Shown here: piece by piece, positions 1-64,000 of the stretch
Position numbering within the stretch: the stretch's first letter is position 1
How the letters are laid out: each line of letters opens with the position of its first letter
Source of the DNA: Verrucomicrobiia bacterium
GTDB lineage: Bacteria > Verrucomicrobiota > Verrucomicrobiia > Verrucomicrobiales > DEV007
DNA: 64,000 nt
Assembly: GCA_030425385.1 (NCBI GenBank)
Contig: JAUIAH010000014.1
Span: forward strand, 1-64,000
Reading direction: 5' to 3'
Program-made: the position numbers and the translations under genes
Notes under the pieces: model-generated
Told to the model about the DNA's origin: nothing
Seen by the model: only the letters and a program-made list of their open reading frames with translations
Databases searched by the model: none

Positions 1-179
1 TGACGCAGAGCGATTACTTTCGATTTAGGCTGGGGCTGGGAAGTTTTACGTCTCTTGTTAGTTTTCACACACCGATTAGACGGCGTGAGCTTTCCGGTTT
101 CCAGCTTTTCTTACGGGATGCCTGTGTTTCGATTTCGGTCTTTTCAAGGTTCTGGATGATGGCGAGAGCCAACCAGAAT

Positions 180-1640
180 TCACTTAAACTCGACATCCGA
201 AAACGTCATTTCCTCTGAAGCGCGACAGTCGATAGCATCGACAACTTTCTCAATCACTTCATCGCCTAAGATGGAGGATAGTTGGTCGAGGGCTCCCTCG
301 ATAAGCCCTCGGAATAGCTGCCACATCAATCCCGCATAACTCAGTATGGTGAGCCTTCCGCTTTGCTTGTCTCGCACTTCTCCATAACTCAATCCACCGC
401 TTCGTAGCATCGTCTCAAATATCAGGGCATACCTGATCGCTGCTAGGTGAACCGATGCATACGAGAACTGATACCTTCCACTTTGTTCTGCCAAGAACCC
501 GAAGTTCTGCTTCACTTCTTTGAAATAGACTTCGATCGACCAGCGCAATGCGTATATTTCCAGAACCTTCTCGGCGGTTGCTTCTAGATCGGTTGTGAGA
601 AAAACGACCCAGTTCTCTCCGGTGCTATCTGCTGGCGCACTGAAGACCAAGACCACTTCTTGCCAACGTTCTGGCTTGTTTGCCTTCTTCTCCAAATTGA
701 GCCAAGCACGTAATCGAAATGTCTTGTAGCGTGCTTTACGATTCGCTCTCTTCAGCTTGCGCCGGTGCTTCTCATAGAGTTGTTTGGCATTGTAAGAGAC
801 CTTCCCGCCTTTCTCCGAAACTTGGTATTTGAGTTTACCGCGTTTCATTTGAAACACAGCTTCAACTCCTGCTTCAATGGCCGCCTCCACATTCTCTTTG
901 CTACCAAACCAAGCGTCAGCAATCACATATTTCGCCTTGAAGCCGACTCGAAGGCACCTCTTGAGCATCCGACGGAACATGGATTGCTTGTCCTCGTCGC
1001 GCGCTCGAGCCATATCGCGTGCAGCGGCACTCCTCTCATCGCGGAAACCCTTGTCTTCTGGTTTCTCCACAGCGGCTTCACTGCTCATGTAGATTTGCCT
1101 GTCCAATGGGAGGAATCCCATTTCTCCAGCCAACCCAAATTCGACGACCTGCTGCCCAAAGATCGTTCTTTGTTCTGTGTGATCCCAGTGTTTAGAGGCA
1201 CCCTCGACTTTCCTACCTCGCCGCACTTTGATCGAATCATCGGCGACGAAGGCCCGCTTGCTTTCTGGACCAAGATCATTCTGTTTGAGGACGCTGCGCG
1301 AGGTCATCATAGCCTGCTTACACCAGTTGATATCTTCGCGTCCCAGGACATTATACAGGACGTCTTCGGGGCGATTGCTCTTCTCCCCCTCGCGATTGCC
1401 ACAGGGAATGAACTGGCAAAGTTCGGCACAGAAGCAATGGATGCTCCCCTTGAGAAACGGCCAGCAGAGCAAAGCGCAGAGGATGGCGCCGAGGGGAGTG
1501 GCGTCCAAACGGCGATCTTTTCCGAAGCATTGCGAGAAGATATTGACCATGGAGTGTCTTTGGATACCATCGGCAAGCTCAGAATCTGCGAACATCTTGG
1601 CATCATGCAGTGCATCCGAGATCGGTGTATAACTTCTCAC
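180..1640 (-). CDS. IS4-superfamily DDE transposase
   Basis: A cut-and-paste transposase of the IS4 superfamily. With the GTG start used here it is 486 residues; the open frame continues upstream to a TTG at 1769, but that extension does not look like transposase sequence. The RNase H-like core shows the first Asp in FVADDS (about residue 134), the second in VIADAWFGS (about 242), and the IS4 signature Y-x2-R-x3-E-x6-K in YALRWSIEVYFKEVKQ, which supplies the catalytic Glu (about 370). A lysine/arginine-rich insertion lies between the second Asp and the Glu. The frame is intact, so the gene may be functional. I could not find convincing terminal inverted repeats or target duplications on either side, so the insertion sequence boundaries are unknown. 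Confidence 0.85.
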   Translation of the reverse strand: MRSYTPISDALHDAKMFADSELADGIQRHSMVNIFSQCFGKDRRLDATPLGAILCALLCWPFLKGSIHCFCAELCQFIPCGNREGEKSNRPEDVLYNVLGREDINWCKQAMMTSRSVLKQNDLGPESKRAFVADDSIKVRRGRKVEGASKHWDHTEQRTIFGQQVVEFGLAGEMGFLPLDRQIYMSSEAAVEKPEDKGFRDERSAAARDMARARDEDKQSMFRRMLKRCLRVGFKAKYVIADAWFGSKENVEAAIEAGVEAVFQMKRGKLKYQVSEKGGKVSYNAKQLYEKHRRKLKRANRKARYKTFRLRAWLNLEKKANKPERWQEVVLVFSAPADSTGENWVVFLTTDLEATAEKVLEIYALRWSIEVYFKEVKQNFGFLAEQSGRYQFSYASVHLAAIRYALIFETMLRSGGLSYGEVRDKQSGRLTILSYAGLMWQLFRGLIEGALDQLSSILGDEVIEKVVDAIDCRASEEMTFSDVEFK

Positions 1641-1977
1641 ATTGACTTTTTCGCCAGATTTGCCGCTTGTTCTTACGCTGTTAGCTTTATGCTTTTTCAC
1701 ACAAACAGCTAAGGGCAAGTGGCATATAAACAAGTCTAATCTAACAATATTCCAGATAAGTGATCGCAAATTATCGATGGAATGTGAGAATTAAGATTAA
1801 AGGCTACTTCAACGCAGTCGTTGCTGTTGTGCATGATCCTGTAAAAGGATCTATAACTCTGCATTTGGGGCAGTCCTGCCAGTTGGTCAAAGATGCTCAG
1901 TTGTGGCCAATCCAGATGGGATATCTTAAGACGGGTTAAACTGCTAGCCAATTAGCTGATGAACTAATTTCGCTTCT

Positions 1978-2003
1978 AAGGCCTCAAAATTTCATGAGGC
2001 CTT
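1978..2003 (-). terminator. Stem-loop at the end of the recombinase gene
   Basis: A perfect 9-base inverted repeat, AAGGCCTCA ... TGAGGCCTT, with an 8-base loop overlaps the recombinase stop codon. It could end recombinase transcription. No U-run follows on the minus strand, so intrinsic termination is uncertain. The remaining spacer back to the transposase (about 1770-1977) is AT-rich and I see no gene in it. Confidence 0.4.
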
Positions 2004-2766
2004 AATCTAGGTTGGCCACATGACTAGCATTAGGCGCAAAACCCACATAGTGGTTGTAGGTCGTCTGAATGTCATCGCCTAGCCACTCAGCAACGACAGG
2101 AATCGGCGTTCCAGCCTGCACATGCAACGTCGCAAAGGTGTGGCGCATCGTGTGGGAGCGAACCCAGGGCAAGTCACACGATTCAACGAACGTCGTGAAG
2201 CGCTTCTTGAAGTCTGTTCGATAGATGTCCTTCCCATGTCTCACTTTTGGCCGAAACATGAACGGCTTCGGCTTTCCGTAGTCTTTCAGAAATGCAGCAA
2301 AGGTTGAGCCGTAGTGAACCATCCGCGCTTCCTTGTCCTTGGGAATGAACGTATCGGTCTCTGACACTTCACAGATCCCAGGTGTTCGAAACCATGATGC
2401 GCGCGCTTCAATGATCTCACCCTTTCGAAGTCCAAGAAAGAAACCGCAGTGAAGAACGAACCTGAGCTCTGGGTCCGTGCAGCGACTGAGAAGCAGATCC
2501 CGCTCTTCTCGAGTGCAGAAGACCACTCCCTTGCCTCTCTTCACCTTTGGGACCTTCACCGCTTCCATGGGGTGCCTGGCGATCTTCCCTTGCTCAAGGA
2601 GCCAGGAGAAGAAGCCCTGTGTGCGCCTGAGGTAGCCTGAAATGGTACTCTGGGCTTTCTCTTCTTCCCTAAGGCTCTCAATCCATCCATAGATCATCTT
2701 CTCAGTGATCTCATTGGCAAGGGCCGCCCTAAAATCGCGTAAATCTAAGGGTTTCCTTGTGCCCAA
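2002..2766 (-). CDS. Tyrosine recombinase (integrase) abutting tRNA-Pro
   Basis: Phage-type integrase of the tyrosine recombinase family, 254 residues from a TTG at 2766 or 231 from an ATG at 2697. A helical core-binding region (about 20-60, IYGWIESL to FFSWLLEQG) precedes the catalytic domain with Arg114 (GLRKGEI), His205-x-x-Arg208 (HTMRH) and Tyr240 (NHY). The usual LGH motif reads LGD, so the second conserved His/Trp is Asp231. The same frame stays open upstream through the whole tRNA gene to 3033, so its true start is unclear. Either the protein starts just inside the element, as I assume, or the native N-terminus was lost at the junction. Family assignment is firm; activity and start are not. 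Confidence 0.75.
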   Translation of the reverse strand: MGTRKPLDLRDFRAALANEITEKMIYGWIESLREEEKAQSTISGYLRRTQGFFSWLLEQGKIARHPMEAVKVPKVKRGKGVVFCTREERDLLLSRCTDPELRFVLHCGFFLGLRKGEIIEARASWFRTPGICEVSETDTFIPKDKEARMVHYGSTFAAFLKDYGKPKPFMFRPKVRHGKDIYRTDFKKRFTTFVESCDLPWVRSHTMRHTFATLHVQAGTPIPVVAEWLGDDIQTTYNHYVGFAPNASHVANLD

Positions 2767-2790
2767 ACCCCTTATTTCATAGGGTTTGGG
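2762..2790. repeat. Inverted repeat between tRNA-Pro 3' end and integrase
   Basis: CCCAAACCC and GGGTTTGGG form a perfect 9-base inverted repeat around an 11-base loop, starting directly beyond the encoded CCA end of the tRNA. It could be the tRNA terminator, a recombinase core site at the attachment junction, or both. Position and symmetry are seen; the function is inference. Confidence 0.5.
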
Positions 2791-2791
2791 G

Positions 2792-2869
2792 TGGTCGGGG
2801 TGGCGGGATTCGAACCCACGACCTTTGCACCCCCAGTGCAACGCGCTAACCAGGCTGCGCCACACCCCG
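2792..2869 (-). tRNA. tRNA-Pro (anticodon GGG)
   Basis: The minus strand folds as a complete tRNA. The acceptor stem is CGGGGTG/CACCCCG, the D stem GCGC/GCGC, the anticodon stem TTGCA/TGCAA around a CTGGGGG loop giving anticodon GGG, and the T arm carries TTCGAAT. A discriminator A is followed by an encoded CCA (2794-2792). An integrase frame runs through this gene in the same direction, but the intact cloverleaf argues that the tRNA is the real gene here and is probably the attachment site of the neighbouring element. Confidence 0.93.
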
Positions 2870-3020
2870 ACGTGGGGGGAAATTCCCAGGAAATGACCGT
2901 TTCGCAAGCATCTTTTGCAGAACTTGAGCCCCCGATTGGCGCCCGCATGAGAGGTGGAATGGTTAGAAAGTGTGAAATTTCTGGTTCCCGTGGTCGGTAA
3001 ATCGGGTAAAAGTCCTGACG

Positions 3021-3623
3021 ATGATGTTCTCAACCCGCCGATTCCTTTGCCTGGCGCTGACGCTGTGGGCCGCGCTGCTTACCTCCGCCTCGGCCTTCCG
3101 CACTGTCGTCATCGATGCCGGCCATGGGGGAAAGGATGACGGCGCCAAACGCTATGGCGTGAAGGAGAAAGATCTGAATTTGGACACGGCCAAGCGTTTG
3201 GAAAAGATCCTCCAGCGCAAAGGCTTTCACGTCGTCATGACGCGACGCACCGACAAATTTCTACCATTGCAACAACGCGCCAAGATTGCCAATCGCTATC
3301 AAGATGCGGTCTTTGTCAGTATCCATTACAACGCGCACAAGAACACCTCGGTCAAGGGGATCGAGACCTTCTACGCGACCCTCGAAGGACGCAAACTCGC
3401 GGCGGGCATTCAGGATCTCCTCACCACGCGGATCAAACAGACGCGCGATCGCGGCATCAAGATCGGGAAACAGTATGCGGTGCTCAATAAAACGCGCATT
3501 GTTAGTGTGCTCGTCGAGGGTGGCTTTATCAGCAATCCCTGGGAACGGCGTCGGCTCAACGGCGCGTGGTATCGTCAGATGGTAGCGGAACAAATTGCCA
3601 AAGGCATCCTCATTCACCGGTAA
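3021..3623 (+). CDS. N-acetylmuramoyl-L-alanine amidase (Amidase_3)
   Basis: An exported zinc amidase that cleaves the bond between N-acetylmuramic acid and L-alanine in peptidoglycan. The first 25 residues are a signal peptide ending near SASAF. The Amidase_3 fold is shown by the zinc ligands His in DAGHGG, Glu in KEKDLNL and His in SIHYNA, and by the catalytic Glu in VLVEGGFISN. At 200 residues it is a bare catalytic domain with no SPOR, LysM or AMIN attachment region, so periplasmic targeting would depend on the catalytic domain or partners. The start is one of two adjacent ATG codons. It lies just outside the tRNA-associated island and points away from it, convergent with the flippase gene. 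Confidence 0.92.
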   Translation: MMFSTRRFLCLALTLWAALLTSASAFRTVVIDAGHGGKDDGAKRYGVKEKDLNLDTAKRLEKILQRKGFHVVMTRRTDKFLPLQQRAKIANRYQDAVFVSIHYNAHKNTSVKGIETFYATLEGRKLAAGIQDLLTTRIKQTRDRGIKIGKQYAVLNKTRIVSVLVEGGFISNPWERRRLNGAWYRQMVAEQIAKGILIHR

Positions 3624-3629
3624 AAGTTC

Positions 3630-5165
3630 TTAGCCTTCCACCTTCTCGGCCTTCCCTTTCCAAGTCCCCGTGATTTCATGGCGGAGGAGAAAGAGCGTCG
3701 GCCCCATGACGATGGCCCCACGGATGGCGAGATGCATCAGGGTCATCCAACGGGAATCTTCCTCTGGAATGGGCCAAAGAAATTTCATGGCCAATAAGAG
3801 CACGCTAAAGCAAAGGAAAGCCCTGGCGGTATCGCGCACGTGGCGTTTCACATAATCTCCCAGATTCGTTTCCAAGAAACGCAAGACAGGTGGCAGTAAG
3901 AGGCCAAAGTTCACCGTGCACACTGAAATCAACCCAGCCAGAGCGACGCCTACAAATCCCATGGTGGATGCGAGCACGATACTGAGGATCACATGAGAGA
4001 GCAGGCGCGTGATCGTAAAGCGCAAGATCACTTTCTCATGCCCACACATCATCAAGACGCGGTCTGCGGCAGAAGAGCTAAGGTGACTGACGTAGGCCAC
4101 AAGAAGAATGATTTCCCCCGTAAGCCAGACATGAGGCGGCAATGCTTTCCAATCCGTGATAAAATGTAGCAGTTCCTCCATATAGATCGCGGCCAGGAAG
4201 TAGCACGGCGTCGTCAGAATAAAGAGGAGTCGATTGGTATTGAAGAAGAGCTCGCGCACGGGCTCTTTCTCGCCTGTGGCGTGGAGATGGGCAGCCGCGG
4301 TGGGAACAATATTCATCAATTGCATGGCGACGCCATTGAGGAGTTCTGCCACCTTGACCCCAGGCTGGAAATGAGTGGTATCAATGGCAGGAAGCATACG
4401 CCCCATGACCACGCGATCCGATTGCCCCAGAAACATGTAGTTACACGTATTGGTGTAAGCAATGAGCGAGAAGCGAATCTGTTCTTTCACCGCCCCCAAG
4501 CAGTATTTCAAAGGATTTAGGGTGATCACTTTGAGCATGGGAAATACGAGCAACGTGCAGAGCGCGTACGGAAGGATGGTGAACGCCATGGAAAGCAGAA
4601 TGATCTGGCTGAATGCCCACTCCAATTTAATCGCTTGCATCACCGTTAGAAGATAGGCGATCGATGAAGCAACGCTGAACCAATTAAACCAATACTGTCT
4701 CTGGATCCCAATGAGTGCAGCGGGGAAGATTCCCAGTGGTAGCAAGATACAAATGCTCCCTGCAAAGTAAGTGTAGGCCAGACCGAACTCAGGCCGCATG
4801 GCTTCTGGAACGTTAAAGAATGACAGGAAGGGCCCCTTTAATAGAAAGGCCACCGTGAAACTCACAATCCCCAAGACCACGAACGTCCAGAAGGCGGTGG
4901 TGAAGAGATCATCCACCTCGTCCATCTTCTCCTCCGCGCTCTTCGTCGCCACGAGACGCTGGATGGTGAAGCCCATGCCGAAGTCCAGGACGATCGAATA
5001 GCTGATGAAGGACCAGAGAATCTGCCAGAAGAGGAACGCTTCCGGCGAGAAGTGATTGAGAATGGCGGTGAAGACCAGGATACCTGTAAGCATCCGCGCT
5101 CCGAAATTTGCGTAACTGCTGGCCGTGTTGGCGACGTAGCGTTTCTTCCAATCAATGGCGGCCAT
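3630..5165 (-). CDS. Polysaccharide flippase-like membrane protein (MATE/MOP superfamily)
   Basis: A 511-residue polytopic membrane protein with about twelve to fourteen hydrophobic segments along its length, of the kind that flips lipid-linked oligosaccharides (Wzx-like, MOP superfamily). The N-terminal segment with ARMLTGILVFTAIL and the DFGMGFTIQRLVA loop resemble this group. I chose the ATG at 5165 over the TTG at 5198 because the longer form would be translated through a perfect palindrome. No other O-antigen or capsule gene is adjacent, so the substrate cannot be inferred. The 6-base gap to the amidase is tail to tail. Family placement is by overall topology and a few motifs, so specificity is unknown. 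Confidence 0.75.
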   Translation of the reverse strand: MAAIDWKKRYVANTASSYANFGARMLTGILVFTAILNHFSPEAFLFWQILWSFISYSIVLDFGMGFTIQRLVATKSAEEKMDEVDDLFTTAFWTFVVLGIVSFTVAFLLKGPFLSFFNVPEAMRPEFGLAYTYFAGSICILLPLGIFPAALIGIQRQYWFNWFSVASSIAYLLTVMQAIKLEWAFSQIILLSMAFTILPYALCTLLVFPMLKVITLNPLKYCLGAVKEQIRFSLIAYTNTCNYMFLGQSDRVVMGRMLPAIDTTHFQPGVKVAELLNGVAMQLMNIVPTAAAHLHATGEKEPVRELFFNTNRLLFILTTPCYFLAAIYMEELLHFITDWKALPPHVWLTGEIILLVAYVSHLSSSAADRVLMMCGHEKVILRFTITRLLSHVILSIVLASTMGFVGVALAGLISVCTVNFGLLLPPVLRFLETNLGDYVKRHVRDTARAFLCFSVLLLAMKFLWPIPEEDSRWMTLMHLAIRGAIVMGPTLFLLRHEITGTWKGKAEKVEG

Positions 5166-5177
5166 GTTCGAGGAATT

Positions 5178-5196
5178 GGAAGCGTGCCACGCTTCC
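5178..5196. repeat. Perfect palindrome upstream of the flippase gene
   Basis: GGAAGCGTGCCACGCTTCC is a 9+1+9 perfect palindrome ending 12 bases before the flippase ATG and 18 bases after the stop of the upstream gene. It could be an operator, a small RNA hairpin between the two genes, or one copy of a dispersed repeat. I saw no second full copy in this window. Confidence 0.6.
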
Positions 5197-5213
5197 AACG
5201 CCGCGCAAGATCG

Positions 5214-5804
5214 TTATGGAAAGTCTGGTTGATCTTTCCCTTTCTTGCGAAAGCCATCGAACACCGTTTCAAAGCGCACATCCTTGGCCTTCCCCGGCGC
5301 CATTGTCAGTTGCACCCGCCGACGCTCCGTCCGTCGCTGACTCCGAATAGAAACCACCGCATCCAGAGTGATGTCACCATCCTTTTCGTGATCCATGTTG
5401 AGGACTCCAGGCACGACATAGGTCGCTTGCCAACCTTCGTCCCCCGCCCCAACGGCAAAAGGGATGGTGACGCTCTTCGGTGCCTGCACGACTTGCCCGG
5501 TCGCTGTGCGAAAACTCAAGGACTCCACCCGCATGGAGCGATGTGTTCCCCGCTTCCCCCACGCCGTGAAGAGGCATTTGTAAGGCCCTGTTTCGGTCTC
5601 GCCCGCCACGAAATAGACCATGGCAGAGACAGAGTAATTTACCCGTCCCTCGGTCGTGAGCATCTCCGCCGTGAGGCGAGCACCATTGACCGTGGGTTCG
5701 ACTCCTGAGACCTGATAGGCCTCCTCCGTTTGCACCAAATGCGCGCAGTGGCACAACAGGCCAGTCCATAGGAAGAGCATTGCAGTGGGGGCGGAAACTC
5801 TCAT
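5214..5804 (-). CDS. Exported protein of unknown function
   Basis: I do not recognise this 196-residue protein. It begins with a signal sequence (MRVSAPTAMLFLWTGLLCHC) whose cysteines could make it a lipoprotein, though the lipobox is not canonical. The rest is predicted beta-rich and soluble, with a basic C-terminal third (RSQRRTERRR). The start is supported by GGTGGAG a few bases before the ATG, one of the clearer ribosome sites in the window. It is read in the same direction as the flippase, 48 bases upstream of that ATG, so the two may be co-transcribed. It is divergent from the next gene with 57 bases between the starts. Confidence 0.65.
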   Translation of the reverse strand: MRVSAPTAMLFLWTGLLCHCAHLVQTEEAYQVSGVEPTVNGARLTAEMLTTEGRVNYSVSAMVYFVAGETETGPYKCLFTAWGKRGTHRSMRVESLSFRTATGQVVQAPKSVTIPFAVGAGDEGWQATYVVPGVLNMDHEKDGDITLDAVVSIRSQRRTERRRVQLTMAPGKAKDVRFETVFDGFRKKGKDQPDFP

Positions 5805-5861
5805 AGTAGCTCCACCCTAAGCGCTTTCCTGCATCCGCCAAGCGATTCTTGGAATTCTGTT

Positions 5862-6398
5862 ATGCTCCTGAAATTCACCATCCTCGCCATCTTCCTCCTC
5901 ATGGTCATCAGCCTGATCATCGGGCGCAACACCGTCGTAGGAATCAAGGGTTGGCGCCGCGCGCGCAAGGTCGATCAGGAGACCCTGCGCCTCATGCACT
6001 CGGGCGAGAATTGCGATGCTTTCATCGAACGGATCCCTGACATTGCCGAAAGACATCGGAAGAAGATGAGCGAGAGCTTCGGAGAGAAACTGGACTATCA
6101 GAAAAGCGATCTCGCGCGGCTCGATGCCATCATTGACAAGGCTTGGGGCGATCAGCTTCCCAAGGATATCGAGGCGCTCGTCCTGACCTTCGGCGCCTAC
6201 TTCGGCGAAACCTTGAGGCGCTTGCGCGGAGGCCAATGGGACTTCGATGCCGAACGCGGCTATTGCCTGAGAGACGTCGGGGGTGCGGCCACCGTCTATC
6301 CTTTTGAGAAAGTGTCCAAGCGCTTCAAGAATAGCAAAGAGCACTCTCTATCACTCTTCTATCGCGCCCTCGTCAAAACTCTGGAGAAGAACGCATGA
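5862..6398 (+). CDS. Membrane-anchored protein of unknown function
   Basis: A 178-residue protein with one N-terminal membrane segment (about residues 3-20, FTILAIFLLMVISLIIG) followed by a charged helical region. The C-terminal part has GAYFGETLRRLRGGQW and YPFEKVSKRF, a pattern reminiscent of DUF3806-like or immunity-type domains, but I cannot assign it firmly. Its last codons overlap the start of the dehydrogenase gene in an ATGA arrangement (6395-6398), so the two are almost certainly translated from one message. No catalytic motif is visible. Confidence 0.65.
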   Translation: MLLKFTILAIFLLMVISLIIGRNTVVGIKGWRRARKVDQETLRLMHSGENCDAFIERIPDIAERHRKKMSESFGEKLDYQKSDLARLDAIIDKAWGDQLPKDIEALVLTFGAYFGETLRRLRGGQWDFDAERGYCLRDVGGAATVYPFEKVSKRFKNSKEHSLSLFYRALVKTLEKNA

Positions 6399-7312
6399 AG
6401 GTGACGGTGTTAGGCCTTGGTCTCATGGGTAGCCGCATGGCGCGGCGTCTCCTTGATGCCAGCCACGAGGTCACGGTGTGGAATCGTTCCCCTGACAAAG
6501 CCACAGCGTTGCAAGCAGCCGGTGCCGCCGTTTCCCCAACAGCCGCAGAGGCCGCTCTTGGAGCAAGCATCGTGCTCACCATGCTCGCCGACGGCCCTGC
6601 CGTCGACGACGTGCTCTTCTGTCAGGGGGTCGCGCAGGTGCTTGCACCCGGAGCGATCGTCCTCGACATGAGTTCCATCCCGCCTTCCACCGCGCAAGCG
6701 CACGCCCATCGCCTAGCGGAGCGCGGGATCGATCACCTAGACGCTCCCGTTTCGGGAGGGACCATCGGAGCCGAAGACGGAACCTTAGCGATTCTATGTG
6801 GCGGCGACGCTTCCGTCCTGGAGCGCTGTCGGCCTCTGTTGGAAGTGCTCGGCCATCCCACCCATGTGGGGCCGCATGGCAGCGGTCAACTAACCAAGCT
6901 GTGCAATCAAGTGATCGTCGCCAGCACGATCGGAGCCATCTCGGAAGCCCTCATGTTGGCTCAGGCTGGAGGCGCCGATCCAGAGGCTGTTTGCCAAGCG
7001 CTGCGGGGCGGATTTGCCGATAGTCGGATCCTCCGCGAACACGGACAGCGCATGGTGGAGCGTCGCTGGCGTCCCGGGGGACCGAGCAAGCTTCAATTGA
7101 AAGACCTCGATGCCGCCACGGACGTCGCCAAAGCGCTAGGCGTGGACTTGCCCATGCTGGATCTCATTCGGCGCGCCTACGAATCCTTCATTACCCATGG
7201 GGGCGGCCAGCTTGACCACTCGGCGCTCTTGCTAGAGCTCGAGCGCCGCAACGCCCCGCACCGCGTGGGCACGCGCCCAGACGATGCTCCCGAGGGAAGT
7301 GATTTCCTGTGA
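6395..7312 (+). CDS. NAD(P)-dependent beta-hydroxyacid dehydrogenase (3-hydroxyisobutyrate dehydrogenase family)
   Basis: A cytosolic oxidoreductase of the 3-hydroxyisobutyrate/tartronate-semialdehyde reductase family, 305 residues, close to the usual length. The N-terminal Rossmann fold has GLGLMGSRMA, the substrate-binding stretch reads DAPVSGGTIGAEDGTL, and GSGQLTKLCNQ supplies the catalytic Lys and Asn. The helical C-terminal domain follows. The acidic or neutral residue after the second beta strand (VWNRSPDKA, with Arg) suggests NADP preference, which is inference. The exact substrate cannot be read from sequence. It overlaps the upstream membrane-protein gene by four bases and meets secDF tail to tail with no base between the stop codons. 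Confidence 0.88.
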   Translation: MKVTVLGLGLMGSRMARRLLDASHEVTVWNRSPDKATALQAAGAAVSPTAAEAALGASIVLTMLADGPAVDDVLFCQGVAQVLAPGAIVLDMSSIPPSTAQAHAHRLAERGIDHLDAPVSGGTIGAEDGTLAILCGGDASVLERCRPLLEVLGHPTHVGPHGSGQLTKLCNQVIVASTIGAISEALMLAQAGGADPEAVCQALRGGFADSRILREHGQRMVERRWRPGGPSKLQLKDLDAATDVAKALGVDLPMLDLIRRAYESFITHGGGQLDHSALLLELERRNAPHRVGTRPDDAPEGSDFL

Positions 7313-10165
7313 TCAGGCAGGATCGACGTAGCGATCGGGTGTGTCGAGATTGACTTCGGAATCGAGGATCTCCTTGCGGAGGTTGAGATTCTTCTTCTGT
7401 GCCCACCAATAGACGAACGGCGCGGCCACGAAGATGGACGAATAGGTCCCGATGAGCACCCCAATGATGATGGTGAAGGAGAAGTCGCGCAGCGCAGGGC
7501 CACCGAACAGGAAGAGAACGAGCAAGGCGAGAAGCGTCGTCAAACTCGTTAGCAAGGTCCGACGAAGGGTCTGCCGGATGGCCAAGTTCATCACGGACTT
7601 CACATCACCTGGCAGGCTGCGTAAGCTTTCCCGAATCCGGTCAAAGACCACGATGGTATCATTGATAGAATAACCCGCAATGGTGAGAAAGGCTCCCACA
7701 AGGACGAGGGAAAGCTCTCGTCCTGACAGGATCACGATACCACTCGTAATAATGAGGTCATGGACCAAGGCCACAATGGCACCTAAGGCAAAGGCGAATT
7801 CGAACCGAGCGGTGACGTAGAGCAGGATGCCGATTAGGGCCAACCCAAGGGCCAGCAGGGAACCGTAGGCCAACTCTTTACCAATGGCAGAGCCGACCGA
7901 ATCATTCTGGATACTCGTCGAGGCATCCAGATTCAGCTTCTCTTTGAGCAAGGCCTTCACTTCCTCGACTTGCTCGGCAGAAGCAGCAGGATTCTCTGCA
8001 TCCTTCTCCACCATGCGAATGGTCACATAGCGGGACTCCGATCCCACCGCTTGTTGGCTTTGCACGGTCGGTGGCTCAGCCAAGGCATACTCCGAGAGAG
8101 CGGTCGTCACACTGTCCACATTGATCGCATCACTCGTCACCTGCAGCGTGAACATGTGTCCCCCGCGGAAATCAACCCCCAGGGCATGGACATTGCGAAC
8201 CGCCATGCCGATGACAGCCGCTCCGATGAGGCAGAGCGAGATGATCATGGCCATCTTCCGCTTGCTGAGGAAATCGATGGTGTTGTCTGGAATGAATTCC
8301 CAGAAAGAAAGCTTCTTCAGCTTCCCGGTGTCTGTGGCCCAGTTAAAGATGACGCGCGTCACGACGAGCGCGGCAAACATCGATCCCAAGATCCCAACGA
8401 TCAGGGTAACGGCGAAGCCCTTCACGGGACCCGAGGCCACATAGTAGAGAATGAATGCCGTGATCAGGGAGGTGATGTTGGCGTCAAAGATCGCGGAGAA
8501 AGCCTTGTTGTAAGCACCGTTGATCGCATTTCCTAACGTTCGCCCATCGCCAATCTCTTCTTTCAGGCGCTCGTAGATGAGGACGTTGGCATCAATGGCA
8601 ATCCCGATGGTAAGGATGATCCCGGCAATTCCTGGTAGTGTCAGGGTGAACCCAAACATCGCCATGGAGCCTAACAAGAAGAGCAAGGTCATCACCAGAC
8701 CCAGGATGCTGATGATCCCCGCAGTGCGGTAGTAGATCAGCACAAAGATCAAGGTGAAGAGGAGACCGGCTGCCGCTGCGAGGAAGCCCTGCCGGATGGA
8801 CTCTTTCCCCAGGGCAGGATCGACACTGCTCTCGTTGTCAATCGCAAGCGAGTTACGCAAAGGGTTCTGCAAGGCAGCCGCCAACGAGCGGGCTTCTTCT
8901 TCCGTGAATTTGCCGGAAATCTCGGTGGTGCCATAGATCGCTGAGTTGATGTTAGGTGCAGAGAGCACCTCCCCATCAAGGACGATGGCCATGGGCTTAT
9001 TCGTATTCTTATCGGTGAGGTCGTAGAAGAGTTCTTTGCCCTTGCTGTCGAAGTTCACCATGATGCTCCAGGAGTTCGTGCTCCCCAGCGCCGGCCACGC
9101 TTGACTCACATAGGTCCCCTCGAGATCAGGACTCCGCTTCAGCAGGTAGTAGCCCTCATTCCCATCGTCCTTCTCCTTCGTGGGCATGGCCGCCATGCCG
9201 GGCACCACTTTCTCGCCCTTGGCGACCGCCGGTGCATCCGCTTGGCGCGTGCGATCCACGATGTGGAAATTCAGCTGGGACTTCTTCGTGATGAGTTGGC
9301 GAATGGCATCACGCTGCTCCTCGTCGATCCCTGGCATTTCCACAATCAAGCGGTCATCATCCTGGGGCACGATGCGCAATTCCTTTCCGCCGAAGGCATC
9401 AAGACGTTTGCGCAAGGTGGCGATCACACTATCCATTTCACCAGCAATGGCTTCCTGACCTTCGGGCCGGTCGATACGCACCTGGAAACTACTTCCCCCC
9501 ACGAGCTCGATGCCTTGCTCGATCGGCACCTGAGGCTTGGAGAGATCAAATTGATTGAGCGCACTCTTCAGCTCTTCCCAGACGTTGGCGACATCCGCGG
9601 GCTCTGCCGCGGGACGCTTGCCCTTCTCGGGCTCGTTCGGCTCCCAGAAACGGTAGACGTTGGTGAACTTCGGGTTCTCGGGACCTTCTTCCGCAGGCTT
9701 GTCGTCGCCATCGATCACATAGATCCGGCCCACGCCTCCATCGTAGGTCTTCTTGTAAGCCAGCTTGGTATCGAGATTGAACGAGCCCTCATTCTTAAAC
9801 GGGAACACCTTGCGTTCGTCGGCGCTATCGGAGACGAATCCGTTCTCGTTGAGGATACGCTGTGCGGTCTCCCGGACCGAAGTGACGGACTCGGCGGTGA
9901 CTTGGTCGAAACGCAAGCGCTCATCGGTGGCGCTCTGCTTCCGTGGGAAGAGCGCGTGGATGCAAAGCGCGGCAAGCAACACGGTGAGCATGCCGCCGAT
10001 CACGCGTTTCTGTTTGGTGAAGTCGGTAAAGAAATACCAAATGAACAACCCCAGCAGCCCGAGACCGAAGATCAGTTCCCAAATCGGGGAACCCGTCATG
10101 GCGTAGAACGCGAAGACGACGGCGAAGACGACGAGGACCAGGAGGTTGATGGACGAGGATTTCAT
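7313..10165 (-). CDS. secDF: Protein translocase subunit SecDF (fused)
   Basis: SecD and SecF joined in one 950-residue chain, which uses the proton motive force to help pull preproteins out of the SecYEG channel. The SecD half has an N-terminal membrane segment, a long periplasmic region ending in DGEVLSAPNI, and GIAIDANVLIYERLKEEI in the membrane domain. The SecF half starts near residue 630 with LGVDFRGGHMFTL and carries GYSINDTIVVFDRIRE. Two further membrane segments lie at the extreme N-terminus (INLLVLVVFAVVFAFYAM and a second near 30-45). It is the last gene of tgt-yajC-secDF, 60 bases after yajC. No clear ribosome site precedes the ATG. Confidence 0.96.
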   Translation of the reverse strand: MKSSSINLLVLVVFAVVFAFYAMTGSPIWELIFGLGLLGLFIWYFFTDFTKQKRVIGGMLTVLLAALCIHALFPRKQSATDERLRFDQVTAESVTSVRETAQRILNENGFVSDSADERKVFPFKNEGSFNLDTKLAYKKTYDGGVGRIYVIDGDDKPAEEGPENPKFTNVYRFWEPNEPEKGKRPAAEPADVANVWEELKSALNQFDLSKPQVPIEQGIELVGGSSFQVRIDRPEGQEAIAGEMDSVIATLRKRLDAFGGKELRIVPQDDDRLIVEMPGIDEEQRDAIRQLITKKSQLNFHIVDRTRQADAPAVAKGEKVVPGMAAMPTKEKDDGNEGYYLLKRSPDLEGTYVSQAWPALGSTNSWSIMVNFDSKGKELFYDLTDKNTNKPMAIVLDGEVLSAPNINSAIYGTTEISGKFTEEEARSLAAALQNPLRNSLAIDNESSVDPALGKESIRQGFLAAAAGLLFTLIFVLIYYRTAGIISILGLVMTLLFLLGSMAMFGFTLTLPGIAGIILTIGIAIDANVLIYERLKEEIGDGRTLGNAINGAYNKAFSAIFDANITSLITAFILYYVASGPVKGFAVTLIVGILGSMFAALVVTRVIFNWATDTGKLKKLSFWEFIPDNTIDFLSKRKMAMIISLCLIGAAVIGMAVRNVHALGVDFRGGHMFTLQVTSDAINVDSVTTALSEYALAEPPTVQSQQAVGSESRYVTIRMVEKDAENPAASAEQVEEVKALLKEKLNLDASTSIQNDSVGSAIGKELAYGSLLALGLALIGILLYVTARFEFAFALGAIVALVHDLIITSGIVILSGRELSLVLVGAFLTIAGYSINDTIVVFDRIRESLRSLPGDVKSVMNLAIRQTLRRTLLTSLTTLLALLVLFLFGGPALRDFSFTIIIGVLIGTYSSIFVAAPFVYWWAQKKNLNLRKEILDSEVNLDTPDRYVDPA

Positions 10166-10225
10166 AAAACTAGACTAAAGAGGGCAGCGAGGGTGACAGA
10201 GCAAAGAGGATCGATGGGCAGCCGT

Positions 10226-10588
10226 TCAAGAGGATTCTTTCTCTTCGGACGGACTTTCGCTCGCATCGCCTCCCTCCCCTTTGGGTGTGGTGCTGGCAAT
10301 GGCGGATTTCTCGAACTCGATCTTCACGTTATCCGCCACCTTCACCATCAACGTGCGCTCCTTAACATTGGTCACGAGTCCATGAATCCCCGCGCTCGTG
10401 ACGACTTTATCACCAACCCTGAGCTGCGCCACGCGGGCCTCCAGTTCCTTCTGACGCTGCCGCTGAGGACGGATCAGGAGGAAATACATGATGACAAACA
10501 TCAGAATCATCATGATCAGCCCAGAATAGGGATTTCCCTGCGGCGGGGCTTGTGCCGCAATAATGCTAACAATTTCCGTAGATCTCAC
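10226..10588 (-). CDS. yajC: Preprotein translocase subunit YajC
   Basis: The small accessory subunit of the SecDF-YajC complex, 120 residues. One membrane helix (MMILMFVIMYFLLI) is followed by the hallmark RPQRQRQKE and a YajC domain with LRVGDKVVTSAGIHG. The C-terminal tail is acidic and low-complexity (GEGGDASESPSEEKESS). I set the start at the GTG at 10588 because it overlaps the tgt stop codon as GTGA, the signature of translational coupling. The frame stays open upstream inside tgt, but that part is the tgt sequence read in another frame. It lies between tgt and secDF, the conserved order in many bacteria. Confidence 0.93.
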   Translation of the reverse strand: MRSTEIVSIIAAQAPPQGNPYSGLIMMILMFVIMYFLLIRPQRQRQKELEARVAQLRVGDKVVTSAGIHGLVTNVKERTLMVKVADNVKIEFEKSAIASTTPKGEGGDASESPSEEKESS

Positions 10589-11715
10589 GTGGCTTGGTCG
10601 GATTGGTGGTATTGAGTCATAAACTCCTCGCGAAACGTAGTGAAACACGAGGAATCTAGCGCTTCCCGAGCCCGCCGCGCGAGGGACAGATAGAAATGCA
10701 GATTATGCAGAGAAATCAACCGCAAACCCAGGATTTCATTGGCCTTTAATAAATGGCGTAAGTAGGCCCTACTGAACCCCTTGCGACACGGATAGGAATT
10801 GGAGTCCTCCTCGATCGGAGAGGTGTCTTTGGCAAAGCGCTCGTTCTTCAGATTGATCGGTCCACGCGCCGTGAGGGCTGTTCCGTGGCGCGCCAAACGC
10901 GTCGGCAAGACGCAATCAAAGAGATCGATCCCGCGCCCGATCATCTCCACGAGTTGAGGCGGCGTGCCCAAGCCCATCGCATAGCGTGGCTTGTCCACAG
11001 GAAGGAAGGGCTCGGCATTCTCTACGGCACGAAACATCTCCTCCTCGGGTTCGCCCACGCTCACGCCGCCCACGGCATACCCATCGAGATCAAGGTCTAC
11101 CAGCGCCTTGGCAGAAGCCTCCCGCAGATCCGCATAGATGGATCCCTGAACAATTCCGAAATGGAGCTGCCGCTCCGGCGCATGAGCCTCCGTCCAGTCC
11201 TTGCACCGCTGCGCCCAGCGTGTCGTCAGCCCCAGACTCTTCTCCGCATAGTCCCGATCACAAGGATACGGCGGGCACTCGTCGAAATACATCGCGATGT
11301 CCGAGCCCAAGGTGGCCTGAATCTCCATGGAAATCTCTGGCGACAACAGCATCCGTGCCCCATTCAGGTGATTCTGAAACGCTACCCCTTCTTCCGTGAT
11401 CTTGCGCAACTTTGCTAGGGAGAACACCTGGTAACCGCCACTATCCGTCAGGATGGGCCGATCCCACCGCATGAACTCATGCAGGCCTCCGAACTCGCGG
11501 ATCACCTCCAACCCCGGTCGCAGATGCAAATGATAGGTGTTTCCCAAGATGACTTCCGCATCCAACTCATCTTCCAGTTCCTCGGGAGAAACCGCCTTCA
11601 CCGTCCCCTGAGTCCCCACCGGCATGAAGGTCGGCGTCTGAATGACCCCATGTGCCGTGGTCAGACGACCACGACGCGCCTTCGATTGGGGATCGGTTGA
11701 AAGAAGCTCGAACAC
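10585..11715 (-). CDS. tgt: Queuine/preQ1 tRNA-guanine transglycosylase
   Basis: Exchanges guanine at the wobble position of GUN-anticodon tRNAs for the queuosine precursor, 376 residues. Catalytic residues are present: TDSGGYQVFSL with the base-recognition Asp, and GIDLFDCVLPTR with the nucleophilic Asp. The C-terminal zinc site is odd. Where the family normally has Cys-x-Cys-x2-Cys followed by His, this protein reads SNSYPCRKGFSRAYL, so only the third cysteine (310) remains with the His in SLHNL (337), and one residue is inserted. It is the first gene of the tgt-yajC-secDF operon. Assignment is firm; metal binding is uncertain. Confidence 0.95.
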   Translation of the reverse strand: MFELLSTDPQSKARRGRLTTAHGVIQTPTFMPVGTQGTVKAVSPEELEDELDAEVILGNTYHLHLRPGLEVIREFGGLHEFMRWDRPILTDSGGYQVFSLAKLRKITEEGVAFQNHLNGARMLLSPEISMEIQATLGSDIAMYFDECPPYPCDRDYAEKSLGLTTRWAQRCKDWTEAHAPERQLHFGIVQGSIYADLREASAKALVDLDLDGYAVGGVSVGEPEEEMFRAVENAEPFLPVDKPRYAMGLGTPPQLVEMIGRGIDLFDCVLPTRLARHGTALTARGPINLKNERFAKDTSPIEEDSNSYPCRKGFSRAYLRHLLKANEILGLRLISLHNLHFYLSLARRAREALDSSCFTTFREEFMTQYHQSDQAT

Positions 11716-11904
11716 AAGGGCGACTAACCAGGCCAGACCCGAGGGGTGGTCAAGTCCCCAAGCGCAAATTCACAAAGGTAAGAAGGCCGCCCCCGTACCT
11801 TTCGCTGGGCGATTGCGTTGTAACGGCCGGACCTGCTGCGGCGCCGCAGTCCTCACGCGAAGTCACGCGCCACCTCAAAACACCAACCCAAACCCGTTCA
11901 AACC

Positions 11905-13077
11905 ATGAAGACACCCCTGCATCCCCACCCCTTCGCCGGCCGATGTCGACTCCTTCTCGGATGGCTGACCCTTTGGATCACTGCCTTCGGCGTCCTTGCC
12001 CAGGATGCCGCACCTTGTCACGGCATCGTTCAGAAGATCGTCCAACGCGACGGCACCATCACCTATCAACTAATCTGTGAGGGCGAGTGCCCAGACGGCG
12101 GCCGCTGCGCCCCGCGTCGTTCACAAAACCACCACGGCGGCATCCGCGAATGGTGCGGCTGTGGCGAGCAAGAGCCCCAACATTGTCACATCGTCCTCTA
12201 CCGTCCTGGGCCAGGCGAAGGCGGCGGCGAACACCGCGTCTTCTGCGCGGGCACCTGCCCCGATGGGCATCGCTGCCAGCTGCAAGAAGTGCTCATTCAG
12301 GAAACCGACGGACACCGCGTGTTCCATCTCAGGTGCCTTTGCCCGGGTGAGAATGAACCACATCCTGACGACCAAAGCACTCCCGATCCCACCAACGACG
12401 ACGACGACGAGGCTCCCTGCTGCGATGATGCCAAGCCTTGCAAAGGCTACGTTCAGAAAGTCGTGCAAGCCGACGGCACGGTCACGTTTCAGTTAGGCTG
12501 TCGCGGCACCTGCCCGGATGGACGCCCCTGCCAAACTCACCGTCGCGAGAATCACCATGGCGGCATTCGCGAATGGTGTGGTTGTGAGGACACCGAACCA
12601 CGTGGTTGCCACATCGTTCTCTACCGGCCCGGCAGAGGCGAAGGCGGTGGCGAGCCCCGCGTCTTCTGCGCAGGCGCTTGCCCCGACGGCCGCGCCTGCC
12701 GCATCCAGGAAACCCTTGTCGCCCAGGCCGATGGCACCAAGGTCTTTCGTTACACCTGTGAGTGCCCTGACAATGAAGCAGCAGCTGATTTGCAGACCCC
12801 TAACGCGAAACGTCAGGCACTGGCCCGCCGATTGCACGAAAGCGCTTCCCGTGACCTTCGCGTTGTCGCCATGCCCATGCGCGGCGAACGCCACCTTTGC
12901 CTGGAGTTCACAGGCATTCCGGAGACGCGCTACCGCGTGCTGGTCACATCCGATTTCCAGGAATGGTCGACGGTAGGAGAAGCCTCTCTTCTAGAGAACG
13001 GCCGTTTCCAGTGGATCGATGAGCACTGGATGGATGGCACGCCACGTTTCTACATTGTCGAGGAGATCGACGAGTAG
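11905..13077 (+). CDS. Secreted cysteine-rich protein with four six-cysteine modules
   Basis: I do not know this family. A signal peptide (about 1-32) leads into two 110-residue repeats (38-147 and 179-288), each with twelve cysteines at identical spacing. Each repeat is itself two modules of the pattern C-x19-C-x3-C-x5-C-x15 or 19-C-x-C with a central CPDGxxC, giving four modules and 24 cysteines in all. HHGGIREWCGC and CHIVLYRPG recur in both repeats. An acidic linker (NDDDDEAPCCDD) separates them. The last 80 residues resemble the C-terminal beta domain common on verrucomicrobial secreted proteins (YRVLVTSDFQEW, then TPRFYIVEE). Many disulfides, or metal binding by Cys and His, are likely. 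No neighbour hints at a role. Confidence 0.8.
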   Translation: MKTPLHPHPFAGRCRLLLGWLTLWITAFGVLAQDAAPCHGIVQKIVQRDGTITYQLICEGECPDGGRCAPRRSQNHHGGIREWCGCGEQEPQHCHIVLYRPGPGEGGGEHRVFCAGTCPDGHRCQLQEVLIQETDGHRVFHLRCLCPGENEPHPDDQSTPDPTNDDDDEAPCCDDAKPCKGYVQKVVQADGTVTFQLGCRGTCPDGRPCQTHRRENHHGGIREWCGCEDTEPRGCHIVLYRPGRGEGGGEPRVFCAGACPDGRACRIQETLVAQADGTKVFRYTCECPDNEAAADLQTPNAKRQALARRLHESASRDLRVVAMPMRGERHLCLEFTGIPETRYRVLVTSDFQEWSTVGEASLLENGRFQWIDEHWMDGTPRFYIVEEIDE

Positions 13078-13105
13078 AAAGACTCCGCCATTGGCGCTCA
13101 AAGAC

Positions 13106-13137
13106 AGAGAGGGAACTGCTTCGGTGGTTCCCTCTCT
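13106..13137. terminator. Bidirectional stem-loop between convergent genes
   Basis: AGAGAGGGAAC and GTTCCCTCTCT form an 11-base perfect stem around a 10-base loop containing TTCG. It sits 29 bases after the stop of the cysteine-rich protein gene and 45 bases before the hisF stop, and is followed on the plus strand by a short pyrimidine run. It probably ends transcription from both sides. Confidence 0.75.
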
Positions 13138-13181
13138 TGCCTTTCACATCTCTTCTCCAATGGCCAGGAGTGGCTGGAATG

Positions 13182-13961
13182 CTAACACGTGGCGACCGCT
13201 TGCGCTGGACGCACGGCGATGCCCTGATCGTGTAGGAAAGCTTTGGACTCCGCGATGGTGTATTCGCCAAAGTGAAAGATGCTCGCCGCGAGCACGGCAT
13301 CCGCCTTCCCTTGGGTGAGCCCATCGGCGAGGTGTTGCAAGGTTCCCACGCCTCCACTCGCGATGACTGGAATGTTTACCGCTTCGCTCACGGTCCGCGT
13401 GAGTTCCAGATCGTAACCATCCTTGGTGCCATCGGCATCCATGCTGGTGAGAAGGATCTCTCCAGCGCCGAGCGCTTCCCCACGCTTGGCCCATTCAATG
13501 GCATCGAGGTCGGTGGGATTGCGGCCGCCGTGGGTATAGACGGTCCAACTACCGGAGTCGTTCCGCTTCGCATCGATGGCAAGGACAATGCACTGCACTC
13601 CAAACGCCCGCGCCCCCTCAGCGATCACTTCCGGTCGATTGATCGCTGCCGTATTCACGCTCACTTTATCGGCACCCGCGAGCAGCATGGTGCGCATGTC
13701 GTCCACCGTGCGAATCCCCCCACCCACGGTCAATGGCATGTGGCACTGACGAGCAGTTTCCTCTACCACATCCACCATGGTGCGACGCGCGTCGGAGGAA
13801 GCGGTGATGTCGAGAAACACGAGTTCGTCCGCACCCTGACGTTCATACTCCATGGCGCACTCCACCGGGTCTCCGGCGTCTCGCAGGTCCACAAACTGCG
13901 TGCCCTTGACGACCCGTCCATCGGTAACATCAAGGCAAGGAATGATTCGTTTGGTCAACAT
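13182..13961 (-). CDS. hisF: Imidazole glycerol phosphate synthase subunit HisF
   Basis: The cyclase half of the HisHF enzyme, which uses ammonia from HisH to make imidazole glycerol phosphate and AICAR in histidine synthesis. It is a 259-residue (beta/alpha)8 barrel of the usual length. Catalytic Asp11 (IIPCLDV) and the second Asp (LAIDAKR, about 130) are present, as are the phosphate-binding motifs VGGGIRT and IASGGVGT. No other his gene is nearby, so histidine genes are dispersed. Only 23 bases separate its start from that of the divergent recombinase gene, and I see no clear ribosome site. Confidence 0.96.
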
Positions 13962-13984
13962 GATGTGCTACGCTAGGGGGCACC

Positions 13985-14962
13985 ATGCCCTCCAGCAAGT
14001 CAGCTTCTGACGAAAGCCCCACGGACCTCGATCCCACTCTCGCGGCCGCCGCGGATGCCCGCGTGGATGCCCGCGTGGATGCCCGCGTGGATGCCTTTCT
14101 CGCCTTCCTTGAGGTAGAGAAAGATGCCTCCGAGCGCACGCGCCGCAACTACCTGCATGCCTTGCAGCGCTTTCGAGAACGCCATCCTACCACTTTCCGA
14201 TCTTGGGAAGCCTGTGAAGCGGACGACTTTCGCGCCTACCTCTTTGCGATGATGAAAGAGGAACACGCGCGCAGCACCATCCGGCTGCACTTCGCAGCAC
14301 TGCGCTCTTTCTACAAATTCCTATCACAACGCCATGGGGTGGAGCCTAATCCTCTCAAGGAGGTGCAATTGCCCAAGCTTGAGAAGAAATTGCCCGTAGT
14401 CCTCACACTCAAACAAGTGGAAGATCTGTTGGCCTTGCCGTTGACGTTAGAACAACCGCAACAAGCCCCCACCTGGGTGGGCGAGCGAGACGCCGCCATC
14501 CTCGAACTCTTCTACAGCACGGGGATGCGTTTGGAAGAGTTGGCCAACGCCAACGTGGAGGATATCGACGACTATCAAGAAACCATGCGCGTGGTGGGGA
14601 AAGGACGGAAAGAACGTCTCTGCCCCATTGGTTCGCACGCCCTTGTGGCCCTGCAACGCTATCGTCAGAAGGCAAGTGTACACGAGGGCCCCTTGTTTCT
14701 CTCCAAACTCCGCAAACGCCTCTCCCGCACTTCCATTCACGCCGTCGTGAAGAAGTATCTCCGCCACTCTGACATACCCATTGATGTCAGCGCTCATAAA
14801 CTGCGCCACTCATTTGCGACGCATTTGTTAGATAATGGGGCGGACTTGCGAAGTGTCCAGGCGTTGTTGGGGCACGCTAGCCTTTCCACCACGCAGATCT
14901 ACACGCACGTCAGCGTGGAACGGATGAAAGAGACCTACGACGGCGCACACCCCCGCGCCTAG
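13985..14962 (+). CDS. xerC: XerC/XerD-type tyrosine recombinase
   Basis: Site-specific recombinase that resolves chromosome dimers at dif, or a close relative, 325 residues. After an unusual N-terminal extension comes a SAM-like core-binding domain (FLAFLEVEKDASERTRRNYL) and a catalytic domain with Arg in STGMRLEEL, Lys in VGKGRKER, HKLRHSF, LGHASLSTTQIYTHV with the second His, and the nucleophile Tyr. All catalytic residues are intact, in contrast to the island integrase. Residues 24-37 are a (DARV)3 repeat made by a 12-base tandem repeat. GGGGG lies a few bases before the ATG. I cannot tell XerC from XerD with certainty. Confidence 0.88.
   Translation: MPSSKSASDESPTDLDPTLAAAADARVDARVDARVDAFLAFLEVEKDASERTRRNYLHALQRFRERHPTTFRSWEACEADDFRAYLFAMMKEEHARSTIRLHFAALRSFYKFLSQRHGVEPNPLKEVQLPKLEKKLPVVLTLKQVEDLLALPLTLEQPQQAPTWVGERDAAILELFYSTGMRLEELANANVEDIDDYQETMRVVGKGRKERLCPIGSHALVALQRYRQKASVHEGPLFLSKLRKRLSRTSIHAVVKKYLRHSDIPIDVSAHKLRHSFATHLLDNGADLRSVQALLGHASLSTTQIYTHVSVERMKETYDGAHPRA
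14054..14095 (+). repeat. 12-base in-frame tandem repeat inside xerC
   Basis: Three and a half copies of GATGCCCGCGTG encode the repeated tetrapeptide DARV near the N-terminus of the recombinase. The unit is a multiple of three, so gain or loss of copies would keep the frame. Confidence 0.9.
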
Positions 14963-14965
14963 CGA

Positions 14966-15475
14966 CTATTCAAAGTTGAAGTTCGGCGGCTCCCCATCGG
15001 TAGGCATGGGGAAGGCTCCCTGGCTCACCGCAGCACCAATAGACGCCATGGCGATGGCCATGACAATCCCGAGCACAAAGCCAATGATGATCATGATGCC
15101 GATGAACTTCCAATAAACCCGCTGCTGCAAGAGGGCCTCTTCAAGGTGCGCGGTGCTCCGAGAAATCTGCAAGTTCCCGATCGCTGAACCGTATTTCCAC
15201 AGCTTCAGCGTCGGAAAGATGAAGATGATCCCATAGAGAATATAGATGACGCCGACGATCGCCATGGGCGCGCCCACCTGAGTGGCAGCGGCGAACATGC
15301 CCAGCGATCCCAAGAACATGAAGGCGGCACCAATGAATCCGAGCACGGCAATGAAACGCACCCAGGGCTTGGTTCCTAAAAGTTCACTGATGGCGCGAGG
15401 GCTTACCTCACTGTTGGCGGCGGAATTGGTACCCGTGAGATCGGATGTCGGACTTTGATAGGGATTCTGATCCAT
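14966..15475 (-). CDS. Small membrane protein (DUF5362-like)
   Basis: A 169-residue protein with the N-terminal MDQNPYQSP typical of several PVC-group membrane proteins, then three or four membrane helices (about 43-60, 68-92 and 125-150). GVIYILYGIIFIFPTLKLW resembles DUF5362 family proteins. No catalytic residues are evident and the function is unknown. It is convergent with the recombinase gene, with three bases between the stop codons, and divergent from the RDD gene. Confidence 0.7.
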   Translation of the reverse strand: MDQNPYQSPTSDLTGTNSAANSEVSPRAISELLGTKPWVRFIAVLGFIGAAFMFLGSLGMFAAATQVGAPMAIVGVIYILYGIIFIFPTLKLWKYGSAIGNLQISRSTAHLEEALLQQRVYWKFIGIMIIIGFVLGIVMAIAMASIGAAVSQGAFPMPTDGEPPNFNFE

Positions 15476-15573
15476 GACACGATGATCTTAAAGACCAGTA
15501 TCTCCCTGTCGATGAGAAAGTCCCGCCGGGATTCTATAGGCAATTCCTGAAATCTGTGTTTCCTTGGCGGCAC

Positions 15574-16302
15574 ATGTCAGAGTTGGCGGACACGGGCAAG
15601 TTGGACACGCGGCATCGCATCGAGCTGACGGAGGGCGTCGAGATCTGGCTGCCCATCGCGGGCCCGTTCGCTCGTGGGCTGGCGTTCATGGTGGACCTTC
15701 TCCTCCGCCTAGTCGTGGCCCTGATCGTGACCTTGCTCCTCGGCATGGCCAGCGGCTATCTGGGTGAGAACGTGACCCAGGGGCTCATCCTTCTCTTCGC
15801 CTTCTTCTGGATGTGGTTCTACAACGTGCCCTTCGAGTTGGGCAAACGCGGGGCCACGCCAGGCAAACGCTTCATGGGTCTTCGCGTGGTGCAACTGTCG
15901 GGCGCTCCCGTGACATTCAGTCAGTCTCTTGTTAGGAATTTCCTTCGGTTCGTCGATGGCCTCCCGTTGGCCTATGGCCTCGGGCTACTCTCCTGCATCT
16001 CCACGCGCAGCTTCCAACGACTCGGCGATCTTGCAGCGGGCACAGCCGTGATCTATTCCAAGCCTAACCAAAGCGCTTCTGGTCTCGTTCCCGATCACTT
16101 GAAACCCCTCGCCCCGACCATGCCTCTGGATCGTGAGGAGCAACTCGCTATTCTCAACTTTCTCGATCGCGCCGGTTCGTGGTCGGATGCCCGTCGCGAA
16201 GAGATGGCTTCACAACTCCCCGCACTCACCGGCGGCGTCAGCGGCCCAGATGCCGTCGACCGCCTTCTGCGAATCGGCCTGTGGATTCGCCAGTCATCCT
16301 AA
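15574..16302 (+). CDS. RDD family membrane protein
   Basis: First gene of a six-gene collinear cluster ending at 22200. It has 242 residues with an RDD membrane domain in the first two thirds: FARGLAFMVDLLLR gives the Arg and first Asp, ELGKRGATPGKRFMGLRVV is the family signature, and FQRLGDLAAGTAVIY closes it. A soluble helical tail follows. I chose the ATG at 15574 over an in-frame GTG at 15556. RDD proteins are often found beside SpoIIM and MoxR genes, as here; some are linked to ion transport, but the role of this one is not shown by the sequence. Confidence 0.88.
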   Translation: MSELADTGKLDTRHRIELTEGVEIWLPIAGPFARGLAFMVDLLLRLVVALIVTLLLGMASGYLGENVTQGLILLFAFFWMWFYNVPFELGKRGATPGKRFMGLRVVQLSGAPVTFSQSLVRNFLRFVDGLPLAYGLGLLSCISTRSFQRLGDLAAGTAVIYSKPNQSASGLVPDHLKPLAPTMPLDREEQLAILNFLDRAGSWSDARREEMASQLPALTGGVSGPDAVDRLLRIGLWIRQSS

Positions 16303-16314
16303 CAGTGCCCTCCT

Positions 16315-17286
16315 ATGAAACGTCAATCCTTTGAGGAACAGCGCCAGCTCGATTGGGCCACGTTCGAAGCCACTGTGGATCAGTTAGAGGGGAAACATGC
16401 TCCTCAGGAACCGGAGGCCTTTCCCAAACGCTTTCGCCAGCTGTGCAGCGACCTCTCGCTCGCACAGCATCGCATGTATGGCTTGAAACTGTGTGATCGC
16501 TTGAACCGGCTGGTCATTCGCGGGCACCGGCACCTGTATCGCGGAGGGGCGCATCTTCGCGAAGCTCTTCTTCACTTCATCCTCCGTGGCTTTCCACAAG
16601 CATTTCGGGCCGATCTCAAGCTGTTCGGGATCGCCAATGCCTTCTTCTGGATCCCCCTCCTCACTCTCCTCGCGGGCTCCCTAGCAGAACCCCACTGGGG
16701 TCATTCAGTGCTCGGCACGGAGATGATGGCCAACCTTGAGTCCATGTATGGCGATGGTGATCCCATCTCGCATCTCCGTCAGGAACACGGCTCGAATTTC
16801 ATGATGTTTGCCTTCTACGTCATGAACAACATTGGGATCGATTTCCGGATCTTTGCTGGAGGCATTCTCTTTGGAGTTGGCACGCTCTTCTTCGTACTCT
16901 TCAATGGCCTCTTCTTCGGGGCCGCTACTGCCTACATCCATGAAGTGGGCAATCCCGAGTCCTACTACACCTTCATCAGCGGGCATGTGGCCCTGGAGTT
17001 GTTAGGCATGCTCGTTGCGGCCATGGCGGGAATGCGACTAGGATTCGCTCTTCTGGATCCCGGTCGACACACACGCAAGCAAGCGCTTCTCCACGGCGCG
17101 AAACGAGCCGTACCACTCCTCTACGGAGCGGCGCTTCTCACCTTTCTGGCCGCCCTGGTCGAAGGGTTCTGGTCCGCGCGTCCATTTCCTAGCATGACCA
17201 AATACGCGGTGGGCGTGAGCTGGTTCATCCTTCTCACTCTCTACCTAACCTTATCCGGACGAGAGAGGATGGCCGATGAAACTTGA
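16315..17286 (+). CDS. SpoIIM/DUF95 family membrane protein
   Basis: A 323-residue integral membrane protein of the stage II sporulation protein M family. An N-terminal soluble helical region (1-100) is followed by about five membrane helices, with the typical NNIGIDFRIFAGGILFGVGT and HVALELLGMLVAAMAGMRLG. In sporulating bacteria SpoIIM helps localise peptidoglycan hydrolases; here no sporulation genes exist and the cluster context suggests an envelope role with the MoxR/DUF58 pair. It starts 12 bases after the RDD gene and its end overlaps the next start by 11 bases. Confidence 0.87.
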   Translation: MKRQSFEEQRQLDWATFEATVDQLEGKHAPQEPEAFPKRFRQLCSDLSLAQHRMYGLKLCDRLNRLVIRGHRHLYRGGAHLREALLHFILRGFPQAFRADLKLFGIANAFFWIPLLTLLAGSLAEPHWGHSVLGTEMMANLESMYGDGDPISHLRQEHGSNFMMFAFYVMNNIGIDFRIFAGGILFGVGTLFFVLFNGLFFGAATAYIHEVGNPESYYTFISGHVALELLGMLVAAMAGMRLGFALLDPGRHTRKQALLHGAKRAVPLLYGAALLTFLAALVEGFWSARPFPSMTKYAVGVSWFILLTLYLTLSGRERMADET

Positions 17287-18754
17287 GGACCTCACTGCCG
17301 AGATCCGTCCGCGTGATCCTTGGGAAGCCATGGACCTCGGCGTAGCCCTTGTGCGCCGCGATTGGAAACGCATCACTCAAGCGTGGTGCCTCACCGTCGT
17401 TCCCTTTTGTCTACTGCTGGCGTTTCTTCTCTATCAATATCCCTACTTGCTCCTCTTCGCCATCTTCTGGTTCAAGCCACTTTATGATCGGGTGCCGCTG
17501 TTCATCATCAGCCGATCCCTCTTCGGAGCCTGTCCGCGCCTGCACGATCTTTGGCGTTCTCCCAAATTCTTCCTCACTGATTTGCTAGGCTCTTTGTCGT
17601 GGCGGCGTTTCTCGCTGGCCCGCAGCTATGTCATGCCCGTGAGCATCCTGGAACAACTCAAGGGTAAAGCAAGACGTCAGCGTCTCCTCGTGCTGGGACG
17701 GGAGACGGACGCGCATGGCACGTCGCTCATGACCGTGTGCGCATTGCTAGAGTTCGCCGTCGCTGCCGCTCTAGCCATGCTCCTCGTCACCTTCATCCCT
17801 TCCCATAGTTTCGACTTTGGCGAATGGTTTCTGGCCACCTTCCAAGACCACGCGGCCGCCCCTGACAATGTCCTTCGCCTGCTCGCCTTGATCTACTTCC
17901 TCGCCCTCAGTTTCGTGGAACCCTTCTATGTAGGCGCAGGCTTTGGCCTCTACATCAATGCCAGGACGAAAGGAGAAGGATGGGATTTAGACATCGCTTT
18001 TCGAAAGCTCGAGACGCGTCTTTCCCATCGTGCGGCCTCCAGGGGCAAGGTTGCCGCCGTCGCTCTGGCACTCTTCTACATGGTCTCGCCCACACCGACG
18101 AGCCACGCTCAGGAAGCTCCCACCATCAGTGATACGAAGACCCAGATCAGAGAGGTCCTCGATCGCCCCGAATTCATCATCCACAAGACAGAGCGCACGG
18201 TTTGGCGGCGGAAAGGCCAGCCCAGCGAGTTCGGTAGCCCTGGTCCCAACGTCGGTATGCCGTTCTTCGCCCTCCTTGGCGAGGTCCTCTTCTGGGTGGC
18301 CATCGTCGCTGCAGTGCTCGCTATCGCCTATTGGCTCTATCAATATCGTCACCTCTTGAAGGGAGGCTGCCTCCGCCGAGGCTCCTCCGACATCGGCCCG
18401 AGAGCCACAACCGTGATGGGGATGGATGTGCGTGGCGATTCACTCCCTGACAATATTGCCCAGTCCGCTTGGGAGGCCTGGATCGCAGGCCGTCCTCAGG
18501 AAGCCATGAGCTTGCTCTACCGCGGGTCCATTTCCTGGCTCATCGAGCGCGAACGTCTCCCCATTGCCGAGAGTGATACGGAGAATGATTGCCTTCAGCA
18601 TGCGCACCAGCTGGAGAATGTTGCCATGCTCGACTATTTCTCGCGACTCACCGCGCAGTGGATCACGGGAGCCTATGGGAAACGATGGCCCACTGACGAG
18701 ACCGTGAAGGAACTTTGTCAGTCCTGGCCCTTTCACCAAGGAGGTCCCGCATGA
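17276..18754 (+). CDS. Multi-pass membrane protein with DUF4129-like C-terminus
   Basis: A 492-residue protein. The first half has several membrane helices (about 38-65, 158-175 and 200-220) and ends in a segment that looks like an internal signal sequence (VAAVALALFYMVSPTPTSHA, about 262-281). After a periplasmic stretch comes another helix (about 340-358), then a cytosolic C-terminal domain with SAWEAWIAGRPQEAMSLLYR, resembling DUF4129. DUF4129 proteins commonly accompany MoxR ATPases and DUF58 or transglutaminase proteins. It overlaps both neighbours (11 bases upstream, 4 downstream), so the operon is translationally linked. Confidence 0.78.
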   Translation: MKLEDLTAEIRPRDPWEAMDLGVALVRRDWKRITQAWCLTVVPFCLLLAFLLYQYPYLLLFAIFWFKPLYDRVPLFIISRSLFGACPRLHDLWRSPKFFLTDLLGSLSWRRFSLARSYVMPVSILEQLKGKARRQRLLVLGRETDAHGTSLMTVCALLEFAVAAALAMLLVTFIPSHSFDFGEWFLATFQDHAAAPDNVLRLLALIYFLALSFVEPFYVGAGFGLYINARTKGEGWDLDIAFRKLETRLSHRAASRGKVAAVALALFYMVSPTPTSHAQEAPTISDTKTQIREVLDRPEFIIHKTERTVWRRKGQPSEFGSPGPNVGMPFFALLGEVLFWVAIVAAVLAIAYWLYQYRHLLKGGCLRRGSSDIGPRATTVMGMDVRGDSLPDNIAQSAWEAWIAGRPQEAMSLLYRGSISWLIERERLPIAESDTENDCLQHAHQLENVAMLDYFSRLTAQWITGAYGKRWPTDETVKELCQSWPFHQGGPA

Positions 18755-19872
18755 ATCGATCCTTGCTCCGGCTCTCCATCATCGTCCTTTTGTCAGGGTT
18801 TCTCTGTGGTTGCCTGGAGCGGCAGAAGGAAGAGGTCGAGATCGGCTACCGCGGCGAAGCGCGGCGAAATCCCTTTCTCGCCTGGCAGTATCTCTGTGAG
18901 GCACGCGGCTACACGGCCGATAGTTTCGTCACGGCAAACGACTGGCCATCTCCTTACACCGTGATGGTCATGCCCGCGGAGGGCATCACGACCGAGGGAC
19001 GCACCGCTTCGCTCAAACAGTGGATCGATCAAGGTGGCCACCTCGTCTACTTGGCGTCTGATGGAGGTTATCGGTCATGGACAGATTTCGATTTCTCTAC
19101 GAGCAAAGATCTGGACGAACACCCATTGCTCAAGGCCTTCGGCATTGGACTCGGCACGGGGCAACAGGGCAGCACCGAGGTCGATCTCGGCGTCGACACG
19201 CTTGCCGTGGACGTTGTCAGTGACCTCCGATTCGATCTCTCCCAGGCTGAGGGACAGCGTGATCTGCCTCGAGGTCCAGATTCTCAGCCCGCCTTCGCGA
19301 GCCTGAGCTATGGTTATGGAAGGCTCACAGTGGCTGCCACGGCGCGCCCCTTTCGCAATCGGCAGATTGGCGAAGCCGACCACGCCGCCCTCGCCATGAC
19401 GTTGATCGATCTGTCAGGGGATCGCCATGTGTGGTTTGTCTATGGCGACGATCTTTCGTTCATTCGCCTCCTCTGGCAACACGGCAAATGGGCGGTGGTT
19501 TCGGTAGGACTCTTGCTACTCACCTGGCTTTGGTTTCGCATGCCGCGCTTCGGCCCCCTCTTGCCCCCTGCACCCGCGGCAACGCGCGTCTTTAGCAGTC
19601 ATCTGGAAATGACGGGCCAATTCCTGTGGCGACACGGCGCGCAGCGGCATTTGGTCGACGGGATTCGAAGGCGATTGGTCAAACGCTATCAGTTGGCGAC
19701 CGGTGGCCATCTGCCTCCTTTTGACGACCACGCTTTGCACACCTTCCTAGCCGAACGCAGCGGTATGGCACACGAACGCATCCAGGCCCTCTTCACAGGC
19801 AAGGCGGAGAAAGATCAAGCGGCTTTCACGCGCACCATCCAAGATCTCACTTTGTTAGAGAAACATCTATGA
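18751..19872 (+). CDS. DUF4350-containing lipoprotein/membrane protein
   Basis: A 373-residue protein starting with a signal peptide whose end (LLSGFLCGC) fits a lipoprotein. The periplasmic part (about 25-220) contains the DUF4350 pattern: FLAWQYLCEARGY, then LKQWIDQGGHLVYLA, resembling a glutamine-amidotransferase-like fold. One membrane helix follows (about 237-253), then a cytosolic tail with RRRLVKRYQL. The ATG at 18751 has AAGGAGG at good spacing and overlaps the previous stop as ATGA. It overlaps the MoxR start by four bases. The known co-occurrence with MoxR and DUF58 supports a shared complex; the biochemical role is unknown. Confidence 0.82.
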   Translation: MNRSLLRLSIIVLLSGFLCGCLERQKEEVEIGYRGEARRNPFLAWQYLCEARGYTADSFVTANDWPSPYTVMVMPAEGITTEGRTASLKQWIDQGGHLVYLASDGGYRSWTDFDFSTSKDLDEHPLLKAFGIGLGTGQQGSTEVDLGVDTLAVDVVSDLRFDLSQAEGQRDLPRGPDSQPAFASLSYGYGRLTVAATARPFRNRQIGEADHAALAMTLIDLSGDRHVWFVYGDDLSFIRLLWQHGKWAVVSVGLLLLTWLWFRMPRFGPLLPPAPAATRVFSSHLEMTGQFLWRHGAQRHLVDGIRRRLVKRYQLATGGHLPPFDDHALHTFLAERSGMAHERIQALFTGKAEKDQAAFTRTIQDLTLLEKHL

Positions 19873-20888
19873 ACGACAACGACCACGAACACGCCCCACC
19901 TCCCGTTCCCCCGATCACTTCGTCATCCGCAGACGGGACCACGAACACGGCACCCGTCTGGGGACGCATCCGCGATGAAGTGACCAGGGTCTTCATTGGC
20001 CAAGCAGACGTGGTGGATCACGTGCTCGCCGCGCTCATCGCCGGTGGCCACATTCTCCTCGAAGGCAAGCCGGGTCTCGGCAAGACTCATCTCGTCCTCG
20101 CCCTTTCGAAGACCTTCGGTGGCACCTTCCAACGGATCCAATTCACGCCTGACCTCATGCCTTCCGATGTCACGGGACACTCCCTCTTCGACATGAGCAC
20201 GCAGCAGTTCCGTCTACGTAAAGGGCCGGTGTTCACCAACTTGCTCCTGGCCGATGAGATCAATCGCGCCCCCGCCAAGACACAGGCATCTTTGTTAGAA
20301 GTGATGCAAGAAGAGCAAGTGACCATCGATGGCGAGACCCTCAAACTCACACCACCCTTCATGACTTTCGCGACCCAGAATCCGATCGAACAGGAAGGCA
20401 CTTATCCTCTCCCGGAAGCTCAGCTAGACCGCTTTCTCATCAAGGTCTTGATCGACTATCCTGCGCCCAACGACGAACAAGCGATTGTAGAGCAAGCCGC
20501 GGGCGCTGCGGGTGGACGCGGCCTTAATCCAACATCGGTGCAACAAGTCTGCTCTCCTCAAGATATCCTCGAGGCGCAAGATCGAGCCGCGAAGATTCAG
20601 GCCGTGGATGAAGTCGTGGCCTACGCGCTCAACCTCACGCGCGCCACGCGCACTTCAGAAGGCATTTCGTTAGGAGCCGGCACCCGTGGAGCCATCAGTT
20701 TGATCCGCATGGCCAAGGCGTTCGCCGTTCTGCAAGGGCGTGATTTCGCCACGCCTGACGATGTCAAACGGAGCGCCCTTCCCGTGCTCCGCCATCGCGT
20801 GGCTCTCTCACCAGAACTCGCCATCAGCGGCCAACAGATTGACGATGTCTTGGCCAACCTCATCCAGACGGTCGAGACGCCACGTTGA
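19869..20888 (+). CDS. MoxR-type AAA+ ATPase (cluster 1)
   Basis: A cytosolic AAA+ ATPase of the MoxR family, 339 residues, thought to act as a chaperone that inserts cofactors or remodels partner complexes. It shows Walker A GKPGLGKT, Walker B LLLADEINR, and the family motifs FTPDLMPSDVTG, TQNPIEQEGTYPLPEAQLDRF and, in the lid domain, GAGTRGAISLIRMAKA. The first 25 residues are Pro/Ser/Thr-rich. Partners are probably the DUF58 protein encoded five bases downstream and the membrane proteins upstream. A second MoxR lies at 39719-40720. Confidence 0.93.
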   Translation: MNDNDHEHAPPPVPPITSSSADGTTNTAPVWGRIRDEVTRVFIGQADVVDHVLAALIAGGHILLEGKPGLGKTHLVLALSKTFGGTFQRIQFTPDLMPSDVTGHSLFDMSTQQFRLRKGPVFTNLLLADEINRAPAKTQASLLEVMQEEQVTIDGETLKLTPPFMTFATQNPIEQEGTYPLPEAQLDRFLIKVLIDYPAPNDEQAIVEQAAGAAGGRGLNPTSVQQVCSPQDILEAQDRAAKIQAVDEVVAYALNLTRATRTSEGISLGAGTRGAISLIRMAKAFAVLQGRDFATPDDVKRSALPVLRHRVALSPELAISGQQIDDVLANLIQTVETPR

Positions 20889-20892
20889 TTTC

Positions 20893-22200
20893 GTGAAGCC
20901 CACGACGCGATTGCTTGTCGCCCTCATTGGCTGGGTGGCGCTTGGCTTAGCCGCTTCCTTCTGGGAGCCCTTCGTCCTCTTGTGGCTGGGCTATGGCGGC
21001 CTGTTAGGGCTCATCGCAGTTGGCGACTTCTTAGTGAGTCGCTATGCCGTCAAACCCCTCCAGATTGAGCGGCAGGTGCCGGGACGCTTCGCTCTGGATG
21101 TCTATGGGGAGGTATGCCTCACCTTGCGACATCCTGCCAAACTCACCAGGCTAGTGGAGATCTTTGATGGGATCCCTGCCTCAGCGGAGACCACCGAACT
21201 TCCATGGTCGGGCGAGGTCGCTCCTCACACCTTCACCAAAGTCACCTATCCGCTGCGCTTTCTGAAGCGGGGAAGACTCGTGATGGGGCCCATTCATGTG
21301 CAGGAGAAGTCGCCCCTGGGATTATGGGATCGCCGCTACCGCACGGCACATCATGATGACGTGCGGGTTTATCCTAACTACGAGCCTGTGGTGCGTTTCG
21401 CCCTCCTGGCCATGGAGAATCGCGAGAATCAGATGGGTATCGTCAAGCGCGCACGACGCGGGGTGAGCTTGGAGTTCCAGCAATTGCGTGAGTATCAAGA
21501 GGGCGACAACCTTTCACAGATCGATTGGAAGGCGACATCGAAACGCCTGGAACTGATCAGCCGCGAATACCGTGAGGAGCGCGATCAGAATGTCATCCTC
21601 TTGTTAGACTGTGGGCGCCGCATGCGCGTCATCGATGGCGAGATCTCCCAGTTCGATCACTGTCTCAATGCGATGCTCCTGCTCTCGTTCATCGCTCTCC
21701 GGCAGGGAGATCACATCGGCATTCTCAGTTTCGGCGGCACGGAACGCTGGTTGCCCCCTGTCAAAGGACAGCACGGCATGACCACCCTGCTCAATCACCT
21801 CTATGACTATGAAACGAGCCCGCAGCCGAGCGACTTCAGCGAAGCTGCCGAACGCCTCATGATCCGGCAGAAACGCCGCGCCCTCGTCATCATCCTCACC
21901 AATTTGCGAAGCGAAGACGCTTCCCAATTGCTCCCTTCCCTCCAGCTCATCAAGCGGCGTCACCTCCCCTTGGTAGCCAGTCTCCGGGAAGCCTCGACGG
22001 AGGCGCAACAGGCACATCCCGTGACCACTTTCGACGATGCACTTGCCCACGCGGCAACGCAGCTCTACGTGGAAGAGAGACAAGCCGTGTTCCAAGAACT
22101 TCGTTCGCACGGCATTCTCACCATGGATGAACCTGCCAGCGCACTTCCCATTGCCCTTACGAATTCCTATTTGGAAATCAAGCACGCTGGCCTTCTCTAA
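20893..22200 (+). CDS. DUF58 protein (cluster 1)
   Basis: A 435-residue membrane-anchored DUF58 protein, usual partner of MoxR ATPases. Two N-terminal membrane helices (LLVALIGWVALGLAASF and the next, about 5-48) are followed by a beta-rich region and the DUF58 core, REYQEGDNLSQIDWKATSKR, then a VWA-like part with LLLDCGRRMR, where the usual MIDAS serines are replaced. I place the start at the GTG at 20893, directly after the MoxR stop; an upstream ATG in the same frame would lie inside MoxR. Length and two-helix start match the longer DUF58 subtype. Confidence 0.88.
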   Translation: MKPTTRLLVALIGWVALGLAASFWEPFVLLWLGYGGLLGLIAVGDFLVSRYAVKPLQIERQVPGRFALDVYGEVCLTLRHPAKLTRLVEIFDGIPASAETTELPWSGEVAPHTFTKVTYPLRFLKRGRLVMGPIHVQEKSPLGLWDRRYRTAHHDDVRVYPNYEPVVRFALLAMENRENQMGIVKRARRGVSLEFQQLREYQEGDNLSQIDWKATSKRLELISREYREERDQNVILLLDCGRRMRVIDGEISQFDHCLNAMLLLSFIALRQGDHIGILSFGGTERWLPPVKGQHGMTTLLNHLYDYETSPQPSDFSEAAERLMIRQKRRALVIILTNLRSEDASQLLPSLQLIKRRHLPLVASLREASTEAQQAHPVTTFDDALAHAATQLYVEERQAVFQELRSHGILTMDEPASALPIALTNSYLEIKHAGLL

Positions 22201-22204
22201 CATC

Positions 22205-22909
22205 ATGCACCCTTCACGCTGGTCCCTCCCCATTGCCTTTCTCGGATTGCTGACCGTCCTCGGCGTCACGCTCTTCTCGGAATCTCCCACCAAGACCGCC
22301 TTGCCCAAGGGGTTTGTGGATTTGGCGGAAGCCATCCCCGGTTTGCGCGTGGACGTGCGATACGCTGGCCAAGAGAATTTCGTCGGCAAACCTGTCACGG
22401 GATACGAAGCTGCCCGAGCCATCGCGACCAAGGAAGTGGCCACTGCTCTCACAACAGCACAGAAGATTCTGCAAAAGCAAGGGTATGCACTGAAAGTCTT
22501 TGATGCTTACCGTCCGCAGCGTGCGGTCGACCACTTTGTCCGTTGGACTAAAGACCCCCGGGACACGATCAAGAAGGCACAGTATTACCCAAACGTTCGC
22601 AAAGATGCCTTGATTTCGTTAGGCTACATTGCCGAGCGCTCAGGTCATAGCCGCGGAAGTGCGGTGGACGTCACCCTCGTGCGCCTTGACACGGGTGACG
22701 AGGTGGACATGGGCTCACCCTTCGACCTCTTCGACCCACTCTCTCACGCGTTGCGCTCCGATTTGCCCAAGAACGCCGTGGCTCATCGCAAGCGTTTGCG
22801 AGAAGCCATGCTCGCCGCCGGTTTCAAGCCCCTCCGCGAGGAATGGTGGCATTTCAGCCTCTCCAAGGAACCCTACCCGAAAACCTACTTCGATTTCCCT
22901 ATCAAGTAG
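22205..22909 (+). CDS. D-alanyl-D-alanine dipeptidase (VanX/DdpX-like, M15D)
   Basis: A zinc dipeptidase that hydrolyses D-Ala-D-Ala, 234 residues. An N-terminal signal or anchor segment (SLPIAFLGLLTVLGVTLF) places it in the periplasm. The zinc ligands and active site are in SGHSRGSAVDVTL (His and Asp) and EEWWHFS (catalytic Glu and His), and FDAYRPQRAVDHFV matches the family. No van regulatory or ligase genes are nearby, so wall recycling is more likely than glycopeptide resistance; that is inference. It starts four bases after the DUF58 gene and is the last gene of the cluster. Confidence 0.9.
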   Translation: MHPSRWSLPIAFLGLLTVLGVTLFSESPTKTALPKGFVDLAEAIPGLRVDVRYAGQENFVGKPVTGYEAARAIATKEVATALTTAQKILQKQGYALKVFDAYRPQRAVDHFVRWTKDPRDTIKKAQYYPNVRKDALISLGYIAERSGHSRGSAVDVTLVRLDTGDEVDMGSPFDLFDPLSHALRSDLPKNAVAHRKRLREAMLAAGFKPLREEWWHFSLSKEPYPKTYFDFPIK

Positions 22910-22919
22910 GGGGATTCTG

Positions 22920-24143
22920 CTAGCGCTGGTCAGCGCGTAGGCTGGTGGCGAGCTCCGGGCGGCCAATGGCTTCGTAGCATTGGATCAAGGTGGCCTTGGC
23001 ATCCGCCCGGTCAGGCTGCTGTGCGAGGACAGTCTCAAGATCGGGGATGGCCTCGCGCCAGCGCCCTGTCAGTGCGCGGATTTCTCCACGCGTGGCGGCA
23101 TACTCAAAACGCACGGGAAGATCGCCTGCCGCTTGAACCGCTTGCTCTGCCAACTCGGCCGCGCGCTCGAGATCGATCCGCTCTTCGGCATGACTGAAGG
23201 CCCAGGCGAGGTTGTTCATCAGCGCATGCGCTTCGGGAAAACGTGAGAGCCCCTCCTCGCACAGGGTGATCGCCTTCTCCCATGCACGTTCGTCACACGC
23301 GAGGCCACTGAGGACTTGATAGAGTTCCAAGCTGGGTGTGGAACTTTCCTTCCAGGCGCTTTCTAGCAGACGTCGAACGCGCAGACTTAGAGTAGGCTCC
23401 TCTCCCAAAGCGACGAGTCGCCGATAGGTCTTCCGATGCGTGGGATCAAGTTTAAGAATCGCCTCACAGGCTTGCAACACGTTATCCGCGGATGGATCCG
23501 TGAGACGCTGCTCATAGAGATGCACTAACAGGGCATCATAACAGGGATCGGCTCGCACCAGACGACCACGTTGGAGGATCGCCTCCGCGGCCACATCGTC
23601 TCCAAGGAGCATCTTGGCCTCGGCCCAGAGCGCGCGCGCTTCCACGTCGCGCGGGTGCACGCGAGCCTGATCACGATAGCGCTCGATCACTGTAAGAGCC
23701 TGTTCCTTCATATCGGCTTCCTTGCCGGTGGCCTGATAGAGATTGGCGAGGGCGATGCCTAAGGTGGGATTGAGAGAGATGGCATTCTCCAGGGAGGCGA
23801 TCGCTTCCTCCGTGCGCCCAGCAAAGAGGTGAAGTTGGGCGAGCAAGGCCTGCGCCTCGGAATGAGACGGCGTTTCCGACACCAGCATTTCCAGCCCTTC
23901 CTGAATCTCGGTCAGGCGGGACACGCGATCTTCTGACCGCCAGAGCCGCATGTACTCGCTGAAGGCATCTTCCTCTTGCTCGGCCACCTCTTGGCGCCCC
24001 TCCCACTTCCCAAATCCCATCCAGACACCAAAGCCCAGACAAACGATGGAGAAGACGATCGTTAGAGTCCGCCCAAAGCGACGGACTCGGCGGCGACGCG
24101 AAATGGTCTTGCGACGCGAAGAGGTTTCAGGGGAACGACTCAT
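22920..24143 (-). CDS. Membrane-anchored TPR protein, divergent from the exosortase operon
   Basis: A 407-residue protein with a strongly basic cytosolic start (SRRKTISRRRRVRRFGR), one membrane helix (about 27-46) and then tetratricopeptide repeats over most of the remainder (for example ALLAQLHLFAGRTEEAIASL, and the last near 345-400). The repeat domain is predicted to face the periplasm. TPR proteins commonly scaffold exopolysaccharide and exosortase systems (PrsT-like). It is transcribed away from the VPEM-CTERM gene, with 112 bases between the starts, so the two may share a control region. Confidence 0.85.
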   Translation of the reverse strand: MSRSPETSSRRKTISRRRRVRRFGRTLTIVFSIVCLGFGVWMGFGKWEGRQEVAEQEEDAFSEYMRLWRSEDRVSRLTEIQEGLEMLVSETPSHSEAQALLAQLHLFAGRTEEAIASLENAISLNPTLGIALANLYQATGKEADMKEQALTVIERYRDQARVHPRDVEARALWAEAKMLLGDDVAAEAILQRGRLVRADPCYDALLVHLYEQRLTDPSADNVLQACEAILKLDPTHRKTYRRLVALGEEPTLSLRVRRLLESAWKESSTPSLELYQVLSGLACDERAWEKAITLCEEGLSRFPEAHALMNNLAWAFSHAEERIDLERAAELAEQAVQAAGDLPVRFEYAATRGEIRALTGRWREAIPDLETVLAQQPDRADAKATLIQCYEAIGRPELATSLRADQR

Positions 24144-24191
24144 GGCTGCGAAAGAGTGGGATGAACGGCACGGCCAGACCGGCCTGTCCGC

Positions 24192-24250
24192 TTGGCAATG
24201 GTTCTACATATATCTTCTATTTGATAATACCACGATTTCCATAATAATTT
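24192..24250 (+). promoter_or_regulatory. AT-rich putative promoter region of the exosortase operon
   Basis: The intergenic DNA between the divergent TPR gene and the VPEM-CTERM gene turns abruptly A+T-rich. TTGGCA (24192-24197) and GATAAT/TAATAC (24223-24230) are present but not at consensus spacing. It is the most promoter-like stretch available for the operon; exact elements are uncertain. Confidence 0.35.
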
Positions 24251-24255
24251 ATGAA

Positions 24256-24921
24256 GTGAAGTCGCCCGCGAAGTCTTTCCCCACTCCTCTCGTCTCTCTG
24301 ATAGCGTTATTCAGCGTCACCTTGCCACTTTGGGCAGCTCCCGTGACCATCTTTGAAGATCCATTCGACGCCGCTCCCAACGCCAACGGATGGACAGAGA
24401 CTCCTGACAGCCGAGTCACTCACGACGGAACCGATGTGCGGTTGCGATCCACCACCGCGGCGACGACGCTTACCCAGATCACCCGCACGATCAATACGGC
24501 GGCATTCACCGATCTCACCCTGACACTGGATGCGTTTCAAGGCCCTGGGTTGTGGGTTGGAGCGGACGACTCTCTGCGAATCATTGCCGATGGAGTCACC
24601 GTTTTCTCTGATGGGGGAGTGTTCTTGGGGTCCGATGGGGACACGAGCACTGGTTTGCTGCTTGCACCATCGCCACCCCAGTCCACCGGCGCCATCGCTA
24701 TCCCAACTCCGGGAGATGGCACGCTGGACCTGACCATCGAAGGGCAAATAAGCGGCGCGACGTTTCTCACTCCTAAAGACTATTTCCTCAGCCATTTCAC
24801 TCTCTCAGGGGAACTCATCGCGGCTGTTCCGGAAATGTCATCTTTCTTCCTTTTGTTAGGATTTGTGATTGGGTTCACTCATTGGCAAACGCGCTTCCGT
24901 CGGCGCTTCCGCGTCGTCTAA
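24256..24921 (+). CDS. VPEM-CTERM (PEP-CTERM-like) sorted surface protein
   Basis: The predicted substrate of the adjacent exosortase, 221 residues. A signal peptide (1-27) is followed by a beta-rich extracellular domain (about 28-180) rich in Thr, Asp and Gly. The C-terminus has a tripartite sorting signal: VPEM at 191-194, a hydrophobic helix (197-209) and an Arg cluster (213-219). The canonical motif is VPEP; here the last Pro is Met. I chose the GTG at 24256 because it gives a proper signal peptide directly; an ATG at 24142 would add 38 residues and overlap the divergent gene. The stop codon abuts the exosortase ATG, implying one operon. Confidence 0.75.
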   Translation: MKSPAKSFPTPLVSLIALFSVTLPLWAAPVTIFEDPFDAAPNANGWTETPDSRVTHDGTDVRLRSTTAATTLTQITRTINTAAFTDLTLTLDAFQGPGLWVGADDSLRIIADGVTVFSDGGVFLGSDGDTSTGLLLAPSPPQSTGAIAIPTPGDGTLDLTIEGQISGATFLTPKDYFLSHFTLSGELIAAVPEMSSFFLLLGFVIGFTHWQTRFRRRFRVV

Positions 24922-26568
24922 ATGGAGGCGGCCTTCACCGCGCTCCTTTCGAACTGGCGACGGATCGCCATCGCTGGAGCGACTGGGCTCGCTTTCAGCC
25001 CGCTTCTCTTGGTGCACTTCCGCGACCTCTGGCAACGCGAACACTATCAGTACTTCCCCATCGTCCTCATCTTCACGGGATTGCTATTGCGCCGCCGTTG
25101 GCGCGAGGCGATCGCAGTGAACCGCCCGTTTACCTGGCCTGACAGAGCCCTCATTGCGTTGTTAGGCGCGGCTGCTGTCGCCGTGCTCGTTCTGGCCACC
25201 GTGAGCTACTCCCCTAATCTTGCGATGCTCGCAGCGATTCTGGCTGCGGGGGCCTTTCTCGTGTTTCACACGCATCGGAGGCACTTGACCAATGCGTTTG
25301 GTATCTGGTGCCTGCTGTGGCTGTTGATTCGCCTTCCGTTTAAATTCGATGAGACGCTCGTCAAGAGCTTCCAGACGCACAGCACGGCATGGAGCAGCCG
25401 CCTGCTCGATCACCTCGGCATCCTTCACCGCACCGATGGTCATGTGCTATGCTTTCCTGGGAAAGAGTTCTTTGTCGATCAGGCCTGTAGCGGCATCATG
25501 TCATTCACGGCACTCTTTGCGGCAGCTGCCCTGCTCATCGTGGGATTGAATCGACCGCTCGTGACCAGTGTGGTCCTTCTCACTTCCGTCTGCTTTTGGA
25601 CCATGGTGATGAACATTACTCGCATCACCTCCGTGGCCATCGGGCATGCGCGATGGGGCATCGACCTCAGTGAAGGTTGGCGGCACGATGCGATCAGTTT
25701 CCTCACCTTTGCAATCGCCATTGGAGGCCTGCTAAGCACCGATGGCCTTCTGCGCTACGGCTTCCATCCCATCCCGCGGCGGAGCCACAAACGACCGCTG
25801 ATTCGGTGGTGGAATCGCTTCGTGCAGTGGGGGCCTCAACTAGCACCTTCTCCATCCGTGACCGTTTCCCGCTCGAAAGCCGCCACCCTCCCGCGCGTGG
25901 TACTCGTGGTCACCGGTCTCTTGGCAAGTTTGCAAGTGAGCGTCCTCGCCCTGCGCCACCAAACGTCGACCCCTGAGTTGAACCGCGTCGTTCTCCCTCA
26001 CGAAAAGCTCACTGCACAGCTCAACGAAGATGCCCTTCGAGGCTTGCCTGGATCTTGGGAATTGATCGATTTCGACACGGTGCGCCGAGATCGCCGTAGC
26101 CCGTGGGGCGCCTACTCTCACATTTGGACCTACCAGAAGCATGGGCAGCTCTTGCAGTTCTCTATCGATTACCCCTTCTACGAGGCACACGATGTGGGTG
26201 AATGTTATGAGAATCGCGGATGGCTTCCCACCCAAAGGAACGTCCTCGGAGCGCATGCCACTTTCGGTCCTGGCACCATGATCGAGATTGATCTCCACAA
26301 ACCAGCGACCAATGAACATGCCTATGCGCTCACGGGGTGCCTGGACCCGTCGGGTGATTGGCTGGCCCTCTTTGGAGCCACCGTCTCTGACACCTTCATG
26401 GAAAAGATCCGGGAACGCTTTGGCGAGCGCCAGACGCCTCACTATCAGATCCAAATCTTCATGGTCACGGCTGAGCGCCTGGCACTCTCTGAAAGGCAGC
26501 AGCTCTATGAAGCCGCGGCGAAGTTTCGTACGGCGTTGGCCCCTCACCTGGAACACGCGCAGCGATGA
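24922..26568 (+). CDS. Exosortase with C-terminal EpsI-like domain (XrtU-like)
   Basis: An integral membrane cysteine transpeptidase of the exosortase/archaeosortase family, which cleaves PEP-CTERM-type signals and anchors the protein to an envelope acceptor. In 548 residues it has about eight membrane helices up to residue 275 with the catalytic triad Cys189 (DQACSGI), Arg234 (MNITRI) and His255 (WRHD). After a basic linker and another membrane segment (about 307-322) comes a soluble EpsI-like domain (about 340-540). Such fusions resemble the XrtU subfamily of Verrucomicrobia and Planctomycetes, but I assign that with caution. It follows the target gene with no gap and overlaps the TPR gene by four bases. 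Confidence 0.9.
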   Translation: MEAAFTALLSNWRRIAIAGATGLAFSPLLLVHFRDLWQREHYQYFPIVLIFTGLLLRRRWREAIAVNRPFTWPDRALIALLGAAAVAVLVLATVSYSPNLAMLAAILAAGAFLVFHTHRRHLTNAFGIWCLLWLLIRLPFKFDETLVKSFQTHSTAWSSRLLDHLGILHRTDGHVLCFPGKEFFVDQACSGIMSFTALFAAAALLIVGLNRPLVTSVVLLTSVCFWTMVMNITRITSVAIGHARWGIDLSEGWRHDAISFLTFAIAIGGLLSTDGLLRYGFHPIPRRSHKRPLIRWWNRFVQWGPQLAPSPSVTVSRSKAATLPRVVLVVTGLLASLQVSVLALRHQTSTPELNRVVLPHEKLTAQLNEDALRGLPGSWELIDFDTVRRDRRSPWGAYSHIWTYQKHGQLLQFSIDYPFYEAHDVGECYENRGWLPTQRNVLGAHATFGPGTMIEIDLHKPATNEHAYALTGCLDPSGDWLALFGATVSDTFMEKIRERFGERQTPHYQIQIFMVTAERLALSERQQLYEAAAKFRTALAPHLEHAQR

Positions 26569-27734
26569 CCTCTCTCCGACCCATCCGACACTTCTTTCGC
26601 GTCTGGGGCAAATCCAGTGATCGCCGACTCGCTCTCATCGGTCTCCCTGCGCTCCTCCTCTTCCTTTCAGTTGGCGTCGCCTTTCCGCTCCTCAAAGAGC
26701 AACATAGCAACCACGCAGACCGCTACCTCCACGCTGCGGCAATTGCTACGCAGCAGAAGGATTGGGAATCCGCTAGTCTCTACTTCGAGCGCTTTCTTCA
26801 GCAATCTCCGAACCACGGACTGGCCGCGTTTCACTTGGCAAAGGTGGCGATTGCTCGCGGCCACCTTTCTCAAGTGCACAGCTTGATGGCGATGCTGCGC
26901 GAGTTAGACGACCATCGGCGTCATCTTTGGCTTGCTGAACTCTTGGCAGAAACGTCTATGGAGAGCGAAGGCATTGACCAAGCCCTCCATCACATTGATC
27001 TTGCAGAGGCCAAAGGACTCCCCACGCAAGCGATTCGATTTCGACTCGCAGTGAGTGCCTATCAGAAAGGCGAACACGAGCGCTGCCTCACCTTCCTGGA
27101 CGGTCTCCCGCTGCAGGCCGAGCAGGTTCTCCTCCAGGCACAATCGCTGGAGCAACTGGGACGGCGTGAGGAAGCTCGGCGAGAAGCCGCACGCCTCCTT
27201 TCCCATCTCGAACACCACCCAAAGGGCTCACGGTGGCTTTTCGAAGCCCAGGCAGAGCGCCTGCTCGGCAACTATGCCCGCGCGGAATCGCTCCTTCGGC
27301 CTGCACTCGACTCTCCGTTAGCTGAATCCATTCATCCCATCCTCACTGAAACCTATTTCCATTGGCTCACGGACCCGGCTATGGCTCTCACACTGCCCGA
27401 GCAGTGTCGATTGCTTGAGCGAGGACTGTCCTTACAAGCGGACCATCCGGGTCTGCTCAGACAATTTCTCAGGCTAACAAAGCCCTTGAGCACCCAGTTA
27501 CTTGACGGCCAACTCGCTCACACGACAGCTCCACTACTCAGCCATCTCAGCTTGGGCCTCAGCGCCCTGGCGAAAGGTTCGACGACGCGTGCCGCCTGGC
27601 ACTTTGACTTGGCACGCCATCATGATGCGACCGCCACGGCCATCCTTCGCCATTGCACCACACTCGCCAACGGCGAATCTTTCCCACTATCGAAAGCCCT
27701 GTTTGCGGAAGTCGGCATTGAGGAGATGCCTTGA
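26565..27734 (+). CDS. Membrane-anchored TPR protein, exosortase operon
   Basis: A 389-residue protein with a basic N-terminus, one membrane helix (about 23-42, LALIGLPALLLFLSVGVAF) and a long helical-repeat region typical of TPR arrays (YFERFLQQSPNHGLAAFHLA and others). It is His- and Gln-rich. The ATGA overlap with the exosortase stop argues for co-translation. A role as periplasmic scaffold for sorting or for the acceptor polymer is inference from position. Together with the divergent TPR protein it brackets the exosortase and target genes. Confidence 0.83.
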   Translation: MTSLRPIRHFFRVWGKSSDRRLALIGLPALLLFLSVGVAFPLLKEQHSNHADRYLHAAAIATQQKDWESASLYFERFLQQSPNHGLAAFHLAKVAIARGHLSQVHSLMAMLRELDDHRRHLWLAELLAETSMESEGIDQALHHIDLAEAKGLPTQAIRFRLAVSAYQKGEHERCLTFLDGLPLQAEQVLLQAQSLEQLGRREEARREAARLLSHLEHHPKGSRWLFEAQAERLLGNYARAESLLRPALDSPLAESIHPILTETYFHWLTDPAMALTLPEQCRLLERGLSLQADHPGLLRQFLRLTKPLSTQLLDGQLAHTTAPLLSHLSLGLSALAKGSTTRAAWHFDLARHHDATATAILRHCTTLANGESFPLSKALFAEVGIEEMP

Positions 27735-27779
27735 CGCAAATCCCTTTGCCAGAATGCCGCGAGCTTCTAAGGTGCTCCC

Positions 27780-28505
27780 ATGAGAACGCTGCTCTTCACG
27801 TGGATTCTGGCAACCATCGGTATGGTATCAGTCGCGCACGCTCAAGATCCCCAGGAACACATCATTGTCAGTGGCGGACCGGCCCTGCTGAAATGGGAAC
27901 GGCTCCGATTCAAGGCCGATCAACACGACAAGTGGTATTTCAATTTCATCCGTCCCGCAGCCCGCGTCCGGATTCCGCAATTAAAGAAGATCTACGGAGA
28001 CCAGGCGAAGATCACCTGGATGGTTTATCGACCCGCCTACGAACGCCGCCAGCGCGAAGCTGGCAAACCGCTGATCCGCTGGATCGAGTCTGTCATTGAG
28101 AAACATCCCACGGTCAATCTCGTGTGGTTCGACTCGGGAGACGATGTCATCAACTACATCAATCGTGGGCAGAATCGCCGCCGATTGAAGATCGGTTCCA
28201 TGGATTTCTATCTCCATTCCAACAAGTATTGTTTCATGTTCGACTACAGCTGCGAGATTCTTGGCTGCTCGAAGGCGTTTCTCCATCAGAATGATCTTTC
28301 CAAGCTTCGCCGAAGCGCCTTTGCCAAGAACGCGCAATCGAAGAGTTGGGGCTGCCACACGGGAGAGAGCATGAGCAGCTACTGGCGTAAAGCCACCGGC
28401 ACGAAACTCTGGGGAGCGATTGGCAAAACGGATTATTCTAACATCAATACGGGAGGTTCCTATAAGAACCCCGCGCTAGATCCTCGCGGACGCTGGGCCT
28501 ATTAA
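27780..28505 (+). CDS. Secreted protein of unknown function, possible caspase-like fold
   Basis: A 241-residue exported protein (signal peptide ending near VAHAQ) that I cannot name. Visible landmarks are DDVINYINRGQNRRRLKIGS, then a His in FYLHSNKYCFMFDYS, then SWGCHTGESMSSYWRKATG followed by LWGAIGKTDYS. The order (strand, His, then strand-Cys with a small Gly/Ser-rich helix start) resembles clan CD cysteine peptidases such as caspase-like and CHAT domains. That is pattern inference, not a family match. AAGGTG precedes the ATG. It stands 45 bases after the exosortase operon in the same direction and may belong to it. Confidence 0.7.
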   Translation: MRTLLFTWILATIGMVSVAHAQDPQEHIIVSGGPALLKWERLRFKADQHDKWYFNFIRPAARVRIPQLKKIYGDQAKITWMVYRPAYERRQREAGKPLIRWIESVIEKHPTVNLVWFDSGDDVINYINRGQNRRRLKIGSMDFYLHSNKYCFMFDYSCEILGCSKAFLHQNDLSKLRRSAFAKNAQSKSWGCHTGESMSSYWRKATGTKLWGAIGKTDYSNINTGGSYKNPALDPRGRWAY

Positions 28506-28552
28506 TCTAACACATCCGCTAGATAGACACATTCCTCCCCACCTCTGCTTAC

Positions 28553-31087
28553 ATGCCTTCCTTTCGTTACCCGGACACCACTGCCACGCATCATCAGCTG
28601 CCCAATGGGCTAGATATCATCATCAAGGAGGACCCGAGCGCCGAAGTTGCCAGTGTCCAAGCTTGGTGTCACGCCGGGAGCATTCACGAAGACGAGTGGC
28701 TCGGCGCTGGGCTCTCGCACATCCTGGAACACATGCTTTTCAAGGGGACATCGCGGCGGCAGGGACCCGAGATTTCGACCCAAGTGCAAGATGTCGGCGG
28801 CTACATCAACGCGTATACCTCCTTCGATCGCACGGTCTATTGGATCGATACGCCAAGTCCAGGCACGGCTACCTGTCTCGATGTCCTCATGGATGTCGTC
28901 ACCGAAGCGACCCTACCAGAAGATGAGTATGAGAAAGAGCAAGAGGTGATCCGTCGCGAGTTCGCCATGGGCTTCGACGATCCCGATCGCATGAGCGGTC
29001 AGCTCCTCTTCTCCACGGCCTTTCAAAAGCACCCCTACAAGCATCCCGTTATTGGGCATCTCGATATCTTCAACCAGCTGACGCGGGAAGATGTTCTCGC
29101 CTACTACCGGCGGCACTACGTGCCTAACAACATGCTCTTTGTGATCGTGGGAGCGGTCGATGCGGAAGCCGTGCTCGAGCAAATCGCTTCTACTTTCGAA
29201 AGGTATCCGCGCAAGGTCTACACGCCAGTGTCCATCCCGGAAGAGCCTCCTCAACTCGGTCGACGGGAGGCGCATCGAGCCTTCGAAACGCAACTGACGA
29301 AGATGCATCTCGCCTGGCACATCCCCAATGTGGCGCATCCTGACATGCCAGCTCTCGATGTGCTCGCGAGCATCCTGGGGCAGGGACGGAGTTCGCGTCT
29401 CTACCGGGAGATTCGCGAGAAGCAGGCACTCGCTCACGCCATTGGTTCCTACGCCTACACCCCTGCGCATAGCGGGCTCTTCTCAATCAGCGCGAGCGCT
29501 GATCCTGACAAACGCGTCGCACTGGAAGATGCCATTCTCACGCTGCTAGCAGATCTCGTAAAGAACGGCATCCGCGAGGATGAACTTGTCAAGGCCCGGA
29601 AGTCTTGCCTCGTCGATATGCTAGGAGAACTCACTTCCATGCGCGGTCAAGCCAACGACCTGGCGATGAACTGGATGCTGGCGCGGAATCTCGATTTCAC
29701 TCGGGACTATCTCCATGGCATCAATGCCGTCGAGGTGGACACGGTGCGCGAAGTCGCTGCGCGCTACCTCATTGATGACCATCTCAGTGCGGTCTCGCTC
29801 AATCCCAAGGAGAGCATGGTGCAGACGAGTCGCGTCACGGTCGCCAGCGCGAAACCCACAACGCAGAAGATCATTCTAGAGAACGGCCTCACCGTTCTTC
29901 TCCAGCAGGATGACCAAGTGCCACTCGTCGCCATTCGCGGCTATTTCCTCAGTGGTTTGTTAGGAGAAGATGCCTCCAACACAGGCCTAACCCAACTCGC
30001 TGCCCGCTGTCTTTTAAAAGGCACCCGCACCCGCACCGCCGCCGAGATTGCCGAGGCAATGGAAGGCGCTGGTGGCAGTATCGGCGCTAGCGGCGGCAAC
30101 AACACCTTCACCATTTCCGCTAGCTGCCTTCAAGAGGACCTTGGCTTGGGATTGGACATGGTGAGCGATGTACTCCTGAATCCGGCCTTCCCAGAGGCGG
30201 AGATCGAACGCGAAAAGGCTGTCCAGACCGCTGGGATCAAATCGGAGCGCGATCATCTCGTCAGCCTTGCCGTCCGCAATCTCCGACAGCGACTCTTTGG
30301 TGACCATCCCTATGCCCATGTCAGGACGGGAACAGAGACATCCGTGGCAAGCTTGCACTCATCGTCAGCACTTGGATTCCACCAACGCTATGCCTGCGGA
30401 CGCAATGGTACCCTCGCCATCTACGGCGCCATCGATCCCACCGCCACCGAGGCCCTCGTCCGCAAAGCCTTCGATCAGCTCCCCGCCGGCGAACGCGCTT
30501 TCCAGGATATCCCTGCACCCACACCTCTGACAGAATCCCAACAGATCGATCTATCGACCGAGAAGCAACAGGCCGTACTCGTCTGCGGCTACCTCGGCGG
30601 CTCCATCGATGCACCCAATCGCCTGGAACTTGAACTCATCGAGGAAGCTTGCAGTGACATGTCATCCCGACTCTTCATGCGCATCCGTGAAGAGATGGGG
30701 CTTGCGTATTATGTCAGTGCCTCGCAAATGTTTGGGCTGGCCCCTGGCGCTTTCTATTTCTACTGCGGTACAGATCCCGAAAAGCTGGATGATGTGCAAG
30801 CAGCCCTTGCTGATGAGGTGAGCAAGCTCGCCGAGCATGGGCTGGAGGCCGACGAACTTGCTCGCGCCAAGAAGACGATGTTAGGCAAGGCCGCCATGGG
30901 TTCCCAAGGGGCCTCCGCCCGCGCCTCGATTGAGGCTCTGGACGAACTCTATGGCTTCGGCTATGATTACACGCGGGAGCTGCAGCGCCGCGTGAATGCC
31001 ATCACCCTCGATGACATTCAGGAGACGCTACATGCAAGCTTCTACAAGAAGCCGAATGTCACCGTCCGCGTGTCTCCCAAGCTCTAA
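28553..31087 (+). CDS. M16 family zinc metallopeptidase (two-domain, pitrilysin-like)
   Basis: An 844-residue protein with two M16 units in one chain. The N-terminal half carries the inverted zinc motif His-x-x-Glu-His (HILEH, 56-60) and the distal Glu in EKEQEVIRREF. The C-terminal half (from about 430) has the same fold without HxxEH, as usual for the inactive partner; its GLLGEDASNTGLTQLAARCL is the corresponding segment. I see no signal peptide, so it is probably cytosolic or exported by another route. The unit degrades peptides in an enclosed chamber. It ends just before the convergent TonB receptor gene. Confidence 0.92.
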   Translation: MPSFRYPDTTATHHQLPNGLDIIIKEDPSAEVASVQAWCHAGSIHEDEWLGAGLSHILEHMLFKGTSRRQGPEISTQVQDVGGYINAYTSFDRTVYWIDTPSPGTATCLDVLMDVVTEATLPEDEYEKEQEVIRREFAMGFDDPDRMSGQLLFSTAFQKHPYKHPVIGHLDIFNQLTREDVLAYYRRHYVPNNMLFVIVGAVDAEAVLEQIASTFERYPRKVYTPVSIPEEPPQLGRREAHRAFETQLTKMHLAWHIPNVAHPDMPALDVLASILGQGRSSRLYREIREKQALAHAIGSYAYTPAHSGLFSISASADPDKRVALEDAILTLLADLVKNGIREDELVKARKSCLVDMLGELTSMRGQANDLAMNWMLARNLDFTRDYLHGINAVEVDTVREVAARYLIDDHLSAVSLNPKESMVQTSRVTVASAKPTTQKIILENGLTVLLQQDDQVPLVAIRGYFLSGLLGEDASNTGLTQLAARCLLKGTRTRTAAEIAEAMEGAGGSIGASGGNNTFTISASCLQEDLGLGLDMVSDVLLNPAFPEAEIEREKAVQTAGIKSERDHLVSLAVRNLRQRLFGDHPYAHVRTGTETSVASLHSSSALGFHQRYACGRNGTLAIYGAIDPTATEALVRKAFDQLPAGERAFQDIPAPTPLTESQQIDLSTEKQQAVLVCGYLGGSIDAPNRLELELIEEACSDMSSRLFMRIREEMGLAYYVSASQMFGLAPGAFYFYCGTDPEKLDDVQAALADEVSKLAEHGLEADELARAKKTMLGKAAMGSQGASARASIEALDELYGFGYDYTRELQRRVNAITLDDIQETLHASFYKKPNVTVRVSPKL

Positions 31088-31098
31088 CAGAAACCGCG

Positions 31099-32880
31099 TT
31101 ACCAGGAGATCGTCAACCCACCGAAGGCACCCAGACGGCGGCCCGGCGAAGTGATACCTCCGAAGCTCGCATGCTCATAACGTTCATCGAAGAGATTCTC
31201 GAGACGCGCATGCACCGCCACATGATCGTTCACCTGATAGCGCCCGTGGATCCTTGCCAGGAAATAGGCGTCTAACAGATCGCCACCCAAGGTGCGCTCA
31301 TCGACATAGCTCAACCCGAGACCGAGGTCGACGCGATCACTCACTTCCCAGAGCACTCGCCCATTCCACACATGCTCTGGCAGACCCACCAAACTGTCCG
31401 CAAGATAGGTATAGGCCACGCCCACGTAAAGGCCGTCCGCGACCTCGCCACTTGCTTCCAATTCTAGCCCTTCCGCCTTGGCGCTCCCGGAAATGTTCGT
31501 CGGGGCCGCGCCAAATGGGTCCAAGATCTGGTCTTCGATCTCGGACTCAAACCAGGTCACCGCGACTCGAAAGGCATCACCCAGCTTCTGGGTCACGCCG
31601 ATGTCCCACCCTTGCGCGCGTTCTGGGTCGAGATGGGGATTCCCCATTTCAAATGGACTCCCATTGAGTTCTAACAAGTTTGGGGTACGAAACGCGGTAC
31701 CGTAGCTCGCGCGCACGGTCGTCTCCGTGGGGAAAGTGTAGGCCACGGTCCCTCGCCACGTAAACTCGTCTCCGTAATCATCATAGTCTTCCCAGCGGAC
31801 GCCACCACTCAAGACGAGAGCGTCGTTCACTTCCCACACGTGGTTGGCATAGAGCGCCCACTGATCACGATCCCCCGGAAAGGCAAAGTCTTGCGCGTAG
31901 TCTGTACTTTCCCAGAGGGAACCGAAAGCCAGCTGATGGTGATCATTGATCGCCCACACATTCTCCCAACTCAGGCTGAACTTCTCCGCATCCGTCGCGA
32001 ACGTCGACGGCGCACCAAAGTCATAGGCCTCTGTGTAGGCGCCTAGGCGCAGACGACTCTCCCAGGCATCCGTGACGTTGAGTTCTCCAAAGAGGGTGAC
32101 CAATTGATAGTCCGTGAAATTCTCACCACCGAAGGCATCATGAAACTCGGCATGACCGCCTCGAAAGGTCACCCCTACCCGTGCGTCAGCGCTCAGCTCG
32201 TAATCCAAGCGCAAGGCGTATGCTCGTTGGTGATGGTCCAGATCCGTCGCCATTCCCTGAGGATCGTTGTGAGTGGCCTCGCGCCCCACTTGCAACGCAT
32301 AAGCCAGGCCACTATCAAAGGCACCTTGCGACGCCAAACGCAAATCGACGCTGCTGAAGGAACCCGCCTCGGCCGTGAAGGCAGTGGCGGGAGCACCCGC
32401 GCCGCGCTGGGAGAGGAGATTCACCACTCCTCCGATCGATTCCCCACCATAGAGCGCGCTTTGAGGCCCGCGTAACACCTCGACGCGACTGATGCCTCCT
32501 AGACTAGCATTGCCAAGAAAGTTATTCGACTGCACGGTCGAATCGCTCAGCCGAATGCCATCCACGCGCACGTGGGCGTGTGCCGTCGACGTCCCGCGCA
32601 GAAAGAGTGAACTCACGGAGCCACGCTGGCCACCAGTCGATTCGGAGAATAGGCCTGGAGACCAGCGCAAGGCATCTTCCAAGTGCGTCAACTGAGCACG
32701 CTCAAGTCGCTCTCCATCGAGCAGCGTCAACGAACTCCCGACATCGTCGAGATCTGTCTCCAAGCGATTGGCGACCACGGTGGTCAACGGAAGTACGGGG
32801 GATTCTTCCGCCCACGCAGAATGCCATGTTGGCACTAACAAGATGGCACCTAGCACAGGTGCCCAACAAGATTGAGTCAT
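31099..32880 (-). CDS. btuB: TonB-dependent outer-membrane receptor, probably for cobalamin
   Basis: A 593-residue outer-membrane transporter. A signal peptide (ending near HSAWA) leads to a plug domain with the TonB-box region (LPLTTVVANR), LRGTSTAHAHVRVDGIRL and VEVLRGPQSALYGGESIGGVVN, then a 22-strand-type barrel ending in LTISW with a terminal aromatic residue. I set the start at the ATG at 32880, since the longer frame to 33120 is translation of the upstream riboswitch. The cobalamin riboswitch directly upstream makes vitamin B12 or a related corrinoid the likely substrate (BtuB-like). No B12 periplasmic binding or ABC genes are adjacent. Confidence 0.88.
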   Translation of the reverse strand: MTQSCWAPVLGAILLVPTWHSAWAEESPVLPLTTVVANRLETDLDDVGSSLTLLDGERLERAQLTHLEDALRWSPGLFSESTGGQRGSVSSLFLRGTSTAHAHVRVDGIRLSDSTVQSNNFLGNASLGGISRVEVLRGPQSALYGGESIGGVVNLLSQRGAGAPATAFTAEAGSFSSVDLRLASQGAFDSGLAYALQVGREATHNDPQGMATDLDHHQRAYALRLDYELSADARVGVTFRGGHAEFHDAFGGENFTDYQLVTLFGELNVTDAWESRLRLGAYTEAYDFGAPSTFATDAEKFSLSWENVWAINDHHQLAFGSLWESTDYAQDFAFPGDRDQWALYANHVWEVNDALVLSGGVRWEDYDDYGDEFTWRGTVAYTFPTETTVRASYGTAFRTPNLLELNGSPFEMGNPHLDPERAQGWDIGVTQKLGDAFRVAVTWFESEIEDQILDPFGAAPTNISGSAKAEGLELEASGEVADGLYVGVAYTYLADSLVGLPEHVWNGRVLWEVSDRVDLGLGLSYVDERTLGGDLLDAYFLARIHGRYQVNDHVAVHARLENLFDERYEHASFGGITSPGRRLGAFGGLTISW

Positions 32881-32929
32881 GAATACGTTGGTGATTGTGG
32901 CCCCTGAAATCCGCAGTGGACCGGACAAA

Positions 32930-33095
32930 CACTCCCTCAGGCTGGCGATCTGGCTCAACGTCTCGGACGTTTCACAGTGGCGGGACCGCTCCGGAATCAA
33001 GCAACCGACTGATCGATCACTTTCACCGGATTCCCCATCTATTTCCTGCCCGAACCACGGGCTTCCCAAAGAAGACCCTGGCTCTCCCAGGATGC
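32930..33095 (-). promoter_or_regulatory. Cobalamin (adenosylcobalamin) riboswitch
   Basis: The minus-strand leader of the TonB receptor carries the conserved cobalamin riboswitch blocks in order: GGGAATCCGGTGAAAGT (about 33037-33021), CCGGAGCGGTCCCGCCACTG (about 32994-32975) and the B12 box AGCCAGATCGCCAGCC (32955-32940). The outer ends are approximate. About 60 bases lie between the B12 box and the ATG; I see neither a clear terminator nor a strong ribosome site there, so the mode of control is undecided. It is predicted to repress the receptor when the cofactor is plentiful. Confidence 0.9.
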
Positions 33096-33171
33096 TTCCC
33101 CTTACGCCAAGGCGCTCCAATGCGCAACCAGAAAGCTTGAACTGACCTGTATCTCCCCCTTTCCTAGCTTC

Positions 33172-34701
33172 ATGACCATTCGATTCCTCCTTCTCGCCGC
33201 CATCGCAATCTCGACGCCGTTGGTCTCGGCCGCGAAACCCAACATCGTTCTTATCATGGCTGATGACATGGGCTACGGTGATCTCTCATGCTACGGCGCG
33301 ACTGAACTGCAAACGCCCCACCTGGACCGCCTCGCCGTTGAAGGTCGGCGTTTCACCAGTGGCTACTGCTCTGCGTCCACTTGCACGCCAACGCGATATT
33401 CTCTCCTCACCGGCACTTACGCTTTCCGCAAGGAGGGGACCGGCATTGCACCGCCTAACAGTCCCGCTATCATCCAGCCTGACACGGTCACCCTTCCCAG
33501 CCTGCTCAAAGAAGCGGGCTATGCCACGGCAGTGATTGGCAAATGGCATCTCGGGCTTGGCGGCAAGGCCGGGCCCGATTGGAATGGCGCTCTCAAGCCT
33601 GGCCCATTGGAGATTGGCTTTGACCACTGCTTTCTCCTGCCCACGACCAATGATCGCGTGCCGCAAGTCTATGTGGAGGATCACCGCGTGCTGAATCTCG
33701 ACCCGGCCGATCCACTCTGGGTAGGAAACAAGAAGCCGGACGACGATCACCCCACAGGCATCACCCATCGCCACACACTTAAGATGGACTGGTCGCACGG
33801 CCACAACAGCACCATCCACAATGGCATCAGCCGGATCGGCTTCTACACAGGCGGGCATGCGGCACGTTTCCGCGATGAAGATCTCGCCGACGCCTGGGTC
33901 GAGCGCTCCATCGCCTGGATGGAAGCGCACCGCGCCGAGCCCTTCTTTCTCTTCTTCTCCTCTCATGATCTCCACGTGCCGCGCATGCCTCACGAGCGCT
34001 TTCAAGGCAAGACGCGCCTCGGCTTCCGCGGCGACGCCATCGTCCAGCTCGACTGGTGCGTCGGCGCCTTGATGCAAGCGTTAGACCGTTTACAGATTGC
34101 TGAGAACACGCTCGTCATCTTCTGCTCTGACAATGGCCCAGTGCTCGATGATGGCTACGAGGATGGCGCCGTGGAGAAGAACGGCTCTCACCGCGCCGCC
34201 GGACCCTTTCGCGGCGGCAAATACAGCGTCCTCGAAGGCGGCACGCGGACGCCGTTCATCACAAGATGGAAAGGGCGCATCCAGCCATCAGTGGACGATC
34301 ATGCGGTGGTCTGCACGATCGATCTCCCGGCCAGCTTGGCAGCGCTCACGGAAGTCCCTCTCCCGGATGACGCCTGTCTCGATAGTCATAACGTTCTAGG
34401 CGCATTGTTAGGCGAGGGCGATACCAAAGGACGCGAGCACCTCATCCAGCAGGACAACGGCCGCGGCGGCAACTACGGCTACCGCGTGGGGAAATGGAAG
34501 CTCCAGCGGCACGACGCCAAACGCGCTCGGAACGTCGTCGTCGAGAATAAGCTCGCCAACACCCCGGTGCCCCGCTACCGCCTCTTCGATCTCGCCGAGG
34601 ACCCCGGGGAATCACGGAATCTCATGGAGGAACACCCTGACATCGCGCAGAAACTCATCGCCGAACTCGAAGCCCACCTCGCACGCGGACGAACGCGGTA
34701 G
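33172..34701 (+). CDS. Secreted sulfatase (arylsulfatase family)
   Basis: A 509-residue exported sulfatase with a signal peptide (1-20, ending VSA). The calcium-binding Asp pair is in IVLIMADDMGYGD, and the formylglycine site is Cys71 in CTPTR, followed by YSLLTG. IGKWHLGL and FCSDNG are further family motifs. Cys-type sulfatases need an activating formylglycine-generating enzyme, which is not in this window. Such enzymes in Verrucomicrobia usually remove sulfate from algal or host polysaccharides, but the substrate cannot be read here. It converges on the phosphatase-sulfatase fusion gene. Confidence 0.93.
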   Translation: MTIRFLLLAAIAISTPLVSAAKPNIVLIMADDMGYGDLSCYGATELQTPHLDRLAVEGRRFTSGYCSASTCTPTRYSLLTGTYAFRKEGTGIAPPNSPAIIQPDTVTLPSLLKEAGYATAVIGKWHLGLGGKAGPDWNGALKPGPLEIGFDHCFLLPTTNDRVPQVYVEDHRVLNLDPADPLWVGNKKPDDDHPTGITHRHTLKMDWSHGHNSTIHNGISRIGFYTGGHAARFRDEDLADAWVERSIAWMEAHRAEPFFLFFSSHDLHVPRMPHERFQGKTRLGFRGDAIVQLDWCVGALMQALDRLQIAENTLVIFCSDNGPVLDDGYEDGAVEKNGSHRAAGPFRGGKYSVLEGGTRTPFITRWKGRIQPSVDDHAVVCTIDLPASLAALTEVPLPDDACLDSHNVLGALLGEGDTKGREHLIQQDNGRGGNYGYRVGKWKLQRHDAKRARNVVVENKLANTPVPRYRLFDLAEDPGESRNLMEEHPDIAQKLIAELEAHLARGRTR

Positions 34702-34755
34702 TGGCTGCGAGTCCTCTCCGCTGAGCCTGATGCTCCTGGAGGCAATCACTCACAA

Positions 34756-36900
34756 TCACTCATTAAGGTCGTTGGTGCGAATGTCTGCGAGCTTATCGGT
34801 GAGTTGTTGACGGAAGGCGGCGACGCGCTTGGCCTGCAGCTGTTGGTGGGCGAGATTGGTGAATTGACCAGGGTCCTTCTCCATGTCGAAGAGTTCGATG
34901 CCTTTGGAGGCGTCCTCTTCGTACTGGATGTAGGCCCAACGGTCTTGTCGCAGGAGGAAGCCTTTCCGCATGGGAGCGACCGAGAAGGCCGTGTCGCGCA
35001 CCTGTGCCTGGGGGTTGTCTAACAAGGCTGAGATGTCTTTGCCTTGGATCCTGTCCGGAACGCTGAGCCCACAGAGGGCGGCGGTGGTAGGAAAGAGATC
35101 CAGCAACTCAACCAGTGAATGGCAAACGGCGGGATCTTTGCCAGGCACACAGATGATGAGCGGCACCGAGGCGGATTCTTCTCGGAGACTCACCTTGGCC
35201 CAAAAGTCGTGTTCGCCTAAGTGATAGCCATGGTCACTGGTAAAGATGACGATGGTTTGATCGGCGATACCGGCGTCTTCTAACGCTTTCATGACAATGC
35301 CGACTTGGGCATCCATGTAGGCGACGGAGGCGTAGTATCCGCCCACTGCTTTCTGTTGGCGCCGCCGATCCATCTGCATGTTACGACTGGTCTTGTAGTT
35401 GATACCCGCTTTGGGAATGTCGTCCCAGTCATTGGCCAATGGCGTAGGCAAGGGATTCCGAGCGTAGGGCTTGAAGGGCTCAAAGTATCGCCTCGGCGCG
35501 ACGAAAGGGACATGCGGTCGGACGAATCCCACGCCGAGCCAGAAGTGCTTTTCCCGGTGCTTCTGAATCCACTCGGCAGCGGTCCTGGCGGCCCGCCCAT
35601 CAGCGTGGGCGAGATCATCGCCATCGGCTTCAACGACGACGAAGGTGTTGCCCCCGACGACGGGTTTCGCGCCATCGGGATTGCCTTCTAACGTTTCTCC
35701 TTCGCCTGGCGCTTTCCATTCTGGCCCTGGCGTATTGAAGCGCTGCGTCCAGGAGGCAGGGTCATCAGCTCCATCATAATCTTTGTCAGGATCGCCTTCC
35801 TCGACTCCTCCCGGAACGCCCATGTGGTAGATCTTGGAAACGCGCGCCGTGTGGTAACCAGCATTCTTAAACAGCTGAGGCCAGGTCTCCCGATCGCCGA
35901 TCTGCGGACGTGGGCTCTTGTAGCCAAGCACTCCGGTCGCATGCGGATAATAGCCGGACAGCAATGAGGCACGCGAGGGGCCGCAGTAAGTTCCCTGACA
36001 GTAGGCACGCGTGAAGCGTGTGCCGCGGGCGGCGATCGCATCGATGTTAGGTGTTTGGCAATGGGCGTTCCCGTAGCACGAGAGCGCGGTCGACGTGAGG
36101 TCATCCGAGATGATGAAGAGCACATTGTAAGGCTGCTGCGTGTCGAGAACCGTGAGAACGGGGCGGTGATCGGAAGCGACCCTCTCTGGCACGACTTCAG
36201 ACGACACGAAATGAAAGTCCTTCTTCGGCCGATACAGCACGTAATCGATTTCGCGGTCGGGATTGTTCGCGGGAAAGGTGAATTTGTCCGTCTCAACATT
36301 AGGGTCGATCCACCCAGCCTCTCGCAGCACCTTCATTGGCGGCGAGTGCGGCGAGGAATTGAAGTCACCGGCCAGAATGACCGGGGCGGTGATGCCCCGG
36401 AAACGCTCTGCGATGACCTTGGCTTGGGCCAGGCGTTCCGCCTTCGTCGCGTAGAGATGATTGCCGACAAAGAAGAGTGGTTTCTCAAAGTTTGGCACCT
36501 GGATCCGTGCGATCACGAGAGCGCGCGATTCTGTCTCACCCGGCAGTTTAAGATTCTCTCGAGAAAGGATAGGGTGTTTTGATAGGATCATTTGCCCATA
36601 CTCGCCACCGGCATAGTCCATGAACTTGCCGAAGCATGCATGCATGCCAGTAAGCTCCGCCAACGCGGCGGACTGGTCGACGCCTCCGGTGCGGGTGGTC
36701 TTGATATCAATCTCTTGCAACGCCACCAAATCGGGCTGCTGGGCGGTGATCACCTTCGCAAGGCGCTCGAGATCCAGGCGCCCATCCATGCCCTCTCCGT
36801 GATGAATATTATAGGAAAGAATGCGCAATTCTTCCGACAACGCCGGGACCATGAGCAAGAGCACCAGGCCCAGAATTCGAAGGCAGTTTCTGTGGATCAT
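34756..36900 (-). CDS. Secreted fusion: endonuclease/exonuclease/phosphatase domain plus sulfatase
   Basis: Two hydrolases in one 714-residue exported chain. After a signal peptide (about 1-22) comes an endonuclease/exonuclease/phosphatase domain (about 24-253) with Asn31 (SYNIHH), Glu63 (LQEID), GNHLY, GDFN (179-181) and SDHRPV (Asp244, His245), all the usual catalytic residues. It runs directly into an iduronate-2-sulfatase-like domain (about 257-714) with ISDDL, the formylglycine site Cys306 in CGPSR, and TSDHGYHLGEHDFWAK. The junction LTVLDTQQPYNVLFIISDD leaves no linker. The start is the ATG at 36900. The reading frame is continuous, so this is a true fusion unless the sequence has an error at the junction. 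Confidence 0.9.
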   Translation of the reverse strand: MIHRNCLRILGLVLLLMVPALSEELRILSYNIHHGEGMDGRLDLERLAKVITAQQPDLVALQEIDIKTTRTGGVDQSAALAELTGMHACFGKFMDYAGGEYGQMILSKHPILSRENLKLPGETESRALVIARIQVPNFEKPLFFVGNHLYATKAERLAQAKVIAERFRGITAPVILAGDFNSSPHSPPMKVLREAGWIDPNVETDKFTFPANNPDREIDYVLYRPKKDFHFVSSEVVPERVASDHRPVLTVLDTQQPYNVLFIISDDLTSTALSCYGNAHCQTPNIDAIAARGTRFTRAYCQGTYCGPSRASLLSGYYPHATGVLGYKSPRPQIGDRETWPQLFKNAGYHTARVSKIYHMGVPGGVEEGDPDKDYDGADDPASWTQRFNTPGPEWKAPGEGETLEGNPDGAKPVVGGNTFVVVEADGDDLAHADGRAARTAAEWIQKHREKHFWLGVGFVRPHVPFVAPRRYFEPFKPYARNPLPTPLANDWDDIPKAGINYKTSRNMQMDRRRQQKAVGGYYASVAYMDAQVGIVMKALEDAGIADQTIVIFTSDHGYHLGEHDFWAKVSLREESASVPLIICVPGKDPAVCHSLVELLDLFPTTAALCGLSVPDRIQGKDISALLDNPQAQVRDTAFSVAPMRKGFLLRQDRWAYIQYEEDASKGIELFDMEKDPGQFTNLAHQQLQAKRVAAFRQQLTDKLADIRTNDLNE

Positions 36901-36907
36901 AGCAATT

Positions 36908-38794
36908 TCAGGAAGACATCCGAGAGGCGCGCCACCCACCTGGGCGACGTTGAAAGGCCCACCACTCGATGATGAGGACCATCAGTCCGAAAGCTGCCAA
37001 CCAGTGCCAGAGAGGGCGGTCCGTCTCGATGGTCTCGTCAGCAGCACGCACCCGTGCTTCTCGAAAGGCAATTGATTCGACTTGTGTCAGGGTGGTTTCA
37101 GCCGCGGAAAGGAGGCTCGCACTCACTTCGCCAGGGCCCTTATCATAACGATACCGTCCCACTCTCCTCGCCGACAGACCTGGCACATATCCCGAGGGGT
37201 CACTGGTGAGGGACACACGTCCTCCCTCGCCAGGCAGCGTGACCTCCACCGTTTGATTGCGTAGCCCAAGGGCAAAGCCTGGCAGAATTCCTGTCGCCAA
37301 CGCTTCCGCTTCCGATAGGCCTGCCCGTTGGCGAGCGATCTCAACGAGATTGGCGACGAAGACCGGAAATCCAACGCGGTAGGGAAAGGTCGAACGCTCG
37401 GGGTGAAAGAACGCGTACAGGTCCAGCGCGTGCTCCTCACGCTTTTCCACCAGGAGGGGGCCCCTCTGACCGTGAAGGAGGATGTCGTACCCTCGATTCA
37501 CAAAGGTCCCCTCTTGCAGATCCTGAGCGATCGGTTCATCCAAGAAGACCACATTACTGAAATCCACGTGTTGGAAGAGAGGGGCATCGCGTCTCCAATC
37601 AATCGCCTGGTGCGGCGACGGCTCTCCCATAGTCACCAACTCCTGGAGGTCCTCCGGAATCTGATTGAACCGCACGCGCATGGGAGCGGCCTCGTCTGCC
37701 GGGCCATCCGTGATCACCAAGTCAAACTGATCTGGCGAAACATTTGGGCCTGGAAAGAGATTCACGTCTTCGATCGATTGCAGGGCATGGCGCAGCGCGC
37801 CCAAGCTCTCTGAGGCATGAATGGCCAAGGGGCGCAGCGGCGGCAACTGGATGGCGGCAACATTGTCAGACGTCAACGCATCCACAGGAGCATTGGGAAT
37901 GAGTTCGAACTCCAAGTCGCGCCGTTCATGAGCGCTAACCTGGAAAAGGAGTCGGGCAGCACGCCCGGGCTTCGCCGTGACAATCTCCGAAGCCAGCGGT
38001 TCATCTTCCGCTGCGTTGGCGAGTCGCATGAGGAGTGCTCCACTCAACTCCGCTTCCTTCGATCCCACCACTTCGACAAAGATCTCCCATGCCCCCTCAC
38101 GATCGCGGCGTGCGCGGCATGCGGTGATTCCTATGTTAGGAGCCGGTGACGCGATCTTCTGAAACTGGATCCGAAATGGCAAATCGAGAGCAGCCCGATC
38201 AGGGACATTTCCATCCGTGAGAAGCATCACCTCCTCGAATGGCGCTCCACGCCCAAGAGCCTGCACCATGCGGACGCCATGCTCCACTGAAGAGGGCACC
38301 TCTTCAACCACGATCGCCTCAAGGGCATTGCGAAGACGTTGGCGATCACTGGTGAAGCCGCAACGTTGGCGCGCCGTGTCACTGAAGCTGATGATGGCCA
38401 ACTCTTGGTCAGGCAAGAGCCCAGCGATGAGATCATTCACGCGCTCTTTGGCCAGGTCCAGACGTGTCTTACCGCCCCGCCTCTCCACGGCAGCCATGCT
38501 AGCAGAACAATCAATCAGGACGGGCAAACGCGACACGCGATCATCAGACCCTCGCATGAATGGCTGCATGGCGGCGAGAATGAGCAAAGCGAGAAGCAGC
38601 AGTTGCAACAGAAGCAAGAGGTTGCGTTTGAATCGTTGGAAAGGTGCGTTCACCCGCTGATCATCCAGCACCCGACGCCACAGCACGAGTGACGGCACCG
38701 TGACTTGAGGGCGCTTCAACTTAAGGAAGTAGAGCGCAATGAGCGGGAGGGCGAGAAGGAAGAGCCAAGCGGCACTGGGAGAGAAGAAAGACAC
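36908..38794 (-). CDS. BatA-like VWA-domain membrane protein (cluster 2)
   Basis: A 628-residue protein with the BatA N-terminal double-helix domain: a first helix (about 8-24, AAWLFLLALPLIALYFLKLK), the VPSLVLWRR segment and a second helix (about 58-77). A von Willebrand A domain follows (about 88-210) with an intact MIDAS start, DCSASM. A long periplasmic-type region and a C-terminal membrane helix (about 597-613) complete it. It is the third gene of a MoxR - DUF58 - BatA operon, 26 bases after DUF58. These sets are linked to stress tolerance or chaperone functions in other bacteria; the target here is unknown. Confidence 0.88.
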   Translation of the reverse strand: MSFFSPSAAWLFLLALPLIALYFLKLKRPQVTVPSLVLWRRVLDDQRVNAPFQRFKRNLLLLLQLLLLALLILAAMQPFMRGSDDRVSRLPVLIDCSASMAAVERRGGKTRLDLAKERVNDLIAGLLPDQELAIISFSDTARQRCGFTSDRQRLRNALEAIVVEEVPSSVEHGVRMVQALGRGAPFEEVMLLTDGNVPDRAALDLPFRIQFQKIASPAPNIGITACRARRDREGAWEIFVEVVGSKEAELSGALLMRLANAAEDEPLASEIVTAKPGRAARLLFQVSAHERRDLEFELIPNAPVDALTSDNVAAIQLPPLRPLAIHASESLGALRHALQSIEDVNLFPGPNVSPDQFDLVITDGPADEAAPMRVRFNQIPEDLQELVTMGEPSPHQAIDWRRDAPLFQHVDFSNVVFLDEPIAQDLQEGTFVNRGYDILLHGQRGPLLVEKREEHALDLYAFFHPERSTFPYRVGFPVFVANLVEIARQRAGLSEAEALATGILPGFALGLRNQTVEVTLPGEGGRVSLTSDPSGYVPGLSARRVGRYRYDKGPGEVSASLLSAAETTLTQVESIAFREARVRAADETIETDRPLWHWLAAFGLMVLIIEWWAFQRRPGGWRASRMSS

Positions 38795-38820
38795 GCGAAT
38801 CAGTTAGGAAGGCATCTGCG

Positions 38821-39708
38821 TTAGTGGCTGATCCAGCCGTGACGGCGTAAGGCATCAAAGAGGGTTGTCTCCAATGGCGTGCCAGACGAAACGCTAAGGA
38901 ATCGCCCCGAACGACTCTGGCATAACGACTGCAAGCTCTCTTCGTAGGCCAAACGGTGTTCTTGATAGTAAGCTAACAAATCTCCTGAGGCCGAGACATC
39001 AAGACGATCATCCCTTTCTGCATCGACCAGCCTCAAATCAGCAGTCATGTCAGGATCGATCTCCGTGGGCCCGAGTATCTGGAGCGCGAGAATCTCCAAA
39101 CCCGCACTGAAGAGCGCATTGAAGGCGCGCTGGAAATCCCCAAAGCTCAAGAAATCAGATAACAGTATCACCACACCTCGACCCGCGTGATGCTCCAGAG
39201 CGGATTCGATCGCGGACTCGAAGGGGACGGTGTCATCCGCTTCGGTCAAGCCTTCGAGAAAGGCAAAGAGCTTGCCCATGCTCGCACGCCCAGTGCAGGG
39301 AGGAAGCCGCTTCGGCTGATGGCTCAGACAATGAATGCTCAGCCGTTCGGTGTGCCGGAGAGCCATCAGACCAAATGCGGCCGCCAATTCACGCGCACGC
39401 GCGAACTTATCCTCAAAAGCCATCGATCGCGATGCATCGATCAACACCAGGAAATGCGTGATCTCCTCCTCATGGAAGAGCTTGATATACGGACGATGCA
39501 AGCGTGCGAAGCTATTCCAATCAACGAAGCGCATGTCGTCCCCAGGAACATAGTCTCGGAAATCGGCAAAGTCTGTGCTCGTTCCTCCTTTCCGCGCGAG
39601 ATGAGAACCCGTGAAGCGATTCGTAAAGTGGCAGCGAGGTCTCACGCGAAGTCGCTCCAGACGCGAAACGACATCATTCTCTAACAGGGATGTCAACTGA
39701 GCTGGCAT
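38821..39708 (-). CDS. DUF58 protein (cluster 2, soluble type)
   Basis: A 295-residue DUF58 protein without membrane helices. It carries DFADFRDYVPGDDMRFVDWN, the DUF58 signature, followed by a VWA-like segment with LVLIDASRSMAF, which keeps a DxSxS-type metal site, unlike the cluster 1 DUF58. Ten bases separate it from the MoxR stop upstream and 26 from the BatA-like gene downstream. The compact, helix-free form is the one normally found with BatA. Confidence 0.9.
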   Translation of the reverse strand: MPAQLTSLLENDVVSRLERLRVRPRCHFTNRFTGSHLARKGGTSTDFADFRDYVPGDDMRFVDWNSFARLHRPYIKLFHEEEITHFLVLIDASRSMAFEDKFARARELAAAFGLMALRHTERLSIHCLSHQPKRLPPCTGRASMGKLFAFLEGLTEADDTVPFESAIESALEHHAGRGVVILLSDFLSFGDFQRAFNALFSAGLEILALQILGPTEIDPDMTADLRLVDAERDDRLDVSASGDLLAYYQEHRLAYEESLQSLCQSRSGRFLSVSSGTPLETTLFDALRRHGWISH

Positions 39709-39718
39709 CAGAACCTTG

Positions 39719-40720
39719 CTAGACCGTTTCTGGAAGCGCCTTCAGAATTCCATCGATCAGTTGTCCCACATCCAGATTCTCCGCTTGCCCGTCGTAATTG
39801 AGTAAGATGCGATGGGCGAGAACTTCCCTCGCATAGTGACGGATATCTTCGAAAGCCACATGTGGCCGTCCGCAAGCCAGGGCACGAACACGGGCCGCGC
39901 GAATCAAGGCTTGCGTGGCTCGAGGACTGGCGCCCCAACGGACGAACGATTTCACATCCGGCCCAGACTCTGCCGTCTCGGGATGCGTCGCAAGCACTAG
40001 CCGAACGGCGAAATCCCGCATAGGATCCGCCACGACGACCCGTTGCAACACCTCTCGCATGGCGAGAATCTTCGGGCCATCAAGGATGGGCGAGACTTCG
40101 GCAGCCTCCGAGAGAATGGTGCGTTTCACCACCTCATTCAGCTCGTCGCGATTGAGGAAAGGCACGCTTACCTTGAACATGAAGCGATCCAACTGCGCCT
40201 CAGGCAAGGGATACGTTCCCTCTTGCTCAATCGGGTTCTGGGTAGCGAGGACAAAGAAGGGCTGCTCGAGCGTATGGGTCGTTCCCCCAGCTGTGACGGA
40301 GCCCTCTTGCATGGTCTCTAACAAAGCCGCCTGCGTCTTCGGCGTAGCGCGATTGATCTCATCCGCGAGCAGAAGCTGCGTGAAGACGGGACCCTGACGG
40401 AACTCGAAATGATACCGTCCATCGGGTCCCTGCGTCATGATATTCGTCCCGATGATATCCGCCGGCATGAGATCGGGCGTGAATTGGATGCGTTTGAAAT
40501 CCAGGTGCAAGACGCGCGACATCGCCTTCACCAATTCCGTCTTTCCCAGGCCCGGCACGCCTTCTAACAAGACATTGCCGCCGCAAAGGATCGCCGTCAC
40601 GACGGCCTCGACCACCCGTTCCTGACCCACGATCACTTTCCCCACAGCATCTCGCACGTGCTGAAAGCTCTCCTGAAAGGCCGCCACTTCTCCCGTAAGG
40701 TTCTCCGTTTCCATGCTCAT
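39719..40720 (-). CDS. MoxR-type AAA+ ATPase (cluster 2)
   Basis: A 333-residue MoxR ATPase with Walker A GVPGLGKT, Walker B LLLADEINR, FTPDLMPADIIGTNIM, TQNPIEQEGTYPLPEAQLDRF and a lid segment VRWGASPRATQALIRAARV. The start could be either of two near ATG codons (40720 or 40714). It heads the MoxR - DUF58 - BatA operon. It is clearly a different subfamily from the ATPase at 19869: GASPRATQ replaces GAGTRGAI in the lid, and partners differ accordingly. It lies 87 bases downstream of purK in the same direction. Confidence 0.93.
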   Translation of the reverse strand: MSMETENLTGEVAAFQESFQHVRDAVGKVIVGQERVVEAVVTAILCGGNVLLEGVPGLGKTELVKAMSRVLHLDFKRIQFTPDLMPADIIGTNIMTQGPDGRYHFEFRQGPVFTQLLLADEINRATPKTQAALLETMQEGSVTAGGTTHTLEQPFFVLATQNPIEQEGTYPLPEAQLDRFMFKVSVPFLNRDELNEVVKRTILSEAAEVSPILDGPKILAMREVLQRVVVADPMRDFAVRLVLATHPETAESGPDVKSFVRWGASPRATQALIRAARVRALACGRPHVAFEDIRHYAREVLAHRILLNYDGQAENLDVGQLIDGILKALPETV

Positions 40721-40807
40721 GATTCAATGCGGGCTCACGGCCCTGGAGCAGTCTCCACGAGGCCGGGAGTGAAGACAAGGTGAAAGGTGGTCAGGAATGG
40801 TGCCGTG

Positions 40808-41962
40808 TTAGACAGGGCTGCCTTCCCAAGCAAATGCCTGCCGACAAGTATGCGCTTGCGCCAAGGCCGCCTCCAATGTTGGCGCTGTGAAGGTCACATG
40901 GCCCATCTTTCTTCCCACGCGCGCCTCGTCCTTGCCATAGAGATGCAACTTGGCGCCAGGCGTCTCCAAGATAGGCGACCAATCAGGGGACTCCGTGGCA
41001 CTCGGCCAAAGATCCCCTAGCAGATTCCACATCACGGCGGGAGCCAAGAGCTCGGTGCCACCGATGGGCCAACCCGCCGCAACTCGAAATTGCTGCTCAA
41101 ACTGAGAGGTCTGACAAGCGTCTAACCCATGATGCCCAGAATTGTGCGGACGCGGGGCGAGTTCATTGACCAATAGCTGCCCTTCTCGACTGAGAAAGAA
41201 CTCCACCGCCATGACGCCTTCATAATCCAGTGCCCGCGCCACCTCTTTGGCGATCTCCTGAGATTGCGTGAGGATTTCCTTAGGATAGCGCGCCGGGATA
41301 AGCGATAGATCGAGAATGTGCCGGTGATGAAAGTTCTCGGCGGGATCATAGCAAGCCACCTCTCCTGCACGATCACGCACGACCATGACCGACAATTCAC
41401 CGGCCAGATCCACACACTCTTCTAACACAGCTCGAGGCGCATCGAAGGCAGACCACACCGCGGCCGCCTCCTCATCTCGGCGCACCTTTCTCTGCCCCTT
41501 CCCATCGTAGCCAAACTCTGCCGTCTTGAGAATGCCCTCCTCTCCCGGAAGGGCCTGCAACGCGGTGGCCAAGGCCTCCGCTGAGGCGACGACCCAATGC
41601 TTCGCACAAGGGAAACCATGCTGACTGAGGAAGCCCTTCTCGCGCTCGCGATGCTGACAAATGCTCACCGCCTTGGCTCCGGGCGCGACTCGCGTGCGCT
41701 CAGCCAGCCGCTCTAACAAGTTTCCAGGAACATTCTCAAACTCGACCGACACCGCCTGGACCTCACTCACAAAGCTCGCAAACGTTTCTTCGCACTCAAA
41801 CGATTCTGCAAAGACGTGATTGGCCACGGCGGCCGGCCCCACCGATGGAGTCCCCGTCCACGTGACGAGTCGTTGTCCCATACGACGCGCTTCCAGGGCT
41901 AGCATACGCCCTAACTGCCCTCCTCCGAGAACGCCAATGGTGGTCGGTCGACGGGACGTCAT
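40808..41962 (-). CDS. purK: N5-carboxyaminoimidazole ribonucleotide synthase
   Basis: An ATP-grasp enzyme that makes N5-CAIR from AIR, ATP and bicarbonate in purine synthesis; 384 residues, the usual length. The N-terminal domain shows [20 protein letters not shown]; the ATP-grasp part has [29 protein letters not shown] and [14 protein letters not shown]. Its start overlaps the purE stop by four bases (ATGA), so PurE and PurK are translated together. PurE-PurK together is the two-step bacterial route from AIR to CAIR. Confidence 0.96.
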
Positions 41963-42483
41963 ACGTTCGACGATCCTTCGAGTTGAGGTCGCTCGGAGCT
42001 TTCAATCTTCTGGCGAAGATTCTCTCGATAAGCCGCCAGTTTCTCAGCCAAGTCAGCGTCGTCATTTCCTAACATCGCCACAGCGAAGAGAGCCGCATTG
42101 GCCGCTCCCGCCTCACCAATGGCAAAAGTGGCCGTGGGGATGCCTGCGGGCATTTGCACGATAGAGAGTAGAGAATCCACACCATTCAGCGTCCGTGATT
42201 TCACCGGCACGGCGAGAACGGGTACCGTGGTGATGGCCGATGCCATGCCGGGGAGGTGGGCCGCGCCGCCTGCGCCTGCGATGATCGCCTTGAGGCCACG
42301 GTCACGTGCGGATCGAGCGTAATCATAGAGCAGTTGCGGCGTGCGATGGGCACTGACAATGCGGGTTTCATAGGGGACATCAAAGTCGCCAAGGGTCGAG
42401 GCGGCCTTGCACATGGTGGGCCAATCCGATTGGCTACCCATGATGATGCCCACGCGGGCTGCGCGATCAGGAGAGTCGTTCAT
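41959..42483 (-). CDS. purE: N5-carboxyaminoimidazole ribonucleotide mutase
   Basis: Class I PurE, which moves the carboxyl group of N5-CAIR to give CAIR. It has 174 residues with [11 protein letters not shown], the catalytic His46 in [17 protein letters not shown] and [20 protein letters not shown]. It forms an octamer in known cases. It is the first gene of the purEK pair; the upstream kinase gene on the same strand ends 118 bases before it. Confidence 0.96.
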
Positions 42484-42601
42484 TTAGGGAAATGGGGAGG
42501 CGTTCCATGAGGTGGAAGCCTTGTATCCCACATATCGGCCCACATGCAAGACCACTCCTGGGACGCGGGGATCCGCCCTCCCCGTGTCTCCCGAGCGATG
42601 C

Positions 42602-43759
42602 TCAGAAGGATTCGGCGAGAATCGGCAGGATGAACCAGAATCGGCTGCCGCCATCCATGCGATTGTCGACGCCGATGCGCCCTCCGTGTGCCTCTACGGC
42701 GAGTTTACAGAAATTCAGCCCAAGACCTGAGGACGGTTGAGCCCCGCCTTTCACCTCACTCGCTTGGCCAAACTTCTCAAAGACCGCCTGCTCTTCGCCT
42801 AGAGGAATGCCGGGCCCATTGTCGAGGATCTCGATAAGGACGGCGTCCTCGCTCACACGACCGATGTGCACGTCAATCGGCTCTCCCGGCTTTGAGAATT
42901 TCGCCGCATTGTTAAGGAGATTATTGAAGATCCTCACAAGAATCTCACGATCGGCGTGACAGCCCATGTCTTCTTCCTCGATCTCAATCCGTACCTGATC
43001 GCGGGCGAGATTGGCACCGAGACTGGCGACGGCTTCGTCCACCACCTCTCTCAAGTCGCACGTAGTGGCATTGATAGGCATCTGTTGATTCTCGAGCCGA
43101 TGGATGTCCAATAGAGCATTCACCATCCCAATCATTCGCTTCGTCTCACGCAAAGCAGCCCCCACAAAGTCTTCATTCTCATTGGGCACAGGACCATGAT
43201 CGACCTGATGCAATTCGAGATTCCCATGGATCCCGAAGAGGGGCGATCGCAGATCATGGACAATCATGTGGACGAGCCCATCCCGCAATTCTTCCGAAGC
43301 CTTCAGTTTATAGTAGTTCTCCTCGACTTGATCATGGAGGCGCTTCGCTCGAACGGCATTCTGGATGCGGATGGGCAGATACTTGGAATCGAAAGGCTTG
43401 CTGAGGAACTCATCCGCCCCGGCATGCATGCCTTTCAAACGCGAATCCCGGTCCGAAAGCGCCGTGATGAGAAGCACGGGGATGTGCTCCGTCTTGCCGT
43501 TGGACTTCAGCCGGTGACACACTTCATAGCCATCCATCTTGGGCATCATGATGTCTAGCAGGACCGTATCGTAATCGGTCTCCTCGATCATCTCTAACGC
43601 TGTTTCCCCGTCTTCGGCCTCGGCTATCTCATAGCCATAACGTTGCAACAACCCGCGCAGGATCTGGCGGTTCGCTACAAGATCGTCCACTACGAGTAGT
43701 CGGCCGGGAGAACCTTCGTGGGTGGAACCTGTGGTATGCTGAGTCGCGAACTGGTGCAT
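42602..43759 (-). CDS. Receiver-histidine kinase (third kinase of the operon)
   Basis: A 385-residue soluble signalling protein with an N-terminal receiver domain (about 20-135; LLVVDDLVANRQILR, phospho-Asp in VLLDIMMPKMDG, Lys in LSKPF), a linker helix, a HisKA domain with His in MIVHDLRSPLFG, and an HATPase domain (NNLLNNAAKFS, DNGPGIP, SSGLGLNFCKLAVEAHGG). I start it at the ATG at 43759; the frame extends further upstream but overlaps the previous gene. It is probably phosphorylated on its receiver by one of the upstream kinases. It has no DNA-binding domain. Confidence 0.9.
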   Translation of the reverse strand: MHQFATQHTTGSTHEGSPGRLLVVDDLVANRQILRGLLQRYGYEIAEAEDGETALEMIEETDYDTVLLDIMMPKMDGYEVCHRLKSNGKTEHIPVLLITALSDRDSRLKGMHAGADEFLSKPFDSKYLPIRIQNAVRAKRLHDQVEENYYKLKASEELRDGLVHMIVHDLRSPLFGIHGNLELHQVDHGPVPNENEDFVGAALRETKRMIGMVNALLDIHRLENQQMPINATTCDLREVVDEAVASLGANLARDQVRIEIEEEDMGCHADREILVRIFNNLLNNAAKFSKPGEPIDVHIGRVSEDAVLIEILDNGPGIPLGEEQAVFEKFGQASEVKGGAQPSSGLGLNFCKLAVEAHGGRIGVDNRMDGGSRFWFILPILAESF

Positions 43760-43778
43760 GAGATAGATGGGATGATTG

Positions 43779-45425
43779 CTAGGCAGGGACGCACGATTCC
43801 GAGCTCGTAGTGAGCGACTTCTCAATGACGGCATTGAGAGTCTTGAGACTTACCGGCTTGCTCAAGTAATCGCATGCCCCAGCGGCGAGGCAGCGCTCGC
43901 GATCGCCTGGCATGGCGAGCGCGGTCAAGGCGATGGTCGGGATGTGGCGATGGTCGGTGTCTTCTTGCAGCTTCTCCATGGCCTCGATCCCATTCATATT
44001 CGGCATCTGGATATCCATGAGGATGATATCTGGACGCAACGCCTTCGTTTGAGCCACGGCTTCCACCCCGTCTCGCGCAACACTTACTCGATAACCTTTG
44101 GCTCTGAGGTAATCCGTGAGGGTCTTCACATTAGCATCATTGTCTTCAGCGAGGAGGATATGCGCGCGCCCGTCATCCTCTTCCGCTTCGCACTCTGTGG
44201 CATCGTTCGAAGTCTTCTCTTCGACGGACTCCGCAGCGGCCGTGAGTTTACACAGAGCGTAGCTAAGCTGATTGCGATTGATGGGCTTGATAAGATACTC
44301 GGCTGCCCCGAGGGCTTGCGCCCGCTGGCGTTCGTCTACGATCGAGACGATCATCACAGGGATATCTTTCGTCCCTGGGTTTGCCTTCAACCGTTCGAGA
44401 ACCTCCCAGCCAAAGAGGCCAGGCAATTGGATGTCCAAAGCGATCACATCGGGTTGTGTCCGCAAGGCCGCGGCGAGCGCCTCGTCGCCCCGCGGGCAAC
44501 GCTCGGTCTGAATGCCTCGCTCGGCGAAGTAGCGCGCCAACTGGTTCGCGGCCGCATCTGAGTCTTCGACCACCAGCGCCTTCTTAATGACCACCGGATC
44601 CCGTGCGGTTTGCGTATGGGGTTTGGCAGGCTCTTCCACCGGGAGATAGGGCAGCGAGACAATGAAGCGACTCCCCTCACCCACCTCGCTCTCGACGGAA
44701 ACGGTTCCTCCGTGCAATTCCGCTAGTTGATGTACCAGCGCAAGCCCTAGGCCAATGCCAGAATGGGCTCGTCGAATGCTGCCATCGCCCTGTTGGAAGC
44801 GTTTGAAGAGTTGTGGAAGGTCTTCTTTGGGGATGCCTACGCCCGTGTCACACACGGCAAAGTGGACCGTCTTGTCACGAGAATCGACTCGGATATCCAA
44901 TGATACCGTTCCCCCGTTGGGCGTGAATTTGATGGCGTTGTCCAGGAGATGACCCAGGATCTGACTGATCCTCAATTCGTCACCTGACATCAATACATTC
45001 TCGTAGCCACCGGGATCAAACTCAAGCGTCAGCTGTCCGCTCTCGGCTTTCCCTTCGAAAGCCTTCACGGCCGTCTGACACACTTCTGCCATGGAGAGCG
45101 CGCCCATTTCAATGGCGAGATCCCCCGTAGCGATCCGCGTGAGATCGAGAATATCATTGATCAATGCCAGGAGATCGCGCCCTCCCTGTTCAATGTCCTT
45201 GAGCGTGTCCACCTGGGCTTCGTTCAACTCGCCATACACCATCTCCATCAAGGCTTCTGTCAGTCCCAGAATCGAATTCAGCGGGGTGCGCAGTTCATGA
45301 CTCATGCATGCCATGAATGATTCTTGAATCTGTTTCGACTGCTGGAGCTCGGCTTTCAGGCACGCAGCTTCTTCTTTGGCCTTTGCTAACTCCTCTTCGA
45401 GAGTCATTTCGTGATCCTTACTCAT
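43779..45425 (-). CDS. Hybrid histidine kinase with two C-terminal receivers
   Basis: A 548-residue cytosolic hybrid kinase. A coiled-coil start (about 8-32) leads to HisKA with ACMSHELRTPLNSI, HATPase with GHLLDNAIKFTPNGG and SGIGLGLALVHQLAELHGG, then receiver 1 (about 282-400; phospho-Asp in IALDIQLPGLFGW) and receiver 2 (about 423-540; phospho-Asp in ILMDIQMPNMNG). There is no sensory domain, so input must come from the membrane kinase encoded 12 bases upstream. It lies 19 bases before the third kinase. Confidence 0.92.
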   Translation of the reverse strand: MSKDHEMTLEEELAKAKEEAACLKAELQQSKQIQESFMACMSHELRTPLNSILGLTEALMEMVYGELNEAQVDTLKDIEQGGRDLLALINDILDLTRIATGDLAIEMGALSMAEVCQTAVKAFEGKAESGQLTLEFDPGGYENVLMSGDELRISQILGHLLDNAIKFTPNGGTVSLDIRVDSRDKTVHFAVCDTGVGIPKEDLPQLFKRFQQGDGSIRRAHSGIGLGLALVHQLAELHGGTVSVESEVGEGSRFIVSLPYLPVEEPAKPHTQTARDPVVIKKALVVEDSDAAANQLARYFAERGIQTERCPRGDEALAAALRTQPDVIALDIQLPGLFGWEVLERLKANPGTKDIPVMIVSIVDERQRAQALGAAEYLIKPINRNQLSYALCKLTAAAESVEEKTSNDATECEAEEDDGRAHILLAEDNDANVKTLTDYLRAKGYRVSVARDGVEAVAQTKALRPDIILMDIQMPNMNGIEAMEKLQEDTDHRHIPTIALTALAMPGDRERCLAAGACDYLSKPVSLKTLNAVIEKSLTTSSESCVPA

Positions 45426-45437
45426 GGGGCAACTAAG

Positions 45438-47825
45438 TTAGGCGGCATGAACAAGGGATGCCGCTGGTTGGTGGGGTTGGAGACTGTCAGAGATGAGCTT
45501 CCCTAACACTTTGGGTGGGGCGGGTTTCCGCACCACGTGATGCATGCCCGCCTTCTCGGCGCGGCGGTGTTCCCGCGCGATATCAAGCCCGGTGAGCCCG
45601 ATGATCGGCGTGTGACGAAACTCCGGCTCTCCCCGGAGAAGATGTGTTGCTTCCAATCCATCCATCCCTGGCATTTGCATATCCAAGACGATCACGTCGG
45701 GACGTACCAATCGAGCAGTCTCAATGGCCCCGGATCCATCAATCACCGGATGCACTTCAAACCCCTGCGCATGCAGCGCACGCGCCAGGAGCATGAGTTC
45801 GCCCTCATGATCATCAGCGAGGAGCACTTTCCCCAAAGGTTCCGAGGTCGCTGCCATCAGCGGTCCTAGCGGCATCGCTTCATCCTCCGAAGCTTCGCGC
45901 CAGGGGAGCACGATCGTCATGCGCGTCCCCACATCAATCTCTGACTCCATCCTTACATGGCCACCATGGATCTCTGTGAAATTGTAGACTAATGACAGTC
46001 CCAGACCGGTACCATCATACTGACGATCGAGGCGGCTATCGAGTTGGATGAATGGTTGGAAGAGGCGATGCGCCTGGTCTTCGGCAATACCGATCCCCGT
46101 GTCCCTCACCGTGAAGGCGAGGCTCTGTTCCTCTTCATTCGCTTTCACCTCCAAGCCCACCTCACCATGAGGGGTAAACTTCACAGCGTTTGACAGAAGG
46201 TTCACCAGGATCTGCTTCAGTCGGCGTTCGTCTCCGCGCACCTTGAGCGCTCGGGGATCGATCTCAGATTTCAACGTGAGATTCTTCTTGGTGGCCGTCT
46301 GCTTCACCAGATTGAGGCTCGATGCGCACAGTTTGGCGACATCCACCCACTGATAGTCTAACACCATCTCACCCGATTCGACCTTCGCCACATCAAGGAT
46401 GTCATTGATCAGGGATAACAAATGACGCCCGCTATCATCGATGATGCCTAGGGTTTCCAATTGGCGGTCATTCATCTCGCCATACGTGCCCTCCTCTAAG
46501 GACTCTGTCAGTCCCAACACAGCGTTGAGTGGGGTGCGCAACTCGTGGCTCATGCCCGCGAGAAACTCATCTTTCATGCGCGCGCTCCGCGCCAATTCTT
46601 GGTTGGCCGCACGCAGCTCACGCGTGCGCAGCTCGACGCGTTCTGCCAGAGATGCACGCTCTTTCTGCAATGCCTCCTGCGCCTTGTGGAGGCGTTCCGT
46701 CCTCGAGGCGACCTTCTCTTCCATGGATTCGCGGTAGGCATTGAGATCCACGATCATTTGATTGAACGAACCCGCCAGCGCCTTGATCTCCCGCGGCCCT
46801 TGCGTGGGCATGCGAACACCGAAATCACCCTCCTTGACGGCCTGAGCGGTTTCCGCAGCCAGTTCGAGCGGCTTGGAGAGATAATTGCTGACGAATGCTC
46901 CTAACAACATGGCGACGAACAGCCCGCAGGCGGCAGCAACCCATTGCAAGTACAGATTCTCTGCCATGATGCCATCCACCTCGCTGACTGGCTCGAAACA
47001 CAGGAGCGTCCAGGGACTGCCCACTTGGGTTTTCTCAGCTGCCAAGGTGTGGGCGGTGAAGAATGATTCCTCTCCGGCAAGTGCATAGTAGCCCTGCGAC
47101 GCCGCAATCCACTCGGGAATGCTACGATTATCATCGAACCGCGTGAGAATCTTACTCTTGTCACGCCCGGCGAGGACATTCCCAAACTCGTCTAACAAGA
47201 TGATCTGCCCTCGAACCCCGAGGCGCATCCCATCAACCAGCTGCCACACCTCATCAAATCGCACTCGAGCGGTGAGGACTTCCTCAATCTCGCCCACCGT
47301 TCCCAAGGGCATGTAGACCGTGAGGTAGAGTCCGGCATCGCCCATCACTTTGTAAGGGCTGGTCATCGATTTCTTCCCCGACTTGACCGCATCGACCAGC
47401 CACCGGCTCTGATCGCGCTGACCCACATGGGTCGGAGTCGTCGATCCTAGAAAGATCCCGTTCTTTCGATACAGGGTGAGGTCACTGAAGAAGGTGTAGA
47501 TCCCCACCAAGCGATTGATCTCCGCGAGCTTCTCCTCGGTCGTGCGCTCGGGATCCAAGAGGAGGCGGTTCGAACTCAAGGCATCGAGTTCGGTCGAGGC
47601 ACGATCCATGATCGTCCCAATCTGGCGGGCGGCCTCGCTTCCCAACTCTCGGATCTTCACGAACTCCGCTTCCCGCATGGAGCGCGTGTTCAGCGTATGA
47701 TAGACCATCAGCGCTCCCACCAACGGGAGCAATCCAGCGACGATGAAGCCGCTCAGAATCCTGCCCCGGACACTCGAGAGGCGTCGTGGCAACATTCCGA
47801 TCAAAGCTCTCGTGAGGCCTCCCAT
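45438..47825 (-). CDS. Membrane sensor hybrid histidine kinase
   Basis: A 795-residue sensor kinase. It has a first membrane helix (about 22-42), a periplasmic Cache-type sensory region (about 45-290), a second helix (about 293-315), a HAMP domain (SKPLELAAETAQAVKEGDFG), a coiled coil, HisKA with AGMSHELRTPLNAV, HATPase (NLLSNAVKFTPHGE, DGTGLGLSLVYNFTEIHGG) and one C-terminal receiver with VIVLDMQMPGMDG. Its ATG comes three bases after the stop of the PotD-like binding protein gene, so sensor and binding protein are made together. Cache domains bind small molecules directly; here the binding protein may present the ligand. Confidence 0.92.
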   Translation of the reverse strand: MGGLTRALIGMLPRRLSSVRGRILSGFIVAGLLPLVGALMVYHTLNTRSMREAEFVKIRELGSEAARQIGTIMDRASTELDALSSNRLLLDPERTTEEKLAEINRLVGIYTFFSDLTLYRKNGIFLGSTTPTHVGQRDQSRWLVDAVKSGKKSMTSPYKVMGDAGLYLTVYMPLGTVGEIEEVLTARVRFDEVWQLVDGMRLGVRGQIILLDEFGNVLAGRDKSKILTRFDDNRSIPEWIAASQGYYALAGEESFFTAHTLAAEKTQVGSPWTLLCFEPVSEVDGIMAENLYLQWVAAACGLFVAMLLGAFVSNYLSKPLELAAETAQAVKEGDFGVRMPTQGPREIKALAGSFNQMIVDLNAYRESMEEKVASRTERLHKAQEALQKERASLAERVELRTRELRAANQELARSARMKDEFLAGMSHELRTPLNAVLGLTESLEEGTYGEMNDRQLETLGIIDDSGRHLLSLINDILDVAKVESGEMVLDYQWVDVAKLCASSLNLVKQTATKKNLTLKSEIDPRALKVRGDERRLKQILVNLLSNAVKFTPHGEVGLEVKANEEEQSLAFTVRDTGIGIAEDQAHRLFQPFIQLDSRLDRQYDGTGLGLSLVYNFTEIHGGHVRMESEIDVGTRMTIVLPWREASEDEAMPLGPLMAATSEPLGKVLLADDHEGELMLLARALHAQGFEVHPVIDGSGAIETARLVRPDVIVLDMQMPGMDGLEATHLLRGEPEFRHTPIIGLTGLDIAREHRRAEKAGMHHVVRKPAPPKVLGKLISDSLQPHQPAASLVHAA

Positions 47826-47828
47826 GAG

Positions 47829-48980
47829 TTACGGCAGCGCGCTCTGGGGGGCTTCTGTCACCGCTTGGGAACTCAAATTGGCGTCTTCCCAGGCGCTCAT
47901 CACGCGTCCCCAAAGGCGGTTGACCGGTCGCTCGCGCTCCGGAGTCAGGCGATCTGCCATCTCGCAGCGTTCGAGGATCTCGGCTGGAGGCACGATGCCC
48001 GGATTGTCGAGCATTTCCTTGGCCAGGTAAGGCTCCGCCGCAACGTTAGGCGAGGCATAGTGCAAATAATTGGCGTTCTCAGCAGCGATCTCTCCCTCTA
48101 ACAGGAAGTTCAAGAATTCGTGTGCTTCTTCGACATTCTGTGAGTCGCGGGCGATCACCAAATGGTCCATCCAGATGGCACAGCCTTCTTTGGGTATGAA
48201 GTAGCTCACGTTCTCGTGCTCTTCCGCGACCATGACCGCATCGCCGCTGTAGGCCATGCCAGCCCAGATATCTCCAGAGGTAAGACCCTCTTCCAAGTCA
48301 GCGGGCACTCCAGCGATGAATTGAACGTCCAACCGCTCCACCTGTTCCATCAACGACATTTCCGCCAATGCCAACGCTTCCTCGCTGCGTTCATTCATCG
48401 ATCGACCGTGTCGAAACAAGGCTACACCGACGGATTCATTGCGCTCATTGAGCATGCCAATGCGTCCTTTCAAGCGCGACTCCCAGAGAAGATTCCAGCT
48501 TGGCTCTGGATTGGGAATCTTGTCATTCCGATAGGCTAACAGAGTCGTTCCCCAAAGATACGGGACGGAGAACTCATTGCCGGGATCGTAGTCCTGATCG
48601 AGATGTTTCTCTGCTAGATTCTTGAAGTTCGGCAGCAACGACTTGTCGACCTTTCTTAACATTCGCAGTTCCCGCAAGCGATCGACCTTATCGTTGTCGA
48701 TGACGACGACATCATACTTTCCGGGTTCCGCACGAAGAGCACTCTCCACCTCATCCGTTTCTTCGAAGGTGTGATAACGCACGTCAATGCCGCTGCGTTC
48801 TGTAAACGTCTCGATCACCATGGGATTCATGTAGTCCTCCCAGGAGTAGAGGTGGAGAACCCGTTCTCCCTTGCCTGAGCCAGAAGTGCTCCCGGGTTCT
48901 TTCGAGGCCGCTTGCTGGTCACTGCACTGGCAGAGAACAACGGCCAAGGAGCCAAGTAAGAGTCGAAGAAAGATCTTCAT
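47829..48980 (-). CDS. PotD/spermidine-putrescine-type solute-binding lipoprotein (orphan)
   Basis: A 383-residue periplasmic binding protein of the polyamine type. The signal ends in VVLCQC, a lipoprotein-like site, followed by a Ser/Gly-rich linker. The mature part opens with LHLYSWEDYMNP, closely matching PotD/PotF, and has FSVPYLWGTTLLAYRNDKI and DIWAGMAYSGDAVMV. No permease or ATPase gene lies beside it; instead the next gene, three bases downstream, is the sensor kinase. It therefore probably acts as a ligand receptor for signalling. Ligand identity (polyamine) is inferred from family only. Confidence 0.88.
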   Translation of the reverse strand: MKIFLRLLLGSLAVVLCQCSDQQAASKEPGSTSGSGKGERVLHLYSWEDYMNPMVIETFTERSGIDVRYHTFEETDEVESALRAEPGKYDVVVIDNDKVDRLRELRMLRKVDKSLLPNFKNLAEKHLDQDYDPGNEFSVPYLWGTTLLAYRNDKIPNPEPSWNLLWESRLKGRIGMLNERNESVGVALFRHGRSMNERSEEALALAEMSLMEQVERLDVQFIAGVPADLEEGLTSGDIWAGMAYSGDAVMVAEEHENVSYFIPKEGCAIWMDHLVIARDSQNVEEAHEFLNFLLEGEIAAENANYLHYASPNVAAEPYLAKEMLDNPGIVPPAEILERCEMADRLTPERERPVNRLWGRVMSAWEDANLSSQAVTEAPQSALP

Positions 48981-48987
48981 TGTATGA

Positions 48988-49014
48988 ATATTATGGTTTC
49001 TGCTATTTATTCAA
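48988..49014 (-). promoter_or_regulatory. Putative promoter of the binding-protein/kinase operon
   Basis: On the minus strand TTGAAT and TAATAT are separated by 15 bases, in an AT-rich stretch that contrasts with its surroundings. The -10 box lies only about 8 bases before the ATG at 48980, so the message may have almost no leader. Weak -35 and short spacer make this tentative. Confidence 0.35.
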
Positions 49015-49241
49015 AGCTAATTCATCCCTGAGGTTCTATCGACCCGTTCAGTCGCAGCTTTGGGAACTCAATTTGCGATCCTCATCATCTGGAGCTTCTC
49101 TCCAGTAGAAATCCTTGGAAGCTTTCCCAAGACCTTCATCAAATTCCTGCGAGCCTTCCTAGCAATGATTCGCTACTTCGGTCGATACCTCAGCGAGGTT
49201 GAAAGCTTGATCCCCTTGCAGAACTTGCGCAGCTTCGCGCT

Positions 49242-50063
49242 ATGCGCCTTTCCATCTCCGTAAGAATCGCCGAGGGCTTCCTCTCCAAGGAAGAAGCGAC
49301 GATGACGCTCGACGACGTCTGTTCGCTCGCCAAAGCAGCCGGATTCGAGGCTGTGTGCATGCGCGCCTCGCAAGTCGGCGTGCACTCTAGCGAAGCGACC
49401 ATTGCTGAGGCGTGCGAGACACTGAAGCGCCATGCACTCCCAGTCAGCATGGTCACGGGCGACTTCGATACAGTCTACAACAACGAGAAGGGACCCGTGA
49501 GCCTTCGCCACATCACCCCCTACCTCGATCTCGCCGAGGCACTTGAAACCACGCTCATTCGAGTGGCTCTGAAGGAAACCGATGACATCCCACATGCACA
49601 ACGTGCCGCTGACGAAGCGGCCGAGCGGGGCCTTCATTTGGTGCATCAGTGCCATACTCTGAGCCTCTTCGAAAGCCTTGAGAGCATTGAAACCACACTC
49701 AAAGCAATCGCTCGTCCTAACTTTGGCCTCATCTATGAACCCGCCAATCTGGAAGGCTGTCGCCAGGACTATGGGCCCGACGCTCTCAAGAGGCTGGCCC
49801 CGTGGATTGCTAACGTCTATCTACAGAACCAGCAATTGAATCCTAACGGAGACATTACCCTGGACACCTGGGTCGCGGGTCCTGTGAGCTTTGATCTCAT
49901 TCCCATTTATCAATCGGGAGGTATTGACTTTGCTAGAGTTTTCGAAGGGCTGCAGGCGATCCATTACGACGGCACCATCACCGTGCATCAATCAGCGCCC
50001 TTGGAAGGGAGCGCTCTTGAGGATGCCAAACGCACCGCTGCCTTTCTGCGAGGCTTGATGTAG
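49242..50063 (+). CDS. Sugar phosphate isomerase/epimerase-like TIM barrel
   Basis: A 273-residue protein of the xylose isomerase-like TIM-barrel superfamily. Features include MRLSISVRIAEGF at the start, LAKAAGFEAVCMRAS, GLHLVHQCHTLSLFES and NFGLIYEPANLEG with the acidic residues that normally bind a divalent metal. The late VHQSAPLEGSALEDAKRTA is also typical. Substrate is unknown; relatives act on sugars, inositols or hydroxypyruvate. It precedes the DUF2236 gene by nine bases and is probably co-transcribed with it. Confidence 0.82.
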   Translation: MRLSISVRIAEGFLSKEEATMTLDDVCSLAKAAGFEAVCMRASQVGVHSSEATIAEACETLKRHALPVSMVTGDFDTVYNNEKGPVSLRHITPYLDLAEALETTLIRVALKETDDIPHAQRAADEAAERGLHLVHQCHTLSLFESLESIETTLKAIARPNFGLIYEPANLEGCRQDYGPDALKRLAPWIANVYLQNQQLNPNGDITLDTWVAGPVSFDLIPIYQSGGIDFARVFEGLQAIHYDGTITVHQSAPLEGSALEDAKRTAAFLRGLM

Positions 50064-50072
50064 CGCGAGCCC

Positions 50073-50885
50073 ATGGCGACCTCCTCGGACTTTGCCTTTG
50101 GACCGGATTCCGAGATCTGGCAGGTGAATCGCTACGCCACCGGGCTCTTGTTTGGACCGGCAGCGGTGCTCTTGCAAGTCGCCCACCCTCGCGTGGCGCA
50201 GGGCGTCGCCGATCACAGCGACTTTCGCAACGATGCGCTGGGCCGACTGCGACGGACCCTGCATGCCGTCAATGCCATTGCTTTCGGAACCCATGGAGAG
50301 GCCGAGTCCATGCGCACTCGCATGACTGCTGCTCATCAGCGTGTGCGCGGACACACCTCCGAGGGCATGGATGGCCCCAAGCGCTACTCGGCTTTCGAAC
50401 CGGATCTCCTCCTCTGGGTGCTCGCCACCTTGATCGATGCCTCCTTCAAGGGCTACGAATTCGTATGGGGCCCGTTGTCCAAGCCGCGACGCGAGCGGTT
50501 CTACCACGATTTCCGACGTTTCGGCAGCTACTTTGGCCTGGATCCTGCCATGGGCCCCCAATCCCTGGACGCATTCATTCACTATTTCGATGACATGCTC
50601 AGCCAAGAATGGCTCGGCCAACATCCCCTCTGCGCAGAGGTAGCCGCCGCCGTCGTGCATCCGCCGGCCCCTTTCCGTGACCGCCTGCTAGGGCATCTTG
50701 TGGACTTCCTCCCTATTGAAACGGTGCCACCTCAGATTCGAGAGCGCCTTCAACTGCCATCCACCTGGTGGACGCGTGCTCGCATGACCTGCCTGCGCCA
50801 GATTGCTCCGGTAGCGTTTCGCATCCTACCCAAACGGCTCACCTACTATCCCGAGGCCTACCGCGCCGAGCGTGCCCTGTCGTAA
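50073..50885 (+). CDS. MpaB/latex-clearing-type DUF2236 protein
   Basis: A 270-residue all-helical protein of the DUF2236 (oxygenase MpaB) family, whose studied members bind heme b and cleave carbon-carbon double bonds. The signature LLQVAHPRVAQGVADHSDF is present with the His that ligates heme, as are GTHGEAESM and WVLATLIDASFKGYE. Reaction and substrate here are unknown. The last 28 bases overlap the tail of the convergent kinase gene on the other strand. Confidence 0.85.
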   Translation: MATSSDFAFGPDSEIWQVNRYATGLLFGPAAVLLQVAHPRVAQGVADHSDFRNDALGRLRRTLHAVNAIAFGTHGEAESMRTRMTAAHQRVRGHTSEGMDGPKRYSAFEPDLLLWVLATLIDASFKGYEFVWGPLSKPRRERFYHDFRRFGSYFGLDPAMGPQSLDAFIHYFDDMLSQEWLGQHPLCAEVAAAVVHPPAPFRDRLLGHLVDFLPIETVPPQIRERLQLPSTWWTRARMTCLRQIAPVAFRILPKRLTYYPEAYRAERALS

Positions 50886-52144
50886 TCAAAGATGTCCTTT
50901 CCCTCGGGAAATTTCCTCGCATTACGACGAAATCGTTCGTCATCCTTGGCCACACGCCGCCGCCAACGCGGCCCCTCCCAGGTGAAACTGTCGAGATCAA
51001 TCACTCGCAGATCCCCCTTGGGTCCCACGTGGAAATTGCTCGCCTTGGTGTCTCCGTGAGACCAATGGAGCATTTCTAACACTTCCAGAAAAGACGCCAC
51101 CTCACGCGCTACCTTCGCACGGAGCACGGGCGCATGATTTCCCCGCACCCACTCTTGCAGCGGCTGCCCCTCGTCGATCTCCATGAGCAAACCATCCCGG
51201 TGACCATCCCTGCTCTCCCAATAGGCCAGGGGCTCTGGCGTTTGAAACCCTAACAATCGCAACGCATGGCCGCCCAGCCAGGCACGACGAGCTCGCCCCC
51301 GCGTCCCCCAGTGCGTCTTTATTACCCATCGGTCCCCCCGCGCCACCAGACATTTGCTTGCTTTCTTGAGGGTCACCAAGCGGCTTTCCAAATCCTCCAC
51401 CCGCGCCTTTCTCAATGCCAACAACTCCGGCTCGTCCCAGCCACGCTTCATGACGCACAGCCCTTCTGAATCCTCAATCCTCACAAACGCACTGCATGTG
51501 CGCACACATTTCTTGCGATAGCGGCGCATCCGCTCTCGTTGGACTTTGGGCATGCGACGTCTGACAACCTCAGCATCAGGTTCTCCCAAGGCCCTATCAA
51601 AAGCCTCCCAACGATCCACGGTCACATTTGCTCGCAAGAGGGCCCAGTTCGCCAAGCGATCGCGTTCCCCTCGACAGCACCGATGACTGGAAGCATCGAT
51701 CACCCAAAGGACTCGATCGGCATCAACCAAGAAGTTCCCCAAATGCAGATCGGTCTGCAGGAAACCAGCAGCATGCACACGCCGCACGCACGCGACCAGA
51801 TCTTCCATCGACCAATCCTCACAAGCATCCATGGGGCGGACACTCTCCAGGAACTGCATGGCAACTGCCCAGCTCCCATCCTCGGCCCGCCCTAGGAAAT
51901 AGGGCTGAGGTACGGCGATGCCCGCAGACGCGAGACGCGTCAGCCATGTCCACTCTGCGCGAGCGTCTGCCTCAGCTTTCCGCGGATGGATGTCGTGTTT
52001 GACCAACGCCACGCCGCGCTCTCCCACCCGCGCCCGGAAGACCTCGCGGCGCCCCGGCAATGCTCGCAGTGACCGCTCCCTCGCGATCGTCCATGACTCT
52101 CCAGGTGGAAAGCGCTCCGAGCCCTCGACGATTGTCAGGATCAC
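50858..52144 (-). CDS. Tandem WaaP/Kdo-kinase-like LPS kinase
   Basis: A 428-residue protein with two lipopolysaccharide-kinase-like domains in series. The first (about 1-215) has LVKHDIHPRKAEA, a catalytic loop LQTDLHLGNFLV and VIDASSHR. The second (about 216-428) has WVIKTHWG, SHGDTKASNFHV and LRVIDLDSFTW. Both keep the Asp of the loop and the metal-binding Asp. I set the start at the GTG at 52144: GGGAGG lies seven bases before it and the codon overlaps the upstream stop as GTGA. It probably phosphorylates Kdo or heptose in the LPS core made by the neighbouring enzymes. Confidence 0.83.
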   Translation of the reverse strand: MILTIVEGSERFPPGESWTIARERSLRALPGRREVFRARVGERGVALVKHDIHPRKAEADARAEWTWLTRLASAGIAVPQPYFLGRAEDGSWAVAMQFLESVRPMDACEDWSMEDLVACVRRVHAAGFLQTDLHLGNFLVDADRVLWVIDASSHRCCRGERDRLANWALLRANVTVDRWEAFDRALGEPDAEVVRRRMPKVQRERMRRYRKKCVRTCSAFVRIEDSEGLCVMKRGWDEPELLALRKARVEDLESRLVTLKKASKCLVARGDRWVIKTHWGTRGRARRAWLGGHALRLLGFQTPEPLAYWESRDGHRDGLLMEIDEGQPLQEWVRGNHAPVLRAKVAREVASFLEVLEMLHWSHGDTKASNFHVGPKGDLRVIDLDSFTWEGPRWRRRVAKDDERFRRNARKFPEGKDIFDYDRARSAR

Positions 52145-54012
52145 GACCACGCCTCCCAAAGGTGATCAACGGTGACCTCATCGATCGGCAAGCCACCTTC
52201 CGGTGGACAGCCTGGAGGCTGCAAGAGATGCGTCTCGGCCTCGTAGACTGGGCCCGTGCGCACAGGATTGGTGGGGCCAAAGATGGCATAGACCGGAACG
52301 CCTAGCAGATTTGCCAAATGCATGCCCCCGGTATCATTGCACACCACAGCGCGGTTGCGACACAACGCCTCAAGATACTCGGAAAGATTGGTCTCTCCCG
52401 CTCGATTCCGCACACGATGGGAGTCGAAACCCGCTGCCACTTGATCCGTGATGGCCCGGTCTCTTGCCGTTCCATACAAAGAGATGGTGTCATCCGAATG
52501 CTCTAACACTCGCTCTATGAACCCACGCCAATGGGCCACCGGCCAGCGTTTCTCCGGCATGTTCTCGGTCCCGCAGATCAGGCCTATTCCATCCCCACCA
52601 ACGTGCTTTCGAAACGGCTCTTTGTGAAGCGGTTCACGCAAACCGTAATATCGAAACATCGCCTCCCACACGTCCACCTGATGGCATTGGGATTCGTCCA
52701 GATCCGTCGGCACCTTCCACGGATCCGTAAGCAAGGGGCGCCGTTTGCCGGGACGCACCATGCCGAAACGTCGCGGAGCTCGTGTCAACCAGGCCTCTAG
52801 ATCACCCCGAAAAGAATTCGTGAAACAAAGATAAGCATCTGGATAGTCGCCGCGGAGACTCCGCATCTCTGCAAAGTAACGCCACTGCGAGTCTCTGTTA
52901 GGAAGGTCGATCAGTCGATCACCGAATCCAATGTGCTCCAACAAAGGACGAAACGCCGCTTGCCCTAAGAGCGTTATCTCAGCGTCCGGCCGCCCATGCC
53001 GGACGGCACGAATGAGAGGCAAGGCCATGACCACATCTCCCAACCAGTTAGGCAATCGAAACCAGAGTCGCGTGCGTCTGGGGCGTGTCTTGTAAGCATG
53101 AAAGGCGGCGCTCGCATCCAACGCATTGTCGCGCTCGCGCAGGAAGAAGCGATTGCGCGGCTTGTCATGAGTCCCCCATCGGTTGTGAAACCAGAGCCAA
53201 TCGGCCGCCTGATCGAGCGATCCCGTGAGATACCTCTCCAACCGCCGATGACTGGCGAAGAGCAAATCACTCGGGTCTCCCGGCGACGGCAGCGGTTCAA
53301 AGTCAATCGAGGCCTTCCAGAAACCCGTGCGACGAGGCAGCAGGAAGAAGGCCGGCACCTCAAACTTCTTACACAACAACCCTGGCAAATGCGTGCCCGA
53401 GGCGACGCGATGAAGAAAGTAGAAGAGCACGCCACGTTTCCCCGTGTTCTGATCGAAGAGCAAGGTGAGCGATTTCCCCTCACGCACACAACGCGCCATG
53501 GATCGCATGCCGTCGCGACGCGAAAGCAGCCGAATGCCCCACCGCTCGCGTGTCCGCTTCACGTAGGCGTCCATGCCCCCCTGCTTCAACGGTCGGAAAG
53601 CCGCAGCGGATCCGGCACCCTCGGGAAAGACCGCTGGAATCGCCGCCATCATTTCAAACAAGGTCACATGAGGAAGCAGAACGATAGCTCCTGACTGACG
53701 TGAACCTAACAAGCGCTCACGCACCTCCGGCGTGATTTCCAGATGTCTCTCAAACCATCGTTTGGAAAGGAAGGGCGAGGCGAGCGCGAAGAACGCCATT
53801 TCCACCAATCTGGCTGTCGTCCGTGTCGCCAACTGGTCCCGCCAATCAGAGTCTTTGTCAGGAAAGGCGTGATGAATATTCGATTTGAGCTCGTGGCAGC
53901 GCTCGATCGGCAATCGCACAATGATCCAGGCGGCCCCCTTCACGATTCCCGACACCACGGGCTCTGGCACTCGTGCCAGGATCCACCCCAGAAGCTTGGC
54001 GAGCCAGACCAT
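52141..54012 (-). CDS. Fused lipid A acyltransferase and GT9 heptosyltransferase-like enzyme
   Basis: A 623-residue bifunctional protein. Residues about 1-300 are a lysophospholipid/lipid A acyltransferase (LpxL/LpxM type) with a membrane-associated start and the His-x4-Glu site in LLPHVTLFEMM. Residues about 308-623 are a GT9 glycosyltransferase with LPNWLGDVVMALPLIRAV at the N-terminal lobe and VCNDTGGMHLANLLGVPVYA, then FGPTNPVRTGP, in the nucleotide-binding lobe. The join is a short basic segment (YKTRPRRTRLWFRL). It couples late acylation of lipid A to core sugar addition in one chain. It sits between the epimerase (9 bases upstream) and the tandem kinase (overlap). Confidence 0.9.
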   Translation of the reverse strand: MVWLAKLLGWILARVPEPVVSGIVKGAAWIIVRLPIERCHELKSNIHHAFPDKDSDWRDQLATRTTARLVEMAFFALASPFLSKRWFERHLEITPEVRERLLGSRQSGAIVLLPHVTLFEMMAAIPAVFPEGAGSAAAFRPLKQGGMDAYVKRTRERWGIRLLSRRDGMRSMARCVREGKSLTLLFDQNTGKRGVLFYFLHRVASGTHLPGLLCKKFEVPAFFLLPRRTGFWKASIDFEPLPSPGDPSDLLFASHRRLERYLTGSLDQAADWLWFHNRWGTHDKPRNRFFLRERDNALDASAAFHAYKTRPRRTRLWFRLPNWLGDVVMALPLIRAVRHGRPDAEITLLGQAAFRPLLEHIGFGDRLIDLPNRDSQWRYFAEMRSLRGDYPDAYLCFTNSFRGDLEAWLTRAPRRFGMVRPGKRRPLLTDPWKVPTDLDESQCHQVDVWEAMFRYYGLREPLHKEPFRKHVGGDGIGLICGTENMPEKRWPVAHWRGFIERVLEHSDDTISLYGTARDRAITDQVAAGFDSHRVRNRAGETNLSEYLEALCRNRAVVCNDTGGMHLANLLGVPVYAIFGPTNPVRTGPVYEAETHLLQPPGCPPEGGLPIDEVTVDHLWEAWS

Positions 54013-54021
54013 GCCCGGATT

Positions 54022-54996
54022 CTAAACGGGAAGGTGACGCAACCAAGCCGCATTCGCCTGATACCAGGCCACGGTAGCCTCTAGCCCTTGGCGAATCGCG
54101 GTCTGCGGCTCCCAATCGAGGAGGTTCTTGGCTTTGGCAATCGAGCTGCCCGTGTGCTTCACATCACCCGTGCATTCTGGCAGAAACTCTAGAGACGCTT
54201 TCTTCCCCAAATGCTCTTCCAAGATCGCAATCATTTCTAACAAAGACGTGGGGCGCGTACCTCCCCCAATGTTGATGATCTCATAGCCCAACGGTTTCTG
54301 AGCAGCCACCGTCCCTGAGACCACATCGGCGATGAAGGTGAAATCTCGGCTTTGAGTCCCATCTCCATAGATCTGAATCGGCGTGCCTTCAGCGATCCAT
54401 TTCGTGAACCGATAGGGACTCATGTCCGGTCGCCCCGCTGGTCCGTACACCGTGAAGTAGCGCAAGATCGACAAATCCAGATCGTGGAGACAATGATACG
54501 AGTGGGCTAACACCTCCATCGATTTCTTGGAGGCAGCGTAAGGCGAGACAGGGAAGTCCACCACCATCTTCTCTTCAAACGGAGCATCATGGCCGGCGTA
54601 AAGTGAGGAACTGGAAGCAAGCACCCCTTTCCTCGGGCCATGATACCGCATGCCCTCTAACACATTCAGCGTCCCTATCACATTAGCGGTTTGATACACG
54701 TAGGGATGATCGATGCTGTAGCGGACGCCCGCACGGGCCGCCAAGTGATAGACCACATCGACCTTACGTTTCTCGAAATATCGCTTCACGGCGTCCGCAT
54801 CCGCGATATCGAGCGCATCAAAGGTGAAGCCCTCTTGGCCACGCAGCTCATCCAACCGGTGCAATTTGAGTCGGATGTCATAGTAGTCATTGAGATTATC
54901 GACACCGAAGACCCGGCACCCTTCCGCGAGGAGGTGTTTGGAAACAGCCGCGCCGATAAAGCCCGCGGCGCCCGTGACGAGGACAGCTTTGCTCAT
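54022..54996 (-). CDS. NAD-dependent nucleotide-sugar epimerase (UDP-glucuronate 4-epimerase-like)
   Basis: A short-chain dehydrogenase/reductase-type epimerase of 324 residues. The NAD-binding motif is VTGAAGFIGAAV; the active site is SSSSLY with YAASKK (Tyr and Lys). VDNLNDYYDIRLK and YSIDHPYVYQTANV are typical of UDP-glucuronate 4-epimerases. I start at the ATG at 54996; further upstream the frame overlaps trpS. The product, UDP-galacturonate or a related sugar, could feed the LPS core made by the following genes. It lies four bases after trpS. Confidence 0.9.
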   Translation of the reverse strand: MSKAVLVTGAAGFIGAAVSKHLLAEGCRVFGVDNLNDYYDIRLKLHRLDELRGQEGFTFDALDIADADAVKRYFEKRKVDVVYHLAARAGVRYSIDHPYVYQTANVIGTLNVLEGMRYHGPRKGVLASSSSLYAGHDAPFEEKMVVDFPVSPYAASKKSMEVLAHSYHCLHDLDLSILRYFTVYGPAGRPDMSPYRFTKWIAEGTPIQIYGDGTQSRDFTFIADVVSGTVAAQKPLGYEIINIGGGTRPTSLLEMIAILEEHLGKKASLEFLPECTGDVKHTGSSIAKAKNLLDWEPQTAIRQGLEATVAWYQANAAWLRHLPV

Positions 54997-55000
54997 GACG

Positions 55001-55963
55001 TTAGAGTCCCATGGCGTTCCGCACCCGTCCCAAGACCGTGCTCGCAAGCTCGCGCGCCTTCTCGGCCCCATCGCTCAGGACTTGTTGCACATAGTCGTCA
55101 TTGGCGAGTAACTCCTCTCGCCGCGCACGCATGGGGGCGAAGTATTCCCAGTAGGCTTCCCACAAACGCTTCTTGAAGTCGCCATAGCCGGTACCGCCCT
55201 TTCGAAACTCCTCCGCCATCGTGGCTTGAGAAGCTTCATCGGCAAAGAGTTGGTATAATTGATAGATCAACGACGCCTCGGGATCTTTCGGCTCCTCCAC
55301 CCCAGCGGAATCGGTCACGATCCGCATCACCTTCTTCCGTTGCTGCTTCTCGGGGCCAAAGATATCGAGGGTATTTCCATAACTCTTGCTCATCTTCTGG
55401 CCATCCAGTCCTGGCACTTTAGCCATGGACTCTCGAATGCGCGGCTCGGGAATCTTCAGGAGCCCCTCGCCATAGGTCTCATTGATCTTGATCGCGATGT
55501 CTCGCGTGACCTCGACATGCTGCTTCTGATCCTTCCCCACCGGGACCACGTCGCTATCATAGATGAGAATATCTGCGGCCATCAAGACCGGGTAAGCGAA
55601 GAGTCCATGGGAGGGCGTGATGCCCTTATCGATCTTGTCTTTATACGAATGACAGCGCTGGAGGAGGCCCATCGGGGTCACCGTACTAAGTAGCCAAGAG
55701 AGCTCTGTCACCTCCGGCACGGCGGAGTGCCGAAAGAAGACCGCCTTCTCGGGATCCAAGCCACAGGCGAGGAAAGCAATCGCGGCTTCCTGGCAATTCT
55801 GCCGCAAGACCGCGCCATCGTGGATCGTGGTGAGCGCGTGATAATCCGCGATGAAGTAATAGGCCTCGCCCTCGTCTTGGAGCCGGATAGACGGCTCCAT
55901 CATCCCGAAGTAGTTGCCGATGTGGAGAGCCCCGCTAGGCTGAATGCCGGAGAGAATGCGCAT
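55001..55963 (-). CDS. trpS: Tryptophanyl-tRNA synthetase
   Basis: Class I aminoacyl-tRNA synthetase that charges tRNA-Trp, 320 residues, the normal bacterial length. The HIGH-type motif is HIGN (15-18) following GIQPSGAL, and the KMSKS loop is KMSKSYGNT (about 194). YPVLMAADILIY and VPVGKDQKQHVE are further family motifs. It appears to be the first gene of the LPS operon, an unusual but not unique partnership. No clear ribosome site precedes the ATG, which has AATGAG-type leader DNA before it. Confidence 0.96.
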   Translation of the reverse strand: MRILSGIQPSGALHIGNYFGMMEPSIRLQDEGEAYYFIADYHALTTIHDGAVLRQNCQEAAIAFLACGLDPEKAVFFRHSAVPEVTELSWLLSTVTPMGLLQRCHSYKDKIDKGITPSHGLFAYPVLMAADILIYDSDVVPVGKDQKQHVEVTRDIAIKINETYGEGLLKIPEPRIRESMAKVPGLDGQKMSKSYGNTLDIFGPEKQQRKKVMRIVTDSAGVEEPKDPEASLIYQLYQLFADEASQATMAEEFRKGGTGYGDFKKRLWEAYWEYFAPMRARREELLANDDYVQQVLSDGAEKARELASTVLGRVRNAMGL

Positions 55964-56052
55964 GGCGCCATCTTTGAAGAGAAGGCCCCAACTGCAACGT
56001 TAAAAAGCATGTCGTGCTTGCGCTCATTTGAGAAGAGTCGCAATGATGCGTC

Positions 56053-57093
56053 GTGGAATTTGAGTTTCTACAATCTCGACGGCGAGCGCGTTCCCGCTGG
56101 TCCTGGCCGCGCTTCTGGCTCGCGTTCTCATGCGGGGGCCTGCTGATCATTGCCACGGTGGCCCTTCTCAAGGCGATCGAAAGCTTTCATGCCGTGCCGG
56201 AACCCGTCATCGGCAATCATCCGGAAACCTATGTCCCCCCGGAGTCGGATCAGTCGCCTCCCAATCTCATGACGGAAAGCCCCGGTGAGCGCGTGGTTCC
56301 TAACCCTGTCCACACCTTTCTGCAGGAGGAGCAAAGCCTCAACAGTGGGCGTCTCGACGTCCTCAGGCAACGCCAAGTCGCGGTGGAGGCCACCGACTTC
56401 ACGGCTCAATGCAAGCCTCAATGGGATTTCCGTAGCCACAAGCGAGAGGTGATATGGTTCTATCACTATCGCAGCGGCCTCACTGCGGAAGGACACCCCC
56501 TCACCGTCTTCGGTGCGGTCGATGGGCTCGGCTTTCCGATCTTCCAGCATCCCCCCATGGCAGGCGACCCTCTCGCTCTGCTAGACTCGCAATACAACGG
56601 GCTCAAATGGATTGCCTTGGAGAACCCGCGCCTTGCTCTCATCGGTGCCGTGAATGGGCCGTGGGCTGAGAGCGGCGCCATCATCGACCTCTTCCTCGTG
56701 ACCGACAATCCTAACAATGCCGCGCGTTTCTGGCGTTTCCAAGACACGAGTTCTGCCGAGGGACCGGAGTGCTCTGCACAGCTGATCGCCTTCCGCGATG
56801 CCACCGCAGATGGCTACCTCGACCTCTGTGCCTTTCATCTTGTCGGGAGTGGAGATGCGTGCGCGCCGTTGGTCCGCGTGCATGCCTACGACCCTATCAA
56901 AGGCACGTTTGCTACTCAGGCAGAGCTTGGCAGCACCATCATTTCCTCGCAAATGCATCAAGACTTCCTTGCGGTCGAAAGTGGGCACCCGCTGGAAGTG
57001 CCTCACTTGATCGGCCAACCGGCGACTGCCCCCATCTTCCGTCGGCCGCCTGACATTCCGGTGGAATCTGAAGAGGACTCATCGGCGAGCTAA
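56053..57093 (+). CDS. Membrane-anchored protein of unknown function
   Basis: A 346-residue protein with a basic N-terminus and one membrane helix (about 21-41, FWLAFSCGGLLIIATVALL), then a Pro-rich stretch and a beta-rich periplasmic domain containing KPQWDFRSHKREVIWFYHYR and FRDATADGYLDLCAFHL, a possible calcium-loop-like DxTxDGYLD segment. I do not recognise a family. The only plausible start is a GTG at 56053. It is divergent from trpS, with 89 bases between. Confidence 0.6.
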   Translation: MEFEFLQSRRRARSRWSWPRFWLAFSCGGLLIIATVALLKAIESFHAVPEPVIGNHPETYVPPESDQSPPNLMTESPGERVVPNPVHTFLQEEQSLNSGRLDVLRQRQVAVEATDFTAQCKPQWDFRSHKREVIWFYHYRSGLTAEGHPLTVFGAVDGLGFPIFQHPPMAGDPLALLDSQYNGLKWIALENPRLALIGAVNGPWAESGAIIDLFLVTDNPNNAARFWRFQDTSSAEGPECSAQLIAFRDATADGYLDLCAFHLVGSGDACAPLVRVHAYDPIKGTFATQAELGSTIISSQMHQDFLAVESGHPLEVPHLIGQPATAPIFRRPPDIPVESEEDSSAS

Positions 57094-57215
57094 CCCTCTC
57101 AAGAATGCGAGAAATAGCCCATCCAAAGACCGCAGCGAGGACAAACCACGTGCAATCCGCCGCCACATCGGTAGCTTGCTGATCACTCACATTCGTTCTC
57201 TTTCCTCCCCACTCC

Positions 57216-58040
57216 ATGTCGTCACCCTTTCTCCTTGTGGCTGGCTTAGCCCTCTTCGGCTTTGCTTGCCGCACGTTTGAGCACATTGTCATTCGCAAGC
57301 TTGGGCTCCTCGCGTTCCTGGGAGCCTCCTACACCTTGCTTTACGCCCTCTCAGGCAATGTCTTCGTTGGACTGCTTGGCATCGTTCTCTGGTTCTGCCT
57401 CCCATGGATCGAACTCCTTGTCCGCGTCCGCGGGATGGATCTCCCGATCGAGCGCTCTCTGCGTCGTCGCATCCCACCAAAGGAAGACTTCCCATTTCTC
57501 GAACTCGCCACCCATGAGATCGAAGAGCTGGAGGATGGTGATTACCAATTAATCGATGACTGGGGCTATGAATGGCAAGGCAGCGCGCATTTCTTTCGTG
57601 TCTTCCATGACGCGGACCACAAGACGCAGGCCGTGATTTGCCTGACGCGGGAACAGCACATGCATCATGCGTATGTGAAGCTGGTCTCACGGACTGAGGA
57701 TGGCCACGTCTATACGACATGGAACTATCCTTTCTCAGCCTCACTCAAGCTCAGTCCATTGCACATCGTGAACTGGGATCGGAGCGCGCATTCCTTCGAA
57801 AGTCTCTACTATTCGCACCAAGAATTGCTAGAGCTGCACGGTCTGGGCCCTGACACCTTGACTACGCAAGGCCCTGACGATTTCGCGTCCCTCCTGCAAG
57901 AGGATCAGAAGCAGATGGTAAGCCACAATCTCTCCCTGGGTCTCCTTAAAGCCTCCGGGAAAGGCATGTGCCGCTACACGTGGCGTGGCCTCGTCTTTCT
58001 CTGGACGGAGCTGGTGAAGGACATGGTCCGTCTTCACTGA
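57216..58040 (+). CDS. Membrane protein of unknown function
   Basis: A 274-residue protein with three N-terminal hydrophobic segments (about 4-18, 28-46 and 49-68), the last followed by RVRGMDLPIERSLRRRIPPK, and a soluble cytosolic domain with FPFLELATHEIEELEDGDYQ and a beta-rich core (HMHHAYVKLVSR). No catalytic pattern stands out. I believe similar proteins occur in other Verrucomicrobia but cannot name a family. Its end overlaps the tail of the convergent cytochrome-domain gene by seven bases. Confidence 0.65.
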   Translation: MSSPFLLVAGLALFGFACRTFEHIVIRKLGLLAFLGASYTLLYALSGNVFVGLLGIVLWFCLPWIELLVRVRGMDLPIERSLRRRIPPKEDFPFLELATHEIEELEDGDYQLIDDWGYEWQGSAHFFRVFHDADHKTQAVICLTREQHMHHAYVKLVSRTEDGHVYTTWNYPFSASLKLSPLHIVNWDRSAHSFESLYYSHQELLELHGLGPDTLTTQGPDDFASLLQEDQKQMVSHNLSLGLLKASGKGMCRYTWRGLVFLWTELVKDMVRLH

Positions 58041-59635
58041 CCCACATTGACTTCCACTTTGGGCAACGCCCTCTTCAAGCGATCACCTCCTTTGGAAGTC
58101 GCCCGTGAATTCCAAAGATAGAGTTTCTTCAGCTGGGACAGACCGGTGAGGTGCTTCAGTCCCTCATCACTGACATTGGTGCCATAAAGGTTGAGGATTT
58201 CCAATCGTTCACATCCCGAGAGATGCTGGAGCGCATCGTCGCCGATCTTCGTGCGCGCCAATAACAATTTCCTCAGCGCTTTCATCTCAGAAACGACTGC
58301 CAAATCGGCGTCTTGGATGCTCGTCCTGGAAACGTCAAGCGTGTGAATCTTGGAGGCAATTGGCCGCAAGATTTCGAGATCAAGGGGAGACTCGGGATAG
58401 TTGCGTGTGAGGGAACAATCGATCTCAAAGAGGTCACCGTCGACCGGATTGAATTGGATGTGGGCTTGCGTCAGCGCATCCGCCATGCTCCCGGCTAGTT
58501 CGCTCCGCATGGGCACCGCGCCGCCACTGCCTTCCATTGCCGCCACCGCCTCCGCAGCTGCCGCTCTGTCGTTGCCGTCTCCCATGGGAGCCCCACCGGT
58601 GATCCAGCCCTTGAGTGCCCGTGTCTGGGCGCTGGTGAGGGGTTTGCCCTTGGCTGGCATGATGTCAGGGTCATCTGCAGGGAGAACGGTGGATGTGTAA
58701 AGGTAGCTCTTCTCAGGCTGGAAAGCGATCACCACGGGCCCGCTGTCTCCCCCCTTGCGGATCCATTCAGGGGAGTCCACGCGTAGCCCGCCCTTCTGCT
58801 TCTCGGGTCCATGACAGGACACGCAGCGATCGCGCAGCATGGGCACGACACTGCCACGGAAGGTGTTGAGGGCGGAGGGTTGCATCTTGAGCGCGGTGAC
58901 CGTCACCCCTTCAGAGGTGGCTGGTGCTTTGGGTTCGTCCATGGCAGTCTCCGGGGTTGGCTCCGGCTCAGATTCCAATTCTGGTTCTGGCTCGGGATCC
59001 GTTGCCATCGCCAAGTCGTCATTCGACTCGGGATTCGTCGCAGTCGGTTGGGGCTGTGGCGTTGGCTGACTCACTCGTTCTGGCGCTTCCCGCCGGGCGT
59101 TCACCGTCTCCGTCGGCGCCTCTTCTTGGGCGAACGCTTGCTGGGTGTTCCCCCCCTCGGCCATTCTCATGGGCATCGTTGTCCGATCAGGGCGCATCCA
59201 GGCGACCGCGCCCGCCGAAGCGAGCATCGCCACCAATGTCACCCCGTAAATGGCTGTCCACCCGGACGCGCCAGAGGCTCGCCGGCGGGCTTTCGCCTTC
59301 GCCAGTGCGACCAATTTCTGAAGATAACACTGTTGCTTCAGCATGGCGACCACCGCAGCCGCTACCCCAAGGATGACAAGGAATCCAGCGCCGCGGACGG
59401 CTGCTTGTTGGTCACTTCCAGAGAGCTGTGTGAATGTGAGGACGCCTCCTGCAAAGAAGAGCGAACTCGCTGTTCCTAACAACAAGACCACTGCCTTGTC
59501 GAGATCAGCCCCCTTGCGCCCAGCCGAAAAGACCTCGATCACCAAGACCGAGAGCAGAACGCCCAAGGGAAGATAGAGGCAGAGATCGGCGATGTCTCCC
59601 CAATCTCTCTCTGCGACCGCCACCAGAATCTGCAT
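58034..59635 (-). CDS. Planctomycete-type cytochrome c domain protein with leucine-rich repeats
   Basis: A 533-residue protein. The first 110 residues hold three or four membrane helices resembling DUF2231, another helix follows (about 126-146), then a Pro/Glu-rich linker (PEPEPELESEPEPTPE). The PSCyt1 heme domain (about 262-350) has RCVSCHGPEKQKGGLRVDS with a CxxCH heme site and distal MPAKGKPLT. The C-terminus (about 395-525) is a short leucine-rich-repeat set (LEILNLYGTNVSDEGLKHLT). It is the last gene of a three-gene operon with DUF1501 and DUF1549/1553 proteins, nine bases after DUF1501. Confidence 0.88.
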   Translation of the reverse strand: MQILVAVAERDWGDIADLCLYLPLGVLLSVLVIEVFSAGRKGADLDKAVVLLLGTASSLFFAGGVLTFTQLSGSDQQAAVRGAGFLVILGVAAAVVAMLKQQCYLQKLVALAKAKARRRASGASGWTAIYGVTLVAMLASAGAVAWMRPDRTTMPMRMAEGGNTQQAFAQEEAPTETVNARREAPERVSQPTPQPQPTATNPESNDDLAMATDPEPEPELESEPEPTPETAMDEPKAPATSEGVTVTALKMQPSALNTFRGSVVPMLRDRCVSCHGPEKQKGGLRVDSPEWIRKGGDSGPVVIAFQPEKSYLYTSTVLPADDPDIMPAKGKPLTSAQTRALKGWITGGAPMGDGNDRAAAAEAVAAMEGSGGAVPMRSELAGSMADALTQAHIQFNPVDGDLFEIDCSLTRNYPESPLDLEILRPIASKIHTLDVSRTSIQDADLAVVSEMKALRKLLLARTKIGDDALQHLSGCERLEILNLYGTNVSDEGLKHLTGLSQLKKLYLWNSRATSKGGDRLKRALPKVEVNVGQ

Positions 59636-59644
59636 CGGGTTCCG

Positions 59645-60931
59645 TTAGGCAATCAGATCCATCACCGGACGGCCTTTGTGGGCGACGGTGAATGGCCGCT
59701 TGGACGGCGAGTAAACCACCTCGTCCAATGGCAAGCCTAACGCATAGGCGATGGTCGCATTGAAGTCAGGAACACTCACGCGTTGATCCATGATGTTGGA
59801 GGAAGTCTCATCCGTTTCCCCATACACTTGCCCACCTTTGATGCCTCCGCCCGCGAGGACGCCACTGAACGCCTTGGGGAAATGATCGCGCCCGTCATTC
59901 TCATTGATGCGGGGCGTGCGCCCAAACTCTGTCGCCAAGACCACGAGCGTCTCTTCCAAGAGTCCGCGCCGTTCCAGGTCGGCTAACAAGGCCGCCATGC
60001 CCTGGTCCAAGCGAGCCGCCCGTTGCGAAACGGAATCAAAGTTATTGCTGTGCGTGTCCCAGCCACCAAGCGTCACCTCGACGAAGCGCACGTCGTTCTC
60101 AATCAAGCGGCGTGCAAGGAGACACCCCTGGCCAAAGGAGTGGTCGCCATACTCTTCGCGTATTTCCTTCGATTCACGATCCAGATCAAACGCCTTTAAA
60201 TCTTCACTCTTCATGAGACGGATGGCGTCCTGATACATGTCCGTGTAGGCCCGCACCTTCTTGTGATTGTAGCGCCGGTGGAACTCCTGATCGAAGGCAT
60301 TGGCTAACATGAGCCCCTCTTCGAAGGCTTTCTCGCTCACACCTGAGCGCCGCCGACTATTCTTTAATCCATCGTTTGGATTGTTGATGACCAAAGGGGC
60401 AAACTTAGACTCCAAGAAACCAGCGCCAGCCCCACGGCTTCCGCCTCCGATACGCACACTCGCCGGTAGAGTCGTGTTCTTGCGTCCATCGAGCCGGTGA
60501 ATCCAGGCTCCCAGCCCGGGATGCTGGATGGTACCCCGCATCGCATAACTGGAATGCATGAAATAATTCCCCTGCTCATGAGCACCCTGTGTCGATGTGA
60601 GGGAACGCACCACCGCTGCGTGATGCATCTGCTGCGCGAGGTTCGGCAGATACTCGCTGATCATGACGTCGTCTGCTGTCGTCTTGATCGCTTGCACGGG
60701 GCCCTGTTCGTCCGTGCCGGGTTTGGGATCAAAGGTATCCATGTGACTCATGCCCCCTGACATGTAGAGATAGATCACTTTGTTAGCCTTGGCATGCGGA
60801 TTGCTCGCTTGGGCAAAGAGGCTTGCCGGCGCCAGACTCGGAAGGAGGCTCACACCGAGAAACGACTTGGCCGAGTGCGAGAGAAAGCGGCGACGTGTGT
60901 GTTCGTCAGAGCGGTTCAGGAAGGATTTCAT
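59645..60931 (-). CDS. DUF1501 protein, Tat-exported
   Basis: A 428-residue DUF1501 protein related to sulfatase/alkaline-phosphatase-like folds. A twin-arginine signal is visible (HTRRRFLSHSAKSFLG), so it is exported folded. Family motifs are YLYMSGGMSHMDTFDPKPG, HEQGNYFMHS, EVTLGGWDTHSNNF and LATEFGRTPRINENDGRDHF, whose Asp, His and Thr/Ser residues would bind metal. Function is not established for the family; it almost always accompanies DUF1549/DUF1553 and cytochrome c proteins in PVC bacteria, as here. Confidence 0.92.
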   Translation of the reverse strand: MKSFLNRSDEHTRRRFLSHSAKSFLGVSLLPSLAPASLFAQASNPHAKANKVIYLYMSGGMSHMDTFDPKPGTDEQGPVQAIKTTADDVMISEYLPNLAQQMHHAAVVRSLTSTQGAHEQGNYFMHSSYAMRGTIQHPGLGAWIHRLDGRKNTTLPASVRIGGGSRGAGAGFLESKFAPLVINNPNDGLKNSRRRSGVSEKAFEEGLMLANAFDQEFHRRYNHKKVRAYTDMYQDAIRLMKSEDLKAFDLDRESKEIREEYGDHSFGQGCLLARRLIENDVRFVEVTLGGWDTHSNNFDSVSQRAARLDQGMAALLADLERRGLLEETLVVLATEFGRTPRINENDGRDHFPKAFSGVLAGGGIKGGQVYGETDETSSNIMDQRVSVPDFNATIAYALGLPLDEVVYSPSKRPFTVAHKGRPVMDLIA

Positions 60932-60967
60932 AGGTGCTGATGGAGGTTTTAGGGGAAGTAGGCGCTG

Positions 60968-63049
60968 TTATTGCACAAAGAGAATCTCTTTGGTGTTGAG
61001 GAGGGACCAGATGATCGCTTCACAGGCATCGCGCGGGTTCTCGGCTGCCTCAAATTGCGCGTTCATCAACGCGCGCTCGCGATCAGTTGGCATCCTTGTC
61101 AGGAGGCTTAGAAAGATGAAGTCCTGTTTCTCATCGTCACCGTAAAGTTGGTCGATTCCCTTCATCAAGAGGCTTTTGTCACTCACCAACTGGTCAATGA
61201 CCTTACCGTTAAGCAGGCTCAACGCTTGTCCCACGGAGGCCTCGATCTCCGCCGCCTGAATGGTTTCACGGTCAGATTGCCCAAACCGGCGCAAGAAATG
61301 ATCAGCAGGCATGGGTGATCGCAGCTCGGACGCCCTTACATACTTCTTATCAAAGCCCTTCCAACGCGGATCGGGGCGATCGTCAATTCCCTGGCGCTTC
61401 TTAGCCGAGTCCATCCGGTCCATGGTCATCATCATAGCCGTTCGCCCAGAGGCATTCTCAAGGAAAGTCCTCTCAAATGCCGCCTGAATGTCGTCCACCC
61501 TTTGATCACGGGCCTTGCGGGCTTCTCGCATCTCCGTGTTCAACGTCTTTGCAAGAGCGTCATCGCCAGCCTCGCGTGCGGTTGTCACCCGGCGACGAAG
61601 GCCACTGGTGGCTTTGTCATGATCATATTCCACTTGGGCGATCGCTTTCGCAGTCTCCAAGATCTTCTGCGGCTGCTGCTTCATCGCCTCCAACCCTTCC
61701 GCGCGCGCTTTCATCTCCTCATAGCGCTTACGGTAACGATTCTCTGCCTTGCGTTCGTCCACGCCAGGCATCGTCGCGGCAAGGAGAGAGTCCCATATTT
61801 GCTCCGCCGACATGCGCCGAAGGACAGGTCCGGGAAAGTGATAGTCACCGAGGTCAACATCCTGCAAGCTCGACTCTCGCTGATAGGTCCTCGTGTTGTA
61901 GAGCACCGCTAGAAAGCGACGGATGTCATAGTCCATGCGAACCATCTCTGACTCCAAGTAATCGAGCAGCGCAGGGTTGCTCGCCACCGTCCCATCCTTG
62001 AAATCATCGACAGGCTCAACCAGGCCCACCCCCATGACGGCCTTCCACAATCGATTGACGATGACCTTAGCGAAGCGCGGATTCTCCGGGCCCGTGAGCC
62101 AATCGGCATAAGCGTCCAACTGATGTCCCGACCCGCCACCCGCGGCACGTTTCCCGAAGATAGTGTCCGGTCGCACTTCCTCGCGGGGCTCGGCATCGTC
62201 ATACTGATAGTCGGAAGGGAGCTTGAGAATCTTCTCTTCGTCATGCTTCACCCGGTAACTCAAAGGCTCTAACAAATCCCGCAAAGCATTGCGCACCAAG
62301 CGATTCATTTCCTTATTGCGATCGCGGCGTGCCCGTTTCTCCATCTTGTCCATCCGTTTGTCCACCCGCACGACTTTCTCAGGATTCACCCGCGTCTCGA
62401 CACCGTAAGTGTAAGCGGCCATTTCGTAGTAGTCCTTCTGCTTCCACTTGTCGAAAGGGTGGTTGTGACACTGTGCGCAGACGAGTTGCGTCCCGAGAAA
62501 GATCTGCGCCGTGTTCGACATGTTATCCAGCGGCATGCCGGCATCTCGCAAATAATACCCAACCGCTCCATTCTCCCAAATGTACCCCTCCGCGGTTACG
62601 AGCGCATGCACCATGTCCTTATACGACATGTTGGCGCGCAGCGCTCCTTTCACCCAGTCAGCATAGGCTTCGCCGGCTCCCTGTTCCATGTCGGACTTCA
62701 CCCGCAAGATGTCAGCCCAGTAGTTGAACCAGTGACTCACATAGCCTTCCGAGTGGAGCAGATGGCGGATCAACTGGGTCCGTTTACTCTTACTATCAGT
62801 CCCCAGAAACTGTTGCGCCTCTTGATAGGTTGGGATGCGCCCAATGACATCAAGGTAGAGGCGCCGTAGAAAGATCTCATCACTCGAGGGCGGGTTCGGC
62901 TTCACCCCGTGCGTCCGGTAGTTGGCCTCGACAAGGGCATCAATCTGTTGGCTCACCCGCCGATCATTCCCCAACGCCCAGGAAAGAGCGAGGGCACTGG
63001 CGATGATGGCGACGGCAAGGATCTTAGGGAGGGAGGTTCCAACAGTCAT
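60968..63049 (-). CDS. DUF1549/DUF1553 (PSD) protein
   Basis: A 693-residue exported protein. The signal sequence covers about residues 5-25 (LPKILAVAIIASALALSWA). DUF1549 follows (about 32-240) with FLRRLYLDVIGRIPT and LVCAQCHNHPFDKW, a CxxCH heme-like motif. DUF1553 (about 310-660) has YADWLTGPENPRFAKVIVNR and is interrupted by a highly charged coiled-coil insertion (about 425-520). I start it at the ATG at 63049; the TTG at 63109 would add a non-signal extension. First gene of the operon, 36 bases before DUF1501. Confidence 0.9.
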   Translation of the reverse strand: MTVGTSLPKILAVAIIASALALSWALGNDRRVSQQIDALVEANYRTHGVKPNPPSSDEIFLRRLYLDVIGRIPTYQEAQQFLGTDSKSKRTQLIRHLLHSEGYVSHWFNYWADILRVKSDMEQGAGEAYADWVKGALRANMSYKDMVHALVTAEGYIWENGAVGYYLRDAGMPLDNMSNTAQIFLGTQLVCAQCHNHPFDKWKQKDYYEMAAYTYGVETRVNPEKVVRVDKRMDKMEKRARRDRNKEMNRLVRNALRDLLEPLSYRVKHDEEKILKLPSDYQYDDAEPREEVRPDTIFGKRAAGGGSGHQLDAYADWLTGPENPRFAKVIVNRLWKAVMGVGLVEPVDDFKDGTVASNPALLDYLESEMVRMDYDIRRFLAVLYNTRTYQRESSLQDVDLGDYHFPGPVLRRMSAEQIWDSLLAATMPGVDERKAENRYRKRYEEMKARAEGLEAMKQQPQKILETAKAIAQVEYDHDKATSGLRRRVTTAREAGDDALAKTLNTEMREARKARDQRVDDIQAAFERTFLENASGRTAMMMTMDRMDSAKKRQGIDDRPDPRWKGFDKKYVRASELRSPMPADHFLRRFGQSDRETIQAAEIEASVGQALSLLNGKVIDQLVSDKSLLMKGIDQLYGDDEKQDFIFLSLLTRMPTDRERALMNAQFEAAENPRDACEAIIWSLLNTKEILFVQ

Positions 63050-63148
63050 GGGCGGGGGCGTTTGGAAGGCGTGCGGCGGGGTTGGTCCGACCTTCCAAGA
63101 TAGCGCCAACCACTAAAAGACGCAACTCTTCAGCCCCTCCTTGAACGC

Positions 63149-63186
63149 ACGAAGCCCCCTTCCGCCACGGGCAGAGGGGGCTTCGT
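63149..63186. terminator. Strong stem-loop downstream of the small conserved gene
   Basis: ACGAAGCCCCCT and AGGGGGCTTCGT pair in a perfect 12-base GC-rich stem with a 14-base loop. It lies 28 bases after the stop of the minus-strand gene at 63214 and about 100 bases before the ATG of the DUF1549 gene, so it probably insulates the two units. No long U-run follows. Confidence 0.7.
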
Positions 63187-63213
63187 TATCGTAAACCTGA
63201 AATTTCGGAAGGC

Positions 63214-63420
63214 CTAAGCCTTCCGCTTCAGAAAAGGCAACCCGGTCGTCGAGTTCTCAATGACTTCGTAGCCCTCGGGCAACGCGTCACAGGCGCCTTC
63301 GTCTTTGATTGTGCCAGCAAAGAAGTAGAGCTTCGTTTCCTTGCCATCCTTGCGTTTGTTCACCCTCACGTGGAGGTAGTAGGTTTTTCCAGATTTCTTG
63401 CTTTCGACGCTATAGGCCAT
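63214..63420 (-). CDS. Small conserved protein (MAYSVESKKSGK family)
   Basis: A 68-residue protein of a kind I recall as widespread in PVC and some other bacteria, opening MAYSVESKKSGKTYYLHVR and ending ALPEGYEVIENSTTGLPFLK. It is basic, probably a small beta fold, with no known function. It follows rpmB on the same strand with 69 bases between and may share its promoter. The strong stem-loop after it marks the end of the unit. Confidence 0.75.
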   Translation of the reverse strand: MAYSVESKKSGKTYYLHVRVNKRKDGKETKLYFFAGTIKDEGACDALPEGYEVIENSTTGLPFLKRKA

Positions 63421-63489
63421 CAGGGTTTGTGGTTCCGCCAGACTCCGGACAATCTGACGCGTTTCGCCCTCCGAATTGAAACTGTGTCG

Positions 63490-63753
63490 CTAGATCAAAC
63501 CAGCTTTCTTGAGCGTCTTGTAGGCGCCGTTCTTCGACACGGTCTTGAGAGCGCGTGCCGTCAACTTGACCTTGACGTGACGGTTGAGCTCAGGCACCCA
63601 AATGCGCTTCACGCGTAGGTTGGGTTCGAAGGTGCGCTTCGTCTGTTTGACCAACTGCAATCCGATGCCGCCTTTCTTCTTGGCCAAACCGCGATGGTGA
63701 ATTCGGCGTCCTCTCGTGACGCGTGCCCCTGTGATGCTGCAAACTTTAGCCAT
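63490..63753 (-). CDS. rpmB: 50S ribosomal protein L28
   Basis: Ribosomal protein L28, 87 residues, part of the large subunit. It begins MAKVCSITGARVTRGRRIHH and ends AYKTLKKAGLI, with a basic body typical of the family. The first motif carries a Cys (KVCSITG) as in zinc-type L28, but a full four-Cys site is absent. The frame stays open far upstream, yet the ATG at 63753 matches the conserved family start. A likely promoter lies in the 247 bases to the window edge, where I see no gene. Confidence 0.95.
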   Translation of the reverse strand: MAKVCSITGARVTRGRRIHHRGLAKKKGGIGLQLVKQTKRTFEPNLRVKRIWVPELNRHVKVKLTARALKTVSKNGAYKTLKKAGLI

Positions 63754-64000
63754 GATGGTATCTCTGCTCGTTGGTCGACTTCTGAAATGAGTCGGTAGGG
63801 GTAGCAGGATTCCCCAGCCCGTCAACCGCACATTTCCGGGCTCACCGATCATCATATTTGGCAGTGAAGCAGTTATCTTTGGGTCGCATTTATACAAACA
63901 GCTACATGCCGACCTCAGGATTATGCAGAGCAGTCTCCATCCAGGCCCCTGAGAAATAGTCTTCGACACGCAGAAGTACAACTCTTCCTGAAGATATCGT

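What the first reader, a model, noticed from the sequence alone, without database searches (positions are those of the whole stretch)
11905..13077. Secreted protein built from four six-cysteine modules with exact spacing
Residues 38-147 and 179-288 each hold 12 cysteines at identical offsets (0, 20, 24, 30, 46, 48, 56, 76, 80, 86, 106, 108). Each repeat splits again into two six-Cys modules with a common C-x19-C-x3-C-x5-C core and CPDGxxC. I know no named bacterial domain with this pattern. Such regular disulfide-type modules are uncommon in bacteria and suggest binding, toxin-like or metal-binding function.
Basis: partly seen in the sequence, partly recalled or inferred. Interest (0 to 1): 0.65.

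Follow-up and report, generated by a model that had tools for sequence, protein, structure and literature searches.

The report
Exported protein with disulfide-type repeat modules
A bacterium of the Verrucomicrobiota encodes an apparently exported protein made of twin cysteine-rich modules that fit no family we could find, fused to a tail that many other exported proteins of this phylum carry; what it binds or does is not yet known.

Summary
The 390-aa ORF starts with a signal-peptide-like stretch and has two 111-residue units, each with 12 cysteines at identical offsets. Each unit is an A plus a B module sharing C-x19-C-x3-C-x5-C...C-x-C. In 20,000 shuffles no more than two such cores appeared; four are observed. 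The units are under purifying selection (dN/dS 0.10-0.38 in 14 of 15 pairs).

The family looks like an orphan. The window protein has no Pfam, NCBIfam, PHROG or PDB match. One convincing relative was found: a MAG contig of the same genus with four units (L030). AlphaFold2 gives the unit a confident all-beta fold (pLDDT 95, pTM 0.86) without a convincing structural neighbour.

The C-terminal ~67 aa is an unnamed beta domain with hits in 123 of 288 genomes of the phylum. In 36 of 40 hits read it ends within five residues of the stop. In the own genome it sits on varied signal-peptide-like proteins.

Best reading: an exported, disulfide-stabilised display protein with multivalent binding modules. 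Binding is inferred, not shown. 'Metal' and 'toxin-like' have no support beyond the cysteines.

The parts
11905..12000 (+). signal-peptide-like N terminus, residues 1-32 (MKTPLHPHPFAGRCRLLLGWLTLWITAFGVLA)
   Evidence: read from the translation; a similar start in the relative; no signal-peptide program was available
12016..12162 (+). module A1, residues 38-86, six Cys, C-x19-C-x3-C-x5-C-x15-C-x-C
12184..12342 (+). module B1, residues 94-146, six Cys, C-x19-C-x3-C-x5-C-x19-C-x-C
12346..12438 (+). acidic linker, residues 148-178, with CC at 172-173
   Evidence: 12 of 31 residues are D or E; a CC also precedes units 2-4 of the relative
12439..12585 (+). module A2, residues 179-227
12607..12765 (+). 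module B2, residues 235-287
12874..13074 (+). C-terminal beta domain, residues 324-390, ending at the stop codon; unnamed domain found at the C terminus of many Verrucomicrobiota proteins
   Evidence: model with six strands, pLDDT 79
13100..13144 (+). strong hairpin about 20 bases after the stop, a possible transcription terminator
   Evidence: -25.6 kcal/mol, z -4.66; the simple terminator scan did not list it

Best explanation
An exported, modular display protein. After Sec export (inferred from the signal-peptide-like start) the cysteines are oxidised, plausibly by the VKOR-type enzyme of this genome. Each 111-residue unit folds into one compact all-beta domain made of two six-Cys modules, each of two hairpins. 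Units are strung on acidic linkers in variable number (two here, four in the relative) in front of a C-terminal Fn3/CBM-like sandwich that many signal-peptide-like proteins of this phylum share. The most likely role is multivalent binding of a partner (surface, matrix polymer or another cell) at the cell surface or outside, with the C-terminal domain serving export, attachment or a second contact. Shown here: ORF, module anatomy, coding constraint, different unit numbers, shared C-terminal domain. Predicted: the folds. Inferred: export, disulfides, binding, attachment.
For: Spacing and shuffle test. Purifying selection between units: dN/dS 0.10-0.38 in the 14 of 15 pairs with computable dS, though dS is 1.0-2.4, near saturation. 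12 of 12 Cys columns invariant in five full units, with no stray Cys. AF2 on six sequences: mean pLDDT 95.3, pTM 0.86, all beta, similar strand layout in both halves. VKOR match 56.3 bits, cut-off 27.5, with a CPHC motif in frame. The C-terminal domain ends 15 of 15 fetched carriers of the own genome, each with a signal-peptide-like start by eye, chosen among possible starts; the ten scanned carry unrelated Pfam domains. Unit number 2 versus 4.
Against: No ligand, expression or localisation data. Only 2 of 4 genus genomes have it (2 of 3 among the good assemblies), at different places, so no conserved neighbourhood helps. No structural neighbour suggests a ligand. Binding rests on architecture alone.
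Confidence: 0.45

Rival explanations
1. Structural envelope or matrix protein: the modules form a disulfide-hardened, possibly cross-linked layer or stalk, working like the cysteine-rich envelope proteins OmcA/OmcB of the related Chlamydiae.
For: Very high Cys content, CC pairs in the linkers that could bridge chains, a lone C332, different unit numbers. Most chlamydial outer membrane proteins have orthologues in Planctomycetes, Verrucomicrobia or Lentisphaerae (PMC2811131, passages seen).
Against: No OmcA/OmcB family match. Twelve Cys per unit at fixed places suggest pairs inside the unit. C332 is not conserved in the relative. Present in only 2 of 4 genus genomes.
Confidence: 0.2
2. Secreted inhibitor or antagonist, toxin-like in the loose sense: disulfide modules that block a protease or receptor of a competitor or host.
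For: Disulfide-rich beta modules of this size are a common inhibitor and toxin scaffold (general knowledge). The best structural row was Argos, an EGF antagonist, Z 4.6, rmsd 3.6, 50 residues aligned.
Against: Z 4.6 is in the range the tool calls middling. No inhibitor or toxin family match (sub-threshold rows only, among them a Dickkopf subdomain at E 0.13). The loops NHHGG and CHIV-x-Y are conserved, not variable as might be expected of a target-chasing inhibitor.
Confidence: 0.15
3. Metal-binding or metal-storage protein: cysteines and the invariant NHH and CH residues bind zinc, copper or iron.
For: Invariant N-H-H-G-G and C-H-I-V next to cysteines in all five full units; acidic linkers; weak similarity of 2 of 11 modules to a plant metallothionein profile, best E 0.018.
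Against: AF2 gives a confident beta fold without metal; exported cysteines usually oxidise (general knowledge); the genome has a VKOR match; the metallothionein similarity is weak and absent for the whole protein.
Confidence: 0.1

Closest known systems
Follistatin-N/EGF-like (FOLN) modules of animal extracellular proteins (pattern recalled, no call)
   Same: The C2-C6 part, C-x3-C-x5-C-x15/19-C-x-C, resembles the recalled FOLN pattern C-x4-C-x5-C-x10-C-x-C
   Different: Extra first cysteine, longer last loop, no profile match at E<=10 for the whole protein; no structural match listed
Argos (EGF antagonist, 3cgu)
   Same: All-beta, disulfide-rich (recalled); best VIA row
   Different: Z 4.6, rmsd 3.6, 50 of 112 residues aligned, 6% identity: not evidence of kinship
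Chlamydial cysteine-rich envelope proteins OmcA/OmcB
   Same: Cysteine-rich exported proteins in the same superphylum (PMC2811131, passages)
   Different: No family match; this protein is nearly an orphan
Type IX secretion C-terminal domains of Bacteroidota and PEP-CTERM tags (comparison for the C-terminal domain only)
   Same: Extreme C-terminal domain on many unrelated proteins with signal peptides; T9SS CTD is a beta-sandwich (PMC4804311, title and abstract start in the listing); PEP-CTERM occurs many times per genome, 65 in Verrucomicrobium spinosum (PMC1569441, passages)
   Different: No T9SS or PEP-CTERM family among the sub-0.1 rows; no PEP motif or membrane helix by eye; no export machine identified (uninformative)
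Fn3 / CBM56-like beta sandwiches (C-terminal domain)
   Same: VIA Z up to 7.4, rmsd 3.1, 70 of 75 residues (CBM56), with Fn3 and cytokine-receptor domains close behind
   Different: Below Z 8, which the tool says may be only a common arrangement; Foldseek 0 of 1085 at E<=0.001

Membership tests
FOLN / follistatin-like EGF module | Match to the Pfam profile | tested here: not met
   0 families for the protein and its two units at E<=10; HMMER filters can miss short Cys-rich domains
FOLN / follistatin-like EGF module | Same fold | tested here: inconclusive
   not among the rows shown; absence there is not exclusion
EGF domain | C-x-C as fourth and fifth of six cysteines (recalled) | tested here: not met
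   C-x-C is the fifth and sixth cysteine in all four modules
Three-finger / Argos-type disulfide fold | Structural similarity over the domain | tested here: inconclusive
   Argos Z 4.6, 50 residues
Chlamydial OmcA/OmcB | Family profile match | tested here: not met
   no Pfam or NCBIfam family at E<=10
Chlamydial OmcA/OmcB | Disulfide cross-linked into the envelope | not testable with these tools
   needs biochemistry
Metallothionein-like metal proteins | Profile match | tested here: inconclusive
   Metallothio_PEC in 2 of 11 modules, best E 0.018; none for the whole protein
Type IX secretion CTD (C-terminal domain only) | Extreme C-terminal position on signal-peptide proteins | tested here: met
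   36 of 40 hits end within 5 residues of the stop; 15 of 15 fetched carriers of the own genome end with it and have a signal-peptide-like start by eye
Type IX secretion CTD (C-terminal domain only) | Match to known CTD profiles | tested here: not met
   none of the 4 Pfam and 3 NCBIfam families with E<=0.1 among 13 members is a secretion CTD
Type IX secretion CTD (C-terminal domain only) | SprA translocon in the genome | tested here: inconclusive
   no match, but no control genome rang either

The most novel reading that the evidence does not exclude
The protein joins two undescribed things: a new disulfide-stabilised double-hairpin fold, and a Verrucomicrobiota-wide extreme C-terminal domain that works as the export or cell-surface attachment signal of an unrecognised sorting route, comparable to, but not part of, type IX secretion. 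On this reading the Cys units are one cargo among many.
Probability: 0.3. Interest if true: 0.75.

Novelty: new variant of a known kind. Interest (0 to 1): 0.45.

Why it matters
Disulfide-rich tandem modules are typical of animals and, to my knowledge, uncommon in bacteria. Here one genus seems to have its own, with a confidently predicted fold for which no close solved relative was found, so one structure would settle whether the fold is new. Its C-terminal domain may matter more: an unnamed domain at the very end of proteins in many Verrucomicrobiota genomes is a testable candidate for how this phylum sends proteins to its surface.

Tried and rejected
Considered and rejected: chance spacing (shuffles); a non-coding artefact (dN/dS below 0.4 in every pair with computable dS); lipoprotein (no lipobox before C38, by eye); phage or plasmid origin (no tblastn match at E<=0.01 in 50,697 phage and 72,556 plasmid records; no relative among 9 pattern matches in viral contigs); an operon (the genes on both sides, tgt and hisF by reading, are on the other strand).

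Weak family rows not reaching a cut-off, set aside: for modules, Metallothio_PEC E 0.018, EcpB_C 0.048, DIKK1-2-4 0.13, DUF7648 0.14; for the relative, V-set 0.12, DUF7648 0.24, EcpB_C 0.39. PDB profile hits at E 0.5-0.7, three of four to Rap1A. PADLOC was not searched.

Distant relatives, weak rows read and set aside. Own genome: 4 other rows, E 0.013-0.82; two match only the C-terminal domain, one is antisense to an oxidoreductase-like frame, one is stop-broken. Family search: 6 of 74 genomes at E<=0.01; 2 real (own, G001); G037, G065 and G067 show the C-terminal domain only; G027 lacks the Cys pattern. Order: 7 of 386; 2 real, 5 read as chance. Class, E<=0.001: 1 of 384, the own genome. Phylum: 15 of 387 at E<=0.01; only the own genome convincing. 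The other 14 are matches over 18-45 profile positions, several in short or stop-broken frames; the strongest is G923, E 9.8e-6 over 30 positions in a stop-broken frame; L062 (1.3e-4) is apparently antisense to a helicase-like frame; L063 (2.9e-4, 104-aa frame) was judged by eye only. A diverged form may therefore exist elsewhere; these are samples of larger groups. The genome-contig scans start from exact peptide patterns and reach close relatives only: 0 of 13 and 1 of 92 stretches.

VIA list for the unit: 62 of 1000 chains with Z>=2, none with Z>=5. Disulfide pairs could not be read, since no coordinates are returned. No sigma-70 promoter-like site. Literature, listings only: for the module and 65, 86, 91, 92 for the C-terminal domain showed nothing on either in the rows listed; one search looked for the MAG, and none of the 20 rows shown holds its name. 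Most subscription papers are not held. PMC2811131 and PMC1569441 were seen as passages only.

Slips: some minus-strand loci were first translated on the wrong strand, and L013 at a wrong offset; redone.

Full report
Observation. The ORF at 11905-13077 (+) encodes 390 residues. Its 28 cysteines are C14, 12 in residues 38-146, CC at 172-173, 12 in residues 179-287, and C332. The two sets of 12 have identical offsets. Each set is two six-Cys modules, here called A and B, with C-x19-C-x3-C-x5-C in all four; the next gap is 15 residues in A and 19 in B. Shuffling the protein's own residues 20,000 times gave at most two such cores, once; four are observed.

Homology and constraint. Units 1 and 2 are 64% identical in protein, with third codon positions at 48% identity against 74-75% for the first two. 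dN/dS is 0.10-0.38 in the 14 of 15 unit pairs with computable dS; dS is high throughout and saturated in the other pair. Unit 1 of the window is closest to the partial unit 1 of the relative (70%), while the relative's units 2-4 are 63-73% alike, so at least two units probably predate the split and the array grew or shrank later. All 12 Cys columns are invariant in the five full units. Other invariant residues include N-H-H-G-G, W-C-G-C, E-P and C-H-I-V-x-Y.

Relatives. In the own genome no other row was convincing. In the genus 2 of 4 genomes have it, 2 of 3 of the good assemblies. The second, G001, is record JAACDM010000179.1, titled MAG Verrucomicrobiaceae bacterium isolate HS5BWF_bin.44, which places the window in Verrucomicrobiota. 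Its gene has four units, acidic linkers with CC before units 2-4, and the same C-terminal domain at 36% identity. Its first unit is interrupted by a frame break. Family, order, class and phylum samples (74, 386, 384, 387 genomes) gave no further convincing member (weak rows are told under Tried and rejected). The window protein matched no family in Pfam or NCBIfam at E<=10 or PHROGs at E<=1 and no PDB sequence at E<=1 (unit profile none; module profile four rows at E 0.5-0.7).

Place. The gene stands alone between tgt and hisF (named by reading), both on the other strand, and is followed by a strong hairpin. In G001, G002 and G003 the 3.3-4.9 kb fetched around the upstream side of tgt hold instead, by reading, HAD-hydrolase-, RidA- and acetyltransferase-like frames, and tblastn found no hisF or Cys gene there. 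So the gene lies at a place that differs between species. Gene G+C is 62%, window 57%.

Fold. AlphaFold2 on six window and L030 sequences (five full units and one single module) gave mean pLDDT 95.3 and pTM 0.86 for 112 residues, all beta, with strands 3-10, 16-23, 33-38, 44-49 and 59-64, 75-79, 89-98, 101-109: each module looks like two hairpins. Foldseek: 0 of 310 PDB matches at E<=0.001 and 0 of 456 viral ones. VIA-align's best row is Argos, Z 4.6, rmsd 3.6, 50 aligned. This leaves the fold unassigned; it does not prove it new.

Disulfides or metal. The own genome has a VKOR match over the family cut-off, with a CPHC motif further on in the same frame, as in VKOR-thioredoxin fusions (recalled). 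Together with the signal-peptide-like start and the confident beta fold this favours disulfides. Metal is not excluded.

C-terminal domain. The window's residues 324-390 matched no Pfam family at E<=10 as part of a slightly longer stretch and none in Pfam or NCBIfam at E<=0.1. Among all 13 members of alignment A6 there are weak rows only: F5/8 type C in 4 (best E 0.0014), DUF3999 in 2 (0.0016), PuR_N in 1 (0.0037), LSU in 1 (0.087), and three NCBIfam rows at 0.08-0.09. A two-row profile gave 44 rows in the four genus genomes at E<=1. Of the 30 loci held, 18 contain the Y-x-V-x-x-S-x-D-x-x-x-W motif (in L052 away from the matched place; the two source loci are not caught by this motif), 12 of them within 60 residues of the stop. 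From the listed rows I fetched one strong hit from each of 40 genomes: 36 end within 5 residues of a stop, 37 within 15, one after 28, and 2 continue. The 15 carriers of the own genome that the list showed besides the window all end with the domain and all have a signal-peptide-like start by eye, picked among possible starts. Ten of these, scanned with Pfam, carry unrelated domains such as LamG, TSP3, lamin tail, CotH, matrixin, endo/exonuclease-phosphatase and propeller or NHL repeats. The model of the domain (best pLDDT 79, five models 52-79, two sequences) has six strands, with Fn3/CBM56-like neighbours, Z up to 7.4 but no Foldseek match at E<=0.001. The pattern (unrelated cargo, same very end) is that of a sorting or attachment domain, or of a common terminal binding domain. 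The search for the type IX translocon was uninformative; seven secretin matches exist.

How it works. Export by Sec, oxidation in the periplasm, and display or release of two rigid binding units on acidic linkers, with the terminal sandwich for export, attachment or a second contact. Export, oxidation and binding are inferred. Rivals are a disulfide-hardened envelope layer, an inhibitor, and a metal protein.

Novelty. As a kind, disulfide-rich modular exported proteins are known. The module family, its cysteine framework and perhaps its fold appear undescribed in what I could search; papers were seen as listings and passages only. Interest 0.45: a real orphan with a clear structural test and no function yet; the shared C-terminal domain raises it.

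Noticed in passing
12874-13074: Unnamed extreme C-terminal beta domain with hits in 123 of 288 Verrucomicrobiota genomes, on unrelated signal-peptide-like proteins in the own genome; candidate export or attachment domain.
   Followed up: partly
10585-13961: The tgt neighbourhood differs from the three other genus genomes: here the Cys gene and hisF, there HAD-, RidA- and acetyltransferase-like frames by reading.
   Followed up: partly
L030:6830-7000: Frame break in the first unit of the four-unit relative; assembly error or real is unknown.
   Followed up: no
23950-26568: By reading, an exosortase-like gene (24922-26568) after an ORF with a PEP-CTERM-like end (23950-24921). The Cys protein itself has no such end.
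   Followed up: no
34756-36939: By reading, one ORF looks like an endonuclease/phosphatase-type domain fused to a sulfatase.
   Followed up: no
52141-54012: By reading, one ORF looks like a lipid A acyltransferase fused to a heptosyltransferase-type glycosyltransferase.
   Followed up: no
2002-3033: Integrase-like ORF (by reading) overlapping a tRNA-Pro gene (2792-2869), and a transposase-like ORF at 180-1769: possible remains of a mobile element.
   Followed up: no
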